Assembly: GCA_021234155.1 (NCBI GenBank)
Contig: JAJEKV010000001.1
Location: 1,733,927-1,797,926 of the forward strand
Source of the DNA: Isoetes taiwanensis
Lineage: Eukaryota; Streptophyta; Lycopodiopsida; Isoetales; Isoetaceae
Length of the DNA stretch: 64,000 nt
Direction of reading: 5' to 3'
The notes under the pieces were generated by a model. That model was not told the DNA's origin. It made no database searches and saw only the letters and a list, made by a program, of their open reading frames with translations. Both the position numbers and the translations under genes were made by a program. Shown here in pieces: positions 1-64,000 of this stretch; the stretch's first letter is position 1, and every line of letters starts with the position of its first letter.

Positions 1-2769
1 CTGTTTTGAGGTCTGAACTCTTGGATTTGAAATTCAGGGCTTGAGAGCTCTTGTTCTTGAAAAAATTACATAGATAAAGCCCACAGAATTTCCACATGAA
101 ATAAGTCTATCTATAAATAGTATGGGTCCATGTATAAATAGTAATAACAATGGATTGGGCCATTATTGGCAAAATTGACCATCTTACCATGTTCCACTAT
201 TAGACAAAGGTCCACTATTGGTGAGCCCTCCATAGTTTTAATGCATTAGTTTAATTGATCTGATTCTTGCTCACATTGTCTACCGTATTAAACCATTGAC
301 TATTTATAATATAATATAATATATTTCCATTTGATTGCAATTTCTTAAATTTATGTGTATAAAATGTTTTTTTTTATCAAGAACTTCTGTTTTTCATAGA
401 TTACTTGACGTTTTCCCATAGAAATACCTTGGGCTCGATCAACTTATGAAATAGCTTATGAACTATAATTATTAGTTTCCTTCTTTTCTTTTTTCAAATA
501 TGATGCGGGCAAGTGTGGCTTAAGTAGTTTTCTATCAAGGGTTTTCTATATAAGAGCATGATGTCCATGGCATATCTTAAGAATAAGCCATCAATATCCC
601 AACGATTCTAGTCAATGCTATTGAGAAGGGTTGTCTAGATGTGGTGAATATTTTATTGCGAGAGTGCCAAATGGATTCTTGCTCACATAGCCTATCATAT
701 CCACAGAGTTTCCACTATAATAAAGGGGGTATACCATCTGAGTTCATAACGTGGTTCTTGTATAATGACTTTTCAGAGTTAATTTAACACCTAAATATAT
801 CATTTACTCTGATTATAGTGATTAAAAAAATCCTCTAATGCAAATATACTTACCACAAATTGTTCAGAAAACCCCCTATAGTTCCATACACATGTTCTTT
901 TGCTCAACGAATGTAATTTTCCCGTTATCATATTAAACAATTGACTATTTATAACATAATATCTCCACTGTACCTGCACATTTTCCTATCGAAACTTAGG
1001 CGATTACCTAATACATGGTGGGCACGATCAACTCAAGAGATAGATTAGGAACTCAACTTTATAGTTTTTTTTTTTTCTTTCCCAAGTACAAGCAAACATG
1101 GCCAGTATTTTTTTAGTGGATGAGTATCATGTCCATGGCATATCCTAAGGATAAGCCATCTATTTTTCAGGGATTCTAGTCAATGCTATTGTGAAGAATT
1201 GTCGAAACATGGTTCATAGTTTTCATGCGGGAGTGCTAATGCCACATGGATTCTTCCTCACATGGTCTACCATATTCCCCAGAGTTTCACTTAGGTATAG
1301 CCATCTATTTTCATAGGGTGGCCCTGGTATACTGACTTTTCAAAGCTAATTAAAACCCTAAAGTATATAGTTCATCCTAGATAGTACAGAAAAACCTACC
1401 CTAATGGTACGTATACCTACAAAGGATGGTCGAAAAAACCCTCTATAGAATAGAATAGAATAGAATAGTTTTTTTAACGTCCACGGAGACCAATATAGTT
1501 CCCTAGACATATTCTTTATGCCCATTGTCTATCTATACTACAATATCTCCACTCTGCTTCCAATCCTTTAGATTCTTTTTTTTTTTTTTGTCAAATGTCT
1601 TATATTAAGAATAGTTTTATTGTCCTTGCAGCAGTTGACATTTTCTCATTGAAGATCCCCTCTACTTAGGTAATTACCTAACACAAAGCGAACTTCAACT
1701 ATTAGTTTTTTTTTTTTTTCCTTTTCTTCCCTCCCCAAATATGATGCTAGCAAATGTGGCTTCAATATTTTTCAATGTAGGAGTATGGTGTCCATGACAC
1801 ATCCTAAGAATAACCCATCTAAGTTTCAATGATTCTAGTCAATACTATAGCGAACAATTGTCTAAGCATGGCCAATCGGTAGTTTTAATGCCGCATGGAT
1901 CCATGCCCACATGGCCTATCACATTCCGCAGAGTTTTCGCTTTTATTAATATAAAGGAATTGCCGATGATTTTGAAATATGAAGTACAAGTTCACCTAAG
2001 GTTTTGGATTATGAAATACTGGGACTCATCTCACTAAGGTTTTAGAATATGAAATATGGAAACTCAAACCTCTACCAAAATAATTTTTTATCCTAATAAG
2101 AATGCCTTAACCAAAGCAACCAAGGAGCTAACATGCTAATTTTTTCTATTGAATCTATATTATTTTTTATAATAATCCATTCAATTATTTTAGGGACATG
2201 GTCTATATTTTCAGAAATTGTGATTTATGCATTTATATCAAATCGCCCTGGAACTCTCTATTATTGTGCTAAATATCTAAACGAGGTGCATCTTAGACTA
2301 CCTCAGTTGTCAAATTCATCCATCCTATGGCCCTGGTGATTTATGCATCCATATCAAATCTCCCTGGAACCTTTTGTTATTGTGCTACTATTCATGCATA
2401 TGCTATTTGTATACAACCCAACAAATGTGAATCCCCTCGTATCATATTAAACCATTGACTATTTATTGATTATTTGTAACATAATATCTCCCTTCTGCTT
2501 GCAATTCCTTGAATTTTTGTGTAAATATTTTTCATATTAAGATAATGATAATTATTGTTTGTCTTCCACTACTTGACATTTTTCTATTGAAAACTCCCTT
2601 ACTTGGCTATTATTTAACACAAGGTGGACACAGTCGACTCAGGAAATAACTTATGAACTTCCTTCTTTTCTTTTCTTTTGAAATATGACGCGGGCAACTG
2701 TAGCTTAAATAGTTTTCTATGAATGGTTTTATGTGCAAGAGCATGATGTTCATGGCATGTATTAAGAAT
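1..2769. repeat. Tandem array of diverged units of about 600-660 bp
   Basis: The phrase 'tccatggcatatcctaag' followed by 'gattctagtcaatgctat' recurs near 568, 1133 and 1790, and a fourth copy starting near 2748 is cut off by the LINE at 2770. A second landmark ('ccattgactatttat' plus 'aatatctcc') recurs near 294, 937 and 2452, and a third (ttgacattttctcattga-like) near 405, 980, 1633 and 2570. Units are AT-rich and diverged. I see no convincing coding region; the 68-codon ORF at 2133-2339 is within the range expected by chance. Confidence 0.75.
1448..1493 (-). mobile_element. 46-bp LINE 3'-end insertion
   Basis: The insert consists of a (GAATA)n tail followed by 'aacgtccacggagaccaa', the reverse complement of the LINE 3' terminus seen at 40930 and 11455. 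TATA flanks it on both sides (1444-1447 and 1494-1497). The neighbouring tandem unit has an uninterrupted 'ccccctatagttcc' near 872, which acts as an empty site. This fits a severely 5'-truncated target-primed insertion. Confidence 0.7.
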
Positions 2770-2835
2770 AAATAGAATAATAATGGAATAGAATAGATTT
2801 TTTAACGTTCACGAAGTCCAAAAGGTTATGGGATC

Positions 2836-3378
2836 TGTAACGTTCGAACCTTGAATGTGCTTATGGGACGTTCCCGAGACACCAGCATAAATGGGTAGAA
2901 GCGACTACTCATAAATGTCTAGACGGTTTTGTCCAGTTGGCTAAGGGCCTGTCGGTTAGGAACGTCACAGTTGGTATCAGAGCAGATCTCGAGTTTGAGT
3001 CTCCATGGGTGCCTATGTGCATGGGTAATTTGCAAAGACTTGGTAATCATTCTGACATAGTATAGCCTTGGATGCTCGAGGACGAGCATAGTTCTAGTGG
3101 GAGAGACTGTAACGGGCCCATGGTAGACCGTTCGAGTATTCGAACCTTGAATGTGCTTATGGGGCGTTCCCGAGACACCGGCATAAATGGGTAGAAGCGA
3201 CTACTCATAAATGTCTAGATGGTACTGTAACGTGCCCATGGTAGACCGCTATTCGAACCTTGAATGTGCTTATGGGGCGTTCCCGAGACACCGACATAAA
3301 TGGGTAGAAGCGACTACTCATAAACATCTAGATGGTTTTGCCCAGTTGGTTAAGGGCATGTCGGTTAGGAACGTTACA
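2836..3378. mobile_element. TRIM (miniature LTR retrotransposon) with 5-bp target duplication
   Basis: The left LTR (2836-2969, 134 bp) begins TGTAACG and ends CGTCACA. Two bases later, at 2972-2983, is TGGTATCAGAGC, the primer-binding site complementary to initiator Met tRNA. The 138-bp internal region has no coding capacity and ends in a purine-rich tract at 3096-3107. The right end is doubled: a truncated LTR (3108-3225) followed by a full one (3226-3378), which begins TGTAACG and ends CGTTACA. GGATC flanks both sides (2831-2835 and 3379-3383). It interrupts the 3' UTR of LINE copy 1. The small LTRs, PBS, PPT and lack of genes define a TRIM. Confidence 0.88.
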
Positions 3379-4032
3379 GGATCTATACAATGGCCTAGTA
3401 CAACCATTACTACTAGGATTAAAAAACCCCTGCCTCGAAAGGTTTTTATGGGAACAACCTTCGTCGTAATGATGATACTAAACAAGCAAGAAGAAAATAT
3501 AAGTAAGCCATGATGACTACTGAGGGCTCAGTTATTGAAGACGCTCATTTGCAACCTCAAGTACATATAATATCATGTCATTTACAGTGCAATGGAATGC
3601 TAAAGTCAAATAACGATTCCTGACCACCTCAAAAGCAGGACATCTTAGCAGAGTGCTTTCATCTTCAATAACCTGTAACTAGGAACATGCATATAATCTC
3701 GCTTCTCGTGGCAATTGCGGTCGCCCCCATCTATTTGTCTCAATCCGTAGCTTGTGAGAATTAATGTAAATTGATGCAATAGCTACAATCTTTTTCTTGG
3801 ATAAAGAAGCAAGCAAATAATCTTGTTATCCTGGTGCCCAAGTGGGATTTGTCTGTGCATGATAATGACAAGTTTTAACTTGGATTAAGATAACTGCATC
3901 CCACATCTTTTGAGAAAAACAACCATTGAGATATTGTTGCAAAAGCTCAAAATCAGAACTAGCAAGCATCATGCAGTGTTCTGGTTGCATAGACTAGCAG
4001 GCAAACCATGCATTACAATTCTCTTTCCAACA

Positions 4033-5827
4033 TCATTTCAAACACTGGGGAGATTCAACCATGGCAAGCGCGAGAAGAGGGTACCTATCATCAGCAATGT
4101 GATGCGTCTTGCTGATATAGTGGAGATGGCACTTCATGACAGAATATTGAAGAGTCCAAAAACATGTCTCTTGTAAAAGAATAGCATAGGGCACCGTAGT
4201 TTTGACTCCTAGGCTGTAAGTGAGAAAGGACTTTTGCACCCGTTCCAAGCTCTCCCAAGCACTAGCACTATTGGCAGGCCCTCATACTTCACCAAAGCCC
4301 GAAGCAAGTGGGCTTTCCGTTACAATCATGAATCTCTGCGCGAAAAAAATTGTTTTGCATTGCATAGAGTGCATTCCAACCAGTAGTCACGCGCTTGGTA
4401 ATACATTGTTCCCAAGGTGTATTCTTACAGAACTCTATACCAAGATACTTGTAGCTATCTACAACTTCAACTTCGTGGCTATCATAGTGCAAAGTTAGAA
4501 CAATATGCCGAGAAGATTGAACTACCAAGAGCTTGATCTTTTAGAGATTAAAACATGTGTTCTCACAAAAACTATACAGAGCATGTAAATATTGTTGCAT
4601 ACTAGCAGTGCTATGTGCCATACGCGAAACATCATCAGCTTACATAAGTTGTCTGATGATATAGTGTGCTAAATGTGAGCCTCTGCCACTATGGTGATCA
4701 AGCCATTCTTTCAATTGATCAATGTATTGTAGGAGATAGAGGGCAACCCTGACGTACTCCAATGCTGCTAGTGATTTAGGTACATGATGCTGGAAGGTTA
4801 GCAGAGACCCTTTCATAGAGCCGATAAACTACATTTTGAAGGTCTTGTGGAACCCCAAGCACTTGCGAGCGCTGCCAAAAAGGCTCGCGAGGTACTGTAT
4901 CAAAGTTAGAAGTAAAAATCCATGAAGCATATATAGAAGTCTTATGTCAAGGTTCGACTATATTCAATAATCATGTGCAATGTGAAAATATAGTATATCG
5001 TAGAATGGCCTGGACAAAAGCTTGCCTGTCCTACAGCACGTACACTAACATGTTCTGTCCGTGATGTCAACTGCTTCTCATAATACTGGCTAGGAGCTTG
5101 GAAAATATGGAATTGACCATAATCATGCTGTAATTCGAAGGGTCATTCTTATTACCTGCTTTGTGAATTGGTACGACCTTAATAGCCCAAGTTTTTGGCA
5201 ATCCTTCTTGCAAAGCTTGATTTTGATGATTGGAAGCAATAGTGGGCCCTCCTATTTAAGCAATTTTGCTTGCAAATCTTGAAGATCAGGAGACTTGCCA
5301 TTGGATAGATGCCACAGACCTTCTTTGACTTCATCTTATGAATTAAAGAATATTACCTACCAAAGGAGGCATAGAATTAAGAATCCCAAGATGATAATAT
5401 AATTGGACCAATCGCTCATCCCATTGCTGCATAGAAATATGTCCAAGAGTAGGATGCGTTTGATATAATATATTGCGTCAGAAGTTCCGAGGCTCACTCA
5501 GCAGCAATTCAAATATTTGCTTCTAATTCTCAACAATAAGGTGTGCCTTCTTGTGTTTCAACATAGATTTATAATTCTTGATGGCATTATGGCATGTATC
5601 TGGCTCAATGATCATTTGCAAGTGTTTTTAAGATGCTTGCATTCTACATCGAACCATAGATTTTCAGGAAAGGATTTCGTACTAGCCTGAGTAGCACTAG
5701 AAGCGCATGTACCAAAGCACATCAGCAAATGCAACATTACGTTCTCGAAGAGTTGGGTAATTGAAACACTACTAATGCGTTTGACACTCGAGTCATATAA
5801 CTTAAATTCATGGATCAAATATATCAA
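4033..5827 (-). pseudogene. LINE ORF2 (reverse transcriptase and C-terminal region), broken
   Basis: Minus-strand fragments read as LINE ORF2. 5612-5827 gives the linker after the endonuclease. 4600-5100 gives reverse-transcriptase pieces (AFDTVPRE-like and a damaged Y-ADD box). 4289-4528 gives VVDSYKYLGIEF followed by WNALYAMQN, and 4033-4248 gives the region with QETCF. The same order occurs in the copies at 40.9, 49.4 and 52.7 kb. No open frame exceeds about 90 codons, so no protein is expected. Confidence 0.65.
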
Positions 5828-5830
5828 ACA

Positions 5831-6574
5831 AAAAATAATTAATAATTAAGTGATACTTGGAGACATCGAGGATTTCACAATCCTCCTCTCCAGAGGTTAG
5901 GCTAATATGTTCCAAGTCCCTTAACAAAGTTTTAGGAATAATATTGTAAGGCAATGTACAAAAAACTCCAAAACTCCTCTAGGTTGATTCTAATCTCACC
6001 AGTCAACAACGTTTCCTGATTCGACTCCATCTGGAAAGTAAGAAATAAGGAATGGGGTTAGTTCTGGGGAAGGATTAAGTGGGAAACAGTCACCTTCGAC
6101 GAGGAAATTTGAAAAATATAGTATCAATCAACTTATCATTAAAAAATTATTGTTTCAGGGATGATCAGTCCCCCACCCGGGTTCTCATATATACCATTGC
6201 CGACACGGATATACGTTTACATACCAATCACCTGGTATGCACGTTGCTCAACCGCCTGATCCTTTGGCAACGACAAAGGGCCGAGTTCATTCAAGCAGTT
6301 AATTCTTTTATTATAATCACTCACATAATCATACTCGATGCAATAATGAAACATGCACTTAAAAGGAAAACGAAAAAAAAAAAAAAAACACTTAACAGTT
6401 ATAATTTAAAGAAAAAAACACTATATGATAAACGATGCTATATGTTAAAGATCAAAGATAGAGATTCTAGCAAAACTTAAACTCTAGACCGGAATTGAAT
6501 TCAAGTCTTTGGAACAACAATCATGAACTCCAACCAACCAGACTAAAAGATTTTACTAGTTTAAGAAGACAAAA
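5831..6574. other. No recognisable gene
   Basis: AT-rich sequence between LINE copy 1 and the LTR-like repeat. A 133-codon plus-strand ORF (6079-6480) contains an oligo-lysine stretch encoded by a poly(A) run and resembles nothing I know; I do not call it a gene. Confidence 0.5.
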
Positions 6575-7605
6575 AGTTCTTATGGATATCATCGTAGGTA
6601 TAACAGAGGAAGTTATTGCGTGTAAAGACAGGTCGGAATGGCAAACAAGGTCGCGACTGCTGGAAAGACGGCAGAATGGACAAAAACATGGTCGAATTTG
6701 AGGAAGAACTCTTCGAGTGAGATTCAAGATGCAATAGGCATGGGACGTGGACGTCCATAGAGGGGTTGCATGCATCCATAGAGGGGTTGCATGCATCCCT
6801 AGAGGGGTTGCATGCATCCAAAGAGGGTTTGCTAGCTATAAAGAGGCTCGGGGGAGAGCTCATGGGGCATTCGGTATCTGTGCTGAGCTCGTGGTTGGGT
6901 GGCGAGTATAGCTAGCATGTCATTTGTGCGTTTTACAAGACCTATTCTAACTGGGAACAGAGGTTTGTGTTTGCCATAACCGCCAGTTCCATGAGCTTTC
7001 TGAAAAGAAAAAACAAACTAAGACAAGCCAAAGATGATTAAGAAGCATCTTCTAAGACATATAGTAGAGGTTTGAGCTTTAAGGAGATCGCTGGCTATAG
7101 AAGTAAACCATGGTAAGCATGATCAAATAGGATTTTGTCCATAGATGAGACATGAAACAACATAACCATTTAAGCAAACTATGGTTCCAAGTCATCACAG
7201 ATTCCATAGCATCCAGCTCTAGTTACCCACCGATCTGCTTTTCTTCTACAGGAATGGCTGGCGCTGGGAGATGCTCCACAACACGAGAAAAAAAACTAAT
7301 GTTTCACTAAAAGGGTCTATTTTCTTAAATACTTTCAGACTTCTAAAATTGGGGAAAATATCCTCCCCTTTCTCATTAATGGAAAAATATCTCTCTATTT
7401 CTACAGATTCTTAGCTAAGTAATCTCGTCCAGCTATTCGAATTCAGATATTTCCTCTATTCTTACCACAAATATCTACCATGCCTGGGTATAAATACCGT
7501 TTTCGATTTGATTTCCAACCATTGCATTTTTTTTCCATAACTAAATATTTCTAACCAAAGGTTAAACAAAAATACGGATTATTATCTTACACTGTAGCCC
7601 CCTAG
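6575..7605 (-). repeat. LTR-like direct repeat, left copy
   Basis: It matches 13262-14093 over most of its length (for example 'ttgagctttaaggagatcgc' in both). It carries about 200 bp extra at 6730-6950. The right edge ends in 'ccccctag' beside the integrase relic. A minus-oriented integrase immediately to the right fits a 3' LTR of a minus-strand Ty3/gypsy element. Canonical TG/CA ends are degraded. Confidence 0.55.
6752..6835. repeat. 21-bp minisatellite, about 4 copies
   Basis: The unit 'catagaggggttgcatgcat' is repeated with slight changes and lies in the segment that the right-hand LTR-like copy lacks. It contains the palindromic core tgcatgca. Confidence 0.85.
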
Positions 7606-7978
7606 ATGTGTCACATTTTCTCCCACATTAAACGTTTATCCATGTCCTCTTGGAAGGAAGTCAAGATAAAGATGTTTAAACTCCCCAGCATCAACCCAAG
7701 ACGCATCCTCAATAGGATATCGTTGTTAATGCACAAGATATTTCTTGACTTCTCGATTTCTCAGTTTTCGAATTTCCATATCCAAAATCCGTTGTAACTT
7801 TCGTAACATTTTCACACCTTGTACCACTAGATCATCTGGTTGTATAATATGCAGTCTTCGAGAAGATAGCGACGAAGATTACTCACATGGAACATATTAT
7901 GAATTCTTAAATGTAACGGCAAATTCAATCGGTAATCCTGAATCCCAACCGACCAATAACTTTGAATGGTCTGGCAAA

Positions 7979-8790
7979 TCATGGAGCTAGTTTCTTCGTT
8001 CTAGGGAATTTTGAAGAATCTTGCTTAGGGTTTATCCTCAGAAATACCTTGTCCTCTATAGCAAACTCGCATTGATGCCTCCTTTGGTTTGCATATTGCT
8101 TTTGCCTATTTTGTGCGACCTGTAAATTATGGCACAAAACTTTCAATTGCTCTTCAGTCCCGTGGATCATTTAATTTGAAGCCTCAACTTGACATAGAGG
8201 ACCTCGCCAATTAAAAAGACATCTGCAATCTTCTCCATAAAGTGCTTGGAATGGGCTCATTTTGAGAGAATCCTCTTACATATTATTGTAAGCAAATTCT
8301 GCAAGTGGTAAAATAGAGTCCCAAGTATGAGAATGATCCATCACATACATCCGTAACATGTCTTCAAGAACCTGGTTAACTCTCTCAACTTCTGAGTACG
8401 AATGTTCTAAAAAAGTCCTTGCCATAATCGACCTGTAAACTTGGTATCCCTATCTGAGACAATTGACATAGGCCATACCATGAAGCCGAAGAATCTTCTT
8501 AACAAAGATACGAGCAATATCCATGGCAGTCGCTGTAGACTTAGTAGGTAGAAAGTGAGCTTGTTTAGTCCCTATCAACTACCACATAAATTGCATCATA
8601 ATCGGATCGCGTTCGAGGAAGGCCAACAATAAAATCCATGCCAATGCTTTTCCATTTCCGCATAGGTATATCCAAAGGTTGTAAAAGACCCGGTGTTTTA
8701 AGATGTGAAGCTTTAACCTTCTGGCAAGGTAAACAACTAAGAATATAGTACTGGATATATCTCTTCATTCCTGGCCAAAAGTAATGCTAA
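7979..8790 (-). pseudogene. Ty3/gypsy integrase relic
   Basis: On the minus strand, 8565-8768 reads as an integrase N-terminal part (C-x2-C of the HHCC finger in SCLPCQKVK) followed by the catalytic-core start IGMDFIVGLPRTRSDYDAIY, with the first Asp present. 7979-8170 reads as the integrase C-terminal region (QNRQKQYANQRRHQCEFAIE then DKVFLRINP). The core between them is interrupted by frame breaks. No gag, protease or RT is seen nearby. It is the pol remnant of the element that probably owns the flanking LTR-like repeats. Confidence 0.75.
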
Positions 8791-8819
8791 CAAACCTTTC
8801 TCCCAGCTGTATCTCACGC

Positions 8820-9202
8820 CGGAACCCAGAGTAGCAGTTGACTGGTGCTCACTTTTTTGGTGAGGTTTCTGCATTAATCAAGGTTAGATTTCTGCTGTGA
8901 TTTTTTATTTTAATTCTAGGGGACTTTGAGTGTATTTTTGGCTAAGGTGGAGGTAAGAGTCCCCCCTTGGCATATTTTTCATTATATTCTCTAGAATTAG
9001 TTGTTTTTCTATTAATCTTTCTTGCGTTTTTGGTCAAGGGGATAAGTTTTAAAGTGTTTGGGAACAATAGATCGATGGTTCGATCTAATGTATTGTTATT
9101 GTTATTGGTCCTCCAATGGTGGTGGTACGAATCCCCCCTTGGATATAGGGACTTTCTTGTGGGTGGCTAGAGAGGATGCCTCCTCTTTTTATTGTACTTT
9201 AA
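8820..9202. other. Degenerate flank of the 281-bp tandem repeat
   Basis: No gene seen. It holds an early copy of the 'ggtggtacgaatcccccc' motif near 9119, which recurs in the tandem units to the right. Confidence 0.45.
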
Positions 9203-9642
9203 CCATGGTGGTGGTACGAGTCCCCTCAAGTGTTAATCATGATTAAGTTGTGATTGCAGGTACAGAGAGGCGACAAATCGACTTGACGTATTATTTTAAA
9301 TCATTCTTGTACATTACCCATGGTGGTGGTACGAATCCCCCCATGTGTGCCTTGCATAGTTATATATTATTCTCAATTATTTTATATGACGTTACCCAAC
9401 CCTCTTGGTTGTGGTGATTATCTAAGGGGCATGCCCCAAGGTTATTGGTCAAGGGTTTAAACCCTTGACAGTATTGCACACTTGATGGAGGTACGACTCA
9501 TCTCTAGTGTTAATCGTGATTAAGCTGTGATTGCAGGTACAGAGGGGCGACAAATCGAATTGATGTATTGTTTTATCTCATTCTTGTACTTTACCCATAG
9601 TGGTGTACGAGTCCCCCCATATGTGCCTTACAATCGATACCA
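9203..9642. repeat. 281-bp tandem repeat (first unit and start of second)
   Basis: Unit 1 runs 9203-9483. Unit 2 runs 9484-9642 and continues after the LINE at 11476-11602. Each unit has 'ggtggtacgagtcccc', 'gattaagctgtgattgcag', 'gcgacaaatcga', and a segment with a tRNA-promoter-like A box (taaggggcatg, near 9424) and B box (gggtttaaaccc, near 9452). The second copy has tagctaagggg and gggttcaggcc near 11536-11579. I infer a satellite or tRNA-related repeat; function is unknown. Confidence 0.6.
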
Positions 9643-11475
9643 ACCACCGAACTGGCCATGGTCATTTTCTGTTTGCCAAGTCATATGGGCATTCTCAACA
9701 AGTGGTGTAAAACCGGGCAGAGGCAGCGGAAATCAGGGACTTAGGCAGGCTTTCGACCCTGACATTTGACCATTGATCACATCTTCACACTCAGGGCCCT
9801 GGTCGAGGACAGCAGGAACCGTCGGGAGGACCTGTACTGCTGTTTTGTGGACTTTGCAAAAGCTTTCGACACGGTACCCCGGGAAAAGTTGTGGGCGAGA
9901 TTGCACCATCTGGGGCTCCCTGTGGATCTATAGAACGCAGTGTACAGACTGTACGAGAGCTGCACAGGCCGCATGCAACTGGAAGGACAGTCATTTGCAA
10001 GCAGTATTGGAGTTAGGCAAGGTTGTCCTCTCTCACCCACACTCTTTGAACTTTACATTGACCAGTTGGAAGCCTGGCTTGCTGCCAATGGGGGAGACGG
10101 TATACAGCTCTTGCACCAGGTCATCCTGCAGCTCATCTATGCGGATGATATGGGCCTCTTGGCCCATACACGGAGGGGCATGCAGCACACCTAGATGCCC
10201 TCGACACATTCTCGCCAGAGACGGACATGCGTGCCAAACTGCCAAGACTAAGGTGGTCCTCATATCCTCCTCACGTCATCCAAAGACCTCCGGCCACTTA
10301 TCGGGCGGATGGTAGAGGTCACACCCCTACCAAGGCACCGGGTTGGAATTTCCGCCCTCAATGTATTGGGATGCATCCATTCCCCTTTGGGTGACCGTGA
10401 TGTTGGAAAGGCCAGACGCAATGGAAAACAATAGTCTGTGGCGTCAGTATGATCGGGGCCACCAATCACATTTGTTCCGGCAATCGGTGGAGCCAGTTCT
10501 TTCGTATGGGGTCGAGGTGTGGGGCCCAAAGGGTGTCTTTGGTAATTTGGAACGACTTGGAGCAGGTCCGTAAGGGGCATTTTTACGCTGGCACTTGGGG
10601 TCAAGCCTCGCCCCCATATCGACAAAATTCATGCCCCCGCAAAGATGCGCCCCTCGATAGACACATTGTTTATTTTCAAAAGGTGGCCATCATGGGGCGA
10701 CACTCGCCTCGCGACTTGGCTTACGCTGCGGGCGATGAGCCCGCAATGACTCGGGGCTTGTTGAAGGACAAGAGAGCTGGAAAGGCGCTGGAACGAGGCA
10801 CATAGGTGCGCCCAGTGCACATGCACGCCGCCGGATAGGCCGAGGGGTTACTTGGACTCTTGTTTCCGGGGAAGCTCGGGGACCACAATGCTCGAACAGT
10901 AAAGATGGCACACTACAAACAAGACATAAACCCCACCCGATTCGAGGCCCACAACTCTACCTGCGTTCTCGGTGCCCATGAAGAAGCAGCAGGATCAACG
11001 CGCCCATTCGAACAGGGGGCCCACCATCTTCGGCTTGAGAGGGGTCGATTGGATTGGAGAGCCGCCGGGGCCGGGCTTTTGTGGTTGCCCATCGGGGTTG
11101 TTGAGGATGAAAGCCATGCCTTCCGTATCCGACCTATTATAGTCGATCGGGGTTCGCTACGCCCTCTTGGTGCGACACGGTGCGCCATCGCACGAAGCTA
11201 CTCAAGACTGCCGGGCTCGATCCCTTGGCCCTACCTCCGTGGAGGTTTTGGATCCGCAGACTCACCTCTCTGCCCCCCCTGGCGCCCACCGAGGTGCCGG
11301 AAATTCATGTGTATATGTATATTTGTACCGTTGTCAAGTTTGTTGTCTTTGACAATTTTTCCTCAGAAGGGGATTTTTTAATCCAAGTAGCAACGGGCTT
11401 GCTGCACCCATGTAATTTGGGTCCCATAGGCCGATTGACCTCCGCGGACGATAAAAGAACCTTCCTTCCTTCCTT
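9643..11475 (+). mobile_element. 5'-truncated LINE (copy 2) with (CCTT)n tail
   Basis: Plus-strand ORF2 relic. RT motifs occur in shifting frames: DFAKAFDTVPREKLW near 9845, GVRQGCPLSPTLFELYIDQL near 10010 and YADDMGLLAH near 10140. The C-terminal part follows, ending with the zinc-finger remnant GVVEDESHAF near 11095. The 3' end carries 'gacctccgcggacgataaaa' and then four CCTT repeats. The element separates two halves of a 281-bp tandem unit at 'cCCTTAC', with CCTTAC present on both sides, probably as the target duplication. Confidence 0.8.
9773..10800 (+). pseudogene. LINE reverse transcriptase, frameshifted
   Basis: The sequence encodes the RT palm of LINE copy 2. The 84-codon frame 9940-10194 holds LYESCTGRMQLEG, then GVRQGCPLSPTLFELY, then LIYADDMGLLA, so the catalytic Asp pair is still legible. 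The upstream part (DHIFTLRALVED, CFVDFAKAFDTVPRE) is in other frames, and stops interrupt it near 9930 and 10192. Longer ORFs crossing the same bases in other frames are shadows. Confidence 0.75.
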
Positions 11476-11640
11476 CCTTACTTAGTTTTATGTTATTCTC
11501 TAATATTCTATATGATATCACCCAATTGTGATGATTAGCTAAGGGGCATGTCCTAAGGCTATTTGTCAAGGGTTCAGGCCCTGGATTTGTATTGCACACT
11601 TGGTGGACGTACGAGTCCCCCCATGTTGTGGGTGTGTTTG
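11476..11640. repeat. Continuation of the split 281-bp tandem unit
   Basis: Resumes directly after the LINE tail at 'ttagttttatgttattctc', matching 9365 onward, and leads into a third 'gtacgagtcccccc' copy at 11610. Confidence 0.65.
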
Positions 11641-12159
11641 AGCTCTTTGTGCAGGTATTTGTCGATGGAGGTTTGCAGGGTTTGCTCTCTCTTGCCCTTG
11701 TTCGTGGATGGGTCTTTTTTCGTGTCTTGCCTTCTTGTGCTAGCCTCCTTCTTCTCGACCTCCTTTTCCTCATTGACTTTTCTGCTTCTCATTGGCCAGT
11801 CACGAGGGAACTTGCTTCCGTTGTTGTCCTACCTCAGCCTCTCGCGCTTCTTTTTGGGAGGTTCCACTTTCTCTTTCTTCCCTGTGAGATCCTTTGGGAC
11901 CATTAGGGTTTGCAATGTATGGACTATGATTAGTAGGCTCTATAGCATGGCTCGAGAGTTTCTCCCAGGTTTGGCTCCTTGGTGTGCGGGGTATTGAGCT
12001 GCATATGTTGTCATTGGGGAGGGGGTGTGTAACCCTCTCTAGAGGTTTCTATCCTCTCCCCCTTGTATGGTATATGGTGTTGATGTTGCTTTGCGAGCAT
12101 GCATTGCATCCAAGACGCTACATGTCACAATGGTAGGAGCATTGCTTGACAAATTTCTC
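11641..12159. other. No recognisable gene
   Basis: Pyrimidine-rich plus strand. The overlapping ORFs here (up to 144 codons) are rich in Leu, Ser and Phe from simple sequence and match no family I recognise. Confidence 0.4.
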
Positions 12160-12163
12160 GGTT

Positions 12164-12438
12164 GGGTGAAAGCATGTTAGGGCCTACATAAAAAATTACC
12201 AAAAAGGTACTTTTCTGTGTACTTCTGTGCAAGTACATAATTGTATTTTAAAGTACCTAGACTACAAGATTGACTAAAAGAAATTGTGTTATGTTCAAGA
12301 GTAGTAGTACATACATGTTGTAAGGTACTTTGTGATGTCAAGAAGATGTTAAGAACTCAAATATATCATCATCTTTAACTACCCAGAGTATTTTCCAGGT
12401 AGTTTCCAAAACATGTAGGCCCTAACATGCTCTTACCC
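12164..12438. mobile_element. 275-bp MITE with GGGTGAAAGCATGTT inverted repeats
   Basis: The left end GGGTGAAAGCATGTTAGGGC is matched by the inverted right end with two differences over about 26 bp. GGTT flanks both sides (12160-12163 and 12439-12442), suggesting a 4-bp target duplication. The first 15 bases equal the first 15 of the terminal repeat of the 10-kb element at 14636. It is non-coding. Confidence 0.78.
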
Positions 12439-12442
12439 GGTT

Positions 12443-13261
12443 ACCCATTAGGAGGCGCATTAGCTACAATGAAGACAGATCCTCAATCATTGCATCAAAG
12501 CGTACTGAAGAGCTGGGGTAAATGCATGTTTGAGCTCAACCACGGACTCCAAAACATTGCCTTCGACAGGACCTAGGCTCACAACACGGCCCATAACTAT
12601 TGAGCAACAAAAGACATGCCTTCGCATTTCTAAACAGCTTTACTTTGCTTGCAACTTCCATGTATTTCATGCTATCAAATTCTTAGCAACCGTCTTCAAT
12701 TTAAAATATCGAGTTCTTCCTTCGTACCCTCAACAAAATTGACATACAAACAATTCACAGTTCCTAAGTTCTTTTGCACCCCACCCTCCCTTCTTATTTC
12801 TCTATTTGGATTCTTCATACATTGTTTTGTATGTTATCAAGTATCAAATACTCCACCCTATTAATAAAGTCATGGTATCAAGTACTCTATTGTCTAAGTA
12901 CCAATTTGAATTGATTGTCAAAACATAACTTTGAATTATGATTTAAGTCACTTCACAAAACATGTATTTTCATTCTCTCCTCTATTAGACTTCTCCTTAT
13001 GCTTCTGCCATCCTTGTTCCATATACCGAGCACCACAGACTAATATGTTACACTCAAACCCCAAAGTCCATGTGTCGAGTTGGATCCTAGTCCAAGAGGA
13101 ACTCAACATCTAAGGAGGAGTTATTGATGCAAATGGGTACCATCACCTTCACAAAATGTCAATGTCTTAAAATAGCAATTTTGATTGATTGTAAAAACAT
13201 AACTTTCAAGCATGATTTAAACCACATTAACCTCCGACCATGGCGGGCAACCCTCCGCGCG
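12443..13261. other. No recognisable gene
   Basis: AT-rich internal remnant between the MITE and the right LTR-like copy. Only short ORFs of 60-71 codons occur, none resembling a known family. Confidence 0.4.
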
Positions 13262-14093
13262 CAGCACCTTGTTTATGAATATCGTTGGAGAAGTAAAAAC
13301 TGATAACAGAGAAAGTTATTGCGTAAAAGACCGGTCAGAATGGCAAATAGGGACACAACTGCTGGAAATATGACGAAGCAGACCGGAATGGACAAGGCCA
13401 TGGTCGGATTTGAGGAATAACTCTTCTATGATATAAATAGAGGTTAGTGTTCGCCATAGTCGTAGTTCCATGAGCTTTTTGAAAATAAACAAATCAAGAC
13501 AAGCCAAGGATAATTAGGAAGCATATTCTAAGACATACAACAGGGGTTTGAGCTTTAAGGAGATCGCTGGCTGCAGAAGTAAGCCATGGTAAGCATGATT
13601 AGACAGGGTTTTGTCCATAGATGAGATATAAAACAACACAAGCATTTAAGCAAATTACAGCTCCAAGCCATCACGGATTCTGTGGCATCCTTCTACAGCT
13701 CCGATTACAGCTCCGATTGCCCACCAATCTACTTTCCTTCTGCAGGAATAGTTGGCGCATTGGCAGATGCTGCAGAACACGAAAAAAAAAACTAACATTT
13801 CACTCAAAAGGGTGTGTTCCTATAAATACTTTTAGACTTCTAACATTGGGGAAATATCCTCCCCTTCCTAATTGATGGGAAAATATCTCTCTATTTCTAC
13901 ATATTCTTAGTTATCTCCTCCAGCTATTCGAATTTAGATATTTCCTCTATTCTTATTACAAATATCTACCATGCCTGTGTATATCGTATTCGATTTGATT
14001 CCCGACCATTGCAATTTTTTTCCATAACTAAATATTCCTAACCAAAGGTTAAACAAAAATAAGGATCAACTAACTTACACTACAACCCCCTAG
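13262..14093 (-). repeat. LTR-like direct repeat, right copy
   Basis: Partner of 6575-7605, in the same orientation and about 6.7 kb away. It ends in 'acaaccccctag' directly against the LINE endonuclease fragment. With a minus-strand element, this would be the 5' LTR. No clear primer-binding site remains on its left side, so the LTR identity is an inference. Confidence 0.5.
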
Positions 14094-14635
14094 CGAATGC
14101 GAGAAGCAGGAGCATGGACAGCAAGGGCCCCTTTAATGACAAATAAAGTGGATACTGATCAGAATTAGAGCACATTAGGATCATTATGGTCCACATCATA
14201 TTCATCATAGAAAGGTGGTGATGTAGGTGGGAAGAGGCAGCAACAAAAATGCCACTACCATTGTTGCAATGGAGTTTGATCCACATGTAACGGTCATATC
14301 TACTAGCTTTATCAAGCGTGATATATGGAGCAAGAGCATCCTTGAAATCGCAAGCAACCCCACTACAACCTCGTTTTCCATGACATTCATTAAATAATGA
14401 AAAGGTATTGATAGCTTGTGAAATGAGGTAGCCTCTGGGCAGAATGCTCCCATGTTTCCATGGGCAGAAGGATATCCATATCTTTTGCAATGGACCATAG
14501 AGGCAGCGGCGGCAGTAATAACAGCCGCAACAACATCAGCAATATGTATACTATTAGCAACACAAACAATGCGCATTTGCAGCTTTGATATATGCAACAT
14601 TTTCAGCAGAAGCAGTATGAGAAGTTGTAGCATGA
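14094..14635 (-). pseudogene. LINE endonuclease fragment
   Basis: On the minus strand, three blocks follow one another: METWEHS-like (family QETW motif), then GCSGVACDFKDALAPYI, then SRYDRYMWIKL and IFVAAS. This order is characteristic of APE-type LINE endonucleases. The GDFN motif is missing because the fragment ends at the LTR-like repeat. On the other side it is broken by the 10-kb element at 14636; its continuation should lie from 24797. Several stops are present. Confidence 0.65.
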
Positions 14636-14661
14636 GGGTGAAAGCATGTTGTAGTGGAACA
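14636..14661 (+). repeat. Left terminal inverted repeat
   Basis: 26 bp identical to the inverted sequence at 24767-24792. It is preceded by ATGA. Confidence 0.85.
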
Positions 14662-15884
14662 AAAACGTGCATTTTAGCACCACATTTTTGGGTGCTAAGT
14701 GTGGTGGGAACTACCGAATTTGTAGTGGGAGAGGGAGTTATTTTTTCAAAAATACACATGATTACTTATTCAAAATTTTGTCCTTTCAGTCTTATTCAGG
14801 CTTATTCAAAGAACGCATTACCCATCATTTTCCCTCAAAAACTCGATCACGCTCCCTTAATCCCAAGACCATTTTCGGTTCTCAATTTTCATTTTCCCTC
14901 AAAAACTCGATCACGCTCCCTTAATCCGCAAGACCATTTCGATTTCTCGGCAAGAAGATCGATCACTTAAATGGCTCGATCATCTGGACTTGAATGCCAC
15001 AGGATACACCTACAAGGAAATGTACTGGGCAAGAAAAGCATTACGCCACACAAGAAGAAATCGAAATCGCTTTGGGGACCGAAAGTATTAGGAAAATCCA
15101 CTTATTGTGTCTGGGGATGCCCATGATTCTCTGTTGTTTAGAATATTGTTTTGTTTCATCATGCAAAAGTTGAAGAATATGAGCAAGGAGAGGTATAATG
15201 AATATATGTGCCTTTACAAAAAATCACAGCGGGAAGTGTGCCCAGGGGAGGCATGGCCTCACGTGACTATGGTCATTATGATTACCTTCACACAAAAGGA
15301 AAAGAAATAAATTGGTTGAGTTTCCGCACAGTTAAGAGAAAAGGGTCTCAAGCCTCCGTCCCAACGTAAGAGGAAGCATGCAATCATTTCAAATAGTGAG
15401 GAAGTAGAGCAACCCGCCACGGATGATGCTTCCTCTCTTGAAATGACTAGGCCACAATTCAAGCCTCCTCAAGTCAGAAGAAGAATCTCGGGAAAATCAC
15501 TCAAAAAATAGGTACTTTTCAACCCTTTTCTTCCGGAACCACCATATGATGCAATTTAATATTGGAACCGTTATTTTCCAGCAAGGTCTAGCAAGCTTGA
15601 ACAATCGTGTACACCACTTACTTTCTTCATTTGGGTGTGTTGTAAGTTATGTGTAGGAAATTGAAGCCGCTAATTTCGAGTTGTGGTGGATAATTTCAGT
15701 TCACAATGAGTATGTAGCTCCAAATGTGTTACATGTGACGGTCATATGGTGCCGCTTATATGTTAATAATGTAGTTTGTAGCATATGTAGTGTCACATAT
15801 AGTACCAAACGTGGTACCTTATCCGAATAGTGAATTGGCTTCCATATGTTTCTATACTTAGTGTCATATGTGATGTTAGATATG

Positions 15885-16285
15885 GTGATACTTGTGAATG
15901 GTGGATTGTCCGCCATATGTGGTGCCAATCGGCTGCGCTAAATATTGCACCACGCTATCCGCCACATATGGGGTGGTGGATGCCCTCACGGATGTGGTGC
16001 CTACGTGCATTGTGGTGCCACATGTGGTGTCTAATCGTGGCACCACTATGGATCCCACATTTTGCACCACATGTGGTGTCTTTGGCGCCATTTGTGGTGC
16101 GGCAATGGATTGCCATGTGGTGCCTTGGGTGCATTGTGGTGCCATATGTGGTGTGGCATGTGGCACCAGTTTGGTGTCACATGCCACACCACATGTGGTG
16201 AATATGGCGCCATTTGTGGTGCAAAGTTTGTCATGATGGAATTTGTGGTGTGTAAAGTGGTGCCTGTTGTGTCATGTGGTACTAA
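15885..16285. repeat. GTGGTGCC-type minisatellite
   Basis: Irregular repetition of 'tgtggtgcc', 'atgtggtg' and 'gccacatg' on both strands gives many short palindromes such as ccacatgtgg. ORFs crossing it (up to 123 codons, rich in Cys, Val and Trp) are products of the repeat, not genes. Confidence 0.75.
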
Positions 16286-16597
16286 CCTTGGATTACTTTC
16301 GAGGATGAATTCAACGGGACACTAGGAGAATGGATCAACTCTACAAGATCGAAGTGATTCGATTGTAAAGGCAAGGTTGCAAACTTGTGATCAAAGCTGC
16401 AGTGCTACAAATGAAGGTTCAAGCAACTTGAGTTCCGCATCGACCGAGAAGATGAATAAAGATTTAAAAATGATTAAGGATAAACCAAGTCGATGGCAGA
16501 CGGTATTCTGGCTATATGCCAAGATAGAGAGGTCGAAATGAAGGAACTATTACCGTAACTTGAGCGTACAAAAATCGAGGAGCTTAATCTGTCACCA

Positions 16598-17035
16598 GTG
16601 GGAAGCGACACAACAAAGATTGAAAGTGCCGGAACCAAGTTTAGAGAGGTTTCATCTTGCAAGGACCGTCTTCCTTTATTTGTCTTGGATCCACTACTGC
16701 AGGACCTTGATAAGGCTGAAGATTATGGTAGTGGTTGTCCATTCTGTGGCAAGATCCTCCAGTGGATGGGGAAACCACTACCAACTTTGATTGCTGAATG
16801 CAGTCACCAATACCATCTTCCATGTCTGCTCAGCCTCTTGAGGTACTTCATAACAAAATTCCTGAAGTGCTTAGTATAATTGTATTCTCATTGACAAATT
16901 TGCGTTCACTTTGCAGGATTTGTAATCACTGTTGCATTGAGAATTGCTGTCATGAATTTTCTACAGCATGGGTACAAGCCTTAGGTGTGAGTAGGGAGGA
17001 TCAAAAGCAACTTCAAGCTACTGAGGCACTTACAG
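16598..17035 (+). CDS. RING-H2-like zinc-finger gene fragment (two exons), possibly captured
   Basis: Exon 1 (16598-16842) and exon 2 (16917-17035) join across a 74-nt intron (GT at 16843, AG at 16915-16916), creating an AG|G Arg codon. The joined product contains a C-x2-C-x17-C-x-H-x2-H-x2-C-x7-C-x2-C array, starting CPFCGKILQWM and ending RICNHC, which fits the RING-H2 spacing of E3 ubiquitin ligases. Exon 2 ends at ACAG|GTGAGC, a good donor, so more exons may follow; none was found. The true start is unknown: an in-frame stop lies upstream at about 16554, and an open serine-rich stretch in another frame lies at 16330-16540. It lies inside the 10-kb TIR element, so a captured host gene piece is the simplest reading. 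It may be non-functional. Confidence 0.45.
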
Positions 17036-17099
17036 GTGAGCACTTATAGGTAGCTCGAAAAGAGAGTAAGCCTGGCTTAGTCTCCTTCATTTTCTGTTT

Positions 17100-17305
17100 A
17101 TCGTATCTAATTTGCCCCCTAGGATGACATCGCTCACTCAGGTGGCGAATTAGATATCTCAAGCAAGAAACTCGAAAAGGGAGTAAGCCCGACATAAAAC
17201 AAGATCCTGGCTGGCTTAGTCTCTTTTGCTTCTCCTGTTTTGTGTATCTAAAGTGCCCCCTGGGATGAGATCGCTCGCTCATTTTAGGGGACACTTTAGA
17301 TATAT
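17100..17305. repeat. Two tandem hairpin repeats
   Basis: Hairpin 1 (about 17104-17157) pairs 'atctaatttgcc' with 'ggcgaattagat'. Hairpin 2 (about 17236-17302) pairs 'atctaaagtgcccc' with 'ggggacactttagat'. Both are followed by a/gAGAGTAAg-type sequence and preceded by 'ggcttagtctc', so a hairpin-bearing unit of roughly 130 bp was duplicated and diverged with compensating changes. Confidence 0.6.
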
Positions 17306-19930
17306 AAAAACAGAACATCAAAAAGAGAGTAAAAAAAGTCCGAACTTAGTTAAAAAAAACCAAAACATAGTTACAATCAATTGTGATTCAATTCCGTGTT
17401 TTAGAGCATGGTGCCGCTTTTACTAATTCAGGTCTAATCGTTCATACCGGTGGCAATGACTATGTGAGTCCATCTAGCACACCAAAAGGGAATTATTTTC
17501 TACCCTCAAAGGTAACCAAGTCTTGTTTGATGCAATTGGGATATGTAGCTTACTTCTTCATCCCTACTTTGTAGATATAGATGTACAATGTGGGTCGATT
17601 AGGGGACAAGACACTCCCACCCCTTGAAAAGCATTAGACACTTTATAGGCTTCGGGCAAATCAGAAGATGCATCGTTACGTGAAATCGGACAAATCAAGA
17701 GATGTCAACAAATCCAAGAGGTGCATCAAGTCAAGCTCCGGTGAGGTGCTCCAACCGACAAGAATCGCCGGATCAACAGATGCATTAAGTCATGCTCCAC
17801 ACCAATCGCCAAATCGGCCAGATGCATCAAGGTTATGATCCAACAAATCGCTTTCGTGAATGTAAGTCACAAGGTAACTTCCAACCTTTTGTGCCTCTTC
17901 TTTTTTAATTTGACCCATATAGTTACCGGGACTGTTAAATTTTTGCACTGGAAGTGTCTCGAGAGAAAAAGCAAGAGCAGAATTCCAAGCAAAAGACACC
18001 TCCAAGACATTTCGAGGAAGTTTCCATCCCCATCGAATAGATGTCGGGGCGTAAGTTTCTAGCCCCGCACCAAGAAATGTCAAGCGTAAGTTTCCAGCCC
18101 CTGCACCAACTCGTCCATGCAGAAGACTACAAGGTTAAGCCCAATCCCGCTTGTTTTTACTACAATAGAGTTCTGGGTAGAAGCTATGACAAGAGTGAGT
18201 CCATACCCTTCGCTAAAGAAGATGATGTTAAGTTGATCACACTTAATGTAACCAAGTGGGTAGTAACTAGACCAGCCGGGCGAGTTCATAGATTGGTGCA
18301 AAAATTTTTCATATAGCACTTTCGTCCAAAACTGAGCAGCTCAAAACTTGAGAGTCATAGTTAAGGGAGCATTGATGAAACACAAGGACAAATTCAAGTT
18401 CATATGGAGTCGGGATCATCGTATTCAACACAAATTTATTTAACAAGTAAAAAGCCAATTTTTTGAAGCACCGAAAAAGGTCTACGACAATTTCGTGTTT
18501 CACAAAAAGAGAACGTGCTTCTCATTGATGATAGCGACATACAAAGGGTACCTCAATGCGCCTAAACACCATGATCCGGCCCAAAAACCGGAGCCCCCCG
18601 ATAGAGTAGATGGCAATTTCCTCATGAATGATCTAAAGGTTTGGCTTGAGGGGTTTTTGAAGGCGGAGGAATGTGCAAAGTTATGTCTAAAAGCAACAAA
18701 ATGTGAATATGTTTGACACCGAGAGTCAAATTTGTATTAATATGATGAAAAACATAGAACTAAAGCCTAGAAATAGTATTATTGTGTATATGATGTAACC
18801 TCTCTTGACTTTTTAATATAAACAAAGTTTTACTTCAATTGTTCATTTCTTGGCTATTTCAATGTTCCTCAAGGTTTTCAATGATCTTCCATTTGCTGAA
18901 TGTAAACTTACACCACCAAAGACGAGGACATAGCAGTGTTAAGAGCAAGACATCCAACCCGAGTAACACTTGCCACTTGAAGTGTTTAAAGGACAGCAGA
19001 GCCTCTTGTGCTTGATCAAGAGGCAATCGTAATATTGGAGAAAAGTAGGGATTGGTTCAAAGGATGATAGTCCATTTCTTCATGAGGTTAGTAATTTAAT
19101 ATAAACAACTCAGATTTGAAGTCTTTCGTTGTTTCTTAAATCATCTTGTTTTACGGACCTTGGACTTTGGCGGTGTATGCACCAATTCAAGATCAAGCAT
19201 GACATGGAGCGAAGTTCCATTTCATGGATCCGCTCATTTACACATTACCGCCGAGCGAGCTTGTTTCAAAGGACAAACTGTTGCACCCTCAACTTGCAAT
19301 TTCGAATGTACCATTGCCAAAGATGTTATCGCTAAAGACCTTTGGGCCGGTGTATGTCATTGTAGGTCTTGGAGGTCGCCGGTTAAATGTCACCGGTGTG
19401 TACCATTTTGATGACCTAGAAATGTACAAGGGCTCCGGCACATCATGAGTTTTGTTGAGGATGCAAACACAAAATTCCCAAGCACCATAAAAGCTGCTGC
19501 GCCACAAGAAAATTACAAGTTCCCCCACCTCGACTCGATTCTTTGGTCGTGGGTGGTCCCGCTATATGTGTCTTCGTGAAAAGAAAGTTGTGGTCGCGAT
19601 GTAATGCGAGACTTGGACATACTATCCCAATGCAAGGTGAGTTCAGTAAATTTGAAGGTATTACTCATCCAATGTGAGGCCCTGATATGTTTGTTGCGGT
19701 GGTGTACCAATTTCTAGTTGCGGTATTTTGTTGGACACGCCGCTGGAATGATGATTGATGTTGTGAAGCACGATTCTTTGTAGTAATGAAGTCGAGGTTG
19801 TGAGATCAATAGATCTTTACTTGTAATCACATGTTTGTATTATTGTAACCAAAGAGGTTATTCTTGTAACCTATTCTTTCATTGACACTCTAATGTACAT
19901 TGTTGTATACTATTGTATACAATAGACTTT
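17306..19930. other. Interior of the TIR element; broken ORFs only
   Basis: Short plus-strand ORFs occur at 18041-18316 (91 codons), 18495-18716 (73) and 19224-19448 (74). The latter two look protein-like in composition but match no family that I recognise. They may be exon remnants of the element's own genes. Confidence 0.35.
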
Positions 19931-19976
19931 TTGGCTGACGACTGTGAGCAACACTCGGGTGGAGTTCAAATCTCCG
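19931..19976 (+). other. tRNA-like promoter pair (possible SINE head)
   Basis: An A-box-like 'tggctgacgactg' at 19932 is followed after about 30 bp by 'ggagttcaaatctcc' at 19961-19975, which is a perfect small T-arm stem with the TTCAAAT loop. The GAGCAAC between them also occurs in the SINEs at 49 and 52 kb. No full tRNA cloverleaf is evident. Confidence 0.35.
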
Positions 19977-20012
19977 TAAGAAATTGATGTATTCAAAGAT
20001 TCATGACAATGT

Positions 20013-20600
20013 GGTGTTACATGTCGTGATAGATGTGGTGATGCAAATGGTGCATGTGGTGAATCATGTGGTGCATTTGGTGAACCATGTGGTGAATCAT
20101 GTGGTGAATCGTAGGTGGCATGTTGGAGCTTACGTGGCATGTTTGACTTTCATTGACCAACATGTTTGGTGATGCAAATGGTGCATGTGGTGAATCATGA
20201 GGTGCATTTGGTGAATCATGTGGTGCATCGGTGGGTGGCATGTTGGAGCTTACGTGGCATGTTTGAGCCACCTTGGCATGTTGGAGCCTAGTTGGCATAT
20301 TTGAGCCACCTTGGCATGCTTGAGCCTTTACATGACCTTTGTTACATGTTTGACTTTCATTGACCAACATGTTTGGTGATGCAAATAGTGCATGTGGTGA
20401 ATCATGAGGTGCATTTGGTGAATCATGTGGTGAATCATGTGGTGCATCGTAGGTGGCATGTTGGAGCTTACGTGGCATGTTTGAGCCACCTTGGCATGTT
20501 GGAGCCTAGGTGGCATATTTGAGCCACCTTGGCATGCTTGAGCCTTTACATGACCTTGGTGAATCATGTGGTGCATCGTAGGTGGCATGTTGGAGCTATT
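20013..20600. repeat. Mixed minisatellite: GTGGTGAATC and inverted 19-bp satellite units
   Basis: Blocks of 'atgtggtgaatcatgtggtg' alternate with blocks of 'ggcatgttggagc' and 'ggcatgtttgagccacctt'. The latter are the reverse complement of the 19-bp satellite at 55191-58686. A larger unit spanning about 20170-20480 is partly repeated at 20380-20600. Confidence 0.85.
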
Positions 20601-20609
20601 CATGAATGG

Positions 20610-21405
20610 CCAATTCAGGATAGATATATATATATTTTTTTTAATGTTTTTTAGAAAATAAAATAATGGTCCTTTCGAGGTTATTATTAGTTGCCTACTA
20701 AATCTTTAGGAATAAAGATGCTAATGGTACGAAATCCTAAAATCGTAGCCTACGAAATTAATTTCACGCCAGCCTTTTATAGGCTATGGTCGTGAAGGAG
20801 AAGCATCGTCCAATTCCTTCCACGGAATGTCGGCCGGCTGCCGCGCTCTCCCTCCGCGCTCTGCCTCTCCCTCTCCCTCTCGCTCTCCCTCCCTAAAAGC
20901 GCCTGAAACCGCTTTCAATTCCTTTGGCACGTGTGATGGCCAGTTATGAAATAGGATCTTGGCCAAATTACCATTTCTGGAGGGCGAACACGAGAGCCCA
21001 AGTGCAGAGCCCCGAAGCACGAGAGCTCGAGTCTCATTCCACCTCTTAAAAGCTCAAGATCTTTTGGAGCTTTGGAAGAGGTGGAATCCTCCCCTAATTT
21101 CGATTCCTCTCGATGAAGCTTCTTCCCGATGATCAATTTGATTCCCAAGATTCCGATAACGAATCGAAATAAGACTGCAGAAGAAGAAGAAGAAGAAGAG
21201 GTAGAAGGCTTAAGAAGAACATGAAGTTTTTTGAAACTCCAAAATTTTCTCTGAGTAAGTAGCATGCATGCATTAAATTTTTGCTTTCTTTTATGTATTC
21301 TAAACTAATTTTCTTCACTTTTTCTTACGTGATGAAGCTTGAAGTCCCGATTTGTGCTTTTTTTTTTTTCTTTTTATCAAGTTAGTCTGAGTGCCTTTTG
21401 TGCCT
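20610..21405. other. No recognisable gene
   Basis: Contains a CT-rich tract near 20840-20890 and a GAA-repeat near 21180-21200 that would encode poly-Glu. No supported gene. Confidence 0.4.
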
Positions 21406-21409
21406 TTGT

Positions 21410-21800
21410 ATTATTTTTGAAAAAGCGGATGGTATATAGGCCTTAGTGCCTTCATTTGATCTCACCCCCTTGTGAACTCACCCCTTGTGATACAGGCCTT
21501 AGTGCCTCTTTGTAATATATATGATGGCCTTAGTGCCTTTTTGAATATATGATGGCCTTGTGCCTTTTTTGAACCTTGTGTAAATTTCTAATTTCAAGTA
21601 TTCGGTATCTTACATTTTAACATATGATGGCCTTTGTGCCGATCAGAATCCGTGCCTTGTGCCTTTTGTTTAATCGAGAAAATAGTTTATAATGGCTTTG
21701 TGTCTTGTGTAAATTTGTGCCTTGTGTAAATTTCTAATTGCATTTTTACCACGTGCCCTGTTTCTAAAAACAGATACCCACAGCCTTAGTGCCTTTCTTT
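21410..21800. repeat. 'GGCCTTAGTGCCTTT' imperfect repeat
   Basis: The phrase 'ggccttagtgcctttt', often with 'atatatgat' in front, recurs at least six times with changes between 21438 and 21800. Non-coding. Confidence 0.7.
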
Positions 21801-23239
21801 GATCTCACCCATATGTCCTAACAGGGCCTTATGCAAGTTTAATTCGGTTTTAATTCAGTTTAATCCGCTTATACCTTGGAATTCATTCAACATTCAAGTA
21901 CAAATTTTCAGAATCAAGCATAAAAATGAGAATGCAAAACGTAAACTTCTTTATATTCATAAAAGTTTCTATACATTACCCTTTATACAATTGCCACGAT
22001 GAAGTGGATTTTCCTAATACTTTCATATCAATTCGGGGACCTAATTTGGGATCCATATATTGCCATCACCAAAATCATCAAGATACTATCGGGAATTGAG
22101 AGCCATTCCATTTCTCGACCGGTCAAAAATGGTCAATGCCCCCGGTGATTATGGTGAAATCTGTGGTGAAAGCCGCAGAAAACTGGGGTGAAGTTGTGGT
22201 GATGCAAACGTTGTTTTTATATTTCAAAGGGAGAAAAATACATATGGAAATCTACCATACCGTTAGAATAGTTCATACTTCTTATGAAATGAAGTATGCG
22301 AAAAATCGGGGAAAACTATAACCCCGAGCTTCTAGTATTATCAAAATGCATTAGAGATGACATACGATTCATCGGGCCTCAATCGGATCCCGTGATTGTG
22401 AGATCTCAGAACTCTTCTTCTTCCAAGCACGTTCAAGACTTCATCAAGTGTTTTCATTTGAATAGTTGGTGTAATCCAAAGAACATTAAAACATGAGCTT
22501 CTGGCCGCTCCCACTTATGATCTGATTCATAAACTATTGTCTCAAGTTGTTGTGTCTCCATGCATCCGCATGTCGAGCACTTTTTAATGGCTGAAGCATG
22601 GATCATTTCCTGCTTTAGTTGGATGAACATATCCGCTTCCTCAAGCTCGGGGGAGAGCCGAGAACTCATCCTCGAGAATCATACACCACCCCTGAGAACC
22701 CGCTTACCGCACCAGCCTCTGTTAAGTCTCCCGACGCATCTGTGTAAACAACATCATCCTGTAAAACAACATCTACTACAAAGAAAGGCAACCGCCTATC
22801 AACGCCTTTGGCTTCTAATTCTTTAAGCCCATCGAGGAATTAACCTATGTTTTAAGCCTAGAATACCTCGGAATTCATGGGTCCTCCGCTCCTCTAATAT
22901 CCTCATTTCTCGGGTTTATTTGCTCCAAAGATAGGTCCTACAGGATGCATCGCATTTGAACTGGGTGAAATTGTTTGTGCTCGTGTTCTCCCGTTTTCTT
23001 CCGCCATAGATTTGGATTGTGATAAGCCAATGTCCGCATGCAAAACTAGATTTATGGTTTTCCCCAATGCTTCCTGCGACCGGCTTTTGAATGATTGACC
23101 TTGCATTTGATGTGACAGATTTCCAATGATTCTGTCCCATTCTGGTCCATTCTTAATGTAATTTTTCGTGTGTCACTTTCACCCCTCCAATTAAACCGTG
23201 AGATTTCTATTAAACATAGCATATATTATGGACATTCAT
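21801..23239. other. Interior of the TIR element; no supported gene
   Basis: Scattered ORFs below 92 codons on both strands. GTGGTGAA-type motifs appear again at 22150-22205. No known domain seen. Confidence 0.35.
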
Positions 23240-23645
23240 CTTACACCTCGTTATTCACCACACTAGGCACCACATAGAATATATTACAAAGACATTTATT
23301 TTACACCATATTTTTAACCACACTAGGCACCACACTAGGCACCACACTATGTTATTCACCACACTAGGGACCACATAGCATATATTATGACAAAGATTTA
23401 TTTTACACCATATTATTCACCACACTAGGCACCACAAAGCGTATATTTAGAGCATTTATTTTACACCATATTTTTTCACCACACTAGGCACCACATAGCA
23501 TATATTACAAAGATGTATTTTACACCATGTTATTCACCACACTAGGCACCACAAAGCATATATTGACAACATTTATTTCACACCCGTGCCTCACCACACT
23601 AGGCAAAGACATATCATATATCACAAAGCATTAATAGGCACCACA
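23240..23645. repeat. About 60-bp repeat with 'CACCACACTAGGCACCAC'
   Basis: The phrase recurs near 23256, 23317, 23419, 23477, 23536 and 23590 with 'tattttacaccatattattc' between copies. The inverted form GTGGTGCC links it to the 15885-16285 array on the other side of the element, giving the element two inverted repetitive arms. Confidence 0.8.
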
Positions 23646-23681
23646 CACCACAAGCAATCACTAACCACAAAGAACCACATA

Positions 23682-24700
23682 TCACAAGCAATCACTAACC
23701 ACATACCACATTAACAATAAAAAATGTGGTGAAGATGAAGAAATGAAATAACTTGTGATTCTTCCGGATAGTGAGTGGCATGATCCTCTCTTACATTTCG
23801 CTCCAATCTTCCTCGAACTTAACATCCTTTTGCATTTGAGAGACCCTAATGTTTTCGGGTCCAAAATTGTCGCACAAGTTCTATGACCCGCTCTTCTAAC
23901 TCTTTTGTACAAAACCCATTTCCCCCCTTTGCAATCTATCTCTTCCCTCTTCAATTTTGCTTTGGTAAGATTCCTAGGATGAACACCAAATATTTACCAA
24001 AACCCCGAAAGCACCGACTGGGATTAGCACTTTCGTATTAATGCTTCCTCTTACGGCCATAGCAAGGCAACTTCTCTTGGGTCGCTAAACCGCATTGCTT
24101 TGTTAGACTTCTTCACAAGTTGAATGGAAGCCCCGAGGTTGCTGGACCACAATGCTCTTTGGCTTGCAAATCTTTCAGCCTCTTAGCCAAGTATGTTTGT
24201 CCATTGTGTCATCCTCCTAGATAATCTAGTAAAACCTCTTTCTTATGTTTGTTAGATAAGCCTTTTAGTGGTGCTATGAAATGAAGATAACAATTTTAAT
24301 ACCATCCGACGCTTTGGTAGAGGCCGTTCGGTGGATCCTCCCTCCGCCAAGTTGCAATTTTTGCTAATTCTTCTTTAGCTTCCCTTTGTCTTTTCCTTTG
24401 GCGCCTTTTTATGATCCCGTTCTTGTTCGAGTTCTCTTTCTCTTACCCGTGCCGGTAGATTTGCTTCGAAATTAAATGATTGAAGGTATGAACGGATTGA
24501 TCCACAACCGGATTAAGCGCCATAGCCGGTGTTTCCGTGAAAGGCTGGTGGGTCGTGGGTTTAGAAATCGGTTCGGTGGAGATTGGAATGGGACGGGTGG
24601 CATAGGAAATTGGAATGGGACGGGTGGCGTAGGAATCGGGTTGTTGCGATTCAGAAATGATTGAATCAGGCAAGACATCACTAGGCGCCAAACAAACATT
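23682..24700 (-). other. Possible degenerate coding region
   Basis: Minus-strand stretches of 75-90 codons are open. One (24443-24691) has a Pro/Ser/Thr-rich composition with a short internal repeat (SYATRPIPI twice), and a charged Glu/Arg-rich stretch follows near 24380-24450. No domain is recognised. It could be the N-terminal region of an element-encoded protein. Confidence 0.25.
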
Positions 24701-24766
24701 TAAAATCGCACCACAAATTTGATATCTCCCACCACATTTTTAGGAGGACAGGGGGGACACCCAGGG

Positions 24767-24792
24767 TGTTCCACTACAACATGCTTTCACCC
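24767..24792 (-). repeat. Right terminal inverted repeat
   Basis: Exact inverted copy of 14636-14661, followed by ATGA. Confidence 0.85.
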
Positions 24793-25056
24793 ATGATGAA
24801 ATGCGTAGTTTTCTATGGATCAATGCAGCCTTACCACCATTCTTTTGAATATCCTGGACCTTTTGTAAATCCTAACATCTTGCTAATTGTTGTGGCTTAG
24901 TAAGATAGAAATCCAAATAGAGATGTCCCTTTCAATCGCTTTGCATGCTTTAAGACATCCATTTTAGCACTCAAATTTGGCACAGTAAATTTCATTATGC
25001 ATGGGCGGTGAGATTGCAATGCTTTTTGCCCTGTGTGAAACAGTAACAACAACAAG

Positions 25057-25171
25057 TGTTGTGAGGTTCAATTTAGCCAACACTAATGTCTGTATGTTGC
25101 AAGTCCTCTGATGTGTTGTGAGGTTCAATTTAGCCAACACTAATGTCTGTATGTTGCAAGTCCTCTGATGC
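25057..25171. repeat. Perfect 57-bp tandem duplication
   Basis: A 57-bp unit beginning 'tgttgtgaggttcaattt' and ending 'aagtcctctgatg' occurs twice head-to-tail without differences, indicating recent duplication. Confidence 0.9.
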
Positions 25172-25253
25172 TTCTTCTTGCATGCCACGAATCACCAAAT
25201 TACACTAACGGTTGTGCCTGTTAATGTATTCTCGATGCCTCTGACCAGATGTA

Positions 25254-25565
25254 TCTATCATTACATCCTAAATAAAGGCCTTAAAACAATTCATGGGCAG
25301 GTATACTTCCTTAAAGAATAAGTGCATGCCAGGGGCATTAACTGTTACAAGGGTCGGCCTTTGTTTATCCAGAAAAAAAAAAAAAAATCTAATAAGGGAA
25401 TGGCAGCAGTTATCTTGCATCCTAAATAAGGGCTTAAAAACAATGCACGAGAGGGTATACTTCCTTAAAGATTAAGTGCATGCCAGGGGCATTAACTGAT
25501 ACATCGGTTGGCCTTTGGAAACAAATCGCTCGCCTATCCAGAAAAAAAGGGAATGGCAGCAGTTA
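25254..25565. repeat. About 155-bp tandem duplication
   Basis: Both copies carry 'catcctaaata', 'tatacttccttaaaga', 'catgccaggggcattaactg' and 'gggaatggcagcagttat', with an oligo(A) of different length. Non-coding. Confidence 0.85.
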
Positions 25566-25569
25566 TACG

Positions 25570-28080
25570 AAAACTTTGTGCCCTTGACTAGGGTTGTAGC
25601 ACTATGTAGTTTCATACAAGCAGATGGAGTCATTTGAGAAATGGCAGTACAATATATCCCATACATACTACCCAGAACGAGACGAGGATTTGGAAAGAAT
25701 GATTTTACTACTGGCTACAAACTCCAGGTGGGAATACACACTTCTCACCTAATTTCAATCAAGATTTATATGTGTTAGAGCAAGGGCTACTAATTTAGGA
25801 TTGACAAGACCAAGACTCCAGCAGAAGCTACAGCTGCTACACGAACCAGGGATCATAAAATATAGTGTTTTATTTTTCCCTCCAAAATATGGAGAGGGAG
25901 TATGATTCTGATGGCAAATCCATAAGCTCGGATGAAGAGGATTTAAATGCATACTTCCTAGATAAAAAGTGCAGTGCTATCTAAATATTTGTGAGGCCAG
26001 TGTTGAAAATACGTATGAGCAGAAGGGCATGGGAAATCTAAAATGGGGCGCCAATGAAGGAATTACAAGCAAAAGCAACAAGAAAGGTTATAATGGTAAC
26101 CATGGAAAAACAGGCAAAAATGTTTTGGATGATAACTCTTATGTTCCAAAAACCCAACCTGCGGACGAATATTGCTCAGACCATGACACACATGCACATT
26201 TTTTGCACGTATGAGCATTATTGGTTATGGCTTTCTTGGTATTGTGTCTGACTAAGGTGGTGTTTTTGCGGGCAGTCAAACCACGCATGTGAATTGAAAG
26301 TTATAACCTGTTAAATCGGGCAAGTGAATGTTACACGGTCAACGAATTCTTATCATATCGTATTCATTCATCCACTTACCCATGAAGACTCCTTAAGTTT
26401 ATGAAATTCTTGAAGCAGTGATAACATCATAGCCAGACCACCAAACCTATACATAGTCAGAAACGGATCGCCAATGGATGGGCAGATGTTTGTGCTAGAG
26501 AGGTATGTGACAACGAAAAAAAGTTCCACATGCGTTGAGTTGAGGAAGGTGGGATCATCAATATTTGAGAAAAACTGGAAGTTTGATAATCATACAATAA
26601 TATGATTTACAATTTTTTGTTTGAAATTGAGAATTCGTGCCATGTAACAGTGGCTATGCTTCTTAAATATCTTGCATGGAGTGGAGAGGAATTTGTATGG
26701 GTCAACTTGCATTGCACAAATTGCTTTTATCTTTATCTTTAGTACAATTGAAATTTCTAGGAGGTGAAGCTAAAAGGCCCTTAGCCCCCTTTCTCCATTC
26801 AAAAGGATCCTCCATGGCAAATATGGAATTAAATTATTTCTATTGTTATGTAAGAGTGGGCAATGAACACTATTTAGATATACAACACCTCTTTCATGCC
26901 CTGATGCTTGCTCTATCGGACCAAATGAACTCTCTAGAACATAGTAGACATGCATTAGATATAGTGTGAGCTTACTTGTTGAATATGAACAACTCCAAGC
27001 TCTGGAAAACAATTTGCAATGCATATGGAGAGATTCCTTAGGTTAGGAGGTGCTAGTGCACGATGGCATATTCAAAGCCTAAGGGCATTCATAAATAGGT
27101 GTAAGGCATTAGAAGCAATAACATATTTTATACCATGTGTAAAAATATGTTGAGACAATAAAAAAGAAAATTTATTTAAACTGAGAAAAGGTGACCACCC
27201 GTAAATTGGGTGCCCCACCATCGAGTACTGGAACCCAGCAGAATAGGCAGTGGGACAGCAGTCTGGAATCAGTAAAGAATGAAGAGTAATTCTTGTCAGA
27301 GGAGTTTGCCGGGGTGGCCAAATAATAGTGGTTTCAAGTGCCTCAATTTGGAGGTCCAGATTGAGGCCCAGCTATGGTAAGCCTTATGTCATGTGTGGAT
27401 AGAAGGATTTGTCTAGGTAAGAGTTCTACGAAGAACTTCTGAAAATAATAAATTTCAATCAATCAAGTTCCCATGAAGGTCCGGCTCCATTTCTTGCAAA
27501 TCAGCAGGTAGAGCCAGGGCCCTGTACACTCCTGATAGTCGAACTCAAATGTGACTTGAGTAAAGGGCCATGTCAATGTTGAATATAAGTTCTAAAGGGG
27601 GCTTACAATTTGGTCCTCGACCTTGAGGAAGATGAACCAAAAAAAAATCTCCTTTGAGATGTTAATATTGTAAGTTTGGCAATTGTTATGTTTTTAAAGG
27701 CATATTCTTTTGTTGGGTTCTGCACATATGGAACCATCTACGAATAATATGCATGTTTGTGCATAATGAAATAAGACGTTCATAATGTGTGTCACAATTT
27801 TGTATGCAAATGGAAGGTTGAGATGTTTGTAACTCACTCTTTTGGGTGTTCCTAAACATTTGTCTACACAAAGCACATGCACATTTTTTGCACAAGCCTT
27901 ATTGGTTATGGCTTTCTCAGTAAGGTGTTTTTGCGGGCAGTCAAACCACACATGTGACTTGAAAGTTATACATCATTGATTCTACAATGCAACAATGACA
28001 TTTCATCATATTTTCTGCATCAAACATAAACTAGTTAATAGAAAGAATCTAGGGAAACAGAAAAAAGGATAAAGATAAGA
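25570..28080. other. Intergenic with a pair of direct repeats
   Basis: Segments 26187-26312 and 27876-27975 share 'gcacattttttgcac', 'ttattggttatggctttct' and 'gtgtttttgcgggcagtcaa' in the same order. ORFs here are below 100 codons and unrecognised. The right repeat lies beside the 3' end of the Harbinger transposase. Confidence 0.6.
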
Positions 28081-28081
28081 A

Positions 28082-29200
28082 TTATACCCTTCTCTCATTG
28101 AAAACTAGATATTGCGTTAAGTTTGAGCGTATACTTTCAGCCTCATCCATTTGTTGGTAGACATTTTTTGGCACGTCATCGTCGTCATCACTATCGCAGT
28201 CCTCTTCCGCTAGTAGTTGTTCATATTCAACATCTATATCTCTTGACTCAAGAAGCAAGTTATGTAGCAAGCAATATGTAAATATAAGCTTTGGTATAAA
28301 CTCAATATCTATAGCCAAGGTAGAATGCAAGCACTTGAAGACTCTCTTCAAGATACCAAAAGCTTGATCAATAAACAATCTTGCTTGTAGGTGCTTAAAA
28401 TTATAGAAATTTTTAAGTGCACCAAGTTGAGGCTCATCTCCTTGGTATGGCGTCATGAGCCATGAAATGGGATTGTACCCTTTGTCACCAATAACATATG
28501 GGTGCAAACTATAGTTCCCATTGATCACTAAACATGGCTCGTACAAGATTTGTTGGCGTTGTGCTTTATGTGCAAATTCTGAATTTCTGAGAACACGAGC
28601 ATCATGTACTGATCCTGGGTAACCAATGCACACATCAAGAAACTTCTTATTAGTGCCACATACAGCTTGTAGAATAACTGAATGGTGGCTGTTTTCTGTC
28701 ATAGTAATCTGCACCTCCTATATCTGGTCGATTAATTTCTACATGTGTGCAATCAATTGCACCAAAACAATTTGGCAGACAACTAAATTTGCGAAAGGAA
28801 TGCTCAATATTTTGGAGCTCGTCATCAACAGGCCACTTAATTTTATGTCTAAAGCAACGATTAAATGCACAACAAACTTCCTTCAAAACCAGACATAATG
28901 TGCTTACTCCAATTCCAAACTTCTCAGATATCTCGTGGTAGTCAACACCTTTGAAAAGCTTGTACAATGCACAACCAACACGACATGCTACAGACTGCAA
29001 GTCTGTAATGAGTATCCTGCTTCTGAATGAAAGAAGCAAGTACTTTGCATATTGCAACAAATGATTTCCTAGTCTCATATTCTTTCTCCATCGACTATCT
29101 CGTCATATACTTCGCGCAAGAAGCGGCCAAACCAAACAAGGCTTTGTGGTTTCACCCACCAAGATGATTCATGCCTCAAACTAGGAGCAGCACAAGCCAA
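28082..29200 (-). pseudogene. PIF/Harbinger (HARBI1/ALP1-like) transposase, frameshifted
   Basis: The N-terminal piece near 29100-29160 reads WWVKPQSLVWFGRFLREVYD, typical of HARBI1-like proteins. A 142-codon frame (29078-28650) carries the helix-turn-helix region and the first catalytic Asp in CFGAIDCTHVEI. A second frame (28714-28082, 210 codons) carries HHSVILQAV, the second Asp in GSVHDARVL (residue 38), then GDKGYNPISW and RLFIDQAFGILKRVF. The third acidic position, normally Glu in ERAFG, is Asp (residue 116). The C-terminus is acidic (EEDCDSDDDDD). The frames switch at a GAAAAC run near 28700. An upstream stop separates the first piece. These nuclease-fold proteins cut and join element ends; this copy looks inactive. 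Confidence 0.82.
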
Positions 29201-29317
29201 TTGCAGGATATTATCTGAATATAATGAAAATGGACCAGAAACAAGAAGATCTTCACTTGAAAAATTTGCCTCTTCCTCCTGGGTGAAAATAGCTTTACCC
29301 TAGTTTTGGTGATTCCG

Positions 29318-29538
29318 TCGCGATGACTATACACTCCCGCGGAATCATTAACCCTCTGGAAACGGGATCCGTTTTGGAGGCCCCATTATTCGTACCTGAC
29401 AGCGTCAGGTGTACCTTTTGATGGATCCCAACCATCTGTCTGCAGGGTCCATCCTGCCATCTGTTTTATACCGTCACGCGGAATCACCTCTGTGCCGGTC
29501 GGAATCACCACCTTTTTATTCCACGCGACAGAATCACC
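29318..29538. mobile_element. Possible MITE with GGTGATTCYGTCGCG termini
   Basis: 'ggtgattccgtcgcg' at 29318 is matched inverted by 'cgcgacagaatcacc' ending near 29538. Three further internal cggaatcacc or inverted copies occur. No clear target duplication was found. Confidence 0.35.
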
Positions 29539-29539
29539 A

Positions 29540-31740
29540 TCTGGAATATTCCAGTAAAAATTCAAATTTTTGATGTCCTGGTTCTTCTGGGGGGTTTTTT
29601 CAGCTATGGTTTTCAGCTAGTGCGGGCTATGGCGGCTTGCTTCGGCGATAGATGGCGTGAGGAGATCTTCCTTCTTTTCTTGTTCTCGTTTTATTTTTTC
29701 TTCTAGAGATCCGGCAGCAAGGTTATGGCAGAAAACAGGGGGCGTTCTTCCTTCTCTTCTTTTTTTATTTGTTGCCTATGCTGTTGGATTTAAGCCTAAG
29801 CAGCTATTTCGTGTTTCATTTTTGAAGCTCTCGGCTATGGCGGCTGTACTCAATGAAGACCTAAGCAGTTGGTCGCTGGAACTGGTCGCCTTTTTATTCC
29901 TTTTTTCAATCCGGTAGTTGCTTGCCATCGCCATAGGCCCATAGATGCTTTCCCTGGCCCTTTCCTAAACCTCGAATCCAGTTTTCCATGTCTTTTTCTT
30001 ACCATTTCTTCGTTAAATACTTGCAGGTATAAAATGGAGCAGATCCGTCAGTAAATGCATGGCCTGTACTTTGGCCTGGCCGCAAATGCCTGTGGCTGGC
30101 TCTGCCTAGCGGATACTCTGCTTACAGTAAAGGCGACTCCCTTGTAAGATTTGAACAACCAAGTAAAAAAGGGTGCAAAACTGCCGACCTTGAGAATCCG
30201 AAGCAGGCGAATGTGAAGCGCATTAGGCTATGGCAGACAAATTTTCCCTGGATAAATCAGCCCGACCAAACAAATGGCAATCCTTAAAAACTTATTTGTT
30301 CTTGCATCAGAAGCTAACCTAAAACAAATCTCTGACTATTTCTCCATCGATTGGCCCCTATTGGAGTATCGTTCTGCACTATATTCACATCTCTTCTCAG
30401 CCCATGGCATTGTCAATATTGGCAACGGGTTCAAATCCCCAACCAGAAATGTTGTGGGCAGTGCAACATTGAATATAGGAGACTCATATTGTATGTTCTG
30501 TATGGGGGAAAGGAAATTGGGGATCGATTTCCGGTCCAGCCGGTGGGTCCCGCGACCGGCGATAGCCGGGAGCGGGTCACCGGCTGGACGATCGAGACAA
30601 CCTGCTTTTCCTTTAAATGGAAGCGAGGGGAGCAAAATTTGCCCCCCTTTTTCCCTGCGGCCATGGCGTCGAGAACAACCAATATCTGCAACGGGCTATG
30701 GCTATGGATTTGCATGGCGGCTGGTTGGGTCTGATTCATCGTCTTGTGCACAGATTATGGCAGTTCTTGCGCTACGGTCGAGTCAAGCTCCGTTATAGCT
30801 GCAGATGCTCTCAATGGGGTCAATCGGCCTAAAGAGTTCTAAAATTTCCCCATTGAATCGAATGAAGAAGAGGATCTTAGAAATCCCGAGTATATTTCAG
30901 CCGAATTCCAAAGCTGGAGATGAATCTGAGAAAAAGACGACACATTTCTTGGGGATTCGAAAAAGCCCACATTGTTATGCTTCATGGAATTTTGGGCTCG
31001 AAAAAGGGTGAGTAATTCATTCTTGCATATTACATTTGTTATATTGTGTATCCATGCTCTGTATCCATCTCTGGCGCCTCTTGAAGCAGGGTATTGTTGC
31101 TGTTGCAAGGTATTGTTGCAACAGAAGCACGGTATTTGATGTTGAAAAAAACAAAGTTACCTGCTTAATCAGTCGTCCGGAATTGGAAGACCCAACTTCC
31201 ATTCCGGATTGTATGGGGATGACAGATGTCAGCAGCAGAATGCGCGCCAGGGCATCTATGCGACCCTGTTTCCATATTGTATATATTTATGGACTAAGTT
31301 CAGTGCATTCTATTATTTCTCTTTCTTATCTTAGAAATTAATTGTCTATTTCATATATCTCTATGCTTTTCATAAAGATATTGCTATGGGTAGAAGTATG
31401 ATTGCTTCATACTTCTACAACTAGGATGATTGCCTTGTATTTAAGATGACATGCATATTACAATGTATAACTAGGGAGTTAAATATAAAAAACAAGAAGT
31501 GGGTATCTCTCAATTTAATAGGATATGTGTTGAAGGTCAACATGTTCAAAGCTTTTGTTTATTTAAGGGATCTGCCAATATTGTGTTCTTATATTATTCG
31601 GCTTGTTTATGCAAGTTTCATAACTAACAACATTGAAATAAAGTAACATGCATTGTGCTTTAAAATCAATCATGCAAGATGAAGGAGATCATTAAGGCAT
31701 AGAACCTTGCTCTAGAATCATTATTACAGTGGGAAGCCTC
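29540..31740. other. No supported gene
   Basis: Several ORFs occur, the longest 174 codons on + at 30274-30798, with overlapping frames of similar size on both strands and no recognisable domain. 'ggctatggc' recurs. A T-arm-like 'gggttcaaatcccc' lies at 30427-30440 without an A box at a suitable distance. Confidence 0.4.
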
Positions 31741-31743
31741 TTA

Positions 31744-32006
31744 GGGTGCTTTCCCATGGGCCCAAAACGTTGAGATTTTTCTTGGCTAGGCATACAGATG
31801 CTACGTCTCCATGAAGATCTGACCTTGACTTTTTTTCTGGCTAGGCATCCAGACGCCATGATCCCATGAAGATCCGACCTTGCTTGTTTCAGGTTTTCAA
31901 CCTTAACGAAAAATAATCAGTCTCGCAATTCCTTTTTGCCCAGGTTCAGACCTGGGTACGGCAATCCAGGTCCGGCAATCCAGGTCGAACCCCTAGGAAA
32001 GCACCC
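31744..32006. mobile_element. Tourist-like MITE (PIF/Harbinger type), 263 bp
   Basis: TTA flanks both ends (31741-31743 and 32007-32009). The termini GGGTGCTTTCC and GGAAAGCACCC are perfect inverted repeats of 11 bp. Internally, 'tggctaggcat' with 'ccatgaagatc' is repeated. It is related to the copy at 63063. TTA duplication is characteristic of PIF/Harbinger insertions. Confidence 0.85.
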
Positions 32007-32009
32007 TTA

Positions 32010-34040
32010 GTTAGTCGGACACTCCAAATCTAAGATTTCTCCAGTTGCCCTAAACTTGGTAAGGTTAACTACATCGATTTGTAGGGTATTGTAGGTCGTT
32101 CATGTTGTGTTTTGGTAGGCATTTGTTTATTGCTTCAATGTCATATTAAACCATAATTTATGGAGTTTCAATGCTGTGTTCTAAGCCACGTTGTGCAATG
32201 GGCATCCATAAAATGACCAAAAAGGGTCATGTCCGAGAATTACTGGAGAGAAGGAAGGGCATGTATATATGAGGAGGTAGCATCAAGTTGTTACTATTGG
32301 CCGGATTTATATAAATATATATCGTTTGCTAATTTAGTTTTCATCCACAGGCATCAAAGGATCTGTCATATCTGAGCTTGATTTTAAGCTCGTATTGTGA
32401 AGTTCCCAATTCAAGTTTTAAGGTAAATTGATCTCGAAGTCAAAGAAAACCCATCACACTATCATTGGAGTCTTCTTTTTTGCAGGTATTGTAGGTCAAA
32501 TGTTGCCAAACCAATGTGCCTGATTCTAATGGCCAACTTGAAGCATCAAATGCTCAATCCTGCAGTCTATATGGAGGTCTAGGCATCTTCTAATGTCAAA
32601 TAAACAATATTGTTCAGAATTTTAGTTAAAGATCGGATTAAGCAATCTGATGTGTTGTCTCTTTCTAGGTGTTGATACATCTACTCTATTATTTGCACTT
32701 GCAGAATAAACTAAGGTCTCTGGACTAGGGAACATGAGTGGTCTATCATGTATGACCAAAAGCTATGTAGAAGAATATGCTTGGGCACAAATAGCATCAT
32801 CAAGCCTCACAAACTTATGCCAGATTGTTCTAACTGTGCCTTTGCTACTTTTAGATGCAAAATATGCATTCACAAAAGTATGTAGCATATGTTTCAAAGT
32901 CTAGGCAACAAACTTGTCAGTAATATAGCTAGTGAAGCTTAGGCCAACACTTGGGAAGTGGCTTATACATTGCCAGGTTATCATGCTGACATGGCTCACA
33001 TAGAAGCTATATACAATCCATTTTAAAGTTGAGTCGAGAATGCCATTTTTCCTCTCTATTCTTTCCATCTTCATTAATCACTAGTTTGGTCCATATGACA
33101 TAACATGGTATATTAGTACAAAAATTCTAACCCCCAAAATATTTGTTGTCCAAATCAAACCCAAGTGCAACTACTTGACATGGCAATGCTATGCTTATAG
33201 AATGAAGCATAAGAGTCTCAATCAGTGGCTTTCTCACACTAGATTCCTTAAATAAACACTATTAGCTGCCAAGCCAAGATGAGCTTGCACAAGCTCTAGG
33301 CCAATACATTAAATTGTGAAAAAAACACTCAACATCATTCATTTCAACGCCATAGTGTTGTGTATATATCCCAAGGATGTCAACTACTACGACACTATGG
33401 ATGTCAACTACTACAATAATATGGCCAGGATGAAATTATTTCCAATCAAGTATCAAGTTGTTTATGAGCATGAGATTGCTACACCATCATAGAATTCTCA
33501 AATCTTTCATAGTTATGTAGATATGCATTGTGTACAATGTTTACATTTTTCTTATACTAAAACTTCATAAGATGTAGTTAGGTGTAAATAGGTGATGTCA
33601 TAATCACCGATGTTAGTTTGCATGATTCTTTGAAGAAAGAATGACATAACTACGACATTCATACACAAAAATTTGAAGCAATTGCAACATACAAACTTAT
33701 TCCTACTTTTGAAATTGTACCACCTTCCCTACCCCCCACCCCAAGCCTACCCTAGTGCTAAAATATATTTCTTTCCTCCTTTGAAGGCAAAAGACATTTT
33801 TGCAGCTATGTTGAGCTATTTTTCTACCAAAACACTTTGATGTATTGCCATGGCATTATAGCATGTCTATTAATAAAGCACTCTTGCAAAATTTGTTTGG
33901 AAGATTGAAATTGTGTGTTCTTACTTTGTTTTGTATGCATGTTAAATATTGCTACAGAAAGGAAGGAGGTGAAATGCAACTCTGTTTTCTAGTTTTTCTG
34001 GGAATTAATGCTATTGCTTGTGTTCGAGTAAAGACATAGT
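32010..34040. other. Intergenic, no gene seen
   Basis: AT-rich sequence; no ORF of note except a 64-codon one at 33845. No structured repeats noticed. Confidence 0.5.
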
Positions 34041-34290
34041 TGGTAATAAGGCAAGATGAAATCTTAGTCAGAGTGGAGAGGAGAATTAACTATGAAGGAG
34101 CTCATGGGGAAAACAAATTAATCATGTGGGAATTAATGATATTATTTTCTTTGCAAATAAAGAAAGAATGGACTATTTTTATCGTCCACGGAGACCAAGT
34201 AGCTGATGATGATGATAAGACAAGATGAAATCTGAGTCAGTGTGGAGAGGAGAATTAACTATGAAGGAGCTCATGGAGGACGACAGAGAT
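34041..34290 (-). mobile_element. LINE 3'-end fragment flanked by a duplication of about 65 bp
   Basis: 'tatcgtccacggagaccaa' at 34180-34198 is the family 3' terminus in minus orientation. The flanks 34048-34113 and 34214-34280 match over about 65 bp with a few differences ('gagaggagaattaactatga' in both). The duplicated segment contains the stop codon and last codons of the adjacent membrane-protein locus. Confidence 0.55.
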
Positions 34291-34780
34291 GAAGAAGCAG
34301 ATGCCAATGCCGAGGAGGCCAACAAGAGGAAAGATGGAGGCGGCTGCCCAAATATTACCACATTCAAGGGCTCCAAGTTTAAGAATGGCGACATAAGCAA
34401 GGGATAGAACAAGGCAGACAGATCCAGCCAAGGATCCAAGAGCCGAGGCCAGGGTGCCCCAAACGAGGACCATTTTGTTCACTGTTACGAATCCATGGGC
34501 ATGCAGGCGCTTCGGGGCTGCCACAATATCGCGGCGGCTTAAGGCCGTATGAGTGAGGCCGGAAAACGAAAAAATGCAAGCGGCAAAGACGCCGTAGCGA
34601 AGCACATTCACGGCGCGTCGGCTCCCGCTTTCGGTTCTCGCTTTTTTTGCGGCGTTAGACTCAACCCACAAACCCGCTCGCAGTGAGCGTCGAATTCACG
34701 CTCACTATCGAATCCAACGTCGTGCCCACGACCTTTGTCCGCAAATTCCCCCACCAATCTGCAAATTCCATCACACTCGT
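34255..34780 (-). pseudogene. Paralogue of the 35754 membrane protein, frameshifted
   Basis: The minus strand encodes TTLDSIVSVNSTLTASGFVG (near 34735-34676), then continues in another frame through YGVFAACIFSFSGLTH, MVLVWGTLASALGSLAGSVC and CFFISVVLHELLHS to a stop at 34255. The same segments in the intact neighbour are STLDAILKVNSSFTVGVFVG, IITWGVLASTIGSIIGTVF and MSVVIYELFQT. A one-base frame change near 34672 and the lack of an ATG in the downstream frame make it a likely pseudogene, unless it is a sequencing error. Its upstream end has an acceptor-like TTTGCAG near 34782. The two copies are divergently oriented about 1 kb apart. Confidence 0.6.
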
Positions 34781-35753
34781 CAGTTTCAAAATTCTGCTAC
34801 ATTTTCTGTCCTGTTGGGACTGAGATGGATGTGCTACATTTTATGCCAACCGGAACTGAGATTTTTAATCTGTAATACTTACTGTTGATCTTCCAAAGAT
34901 GATCCGGTTGAGAACCTGTTGTTGTCTGCTGCCATGCTTTCTCCTTTGCTTGACTCTCTTTGCACTCTCAAGAGAAATCTATTTCGTTATTGTGGTGCTT
35001 TATTTCTGTTATTTTGGATGTCGTGAGCAGTAGTAGCTTGTAATTTTTTATTGTACTTGCCATACTTTTTGGAGGTAGCAATTTATTTATATCAGCAGGA
35101 CCCATCTTACTTACATGTGTTGGCCTCACCTTGCCCTTAACTATTCAAAATGGATATATGTCAATGGATTGTAGTGTAGTAATGGACAAAAAGAATTGAA
35201 TTGAATTTGGTTAAAATTCCCTCAAATCTTTTTTTTTCTTCTCTATAATATGGTGTCAAGAGTGTGAAATGTGTGTCAACAAACTTCTCATCTCCACAGT
35301 CATTTATAATGATGGCATTTTGAAAGATTATTGTCGACCACTTAATCAAAATGGCATCTACTATGAGGAATAAAAAATTGTCTGTATCAATAAGACAAAA
35401 CATACCTTTTGTTGTTGTGTACAACCATGCGACGACTTTCAATGTATATGCCTTAAGAATATACCAAATTTTAGCATCTCATGTCATTGATAAAGTTCAC
35501 CCAATATATTTATTTGTGTACTTATTGTTTCAATGGATGATTGTTTATTCTTCTAAACCCGAACATCTACTCCCATACAAGAGATTCTTTTGACTTCATT
35601 GCGTTCTTTCTTTATAAGTCTTTATCTAGTGCCTTCAATAAGGTATAAACGTGCAAACAAAATAAACTATTGTGTTGCCTCTCATAAGATCTTTATAGCC
35701 TCTTTTAAGGTAATATCTATCCTTGTTTTGCTACAAGGAAGGAAGAAGAAGGC

Positions 35754-36523
35754 ATGGCTTTGGCTTCAGAGAGCGCAAGGTTTTCTATGGGATCATCTCT
35801 AACAGATCAACGGTAAATGGTTTGGTTAAAACTACAATGTTATAATTAGAATTGCAACTCTGCTTCTCAATTTGTAGATTTGGGACTTCTAACTTTCTAG
35901 ATTCGGATTCTAGGCCAAAATAAATATGTGTATACATGTGCAGGTTGTTAGTGGTGCAGCAGACAGAAAACACCGATGCATCTTCCATTGCAACAACCAC
36001 GCCAAATAGTTCTACATCAATTTCTGATAGCACACTTGATGCAATCCTCAAAGTCAATTCCTCCTTTACAGTGGGTGTGTTTGTGGGATTGACTTTGACC
36101 TCTACCCAGTCAAGTAACATCTCCAGTGTTGTTAAGGAATGCTCTACTAGTGATAACGTCCCGAAGTACCTTCTTACTGCTGAAGTATTGGCCTTTAGTT
36201 TCTTCCTCTTCTCCAGCCTTATTGCCTATGGCATTAAACTTTGCCTTGTTTTGGCAAATAGGAAGAAGAGCTCCAACACAAATGGGGCGGTACATGTGAA
36301 CAGGAATATAATTACATGGGGTGTGCTGGCCTCTACAATTGGATCTATCATTGGGACTGTCTTCCTTGTGTCTTCTCTAGTTTGTATTATCATTCTCAAA
36401 TTCGGTCCCATGCATTGTGGAGACAACTGGGCCGAGAGCACTATTATTCCTCTAATTACCCTTGTAGCTTCCGGTGGCTTGTTGTTTATGAGTGTTGTCA
36501 TCTATGAGCTATTTCAGACTTAA
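35754..36523 (+). CDS. Plant small integral membrane protein, 212 aa, two exons
   Basis: Exons 35754-35812 and 35944-36523 join across a 131-nt GT-AG intron (CG|G gives Arg20). The acceptor is TGTGCAG and the start is AAGGCATGGC. The protein has a Ser/Thr-rich N-terminus, a conserved-looking LDAILKVNSSFTVGVFVGLT segment (51-70), and three hydrophobic spans at about 96-124, 141-171 and 186-209, with two Cys (120 and 167) in or beside spans and Cys178 in the last loop. It resembles a plant-specific family of three- to four-span proteins of unknown biochemical role, some of which I believe are annotated as MEE60-like; that link is from memory and uncertain. The paralogue at 34255 supports a real gene, because both keep the same residues at WGxLASxxGSxxGxV. 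No neighbouring gene suggests a pathway. Confidence 0.72.
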
Positions 36524-38490
36524 GTCAAATTTTAAGATTTACAATTCATAATTTTCCATGTTGTAACAGTGGGCAAATATTCTTTTAGTAAACCTAGTGA
36601 TATCGAATTGAGTAAGTTGACTTCCCACTAGTTATAGATATTAATGGGTTAGCTTCTACAAATAATTCTGCTCGACGTATTAAAGACAAGGACAATATTT
36701 CTTGCCTTGTAAAGAAGTTGTCGAACAAGAAAATGTACTTCATTTTCCATTTACCACGTGATGAAGTAGACAAATCCATCTATAAAATGATTCCAGCAAT
36801 AATTATTACGAACGTAGTCGTATAAAAAACACTTAGGGAAAAACATAATGAAGAGACAAACTTAATGAAATGAGTATAGATTAAGGAGTAAGAAAATGTA
36901 AACAAATAAATGTTGAACGCATGTCATACGAAAATGAATTTAACATAATACAATAGGAACGTATTGTTTTGCATATGCTCAATTTACAAACAATAGTGGT
37001 TTCCATAGTTGAGGTTGACTGCCACCTTCTGCAATGTGCTCACAAAAACCTAATTTTGAGAATTTTATGTAAAAATAGTTGCTACAAAATGAGTATAATT
37101 ATCAGAAAGTAGTATGCAATGTCATAATAATGAAATGAATATTAAATTTCACAGAATTGATGTTGAATGTTGTCCATCAAGGACTACTAGTGAAACCCGA
37201 GTCAAGCCTCAAAGAATCAATGAAAGAGCAATGGAATAGACAAATATTCTTTCGAAAAGCTTAGACAAATCAAGTTGTTTCTCGATGGATCTTTTCTTGT
37301 CGCATATGTTAGAAAATGACACAACCTGTTATGCTATCATTGCACCATTTTATTTCCCAATTCTGTCATGAATGGGTGTTCGGCAGTAAAGTCTGCCAAA
37401 TACACAATCAACGAGGCAGTCATTGTTGCATCGAAGTGGCCTTCAACAACTACTAACCCTTTGTTATCACTGTCAAACAACATTGCAAGATGTACCCATA
37501 GTGTCTAGCGCCTTAGCTCCTCTTTAAAACGTTTCATCTTACCGTCCATGTTGGGGCATTTTTTGTGATGCACTGAAACTGGCTCACCAATCATCCTAAA
37601 CTCGCGTCAATTGCAAATGCCAGTGTATATTCTGCTATTACTATTGCTATCGTGGAGTAATATGTTTCCAACATATAAATACATATTTACCATTCTTTGA
37701 GAATCAACTGTTGAAAGTGCATTGCACAGTGTCGCGATTAATTTTTCGACATTCTTTGCAACGACGAGTTGCAAATGACATTGGTGTCGAAGCTTGTCAT
37801 GGTCTATCACTGGATAGAGTTTAGCTTGGAATGTCTTGCATGCATGCTTAGCAAAGGCATTGTCTCCATGCCCAATAAGAAGGTTAGCAACAGATCCAAC
37901 ATTCCAAAATGGACTCATTATAGCAGGGTCCTCGAAATCATATGTTCATCCAATCGTGCATATAAGGCTAGAACAAATCTAAGCAAAGCAATAGGAAGGC
38001 AAACTCCAACCTAATATTCAAGAGAAGGATAAAAACCAAAGCAGAGCAAATGAGTAGGACAACTCAAACCTATCTAATATGGTGTGGCCTGAATGAAATT
38101 GGCAACGACGGTGCTGGTGATGGAAGAAACCCATGAGGGTTGGGAAATCCGATAGGTGCTAGGTGAGCAAAATTGGGTGGCGAACAATTTGCAGGACCTG
38201 AAACTGAGAGGCTTGAGACCGAGAGGACTGATAACGAGGAGACTGATATCTGTTTCCAAAAAGAGAGCTGACAAGCAGTCCAAACTGTGGCCGATCCGAA
38301 AGGGAAATACTCGGTGCATTGATTGTCTCTGCTTGCTGAATTGCAACCTAATGCCATATCTTAAGCCAAATCTGTTGATGCTAGTACCTCAGCAATGGTG
38401 TAGACACGTAAAAAAGGGCCAAGATGTCTGGATGCTACAAATTTCTTGGTATGCTGGCAATTCATCATGTAGGCTTAGCTCATGTGCTAG
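36524..38490. other. Intergenic; one unrecognised minus ORF
   Basis: A 103-codon minus ORF (37607-37918) has protein-like composition (HDKLRHQCHLQLVVAKNVEK) but matches no family I know. Otherwise AT-rich and featureless. Confidence 0.35.
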
Positions 38491-38491
38491 T

Positions 38492-38664
38492 CCTTGACGT
38501 TATGTGGAATGGCAAAAGTGAGCCGATTCTTGCCTGAGCAGGGCAAGCTGGCTACTGCCAGCAGCCGGGAGCGCCGTTTAGGCGCGACCGGCTGCTGGCA
38601 GTAGCCAGCTTGCCCTGCTCTGGCAAGAATCGGCGAACTTTTGCCATTCCACGACGTCAAGGAA
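38492..38664. repeat. 173-bp near-perfect inverted repeat (hairpin)
   Basis: The left arm 'ccttgacgt...ggaatggcaaaagt' through 'ctactgccagcagccgg' is mirrored by the right arm 'ccggctgctggcagtagcc' through 'acttttgccattcc' and 'acgtcaagg'. Arms are about 75 bp with few mismatches. The loop near 38568-38588 is 'gagcgccgtttaggcgcgac', itself partly palindromic. It is either a foldback MITE or a precursor of small RNAs. Confidence 0.85.
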
Positions 38665-38839
38665 AGGCTATGGCGCAGATGATCCGAGGCAGCAGGTGAT
38701 CCGGCAGTGGTGCTTCAGATTTCTTCAGATCCGGCAGTGGTGGTGCTTCAGACGTCAAAGAAAGGCATGGCGGAGATATTTTAGTGTAGATATCTTTAAA
38801 AATCTTCAGAAATCTTCAGAAATCCAGGCTGATCCGGTG

Positions 38840-39096
38840 CTATGGCTTCAGAAATCTTCAGAAAAGCTTCGGCTATGGCTTCAGAAATCTTCAGAAAAGC
38901 TTCTGCTATGGCTTTAGAAATCTTCACAAAAGCTTCGAAAACTTCGGCTATGGCTGCTCCGTTGGTCATGCCAGAACCGGCTATGGCAAAAACTTTGCAA
39001 AAACTCAGCAAAATACTCAGAAAAAACTCTGTTGGTCATCAACGAACCGGCTGCAGGAGGTCATGCCAGAATGGAGCAGTGACTTTCCATTCTTGA
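38840..39096 (+). other. 33-bp tandem repeat inside an 84-codon ORF
   Basis: 'ggcttcagaaatcttcagaa' plus 'aagcttc.gctat' repeats three times with a 33-bp period, so the ORF starting at 38842 reads MASEIFRKASA three times with small changes, then a non-repetitive Lys/Leu-rich tail to 39096. The in-frame period could be chance, since 33 is divisible by three. No family is recognised, and it may not be expressed. Confidence 0.4.
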
Positions 39097-39169
39097 ATAG
39101 AATGATTGCCACATGGCAGTCTGCCATTGGCTCTCAAACAGGAATCAACACCAACTTTCCTTGACGTTA

Positions 39170-40925
39170 ATGCCACGGGATCACATGAACAGGTCTTTGT
39201 GAGGTCGAAAGCGACCTAGGTGAATGGGCTGAAGGATCTTGGGGATGTGGGCCCAAATCATTAAAACACATTTGCAACAACAACCAAAAAGGGAGTGAGG
39301 TATATGAGATTCATGTTTCACACAAAGTGTCACAATCTTCACAAGGGTCCCGTGGACATATTACAAACCCAATAGCAAAGCATTTGAAAGATTTCAGATT
39401 CTATGTCTTGGAACAATGGACTAGCATGTTGCAATGTTGTAGGTTAATATTCTTGTTTGAAGTGCAAATATAATATATTGTTGTTCAGTGTTTGTGATAA
39501 CAACCTCTAAGTAGATAATGAAACCAAATTTCATATGAATTTCATCGATGGCTTTAATCCTTCTTGTAACAATATCACATCAAGGTACAATAACAACAAT
39601 AACAAGGGGAAATCCTACCCAGGCTCATAATCTTGGGGATGAATTGACAGCTTGGGTCTCCGTTCATTGCAGGCAAAATTCATGGCAATGAATTTAACTG
39701 GCATAGGAACATGGCTGTTGGGTAGTCCACTTTATTCGTCCCTCATGTGCATACTTTGCAGATAGGCTGATAAATATTGAGACTTGACCGTAGCCTATCG
39801 GGGGTTAGCCGAGTGGACTACTTCTTTGTTGTATTTCCCCAGTCCTGATGAGGCAGGAGAAGATCACTCCCCTCCAAAAGGTCCGTGCCAACTATAGGTG
39901 AGCTAGAGAGCCATGGTTTTCGATGCCCGTACACGACTTGAATCCCACTGAGGTGATGCATCACCTAGTAGGCGTCAAGCCCATACCTTGCACACACACA
40001 GTCGCAAGCTATTAGGCTAGCCCACAACGTTCTCCCAGTAGACGCTACATGCCAGGGGATCAATTCTAGCCGGACAAGCCTTCCTTGTCAGCTGGTCTAA
40101 CCCTGCCACCCACAGTTCGATGGGCTCTTATGCACAGGCTACATATTGGAAATTAATGAGGTCTATCACTAGGAGCATACTATTCATGGCTTCTAAGTCT
40201 CTACCCCCTTCCCAATACACAAGAGGTGCACACAAAGCAATATAATATCATCCAATGAAGTGAAGCAACAGAGTAAAGATCTAATCTATATATTCTAATC
40301 ATACGTGGTTAGGTTCATTCATTAGTGGCTAAGGTTCTTAGGCTCTAGAGGTCATCTAAAACTAAGAACAGATGCAAATCCGGACTAATGCCCATCGAAA
40401 AGCATGCACTGAATAACAGATCAGCCACTCACTGGATGCTTGGTTGGTTCCCAATCCCTTGAGCACGTTCATGCTGCCGAGATGACTACAAATTGAGAAA
40501 CGGCTTCGGAATGTGAGCTTCCATGTAACTGTGAGGCCAAAATGTGTCTAACACTACTGCAATACAAGCTTCTGAGGCTAGAATCCGAAAAGGTCACTTT
40601 AAGGGTTCCTACCTCTTTATGCCCATGCTTTTTGATTAGGGTCTAATGGGCCATATGGCTCATATGGGGTATTGCCACGTGACAATATAGATTATATTAA
40701 CGTATTGCCTAACATGTGCAATATATGGGTTTTGATAGTTGTGTCTCATGGTACATTTCTTTACAGTCATCGTGTACTTGTCGTTGTAGTCGACATGTAC
40801 TAGTGACGTGGCAGTATGATATATACATGGATACCATATATTATGTTGAAATGTCACATATATGATAGTTCATATTTGCTTCAACATTAAAAAAATTCAT
40901 TTCATTAAATGTAGATTCCATTTGT
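39170..40925. other. Intergenic, no gene seen
   Basis: No ORF of interest. 'gttagccgagtgg' near 39803 fits an A box, but no B box lies at the right distance. The text around 39840-40140 looks like a moderately GC-rich repeat but has no clear ends. Confidence 0.4.
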
Positions 40926-41324
40926 ATAACAAGAATAGAATAGAATAAAATATGATTTTATCGTCCACGGAGACCAACTGGCCTATGGGACCCAAGTACA
41001 AAGAGAGAGCAAAGAAGCGGATTACTACCGGGATTAAAAACCCCCGCCAGAAGGGTTTTAGAGGAAAAACCTTAGTAGCAATAAGGATGCCGACATACCG
41101 CATGATTATATACATAATCACAAGTACGGTGAGGTTAATGCCGGACGGGGGCATAAGCGAAGTCCGCGTATCCATTACCTCCCGGAGGTACGATCCCAAC
41201 AAGCCTACAGAGGCCGTGCTTTCATTAGCTCATGCAAGGCGATGGGGCACAACTAACAGAGAGCATACCGAGCCCGGATATGCAAATGCTCGCCGGACAG
41301 GCACGGAGGGCGTGACTTTCATCC

Positions 41325-44300
41325 TCAATGGCGCCTGCTGACAAAGATCGGACGGACTCTGTCCTCACGCGGCCCCGAATCCATCTCCCTCGTCTCAATG
41401 CGGAGGTGGTGTGCACTGCGCGAATGGAAGCAATTACCCCGCTTTTCATGGGTAGATGGGTGCATGAGGGTAGTGGTGTGGGCCCCTCGTGAGCATTGGA
41501 TTAACACGCTATCGATAATTTGCCACCTTGACATGTAGCAGGCCTCTGCATCCCAAAGCTTGGCCATGAAGCAAGCATCAAATCTTTGCTCAAGGGCGTA
41601 GCGTTCCTTAACCGGTGTATGCGGGTCCACATCGTCGCTCCGCACATTCCATAGCGAGAACCACCGGGCTTGCTTGTCTTTCCAGCCGGAGCTTTGAGTC
41701 GCCAGCGGTCCCATCGCCCTTTGCCAAAGCAAGGTTGGGCAAAGGGCTTCATCCATAGCCACCACCTTACGGAAGTAAATAATGTGACGTTCAGTAGCGA
41801 CCCTCAGTAATGGAAGGAAGCACATCTCTTGGAGCAAGATCCGATATGGGACCATGGATTTCACTCCCGGTGCAGGGCCAAAGAAAGCCTTACACACTGC
41901 CTAGATCGTTCCAAGTGGTGAGGGATATCGCCCCCCACACTTCGCCCCATAGAGGAGGACGGTTCAACCAAGGCCGAACAAGTGTGCCTGGTGACCCCAT
42001 GCATCTGACTCACGCCTTGTGTTGTTGTTTTGCATTGCATCTGGGGCTTTCCACTGCAAATGACGTAAACGATGGATGCATCCGATTGTGTGGTAGTAGA
42101 AAACTCAATGCCCAAATACTTATAAGGTGAGCCACCTCCACTACACGCCCTTTGGTAAGTGAATGAGGGAAGACGTGGGTCTTAGGGATGATGGGACCAA
42201 AGAAGCGGCACCCTTGTCTTGCCAAGTTAACTCTCATGTCGATGAATTGGCGAAAGTGTCCAAAGCATCCGGTGGCGTTGCATGTCCTCCGGGGTATATG
42301 CGAAAGGTGTCAACATCATCGCGATATATGAGTTGCGGATTATGTGGTGCATCAACTGGCGCCTCCCCGCGTGCTCGGCTAGCCATTCTTCTAGCTGGTC
42401 AATGTACAAGCGAATAGCGTGGGGATAGAGGACAGCCCGGCGCACCCCAATGCTACTAACAACGGGCTCCCGACGGTGTGAGCGGCCCGGAGCAAGCCTC
42501 GTATAATGCGTATATAGCATTCTGCAAGTCGACGGGGTCCCTAAGCTGTCTCAATCGTCCCCACAACTTATCCAGGAGCATAGCGTGTCAAAAGCCTTTT
42601 GCGAAATCCACAAAGCAACGAGTCACCATTCTAAAAGGTCGATTAAGGCTATCCTCTATGAGTGTTCGCAGAGTGAAGATATGGTCAATAGTAGAATGCA
42701 GAGGAGCCTGCAAGCGTCGCGAGCCCGCACTTCTCCATCCCTCCGCCCAAAGTGTCAATCGCCCGCTCAAGAATCCGGCAAGCAACTTGGCAAAGGCAGG
42801 CCCGACCATAATGGATGCGATAGTTGGTCGGGCCGTGGGGGTCCCTCGCTTTGTATATGGGCACAACTCTACTTGGTAGTCAGTCCGGTCGGGGAAGCCT
42901 TCTTGCAATGCCCCGTTGAAGAGTCTTTGTGAACCCGGCACCATTGGGGGCGCCCCCCGAGAAGCTCTCTGCCGCATACCATCCAAATCTGCTTGCCTTC
43001 CGTTAGCGGCGTTGCGCTAGGCCATTATGACATGCCCTTTAGTAATGACCGCTAGGCTTTGTCATGGAGAATGCCGGTGCCGGCTTCCCATTGGGTCATC
43101 AAATACGGCAAAGTATCTCACCCATTATTCGGGGTAATATTTCACGTGGGAACGCGGGGGCTTACTCAAGACCTTTTCTCCGAAGGCCCTAGGTGGTGGT
43201 CTAGAAGACCAAACATCATTGCTGGTGCTCAAGAAGGTACACGGCTTTCTTGGTCTTGAGGAAGGAGCGGTATTGATGGGGCGGCTGCTTGGGCGAATGG
43301 TGGAGTCCGACTTGGCGAGGAGCCATCTCCACATTAGATCATCGAACCGATTGATTGCGGGGAAGGTGGTTGCGTGCCCACGTGGATTGTCGAGGCGGTC
43401 TCTCCCAAAGCATCTGTCTCCTACCCTCGGAAAATTTTGGTTGTTGGGCGTCTGGCTGTTGAAGTGTGGGGAGTCGCGGCCTCGGCAGCTCATGCTCAAG
43501 CATCCTCGCATAGACCGCCCGCATGATCATAGTCCAGGGCTTAACCCGTGGTACATGGGGGTGTTGGGGCAATGGGTGCTCGGTTGGCCTGCCAATCTAT
43601 GCAAGAGCGGTGATGGTGAGTCTACTTCCTCGTCCGGCCACTGTCCGGGCTAAGCGAAAGTGATCAAGTGTAGGCATTGCTCGTCTCTGCTATACGTAAT
43701 CCACCACTGCTGTGCCGCCCCCCGTTTCTCACGTCTACAAGTGAAGCGGAGGAGGGGACCATCGCTTTGCCGACCCATTGCAAATGACCGGGTCAAAGAT
43801 CTTGCCCGATAACGGCGGTACCCGACCATACAGGTGTCACCGGGTCATCGGCGCCCCTTGGCCAAACCATCTCTGCGAGGGGTCCATTTGCAACACATCC
43901 TCGGCTAGAGGTCGCGAATTTTGGGATCTCGCTTTCTGCCTTACGATGCGGCGCATTGAAATCTCCAAGCAACATGACCTTGCCCAATTATGCAGACTGG
44001 CGTATGTCATCATATAGATCGACATAGGGCTTACGCACATCCCACATCCAAGTCGCGTGTGGTAAAAGTTGCTCTCGGCATGTGGGAGTAGCAAGCCGCC
44101 ACAAAGAGAGTGGCTGCGCCATCGGTACACTTTTCGTACCCACTCCGTATCTGTATTGCCAATGTTACCAGGGGAGACCGATTGGGCCCAGGCGGTAATA
44201 ATAACACCAATTCCTCCAGGTGTCCTCGTTTCCGGTGCACTCATTGAAAGGCGAGTAGCGGTATGGTATCGGCAAATCGGGGAGCACGTGACCGGCAAAG

Positions 44301-44418
44301 ATGTTCCCATGTTTCCATGAGGAAGATAAGGTCCATGTCCATGGCGGCGGAATTGAGATCTTGTCGGTTTTACGCCATGGAAAGCCCGCGGCAATTCCGG
44401 GATACCCCGCGGAGGCAC
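41325..44418 (-). pseudogene. LINE ORF2 (endonuclease, reverse transcriptase, C-terminal finger), broken
   Basis: Endonuclease segments lie at 43793-44418 (ETRTPGGIGVII, LLGDFNAP). RT segments lie at 42588-42986 (KLLAGFLSGRL, DHIFTLRTLIED, CFVDFAKGF) and 42227-42520 (SSIGVRRAVLYPHAIRLY; the YADD box is destroyed). The C-terminal region at 41325-41897 includes QEMCFLPL and ends in a degenerate zinc finger. The gene would make the replication enzyme of the LINE, but it has at least five frame breaks. Confidence 0.7.
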
Positions 44419-44423
44419 GATCC

Positions 44424-46110
44424 CTATTTAGTGGCATGCATCGCCACTTCAGGTCCTGGGTAGTGGTGGTCCTGGGGAGAGCGGAAGATGTGGATGCCTG
44501 CGGCCGCGGGCCCCCTCAGGGGGACTCGAGAGGCCGGAGTGCCCGTGCATCCACGTTTGGGCACAATGGGCGCATCCTTCCGGATCAGCCATTTGCCCCT
44601 CCATGTCTGCTTGGCGGTCTCGACTTTGGCCAGCTCACGCCTTGGTCTCTTCCCATCTTTGGGGTCAAGTCGGTGGCCAACGCGTAGAGCCGCCCCCTTC
44701 AACTTTTCGGGCCCCGGCGGGATGGCCACCCGCTCTCGCACGCTCTCAATGGTGGAAGATGACCACCGGGGCTTATCGTATACCGAATTCCATGACGACT
44801 TCGCCTTTCCAATGGTCCGCGTGTTGGGAACATCATCCGGGTCCAAGATCGTATGCGGAGTCGGAAGTGAGATGTTCTCCCGACTCCTCCATCGGGCCTC
44901 GCACTACCACATTGCGGCTCCCGTGATCTACGATTTCACGAAGTTGAGGGGGGGTATATAGGGTGTTAGTTTAGTGGGTGAGGCATAAGGCCGTGGCGGC
45001 GCGGGGTGGTGGCGGGCGTGATCGATGTGTCGCAACATGTGTTCAGGGTTGGCGCCTGTAGGTTGGTGGGTTCAGCGGGGTTGGTGTGTTCTTTCTTTGT
45101 GGTTTTACGTTCTCGGTCACGGGCTCGGCTCTTGCGAGGGGCGTTGTCATGTCTTGCCATCTCAGCGTGCAATGGCGGAGTTGCTCATGTGCCTCGGCAT
45201 GGAGGCCCTTGCCTTCGGGCAACGGCCGCCCGGCTCTGTAGCTCCCGATCCGTGCTAAATCCTTACTCAGAAGAAGCTAGTTTCGCACGGCTAGCTTCCA
45301 AAGCGGCACGGAATCCTTGTCTCCACGATGGCGGCCTCGCAACCTCGACAGAGGGCGGCCTGTGCTCTTCGTCGCCGTGGCCTTAGCCTCCTCAACCTCG
45401 GCTGGATCGGAGGAGGGGTTGACGGTGTCTCTGCTCTACGGTTCATCCTGCGTCCGGCTTCCAGCCTATTTGCCAACCACGGTGTCTACGCCCCTCATAT
45501 CTGCAAACTCTGGCGGTATTGTTGTGCGTCAAATTGTAGCAAGTGGATGCTATCATGCGCCTCTCGCACGCGATCCTCCAATTACGTGATTCGTCGTTTT
45601 TTCGGCACCAAGCACTGCGCCACATCAGAGATGTTATGTTCTCCACCTCTCGTCGGGAGGCACGCAAGGCGTGCTGCTGTGGCCTTAACCCTCGCTTTGG
45701 ATCGCGGCCAAGGTTCGGCCCGGCGGATTGCGTGTTGCCCTTTTGTCGGGTCGACTGGCCTTGGCTCGGGCCTCCCTCTTCATGGAAGGCGTCTCTCCAC
45801 TGTGCGGGCCTCTTCCTTGGTGGCCCCGCTTCATGGTCTTCCCCAGGAGGGCTCTGCTGCTGCGTGGGGTCAACCGGTGGTTGGTGTGTTTGGGCCTTCC
45901 CGGGATGGATTGGTGTGGTCTGAGGTAGCTCACCAACCAAGTGTGTGTCCACACACGGACCGTGTCTGTGGCCATGACTTGGGGTATGACTTGGGCGACG
46001 ACTCACGGATATCACGGTGTGTAATGCCGGCTGCCACAAAACCCTAGCACACAGCCGGAAAAGTGCAGATTTGAGCACTAAAACAAAGACAAGCATGCAA
46101 GTATCATACA
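44424..46110 (-). pseudogene. LINE ORF1-like region (basic, Pro/Gln/Arg-rich)
   Basis: Minus-strand ORFs of 140 codons (44424-44846), 68 (44966-45172) and 222 (45443-46111) are rich in Arg, Pro and Gln and lie where ORF1, the nucleic-acid-binding protein, is expected. No CCHC knuckle is clear. The 239-codon plus ORF over the same region is its antisense shadow. Confidence 0.45.
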
Positions 46111-46960
46111 CCGTTGGAAAGATCTCTGAACCAGCTTTCCAACAAGCCCAAGCACATAAAAATCTGACATTGGATGTGAGAGATACAGTCTGTCGAAGTG
46201 TCTACCGATTGCCACAGAAACCCTAGCACACAGCCCGGAAAAGTGCCAATTTGAGCACAGAAACACAGCCAAGCATGCAGGTACCATACACCGCTGGAAG
46301 ATCTCTGAACCAGCTTTCCAACAAGCCCAAGCACATGAAAATCGACACCGGATGCGAGAGATATGACCGATCAAAATTCTGTCGCAAGACGAGACCAATC
46401 GAATACTTACTAAAACATACGCCAATCCCTATATTGGTGTCGGACTTTCATCAACACCATCAGGAACTAGGGTATGAATTAGTAAAACATTCTCGTAACC
46501 TTCAATAAGAGTACAACACACACCTTTCAACACCGCGTGACCAAGGCCAACAACGGCATCAGGCGAGGGCTATACTTCTCAAAGAAGGAAGAAGAAGGGC
46601 TGCCACAAAAACCCTAGCACACAGCCCGGAAAACAGCAGATTTGAGCACTGAAACAAAGACAAACATGCAGGTATCATACACCGTTGGAAAGTTCTCTGA
46701 ACCAGCTTTCCAACAAGCCCAAGCACATGAAAATCTGACACCGGATGTGAGAGATACAATCCGTCGAAGTGTCTCTGGGTTGCCACGCGAAACCCTAGCA
46801 CACAGCCCAGAAAAGTACACAGAAACAAAGCCAAGCATGCAGGTACCATACACCGTTGGAAAGATCTCTGAACCAGCTTTCCAACAAGCCCAAGTACATG
46901 AAAATCTGACACCGGATGTGAGAGATATGACCGATCAAAATTCTGCCGCCTTCAGAGAGT
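46024..46960. repeat. About 180-bp tandem monomers upstream of LINE ORF1
   Basis: Copies begin near 46026, 46210, 46600 and 46785; each has 'aaccctagcacacagcc', 'caagcatgcaggtaccat', 'ttggaaagatctctgaacc' and 'gatgtgagagatac'. A non-repeated spacer at about 46395-46595 divides them into two pairs. Relative to minus-strand LINE copy 3 they lie in the 5' UTR position. Confidence 0.85.
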
Positions 46961-47934
46961 AAGGAGGTAGCAGAAGGAACTTTCATAACAAAATGTGCAA
47001 ACTATGAATCTGGCTACATGGCAATTCAAAAACAAATTGTACAAAAGCATATATAATAGGTCCAAACTAACTGCCTTTCAACATTTCACATACAAAAACA
47101 GTTGAAAGCAGTTGCAACTTTCAAATTGATTATATATACTAGATCTTAGATTGACAAAAAACTATTGTTACATCCAAAATAAATACTAACAGAAAGCCCA
47201 CAAATCTTCATTATCATAGATCTTTACAACTGTCCAAAAGCTACAGATATTTACTAACATAAACAAATACTAGAACCTGAGCCTATCCTTAGCTGCGCGT
47301 TTCAGAATGTTCATATTCCACAGCAGAAACCTTTAGTTTCGAACTCAAGAACATCACTCAGCTCTCACACTGACCCCAATTTTTGGTCCATTGTTGAAAC
47401 CATTAGATATTTTTGGTCCACATGTACCTTATTCAAACATCACAGAAAAACTTACATGTAGATCGGTGGAGGCATAGTTTTACTAATTGATGGTGTTGTC
47501 TTTTAAGTGGACAAGGAACGTCCACTGTTATTTTTTTAAGGAGCTGTGTTTTTTGTTTTTTAGGAGGTGTGGTTTTTTTAAGGAGGTATGTTTTTTGTTA
47601 AAAGAACTGTGGTTTTTGTTTTTGAGGTGGTGGTGTTTTTAAGGAGGCGTATTTTTGGAGGTGTGGTTTATAAGTAAGTGTAGTTTTTAAGGAGGGTTTT
47701 TTTAAAGGATGTATGGTTCTACAAATAGATGTGATGTATGTATGGTTCTTTAAAGGGGTGTGATATTTTAAGGTTCTTTATAGCCAATTTTGTAAGCACC
47801 ATTATACAATCATTGCACTACTCCCATCCATATGACACCCCATAAAGTATTCATGTTGTCATTACATGCCATGTGTAAAAATGCAATATCTCATCTACTG
47901 TCCCTCTACCCCTCATGCTATAAGAAAACTAGAA
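46961..47934. other. Intergenic with TG/T-rich low complexity
   Basis: 47530-47770 is a degenerate 'aaggaggtgtggttttt' repeat. No gene seen. Confidence 0.5.
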
Positions 47935-48015
47935 TAGAAAGGCATATTAAGATCCCAAAATTGAGTTGAATTGAATTTAACTTTAACATCCATGGGGACC
48001 AACAAGTCTATAAAA
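47935..48015 (-). mobile_element. LINE 3'-end fragment beside (TG)n(AG)n
   Basis: 'gaattgaatttaac' tail followed by 'catccatggggaccaaca' and 'gtctataaaat', the diverged family 3' terminus in minus orientation, abutting the dinucleotide array. Confidence 0.55.
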
Positions 48016-48019
48016 TCCT

Positions 48020-48034
48020 CTGTGTGTGTGTGTG

Positions 48035-48121
<87 letters not shown>
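48020..48121. repeat. (TG)n then (AG)n microsatellite
   Basis: Pure TG repeats to 48079 then GA repeats to about 48121. ORFs reading Ser-Leu or Thr-His here are artefacts. Confidence 0.95.
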
Positions 48122-48126
<5 letters not shown>

Positions 48127-48464
48127 TTGGCCACATCTTTGACTTAGAGATGACGAGAGACAATAACGAGAGAATACGAGAGAGATGAGAGATGGGGAGA
48201 GATGGGAGAGATGGGTGAGAGTGGGAAAACCCAACTCTCACCTCGAGATGATTTGCCCCTAACGGTAGATAGGGGCGTTTTCATGCCCACTAACCAAACA
48301 ATTAGCCTTAATTTTTATTTGCTGAAAAAACTTCCGAAATGTTTTCCACACGAATACCGTGGGCGCCATTTCCCTGTTTCTTGATCTTCAAGGCCGCCTA
48401 ATTCTTGCTCCAAGTATCCAATTCCTCGAAGCAATTAGCCGACACGATCCAGGTATTCATCGGA

Positions 48465-49230
48465 TCACGCAGCAAGAAAATATAGAACCATAGCAACCTG
48501 CTTTCCTCGGATCAACAGGGGCCTTACTTTAATACCGGGCCTGACAAGATAGGGCACAATTAAACCTACCAATCTCTCAAATGTGGCTCTCTTCATCCTG
48601 TAAAATTGGTGCCACATATCATCTTCAAAGGAAGCTATACAATTCCATGCGTGGTTATCAATATTATCCCATTGTGTTCTCGCCTTGGAGCAATCCAAAA
48701 TCTTCTTGGTGGTCTTCTAACCTCTTTGGAACCCCAGAACCATTAACGCTGCCAGATGCGCAAAAAACATACCATTGTTGTCTTCTAAAACATCATCATC
48801 GAACATATTCATGGGATCTTCGAGCTCGTTGAGTTCCAATAGCTGCAAACAGTATCTCTGTAATGCAAATCCGAGTGTCAAAGCCCGAAAAAGCATGGCA
48901 ATCATACCAAGAATGGCCCGGATCCATGGTTTAGTGGCCGGAATCGAAAAAGAATGGGGAGGGAAAACTAGAAATGAATTATCCCACATAGCCAGCCCAA
49001 CCAAGAAATACAGGCTTGAATATCCCACAATTTGGCCCGAATTGAGCGTTACGATCGAATTATCCCACATTTTCTCGTCGGCCGGAATTGATGCACGATC
49101 AAGATCAGGCAAACAAAAAAAATTCTGCCAATAACAGAGGTCATTAAGCCTCGAGAGACAATCGTCTCTCCTCTCCTCCCAAAAAAATACATTACATTTA
49201 GGGAGGAACGGTATGTGACGAGAGATGGAT
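48465..49230 (-). pseudogene. Probable PIF/Harbinger-like transposase N-terminal fragment
   Basis: The minus-strand frames 49292-48717 and 48698-48465 are in the same phase and separated only by a TAG near 48715. The joined region ends DDMWHQFYRMKRATFERLVG then LIVPYL and RGKQVAMVLYFLA, the N-terminal helical pattern of HARBI1-like transposases (FRMSRATFE...L, followed by a KR-AVAL-RLA-type helix). The catalytic half is absent, as the frame stops at 48465. The N-terminal 190 residues include hydrophobic stretches of unknown meaning. The beginning overlaps the SINE at 49234, so the first codons are not its own. Confidence 0.45.
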
Positions 49231-49233
49231 TTT

Positions 49234-49382
49234 TTACGAGCATGTGGCCGACGCAAGAGAGAGAGAGATAGTATTTTTATGTCATACCACATTGGCAGCG
49301 TCTATGAGGACATATGACGGACCCCCAGAGACTTGAACACAAGATCTCTTAGTTGCTAACCCAATGGACTAGCCAATAAACT

Positions 49383-49386
<4 letters not shown>
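49234..49386 (-). mobile_element. tRNA-derived SINE, copy 1
   Basis: On the minus strand: A box 'tggctagtccattgggtta' (49375-49357), then after about 17 bp the B box 'gtgttcaagtctc' (49340-49328), then a body ending 'tcctcatagac...gacataaaaatac' and a short (TC)n tail. Nearly identical to 52523-52678. Pol III promoter boxes of tRNA type define it. Its tail resembles the 3' end of the neighbouring LINEs. Confidence 0.75.

Positions 49387-49430
<44 letters not shown>
49387..49430. repeat. (GA)n microsatellite
   Basis: About 44 bp of pure GA directly between the SINE and the 3' tail of LINE copy 4. Confidence 0.95.
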
Positions 49431-49433
<3 letters not shown>

Positions 49434-52400
49434 GAAATGAAATGAAATTTTATTATTACGTCTTCGAGACCGCCAGGTCTATGAGACGATTACATTGCAC
49501 TCAAAATTATAAAATAAGTCATCCAGTGCGTCCTCAGAGAACAATACACTGGGCTCCTCTACCTCAATCTCCGTCACCCTTTGTTGCTTCATGGGGGACC
49601 TCTCTATGGCTAAGAATGTCCATAATACAACCTCAATGCATGAGCACACTTTGTCGAAAAGAAATCAACAAGCGAAATAGCACTGACCCCATGCTTGACC
49701 CGGATATCCGAATAAGCGCGACAAAAAAGCAGGACATGGGCCTCATCTTCTACTACTCCCGCATCACATAGCTGACAATGTCTAAGATCATGCGCAATGT
49801 GCGCCCATCTCCGATCTCCACACCAAGTCGGTGTGAGCTCAACCGTATTCTTGCGATTGCATGCCTAAGTTTCCGGCGATATGGGTTCCCTAAGATATCT
49901 TGTGCTTCTTGCGAGAGATGGATTTATGTGAGCCTTATAATACTCTTTCTTCACGGTGGCACGCTCCATGACTTACTCAAGAAACTATCTCGAACCCAAC
50001 CACTAATGTCCTCTTTGTGCATCTCAAATCCTGTATGTTCATCCCCATTTCATAAGCCATCTGTCTATATCAGACACCGGCCTTACTTTTACGGTTTCCT
50101 CTAAAGCAAGTCTAGGCAAGCTATTATTCGGCATATCATATAGGACTTTGCACATATAGCTAAAGATGATGCGCAAAGAGCCTCGACGAAAGTGGCATCA
50201 TTCCACTTTCAACTAGCATCATGTCATATGGTGTTTGCATCTTTGTGCCCAACTCCGTATGAAAAAAAATTTCTTTCGTATCTTTTCCACTTTTTGCCGC
50301 CTATCATTAGCAAGGCCTGGTCCCCAGACTTCACAGCCATATAGCACAACCGTGCGGACAAGCACCTTGTAGAGCATGCGCTTCATCTCAAAATTCCATA
50401 TCTCTGCATTCACACACTTCCTTTGCATAGCATACAACGCTTTTAGACCAAGATTCACCCTATGTTCCTTTGCTTGATTCCAATTAGGACTCTTATCTAC
50501 GGTTAGGCCCAAATATTTGTAATTCTCTACCACTTCCACTTGCCTATCCTTATAGTAGAATCGAACATGTTTCGTCTTTTTGCCCCAAACACCTTTGCCT
50601 TGGTCTTATCTAGATTCACCCGCATGCCCTTATCCTCATAAAATGCTCCAAGCACATCCAAATGCTTTTGCATCCCTTGTATGCTTTCGGGACAAGCAAT
50701 ACTACATCATCAGCATATAATAGAAGCATGAATACATACTCTCGCAGAGCGGTACCATCTCCCCCATGTGCTCGTACCCACCCTTCAAGTTGGTCTATGA
50801 ATAAGCCGAAAAGAGTAGGTGACAGTGGACATCCTTGCTTTACTCCCATATTGCTTTCTACCATCTCATCACATAACTCCACAAAGGGAATGACAAGCGG
50901 TGCACTAGAACCTTGCCATAAAGCATACCTACGCGTATGTCCGAGCTCAATCGGGATGTTCAGGTCTACCATTCTCCGCCACAAATTCGCTTTATTAACC
51001 ATGTCGAAAGCTTTGCTAAAGTCTACAAAAGTAGCATCTGAGTGGTTTTTCTTCTTGCCGACTACTGAGTCCATCATAGCACGAAGAGTAACCAAGTGGT
51101 CAATTGTGGACTTTTTGGGTCTAAAGCCCGCTTGTCCAATGGCTCTAGCATTGTTATCCTCTGCCCAAGCACTTATCTTGCGCTCAAGGATAGAAGCGAA
51201 TAATTTTGCATATAGACTGCCAACCATAATAGTGCGGTAGTTACTTTCGGATTGGATACTCGATTTATGTAGCGGTACCACCCTATTCACTGCCGGGGAT
51301 GTTGGAAAGCCATCTCTCGATTGCCATATTAAACATATCTACCGGCTTAATTGCTACTTCTTCTCCTGCCCATTTAAACATTTCAGCCATAAGACCACAA
51401 GCGTCTGTAGCTTTGCCATTGGCAAGCCTTTTAAGCCCATCTTGCACATCGCCTAGAGTGAAAGCAAGTGTATCGATATAGCATATGTGTCTTCATTTGC
51501 CTCCATCATAGCTTACGCCTCGGGAACATTATCGACTTACGTACATGTGCCATAAGTGCCTCTACATGTAATCCATCCGTTTCTATATTTCATGGGTTTG
51601 AGTCTTCTCGAACTTCTTGGATCTACCGGCAATTCCTCCATCATTTTCTTATGTTTCTTGTATAGGTATGCCTTCTTTTTATTTTTAATCAGCCTAATGT
51701 ATATCCTCCGTTCACATGCTTTCTACGCCCCTTCGGCCGCTCTAAATTTTGCCCTCGATGCTTGTAATTTGCGCAAGATCGAACCAGCTATTGCAAGGCA
51801 GCCCCATCCTTTGACGATATGATACAAAGCAACTATCCACGATTGCAACAAAATCTCGGACAATGCATCACTTTTTCCTTGTAATGTGTCAGGCCATACA
51901 ATAGAAGTCACTTTCTGTTCACATATATCACCATATTTATCTGCTTTGTCGTACTTCAAATATATTCGTTTGCTTTTATGTACGGCTTCACCCTTACAGC
52001 TCCATTGCACCTTAATCTTTATAGAGATGGGCACATGATCTGAATTTTCATTTTCATCTCCAATTGACATACCAACAAGTCGTTTCTAAGAAAAAGAGGG
52101 TTTGGCAATGACATAATCTACTACACCGGCATTTTCGCAGTGCGTTTGCACGATCCGGGTATCTAGCAGTGCCATTAAAGATTACCATCTCAAAGCCACT
52201 ACACAAATGCAGCACATGACGCCCCTGCGGTGTTGGCCATTTCACACCATCATCTGATAACCTGTTCCAGCCTGATTGTTTTAGTTCGTCATTATCCATC
52301 ATCTCCAACCACTCTGTTTCTCCATCCGGACTAACCATAGTGCGCCGTTGGTTTCCCGTTCATCCATTAAAATCCCCTAACAATACTACTTCCGGCTGTC

Positions 52401-52465
52401 ATGCTCAAGATTAGTATATCCCGCTCCAGATGAAAAAATGGATCATCTTTATCCAAATCCCCTTT

Positions 52466-52469
<4 letters not shown>
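49431..52469 (-). mobile_element. LINE (copy 4), 5'-truncated in the endonuclease
   Basis: The minus-strand 3' end at 49431 has an (ATTTC)n tail and 'tcatagacctggcggtctcg'. Upstream come a C-terminal finger (LRHCQLCDAGVVEDEAHVLL, near 49775), the KYLGLTVDKSPNWNQ and VVLYGCEVWGPGL segments (50219-50539), an RT frame of 224 codons, a linker (51723-52070), and the endonuclease part with GDFNG near 52375. The 5' end is flush with (GA)n at 52470. It is more legible than copies 1-3 but still frameshifted. Confidence 0.85.
50616..51290 (-). pseudogene. LINE copy 4 reverse transcriptase domain
   Basis: The 224-codon frame holds the RT fingers and palm in order: SNYRTIMVGSLYAKLFA, QAGFRPKKSTIDHLVTL, FVDFSKAFDMVNKANLWR, MGVKQGCPLSPTLFGLFIDQ and LLLYADDVVLLVPK, so both catalytic Asp of YADD are intact. 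It is cut from the endonuclease and thumb by frame changes, so the whole ORF2 is broken although this domain is open. It would copy LINE RNA at a nicked target. Confidence 0.85.

Positions 52470-52522
<53 letters not shown>
52470..52522. repeat. (GA)n microsatellite at the 5' end of LINE copy 4
   Basis: About 53 bp of GA separates LINE copy 4 from the second SINE. Confidence 0.95.
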
Positions 52523-52524
<2 letters not shown>

Positions 52525-52678
52525 CGAGCATGTGGCCGACGTAAAGAGAGAGAGAGATAGTATTTTTACGTCATACCACATTGGCAGCGTCCATGAGGAC
52601 ATATGACGGACCCCCAGAGACTTGAACACAAGATCTCTTAGTTGCTAACCCAATGGACTAGCCAATAAACTGAACAAG
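52523..52678 (-). mobile_element. tRNA-derived SINE, copy 2
   Basis: A box at 52664-52646 and B box at 52629-52617 on the minus strand, with the body and tail as in copy 1 and only a few base differences. It is followed by a short (GA)n and the tail of LINE copy 5, the same order as at 49.4 kb. Confidence 0.75.
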
Positions 52679-52748
52679 AGAGAGAGAGAGAGAAATTGAA
52701 ATGAAATGAAATGAAATATGTATTTAATACGTCTGCAGACCACCAGGC

Positions 52749-53108
52749 CTATGAGACGTTCAAAGTTGTACATTCAACATTGTAAAAAATATCTTCTAAT
52801 GCATCCTCCGAGAGAAATGCATTAGACCTCTCCCACTCATCTTTCTCTATCCCCTTATCCCCAGTCTCTTTCAGTACTTTTTCCCTTTGATCTAGCAATT
52901 CCATCATGAAATTTCCGATGACCTTTCCTGGAAGTTCAAAAAATGTACCCAGATCCATACATCTGATGCCATGTTGCTGACGCAAATTCGCATATTGTGG
53001 GCAATGTATAAGCACATGGCACTCGTCTTCTACCTCTCCTATGTCACATAGCTTACATACCCTATGTTCGTGGGGTATGTTGCTCCATCTGCCAACTTCT
53101 ACCCCCAA
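52749..53108 (-). pseudogene. LINE copy 5 C-terminal zinc finger
   Basis: A 119-codon frame with R-x-CKLCDIGEVEDECHVLIHC: C-x2-C and H-x3-H-C/C-type ligands typical of the finger at the end of LINE ORF2, which binds template RNA or DNA. It ends at the true ORF2 stop near 52749. It is separated by stops from the 53171 frame. Confidence 0.75.
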
Positions 53109-53170
53109 TCTATGTGAACTGAGCCTTAATCTGCTAATTGCATGTCAAGACTTAAGAGAAATCCCTTTCG

Positions 53171-53959
53171 TTAAATATCTTGGTTGCGAAGAAGAGGATT
53201 GATATGTTGTTTATAAAATGCTTTTTTTACCTCAGGCACCTCCCATGACTTATGAGTTACATGCTCCTGTACCCAAGCTCTGATATCCCCACGGTGCACA
53301 AATAAATCATTACAATCCAAACCCCATTTTCTCATCCAAGACTGCACATCCGCATACCAACCTTTACTATTAGTTACATCCATAGCAAGCCTAGGCAAAC
53401 ATTCTTCATGCATATCCATTCTCACTTTGCATACATACTCAAGGGTTCTACACATGGCTTCTGCTTCTAAAGGCATCATGTCACATTCTGCCAACATCAT
53501 ATCATAGGGGGTTTGTGCTTTAACCCCTAACTCTGTTCTGAAAAATTTCTTCTGGACCTTTTCTACCTTTTTCCATGTATCTTCTGCTAGTCCGGGCGCC
53601 CATACCTCACACCCATATAATACGACCGTTTGAACAAGCACTTTGTACAACATTTTCTTTAGCTCAAAGTTCCAGATTTCAGCTTTTGCACTCCTGCGTT
53701 GCATGCTATATAGGGCTTTAAGCCCGCCATTTACCCTTTGTTCCACCGCTTGATTCCAACTTGGAGTCTTATCCACCTGGATTCCCAAATATTTATATGA
53801 GTCCACTACATCTACTTGTTCCCCTCTATACATAAACTTAAGATGCTCCACTTTGCGTGCCCCAAAAACAATCATTTTAGTTTTGGCCAAGTTCACCTTC
53901 ATACCCTTATTATCACAAAAAAGTGATAGGGCGTCCAGATGTTTCTGCATACCTGCCAT
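53171..53959 (-). pseudogene. LINE copy 5 RT thumb and downstream region
   Basis: The 262-codon frame holds LDALSLFCDNKGMKVNLAKT, KMIVFGARK, VVDSYKYLGIQVDKTPSWNQ, VVLYGCEVWAPGL and VEKVQKKFFRTELGVK. These segments occur in the same order in copy 4. This is the best preserved C-terminal half in the window and useful as a query for the family. The first residue is not a true start. Confidence 0.85.
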
Positions 53960-54710
53960 CGACCTGGATAAGATAACAATATCATCTCAGATACGGGGAG
54001 CATGCTTAACACATAACTACCCGGAGACATGCCATCCCCTCCAAATTTGGTTTATCCACCCTTCTAACCCGATCTATAAACAATCCAAAAGCGAGTGGGT
54101 GACATAGGACACCCTTGTTTGACCCCCATATTACTACTCACCTCATCCGATCCAGAGAAAGGGGCTGATAGGGCGAACTAGAACCTTCTCATATAGCGGT
54201 TTAACAAAGATTTCTCAATTCAAACAGTATCCCAAAGCATATCCATCCTCTCCCGAGAGATCTCTCCTACGCGATCAGTATCAAATGCCTTCGTGAAATC
54301 CACAAAGAGTGCATATAATGGTTTTGGTCCCCGTGACTATGTCTATCATGGCCCTCAAAGTGATCAAATGGTCTATCGTTGACTTCTTAGGTCTAAATCG
54401 CTTGCCCCATTGCCCTAGCATTACTTTCCTCCTGCCCAATTACTAATTTTTTATTCACCATAGTAGCAAAAAGTTTGGCAAAAGGTTACTAACCATTATC
54501 ATTCTCAGAATTGTTTGGGTCTGCTTTCATCCCCTGCTTTTGTGCAACGGGATAACCCTGTTCACTGCCGGCTAAATGAGGAAAGCCTTCCTTCAGGATT
54601 GCATTCATAAGTTTCCATAGGACCTCGTGTGTTATCGGACCAGCCCATTTAAGCATCTCGCCCCCACTAAGCCCTGGCCGTGTCTGCAGCTTTCCCATTT
54701 GCCAATGCTT

Positions 54711-54843
<133 letters not shown>

Positions 54844-55190
54844 GCCTCAAATCCATTTCTTGAGCATATGCACATGATCTCAGGTCTCAGACTTGCAGAA
54901 GTTGAAAGAACACAACAAAAACCTTATAGAAATCATGATTCCAAAAATTGTTTGCTGGTTTTTTCGTACAGTTCATTGACAGCAAATTTTATCCAATTTG
55001 AACATGTATTTCTCCATCACCTTAGTCCCAAATCAAGCCAAATTTCTTTCCACATGTTCCTATAAGTTTTCCCTGATAGTCATTTCAAATATCAGTCAGA
55101 AATGTTAAAAAACACTCAAGATATCATCATTTGAGTGTGCATAACTTTTTCCGCCATAGGGATGTGCAATAGCCAAATTTTCTGTCCACT

Positions 55191-58100
55191 TGGCTCAAAC
55201 ATGCCACCTAAGCTCAAACATGCCACCAAGGTGACTCCAACATGCCAAGGTGGCTCCAACGGCACACCGGCTCTAACATGCCACATGGGTTCCAACATGC
55301 CACCTAGGCTCAAACATGCCACATGTGCTCCAACATGCCACCTAGGCTCCAACATGCCAAGGTGGCTCAAACATGCCATGTGACTCAAACATGCCATCTA
55401 GGCTCCAACATGCCAAGGTGGCTCAAACATGCCACCTAGGATCCAACATGCCACCTAGGCTCAAAAATGCCAAGGTGGCTCACAACATGCCACCTAGGCT
55501 CCAACATGCCAAGGTGGCTCAAACATGCCACCTAGGCTCCAACATGTCACCTTGGCTCAAATATGCCAAGGTGGCGCAATAAGATGGCTCAAACATGCCA
55601 CGGGGCCTCCAACATGCCACATAGGCTCCAACATGCCAAGGTGACTTAAACATGCCACATGTGCTCCAACATGCCAAGGTGGCTAAAACATGCCACCTAG
55701 GCTAACACATGCCAAGGTGGCTAAAACATGCCACGCGAGGGCTCTAACATGCTAAGGTGGGTCCAACTTGCCACCTAGGCTCCAACATGCCACCTAGGCT
55801 AAAACATGCCAATGTGGCTTAGACATGCCATGCGGCCTCCAACATGCCACCTAGGCTCCAACATGCCAAGGTGGCTCAAACATGCCAAGGGGGCTCCAAC
55901 ATGCCACCTAGGCTCCAACGTGCTACGTAGGCTCAAACATGCCAAGGTGGCTCAAACATGCCAAGGTGGCTCCAACATCCCAAGGTGGCTAGGCTCCAAC
56001 ATGCCACCTAGGCTTCAACATGTCAAGGTGGCTTAAACATGCCAAGGTGGCTTAAATATGCCACGCAAGCTCCAACATGCCACCTAGGCTTCAACATGCC
56101 AAGGTGGCTCAAACATGCCAAGGTGGCTCCAACATGCCACCTAGGCTCCGACATGCCAAGGTGGCTCAAACATGCCACCTGGGCTCGAACATGCCACCTA
56201 GGCTTCAACATGCCAAGGTGGCTCAAACATGCCATGTGGGCTCCAACATGCCACCTAGGCTCCAACATGCCAAGGTGGCTCAAACATAACCTAGGCTCCA
56301 ATATGCGACCTGGTCTCAAACATGCCAAGGTGGCTCAAACATGCCACGTGGCGCAAACATGTCATCTAGGCTCCAACATGCCAAGATTGCTCAACCTTGG
56401 CAAGGTGGCTCAAACATGCCATCTAGGCTCCAACATGCCACCTAGGCTCAAACTTGTCAAGGTGGCTCCAACATGCCACCTAGGCTCCTATATGCCAAGG
56501 TGGCTCAAACATGCCACCTAGGCTTCAACTTGACAAGGTGGCTTAAACATGCCAAGGTGGCTTAAACATGCCACGCAGGCTCCAACATGCCACCTAGGCT
56601 CCAACATGCCAAGATGGCTCAAACATGCCACGTAGGCTCCAACATGCCACCTAGGCTCAAACATGCCACCTAGGCTCAAACATGCCACCTAGGCTCAAAC
56701 ATGCCATCTAGGCTCCAACATGTCACCTAGGCTCAAACATGCCAAGGTGGCTCAAACATGCCACATGTGCTCCAATATGCCACCTAGGCTCTAACATGCC
56801 AAGGTGGCTCAAACATGCCACCTAGGCTGCAACATGCCAAGTTGGCTCAACCATAGCAAGGTGGCTCAAACATGCCACCTAGGCTCAAACATGCCAAGGT
56901 GGCTCACAACATGCCACCTAGGATCCAACATGCCAAGGTGGCTCAAACATACCACCTAGGCTCCAACATGCCACCTTGGCTCAAACATGCCAAGGTGGCT
57001 CAAACATGCCACGTGTGCTCCAACATGCCACCTAGGCTCCAACATGCCAAGGTGGCTCCAACATGCCACCTAGTTTTCAACATGCCAAGGTGGCTCAGAT
57101 ATGCCACACATGCTCCAACATGCCAAGGTGGCTCAAACATGTCACCTAGGCTCCAACATGCCAAGGTGGCTCCAACATGCCACCGAGACTCAAGCATGCC
57201 AAGGTGGCTCCAACATGCCACCTAGGCACCAACATGTCAAGGTGGCTCAAACATGCCACCTAGGCTCCAACACGCCACCTAGGCTTCAACATGCCAAGGT
57301 GGCTCAAACATTAATGCTGGCTCCAACATGCCACCTAGGCTCCAACATGCCAAGTGGCTCAAACATGCCACCTAGGCTCCAACATGCCAAGGTGGCTCAA
57401 ACATGCAATATGTGCTCCAACATGCCACCTAGGCTCCAACATGCCAAGGTGGCTCAAACATGCCACCCAGGCTCCAACATGCCAAGGTGGCTCCAACATG
57501 CCACCTAGGCTCCAACATGCCAAGGTGGCTCAAACTTGGCAAGGTGGCTCAATCATGACATCTAAGCTGCAACATGCCACCTAGGCTCAAACATGCCAAG
57601 GTGGCTCACAACATGTCACCTAGGATCCAACATGCCAAGGTGGCTCAAACATGCCACGTGGCTCAAACATGCCACCTAGGCTCCAACATGCCAAGGTGGC
57701 TCAAACTTGGCAAGGTGGCTCAAACATGCCATCTAGGCTCCAACATGCCACCTAGGCTCAAACATGCCAAGGTGGCCCACAACGTGCCATCTAGGCTCCA
57801 ACATGCCAAGGTAGCTCAAACATGCCACGTAGGCTCCAACATGCCACCTTGGCCCAAACATGCCAAGGTGGCTCAAACATGCCACATGTGCTCCAACATG
57901 CCACCTAGCCTCCAACATGCCAAGGTGGCTCCAACATGCCACCTAGGCTCTAACATGCCCAGGTGGCCCAAACATGCCACCTAGGCTCCAACATGCCACC
58001 TAGGCTCCAACACCAAGGTGGCTTAAACATGCCAAGGTGGCTCAAATATACCAAGCGGGCTCAAACATGCCACCTAGGCTCCAACATGCCAAGTTGGCTC

Positions 58101-58686
58101 AAACATGCCACCTAGGCTCCAACATGCCACCTAAGGTGGCTCCAACATGCCACCTAAGGTGGCTCCAACATGCCACCTAGGCTCTAACATGCCAAGGTGT
58201 CTCAAACATGCCGCCTAGGCTCGAACATGCCACCTAAGCTTCAACATGCCAAGGTCACTCAAACATACCTTGCTGGGTGGCTCCAACATGCCACCTAGGC
58301 TCCAACATGCCAAGGTGGCTCAAACATGCCACCTAGGCTCCAATATGCCACCTAGGCTCAAACATGCCACCTAGGCTCCAACATGCCAAGGTGGCTCAAA
58401 CATGCCACCTAGGCTCCAACATGCGACGGTGGCTCCAACATGCCACCTAGGCACCAACATGCCAAGGTGGCTCAAACATGCCACTTAGGCTCCAACATGC
58501 CACCTAGGCTTCAACATGCCAAGGTGGCTCAAACATGCCACGTGGGCTCCCAACATGCCACCTAGGCTCCAACATGCCAAGGTGGCGCAAACATGCCACT
58601 CGGCTCAAACATGCCAAGGTGGCTCAAACATGCCACACGGGCTCCAACATGCCAAGCATGCCACCTAGGCACCAATCTGCTACCTA
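55191..58686. repeat. 3.5-kb array of a 19-bp satellite
   Basis: About 180 head-to-tail units of two main types, AACATGCCACCTAGGCTCC and AACATGCCAAGGTGGCTCA, often alternating. The 11-bp cores GCCACCTAGGC and GCCAAGGTGGC are reverse complements except for one base, so neighbouring units can pair. Because 3 x 19 bp is 19 codons, all frames show a 19-residue protein repeat (MPPRLQHAKVAQTCHLGSN type); these ORFs are repeat artefacts unless shown otherwise. Confidence 0.97.
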
Positions 58687-58975
58687 GGCCACGTAAGCAC
58701 TCCAAGTGGTGACATGGCATGCCAAGTAAGCAAGGCCAAGTCTTGACTCGGCCAAAAATGAAAAGATGTCCATCTTTGCTCTTTTCATTGGGTGATGTTG
58801 GCAATTTTTGGTTGACATGGCTAGATGGTGGTGACATAGACAGTTATGCAAGAAATATGATAACCTTTGGAATTTTTGGTAGAAGAGTTTGCCAAGGGAC
58901 ATAATAGAGGGATCTTGAAGAACTTAAAGTGCTGACACCCTTCCCCAAATCGAACTAGGATAGGACTTTACGCGA
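58687..58975. other. Interruption in the satellite
   Basis: About 290 bp of unique-looking sequence between the main array and a small satellite remnant. No gene seen. Confidence 0.6.
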
Positions 58976-59062
58976 CCTAGGCTCGAACATGCCAAGGTGG
59001 CTCAAACCACCTAGACTCCAACATGCCACCTAGGCTCAAACATGCCAGGTGGCTCAACATCA
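58976..59062. repeat. Satellite remnant
   Basis: Four to five degenerate 19-bp units ('ctcgaacatgccaaggtggc', then 'aacatgccacctaggctcaa'). Confidence 0.85.
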
Positions 59063-60398
59063 ACTTTTCAATACCAAGGAACTCGCCAGTTGATTTTAAG
59101 TTTATAAGAAATAGTAGATCAAACTTTAAAATTGTTGGTTGGTGTTGAGTTTATAGGAAATTGTAGCCAGAAATAACAAGCTAAAGGCTTTGGCCTCTTC
59201 ACAGACTCCAGGAACCAAGCCAGAAACCCTTCTAGTCTTCATGGAAAATAGAAGGGTTTTCATGGTGCCAAATTAGAGGATGAGAACATCAATCAACTTG
59301 AGATAGATAGGTAGGAGGTAGATAAATAGTACTCTTTACATCTCATAGGGATATATGACAGTCCCCTAAATGTCCGAAGAAAGACAAATGTCCCAAGAGG
59401 GACTTGAGAGAAAATGAAAACGTATATTGGATACCATTAAGAAAAAAAAATCAATGGCTAAGATTTGATTGCACTATAAGAGTGGCTCAACTGCCACTAA
59501 CTATGGTGCAACTGCGCGATGAGTGGGTCCCGATAAAAGTGTCATAATTTCTCTTTCCCATCTCTGTTTAGCACATGAAAACATGCATGTGAAAGCTATT
59601 TGGAAGGGCTTTTTATGGATGTAGATGTATGCCATATTTGCCTCTTAAATCTCCTGAAATGCTTCGAGGAAGAGGATGGAGATCCTCTGCACAATAAAAG
59701 GATGCCTGACTCGTGGAGGGGGCCATCAGACCCCTCCCTCTTCCGCCTACTCTAGTTTTTTGTAGGTATATCAAAATTAGACAGTTTGGGTTCATATGAA
59801 ACACACATGTCAAAGTATCCAAAACACACGTTTTAACTATGAAACACAAACATGTCAAAGTATCCAAAACACACGTTTTAACCAATTCCAACTTTGACTG
59901 TGTCTCCATTATTGTGATCTGCTTTTAACTACGTGAAACATGGAGATATGGAGACCATACCCTATATACTTTAGACACTTGCACCGTCATACATGGCTAG
60001 AGGACATTGTGGAAAGAAGTGCCCAACTCGATGGATTTCCAAACAACTATGTCACCAGATACGTCAAAGAAGTGGCAGGGCATGGAAACAAGGGGATGAA
60101 GAATATAGCAAACCAAAGACTTCTGCTTCACGTGAAAGGTATTTAAATAATGGAATGCACTTTTTGATGTAATTATGTCGCTATACATATGTCAAAGAAG
60201 TGGCAGGCATGGAAAAAAGGGGATGAGCGCATTTTGGCAATTTCAGTAAAATATAAGCGTATTTTAGAATTTTTCCCTTGATTTTAAATAATGGAATGCA
60301 GTTTCTGACGATGTGTAACAATAGTAAACACCCTGTACGTTTTCTAGGTCCTGTCGGTCCTCTATGCCCGGTAATGGTCTCAGTCCTGGTTACTGTTA
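59063..60398. other. Intergenic with small duplications
   Basis: 'gtcaaagtatccaaaacaca' occurs twice (59809 and 59852 region), and 'gtcaaagaagtggcag' plus 'aataatggaatgca' recur about 127 bp apart (60063 and 60190). No supported gene. Confidence 0.5.
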
Positions 60399-60404
60399 TT
60401 TATT
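60399..60404 (-). terminator. Polyadenylation signal candidate (AATAAA)
   Basis: AATAAA on the minus strand 67 bp past the transporter stop codon. Confidence 0.5.
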
Positions 60405-60471
60405 CGGTACAAAAACAGCAGCACAATGCTGCATAATGTGTCCTCACTAAAAATCAGGAGGAGGATCTGCT

Positions 60472-62371
60472 TCATCTGAGAATGGTCTGAGTCCCCTCCT
60501 TTTCCTCCATTTCTTCAAATGTCTGGGACATGGCCTTGTGCATTGTCTCTGGAAGCTTGAGAGAGATCAAGCCAGCCAAGAAAGCAACAAGAGCAAATAT
60601 CATAAATGGGTAAGATGGACTAGTGTGACCTAGGACCACAATAAGTGGGGCCACCACTGATCCAATCTGACACGCCTGCACATTTAAGGCCAGCGCAGCA
60701 TTCCTTACCACAGTTGGAAACAGCTCAGCGGTATAGATATATAGCAAATTCACCATCACTGCACTGCCAAACATGCCTAATACTTCGATCACTACCCTGG
60801 CAATTCCCATCATCTGTTCCCTTCCTTCTGATCCCAGTGCATAAAATAATGTCTGCAATGTACCTGCTTGAAAAGGTGAATCTGGTCCATTCTTGTAAGA
60901 AACTTTTAAACTGAAGGCATTCACTCCAAGAGGGGTTAGATCAGAGGGTGCACCTAAAAGGCCTCCTGGGAAAAGTAAACTTACTAAAGTGCAGCAGACG
61001 CCACATGATACTGCTGCATAAACAAAAAGTAATCTTCTACCCAATTTCTTAATTACTAGAGTAGCTATAGCCATGGCTGGAGCTTCTGATAGACCATTCA
61101 GCATGGAGCTGATATAAACATTGGCCCCTAGATTTACCACATTGAGGCTGATGCCATAGTAGATTATAGCAGAGCAGAACCAGATGAAGAGGGTTATGCA
61201 CATTCTATGGCAAGTAATTGAATGCCTGAAAATATCACTCACACTGTATGAAACCTTTGTCTTTTCATGGATCCCTTGGACAGCAAACTCTATGTCGTTA
61301 TTAGTAGAAATGGAGTCAAACTCAGTTGCCAGACATATGGTTTCAGGCATCTTTTTCCCATTTCTTTTCGCCATCTTCCTCAGAACGGCCAGGGCTTCTT
61401 CTGATTTGCCTTTCACCAGCAGCCATCTTGGGGATTCTGAAACAAAAGGCAGAACCAGTAGAGAGTAGAGAAGAGATGGTATTGAGATGGCCAAGTAGAG
61501 TTTTCTCCATGACTGTGTGAACCATGCTATCACTGGAAGGCATCCTGCACCCAGTGCAAAGAAATAAAATGCTGCTAGTCCTATCTGACCCCTCATTGAA
61601 GATCCAACTACTTCTGTAGCAAGTACTACTGCAGACAAACCCACACCTCCCCTTGCCATTCCATTGGCGACTCTGAAGCACAAATATATATAGTAATTTG
61701 GAGACATTGCAGTGAGAATTCCTGCAATTCCAGCCATCAAGCAAGCCAGCATCAGGGTTCTCTTCCTTCCAAGAATTGAGTCTGAGAGCCTTCCAAATAT
61801 TCCTGCACCTGCAACATAAGGTAAACTGAATGTCAGATCAGAAGATAAAGGACAAAGTATACTATGAGATCCATAGATTCAAGGCAAATGAGAAATTCAA
61901 TCATAATCTAAGAGATTGAACTAAGAAATTACCTATAATGCACCCTAGGAAGAAGGCCGATCCGGAGAGCCCTGCTTTATATTCTTCTCCACAAATTAAT
62001 CCCCACTCAGACACAGTTGAGGCACCAGGGCCCCCAACCCATTCCCAAAATTTTGGATCCATTTGACAAATGGAAGCAGCAGGGGAGCAATTAGGTCCTG
62101 CGCCTTCTCGGCATTTCCAAGAGACCTGTTGATCTGTAAAAATGGTGGCAAGGATGTTCTGAGAATCAATGACCCAAGACCAGCTCACCAACATAAATTG
62201 CAGCATCTGCCCCCAACCAAATTCCCCAACCCAATCCTGCAGCATCTCATCAATAGTAGCCACCTCAATTTTCTCATCACTAGCAGCATTGTAATCAGAA
62301 ACCTCAACCATAGTCTCACTGTTCTTCTCCCCTTCTTCAAGAAGGGAAACTGCCAAGCCACCAGATTCCAT
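60472..62371 (-). CDS. Organic cation/carnitine transporter-like MFS protein, 591 aa, two exons
   Basis: Exon 1 is 62371-61933 and exon 2 is 61808-60472. The 124-nt intron has GT at 61932-61931 and AG at 61810-61809, splitting Gly147. Exon 1 encodes an acidic cytosolic N-terminus, TM1 (about 55-78) and a large Cys-rich extracellular loop (82-133), the hallmark of SLC22/plant OCT proteins. TM2 follows, with motif A reading GRLSDSILGRKR (152-163). ESPRWLLVKG (271-280) ends the first half before the central cytosolic loop. The second half keeps about six spans and ends LKLPETMHKAM before a Glu-rich tail. Plant OCTs of about 510-540 aa carry organic cations or carnitine-like solutes across plasma membrane or tonoplast; the substrate here cannot be told. 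The extra length is mainly in the N-terminus and the loops. No stops or frameshifts. Confidence 0.93.
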
Positions 62372-62573
62372 TCAAGCTCAAACTCTAAAGCTTTTTACAA
62401 ACACGGATTTCTAAAGACAGAACAACTTGCTAGGCCTGATCATGATCTGCAAAGATCTAGAGCTAGCCTGCTTCTAAAGACCATATTTTTTATCTCCATA
62501 GTTTTTCCAAAAACCATATAATACACAAAAAGAAAAGGCTGCGAATATGATCTACCTTTGCAAAGGTTTAGGG

Positions 62574-62581
62574 TTTATATA
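62574..62581 (-). promoter_or_regulatory. TATA box candidate of the transporter gene
   Basis: TATATAAA on the minus strand about 205 bp upstream of the ATG, in a TTAATATATAAACCC context. The spacing allows a 5' leader of about 170 nt. Position only; no other element was recognised. Confidence 0.4.
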
Positions 62582-62589
62582 TTAAGCAA

Positions 62590-63059
62590 GGTATATGATA
62601 AAATATCCTGAAGGAATCGAGGTAAAAAACTTTACTTACAGTAGAATGATCTCATTACTGTGGATTTGGCTGATATTGAGCGCCCTCAACTTGGCCATTT
62701 GATATGTCTCCATTTGCGAAGGAGGCGACGACTCGTCCTTCTGTAACTCGTTCTCATCTAAGTTGCTAGCCTAAACCGGTGTGATTAGTGTCTAATTAAA
62801 TGGTTAATAAAATGGTAGTCGTGATTAGGCATTTTCGATGGCGGCTATTGCTTTGCGGCCGCGGCGAGGAGTCCACGTGGGCGACTCAAAATAGTGGACG
62901 GATATTTATACTTCTGTATTTTACATGCATGTGGGAACATAGAGACAAATCATTGTTAGGAAGAATGTTTTTAAAATCCTATGGCCTCCAACTCTCCAAA
63001 GGCTTTTTCTAGGTAATGTTAAGAGGGGATAACACCTGGAGCGAGGAGGCACGAGATTG
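62590..63059. other. Upstream intergenic region, no gene seen
   Basis: No supported ORF. Lies between the transporter promoter and the MITE. Confidence 0.5.
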
Positions 63060-63062
63060 TTA

Positions 63063-63249
63063 GGGTGCTTTCCCATGGACGGACGGACCTGGATGAGGTC
63101 AGATCCAGGTCCAAAAGTAATCATCGGGATTACTTTCCAAATGAGGTCCTTAACCTCAGCTGTTCAGGCTCTTAGCGCATGGGAACATCGGAACAGCAGA
63201 TCAGGCCTTCAGGAAACCTGGAGGTTTTCTTCCCCATGGGAAAGCGCCC
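63063..63249. mobile_element. Tourist-like MITE, 187 bp
   Basis: TTA flanks both sides (63060-63062 and 63250-63252). The left terminus GGGTGCTTTCCCATGG is matched by the inverted right terminus with one difference. Same family as 31744-32006. It lies about 0.7 kb upstream of the transporter start. Confidence 0.87.
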
Positions 63250-63252
63250 TTA

Positions 63253-64000
63253 TAGTAGGACATACGCTCGAGTTCTAGAGTGTTCTTTTTATGGCCGAAG
63301 AAATCTCCCCCGCTTATGCCATCCTCTCATGCATTGTAAATTCACAAGTGCGTGTTGAGTTTGATCTTAATGTCTAGCTAGCACAATGACAGCAATTTAA
63401 CTATTCAACCATAGACAATGATATTTATTCAATGAATAAGAATATTTGATCAATGGTTGAAATCAAACAAACCAATAGTCTATATTAAAAAAACACAAGC
63501 ACTGTAGCAATGGACTTATCTAATAACCTGCGACAGCCCTGGCATTCATCCTAAGATGAATCCGACCCTGTAATCAGATACCCTGCACCTGCAATATGAT
63601 CCTCTTTATATTTTTCAATGTCGGCACCGATTCATTCAGAATCGGCACCATCATCTCTGAGCGACGGTTGTACACCTCCTTCTATATTCATTTTGAATTT
63701 ATCTTTCTCTCATTTGACCGTAAATAACCTTCCCTTTTCCATGCTTAATATATAGGTTATTTTACCCTTTGCATAGACCATTAACTTTTCTATACCTTAT
63801 AACCATTAACATTTACCAAGTTCAACTGTGCTGAATATAGTGTGTTTTTCCTTTCAATGCAACCCCATGTTCTTCTGTTATCACATGGATCAATAGTGCA
63901 TGACCATTACTGTGTTTCCTTTCAATGCATTCTCATGTGCCTCTGTTATCTCATGGATCAACAAGGCATTTATTATAATATGAACATGGCATAACCATTG
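63253..64000. other. Intergenic; about 70-bp tandem duplication at 63841-63966
   Basis: 'tttcctttcaatgca', 'ctctgttatc.catggatca' occurs twice in tandem. No gene seen. Confidence 0.6.

Follow-up and report, generated by a model that had tools for sequence, protein, structure and literature searches.

The element at 14636..24792 of the window (the whole stretch of 64,000 nucleotides of Isoetes taiwanensis DNA that was analysed) is genuine: it is a disabled copy of a cut-and-paste TIR transposon (class II) that is very abundant in this species. Its features, and those of a 275-bp MITE that lies close to it, are collected in Table 1. The perfect 26-bp inverted termini and the ATGA at both flanks that a preliminary description of this DNA had given are exact, and the one empty paralogous site that we read carries a single ATGA. 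The target is an interspersed repeat with at least 85 matches (best 40 of 440 candidates scored). The insertion had also been placed inside a LINE endonuclease, a setting that we reject: the flank frames scanned (for 24797-28000, five of the six) held no endonuclease domain, and all that matched in them was an RVT_1 fragment at ~10,009-10,185, ~4.4 kb from the element, and an unrelated model, both below cut-off.

Table 1. Features of the long element and of the MITE (positions in the window)
Feature	Position	Strand	Size or evidence
Non-autonomous, internally deleted long TIR transposon with 4-bp TSD	14636..24792	+	10,157 bp
Left TSD ATGA	14632..14635	.	flank letters; empty-site paralog with single ATGA
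Right TSD ATGA	24793..24796	.	flank letters; empty-site paralog with single ATGA
Left 26-bp TIR	14636..14661	+	perfect inverted match; genome 26-mer counts
Right 26-bp TIR	24767..24792	-	perfect inverted match; genome 26-mer counts
Left subterminal region	14636..17635	+	TGTGGTG 14x vs CACCACA 3x
Left-hand gene, decayed exon (weak)	15167..15427	+	tblastn E 1.6e-4 (15217-15351), 1e-3 (15167-15427)
Decayed exon, coiled-coil and zinc-binding-like residues (CxxC/HxxxC)	16328..16843	+	tblastn E 2.9e-21
Decayed NIF (NLI-interacting-factor-like) phosphatase gene	17939..18668	+	tblastn, two query frames
Internal minisatellite block	20036..20597	+	related to satellite array at 55.2-59.1 kb
Right subterminal region, inverted polarity	21793..24792	-	CACCACA 16x vs TGTGGTG 3x
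Remnant ORF common to diverged element	22465..22645	-	tblastn E 1.1e-4
Deletion junction	23196..23214	.	one breakpoint common to L025 and L019 alignments
Transposase-like gene, decayed N-terminal exon	23753..24523	-	tblastn E 1.4e-42 (23889-24491), 6.5e-23 (23753-24523)
MITE, 15-bp terminus as in long element	12164..12438	+	275 bp
MITE left TSD GGTT	12160..12163	.	flank letters
MITE right TSD GGTT	12439..12442	.	flank letters

The 15-bp terminus has 5602 matches in the genome against 53 for reversed controls, and the 26-bp end, at one mismatch or fewer, has 393+376 (769) against 0+0 for the reversed control, far more than chance would give. The earlier view of a single TIR element group is supported. 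The preliminary description had proposed a 4-bp target duplication (TSD), to be checked by pairing inverted termini across the genome and aligning their flanks. From the first 100 terminus places we picked by hand 11 further long elements, taken as +/- terminus pairs of 8.7-15.9 kb (wider pairs, e.g. C46, C66, C166, C223, C224, C230 and the second pair of C67, are not among them), and an exact 4-bp TSD, whose chance expectation is 0.0048 (~0.5%), was found at all 11. The duplication recurs in a diverged 12.1-kb element (TAAT), in 18 of 20 copies of the 275-bp MITE (the other two show flush matches of 3 and 1) and in 4/4 further MITEs, so that the proposed length stands. The duplicated sequences are mixed, with GTTG, CAAC, TGGT, AGTG, GTGC and AGCC among them. 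We regard the transposon group, defined by its TIRs and the 4-bp duplication of its target, as real.

The MITE had been described accurately, down to its GGTT flanks and the first 15 bases that it shares with the long element. Its proposed kinship with this element is upheld by those bases, by 24 of 26 equal TIR bases and by the equal TSD length. The 20 copies fetched, which were picked from the best 40 of 476 candidates scored, differ from one another at 0-2 of 275 bases; such near-identity implies recent movement, and the group is therefore recently active. The shared terminal bases and TSD length suggest that the MITE may be mobilised by the transposase of the long elements.

TSDs are 3 bp long in PIF/Harbinger, 2-3 bp in CACTA and 8 bp in hAT, piggyBac targets TTAA, and CACTA elements end in CACTA and have inverted subterminal repeats. 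The element had been said to fit none of these superfamilies, nor MULE, and we agree. hAT and MULE (for the latter, the available part of the literature gives TSDs of 7-12 bp) were rejected since the longest flush flank match is 4 in 11/11 long elements, and piggyBac since no TTAA occurs among the TSDs of the long elements, the MITEs and the diverged element. PIF/Harbinger was rejected on the 4-bp TSD and on DDE_Tnp_4, which was found in none of the six frames of the element; the same library finds this model elsewhere in the window, at 28085-28717. As to CACTA, neither the GGGTGAAAG ends nor the 4-bp TSD fit, and a CACTACAA string within the TIR, considered as a CACTA hint, was dropped because TSD and ends disagree. 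It is very unlikely that the group belongs to CACTA, PIF/Harbinger, hAT or MULE with an atypical duplication: its subterminal repeats are inverted much as in CACTA, and Ulp1 is known in MULEs from the portion of the literature at hand, but the 4-bp TSD is nearly uniform and the DDE models for these four families find nothing.

The longer copies, in which a look for a shared open reading frame had been suggested as a further check, carry a gene whose layout is DDE/D-like and which is read inward from the right end. This transposase-like gene has at least 138 matches in the genome (best 133 of 8426 candidates scored) and is under purifying selection: dN/dS is 0.15 and 0.13 in two pairs of the diverged subfamily and again 0.15 in the N-terminal exon. 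Against this, a third, very close pair has a value of 0.56. Sequence layout, linkage and selection point to a DDE/D transposase as its probable product. The candidate acidic residues D221, D306 and E345/D347 (spacers 84 and 38/40), picked by eye, are only moderately conserved in an alignment of mostly decayed copies (35/39, 22/35, 27/36 and 29/35, respectively, with a mean-position conservation of 0.57 in the same alignment).

No Pfam, NCBIfam or PDB family lies above cut-off for the transposase-like protein (two NCBIfam matches were far below their cut-offs, and one PDB match was due to chance), and the weak hits under cut-off in the family models are to unrelated families. No relatives were found in IMG/VR by alignment and two motif patterns, in a GTDB scan or in phage records, and a plasmid search returned chance matches alone (E 2-8). 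These results would favour an undescribed DNA transposon superfamily, set apart by a novel transposase, by its 4-bp TSD and by a phosphatase gene as partner, a reading that we hold to be possible, at somewhat below an even chance. Against it, the collections searched are poor in eukaryotes, with plants and animals scarce or missing, so that failed searches for relatives say little, and the contig scans used few short motifs; moreover, the Sola superfamily may itself have no Pfam model.

The window copy is non-autonomous because its catalytic exon is lost: at the deletion junction, longer copies hold ~3.3 kb (L025) or ~4.4 kb (L019) that include this exon, and tblastn did not find it in the window. 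The earlier remark that no transposase motif is visible inside holds for this copy and is explained by the same deletion. Likewise, six-frame Pfam scans of the copy (stops read as X) gave no match, owing to the decay of its genes and the loss of that exon. Among what remains, the exon at 15167..15427 has a homologue, weakly matched, among the exons of the diverged element, and for exons of the type at 16328..16843 all RING matches lie below cut-off. The phosphatase gene is recognized by a frame of L025 over 17939-18571 (E 6e-29) and by the diverged element over 18273-18668 (E 7.6e-15). The diverged element and 12/12 related elements likewise show the inverted TGTGGTG polarity of the two subterminal regions, although in L027 it is weak on the left side.

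A NIF-phosphatase gene appears to travel with the transposase-like gene. After 5 second-fragment rows of 138 had been dropped, 24 of the remaining 133 transposase-like places have a NIF gene within 15 kb, against ~0.36 expected, and the two genes are convergent in 23/24; one NIF place neighbours two transposase places, one of which is the sole non-convergent case. The frames of L025 and of the diverged element match PF03031 (E 3.6e-15 for the latter), and a NIF pair has a less favourable dN/dS of 0.49. The canonical phosphatase motif I is DxDx(T/V); in two open copies it reads DFNGV. UBLCP1, of the NIF/FCP1-like phosphatases, is alike in its PF03031 domain (a weak match, E 0.0032) and differs in that the gene described here sits inside a transposon and has this motif I.

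The diverged element also carries an Ulp1-like exon (PF02902 above cut-off), present in this one element and in 0/12 elements of the first subfamily. Plant MULEs that carry Ulp1, as far as the available sources describe them, are likewise TIR elements with an Ulp1-type protease, but they differ in their longer TSD, and no MULE transposase domain was found in the Isoetes elements. We regard a Ginger1-type element as extremely improbable. In the accessible part of its description, Ginger1 resembles the present group in having 4-bp TSDs and, in some members, Ulp1, but it has a Gypsy-type integrase, TSDs of CCGG (75%) or CCGT/ACGG (24%) and TGTNR termini. Neither these TSDs nor these ends occur in the Isoetes elements, and no integrase Pfam domain matched in them, so that Ginger1 is already contradicted by TSD, ends and integrase.

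Taken as a whole, we think it highly probable that the group is a TIR transposon with a DDE/D transposase, 4-bp staggered insertion and partner genes, and that the window copy and the MITE are mobile in trans. The transposase would bind to the GGGTGAAAGCATGTT ends and to the subterminal TGTGGTG repeats with their inverted polarity, cut the element out and reinsert it by breaks staggered by 4 bp, with catalysis probably by this same protein; such breaks would account for the 4-bp duplications, in which no consensus of the target is apparent. The convergent NIF-type phosphatase of fuller copies and the Ulp1-like protease exon of one diverged copy would be passengers or helpers, and a helper role may be envisaged for the phosphatase. 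Since its catalytic exon is lost, the window copy would move in trans alone, as would the 275-bp MITE.

In the part consulted, one review (PMC10741241) lists no more than seven TIR superfamilies for plants. The group described here is represented by thousands of termini within a single genome, makes a clean 4-bp duplication and keeps a phosphatase gene beside the transposase. We tentatively propose, as a possibility rather than a likelihood, a new plant superfamily with a 4-bp TSD, GGGT(G/A)AAAGCA ends, inverted TGTGGTG repeats, a transposase outside the searched families and a convergent, selectively maintained NIF phosphatase that might act on host proteins during transposition. If confirmed, the group would close a gap in the annotation of plant repeats and provide a transposon system with recent activity for study; it would also raise the testable question of why a transposon carries an FCP1/SCP-like phosphatase.

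By TSD length and plant occurrence, and compared by description only, Sola is the closest known superfamily. Both Sola and the phosphatase-like partner gene had been missed by the preliminary description. That the group is a lineage of Sola (Sola1, Sola2 or Sola3), enlarged by extra genes, has in our judgement an even chance. The accessible portions of the Sola literature describe a DDD transposase, a 4-bp TSD, highly variable termini and elements of mostly 2-9 kb, some >15 kb, with Physcomitrella and Capsicum as hosts and Sola repeats listed for the fern Ceratopteris. The Isoetes elements agree in TSD length, found alike in long, MITE and diverged elements, in variable TIRs, in size and in a host among the non-seed plants. 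They differ from Sola2 of slime moulds, whose TSDs are AT-rich (AWWT and similar), in that theirs are mixed, with AWWT-type duplications at 0/11 long elements and 1/18 MITE TSDs (ATTT), and they differ from Sola as covered by the sources of our literature search, which report no NIF phosphatase for a Sola element, in carrying a NIF gene.

We searched 1,658,258,908 bases in 1110 contigs for the termini of the window element, and for the ends of its associated MITE. At up to one mismatch, the 15-base terminus matched at 2788+2814 places and its reversed control at 23+30; for the long element's 26-bp end the counts were 393+376 and for the left end of the window MITE 155+167, against 0+0 for each control. 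In the window itself, the long element and related MITE of the preliminary description were both confirmed: the terminal repeats (14636-14661 and 24767-24792) are inverted at 26/26 bases with ATGA on either side, and the 275-bp MITE (12164-12438) shares its first 15 bases with the long element and is flanked by GGTT. The proposed 4-bp target duplication also held when the flanks of inverted terminus pairs across the genome were compared. In all 11 further long pairs compared, spanning 8.7-15.9 kb, the flush duplication was exactly 4 bp, a longest match reached by random position pairs in the window with a chance of 0.0048. The 11 duplications are 11 different sequences with no obvious common motif, and one of them, ATGA, is the same as that of the window copy.

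The MITEs gave a similar picture. A 4-bp duplication flanks 18 of 20 copies of the window MITE compared, the remaining two having flush matches of 3 and 1; all 20 share one difference from the window MITE and four carry one more each. Four further MITEs all have a 4-bp duplication: a 269-bp variant of the window's and three members of a second family (L001, L003 and L005; 313-321 bp), which has the same 15 bp at its left end and, at its right end, GGGTAAAAGCATGTT, intermediate between the ends of both long subfamilies. As in the long elements, the duplicated sequences around the MITEs have no obvious common motif.

The insertion target of the window element (14336-14635 with 24797-25056) is itself an interspersed repeat, as seen among the best 40 of 440 candidates scored. 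Using as query the two flanks joined with a single ATGA, with the junction at base 300, we found within those 40 five repeat copies that align unbroken across it, from query base 1 or 233 to 557-560; the one empty-site copy read base by base carries a single ATGA there. The suggestion that the element lies inside a LINE endonuclease was not upheld, as the flank frames scanned contain no Pfam endonuclease domain; the only reverse transcriptase match in these frames was a sub-cut-off fragment at about 10,009-10,185. Just beyond the element there is a perfect 57-bp tandem duplication (25056-25169). The transposon group is real and has been active recently; its copy in the window is broken.

Alignment revealed a skeleton common to the window element and 11 other long elements, seven of the 12 carrying an extra block with a minus-strand gene. 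The protein of this gene has no family above cut-off in Pfam, NCBIfam or PDB. One exon reads ...VVDFAENY...SDDREHD...FSDGAASQFK...HGKGEHDG..., and its layout, judged by eye, fits a DDE/D fold (strand 1-Asp, strand 4-Asp, helix 4-Glu/Asp), the candidate residues being spaced by 84 and by 38 (E) or 40 (D) residues. This candidate triad is only moderately conserved among the transposase-like copies, most of which are decayed. The exon upstream contains many basic residues, and in Pfam matched only HTH_3, below cut-off. The gene has at least 138 genome matches, which fall roughly into two tiers, one reaching about 90% identity and the other lying at about 60%. Inside the second tier, two pairs gave dN/dS values of 0.15 and 0.13, and a third pair, whose members are very close, 0.56; between tiers the value was 0.15 for the N-terminal exon, and in the catalytic exon synonymous sites are saturated, with pN about 0.2.

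From the window copy the catalytic exon is gone: relative to the long elements L025 and L019, about 3.3 and 4.4 kb respectively are missing at one point, about 23,196-23,214. The window copy is therefore a non-autonomous derivative. The exon is also missing from the ~10-kb copies L011, L013 and L015 and from the 15.9-kb L027; where they align, these copies share 86.7-90.8% identity with the window copy.

A diverged element (C1066:2378258-2390353; 12,096 bp) starts with GGGTAAAAGCAC, has TAAT on either side and represents the other subfamily. On the strand opposite its transposase lie a frame for an NLI-interacting-factor-like (NIF) phosphatase, matching PF03031 at 3.6e-15, and an exon resembling Ulp1 (PF02902 at E 1.2e-4; 22.5 bits with a cut-off of 20.7); its remaining frames matched no Pfam family above cut-off. 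Its NIF and transposase genes have the positions and orientations found in the first subfamily, one further frame being inverted. Of the 12 elements of the first subfamily, 11, the window copy among them, have a frame related to the NIF frame, and none has a relative of the Ulp1 exon at E <= 0.01. In the genome, the best 150 of 5320 NIF candidates scored include many without stops and form groups near 75% and 53% identity. A listed NIF place lies within 15 kb of 24 of 133 transposase places, against about 0.36 expected, a count that is probably too low because both lists contain best matches only; 23 of these 24 neighbours are convergent. The NIF gene shows weaker, though still purifying, selection: dN/dS between two open copies was 0.49.

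Features of the window and of the diverged element
Feature	Sequence	Positions	Strand	Remarks
Decayed NIF gene trace	window copy	17939-18668		
Decayed first transposase exon trace	window copy	23753-24523		
PIF/Harbinger-type transposase frame	window	28085-29102		DDE_Tnp_4 E 4.6e-28 for 28085-28717; adjoining frame 28653-29102 without Pfam match
LINE-like reverse transcriptase fragment	window	50619-51338	minus	RVT_1
LINE-like reverse transcriptase fragment	window	53174-53986	minus	RVT_1
MFS/sugar-type transporter gene, probable host gene	window	60475-62371	minus	PF00083, PF07690 in 60475-61878; no Pfam match in 61904-62371
Further open frame without Pfam family	diverged element (fetched loci L082, L080, L059, L081 joined)	8777-9343		
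Further open frame without Pfam family	diverged element	10119-10505		inverted orientation in 9/12 first-subfamily elements

The ends of the elements are also marked by short repeats. In the left 3 kb of the window copy TGTGGTG occurs 14 times and CACCACA 3 times, and in the right 3 kb 3 and 16 times, against 0.09 and 0.02 per kb elsewhere in the window as far as 55 kb. The same polarity is found in all 12 elements, with a weak left side in L027 (2 versus 1), and in the diverged element. These inverted subterminal repeats are plausible candidate sites for transposase binding. Minus-strand units of the CATGTTTGAGCC/GGCATGTTGGAGCC type form a long tandem array (55191-59060) that is about 66-75% identical over at least 300 bp to a minisatellite block in the window element (20036-20597), and either may have seeded the other.

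The group likely works as a cut-and-paste DDE/D element. Ginger1 is ruled out by its target, CCGG/CCGT, and its ends, TGTNR (PMC2836005). Among the open-licence papers listed in literature searches, no title or opening of an abstract mentions a DNA transposon with a NIF phosphatase, or this group in Isoetes. Reviews present Sola as a superfamily with terminal inverted repeats, 4-bp duplications, a transposase of the DDD type, termini that vary and lengths that can exceed 15 kb (PMC10741241), found in Physcomitrella and Capsicum (PMC9033089), and one fern annotation includes Sola repeats (PMC6890710); slime-mould Sola2 has AT-rich duplications (PMC3627910). The group may plausibly be a Sola, and with its phosphatase partner and a transposase without matching family it is at least a new variant.
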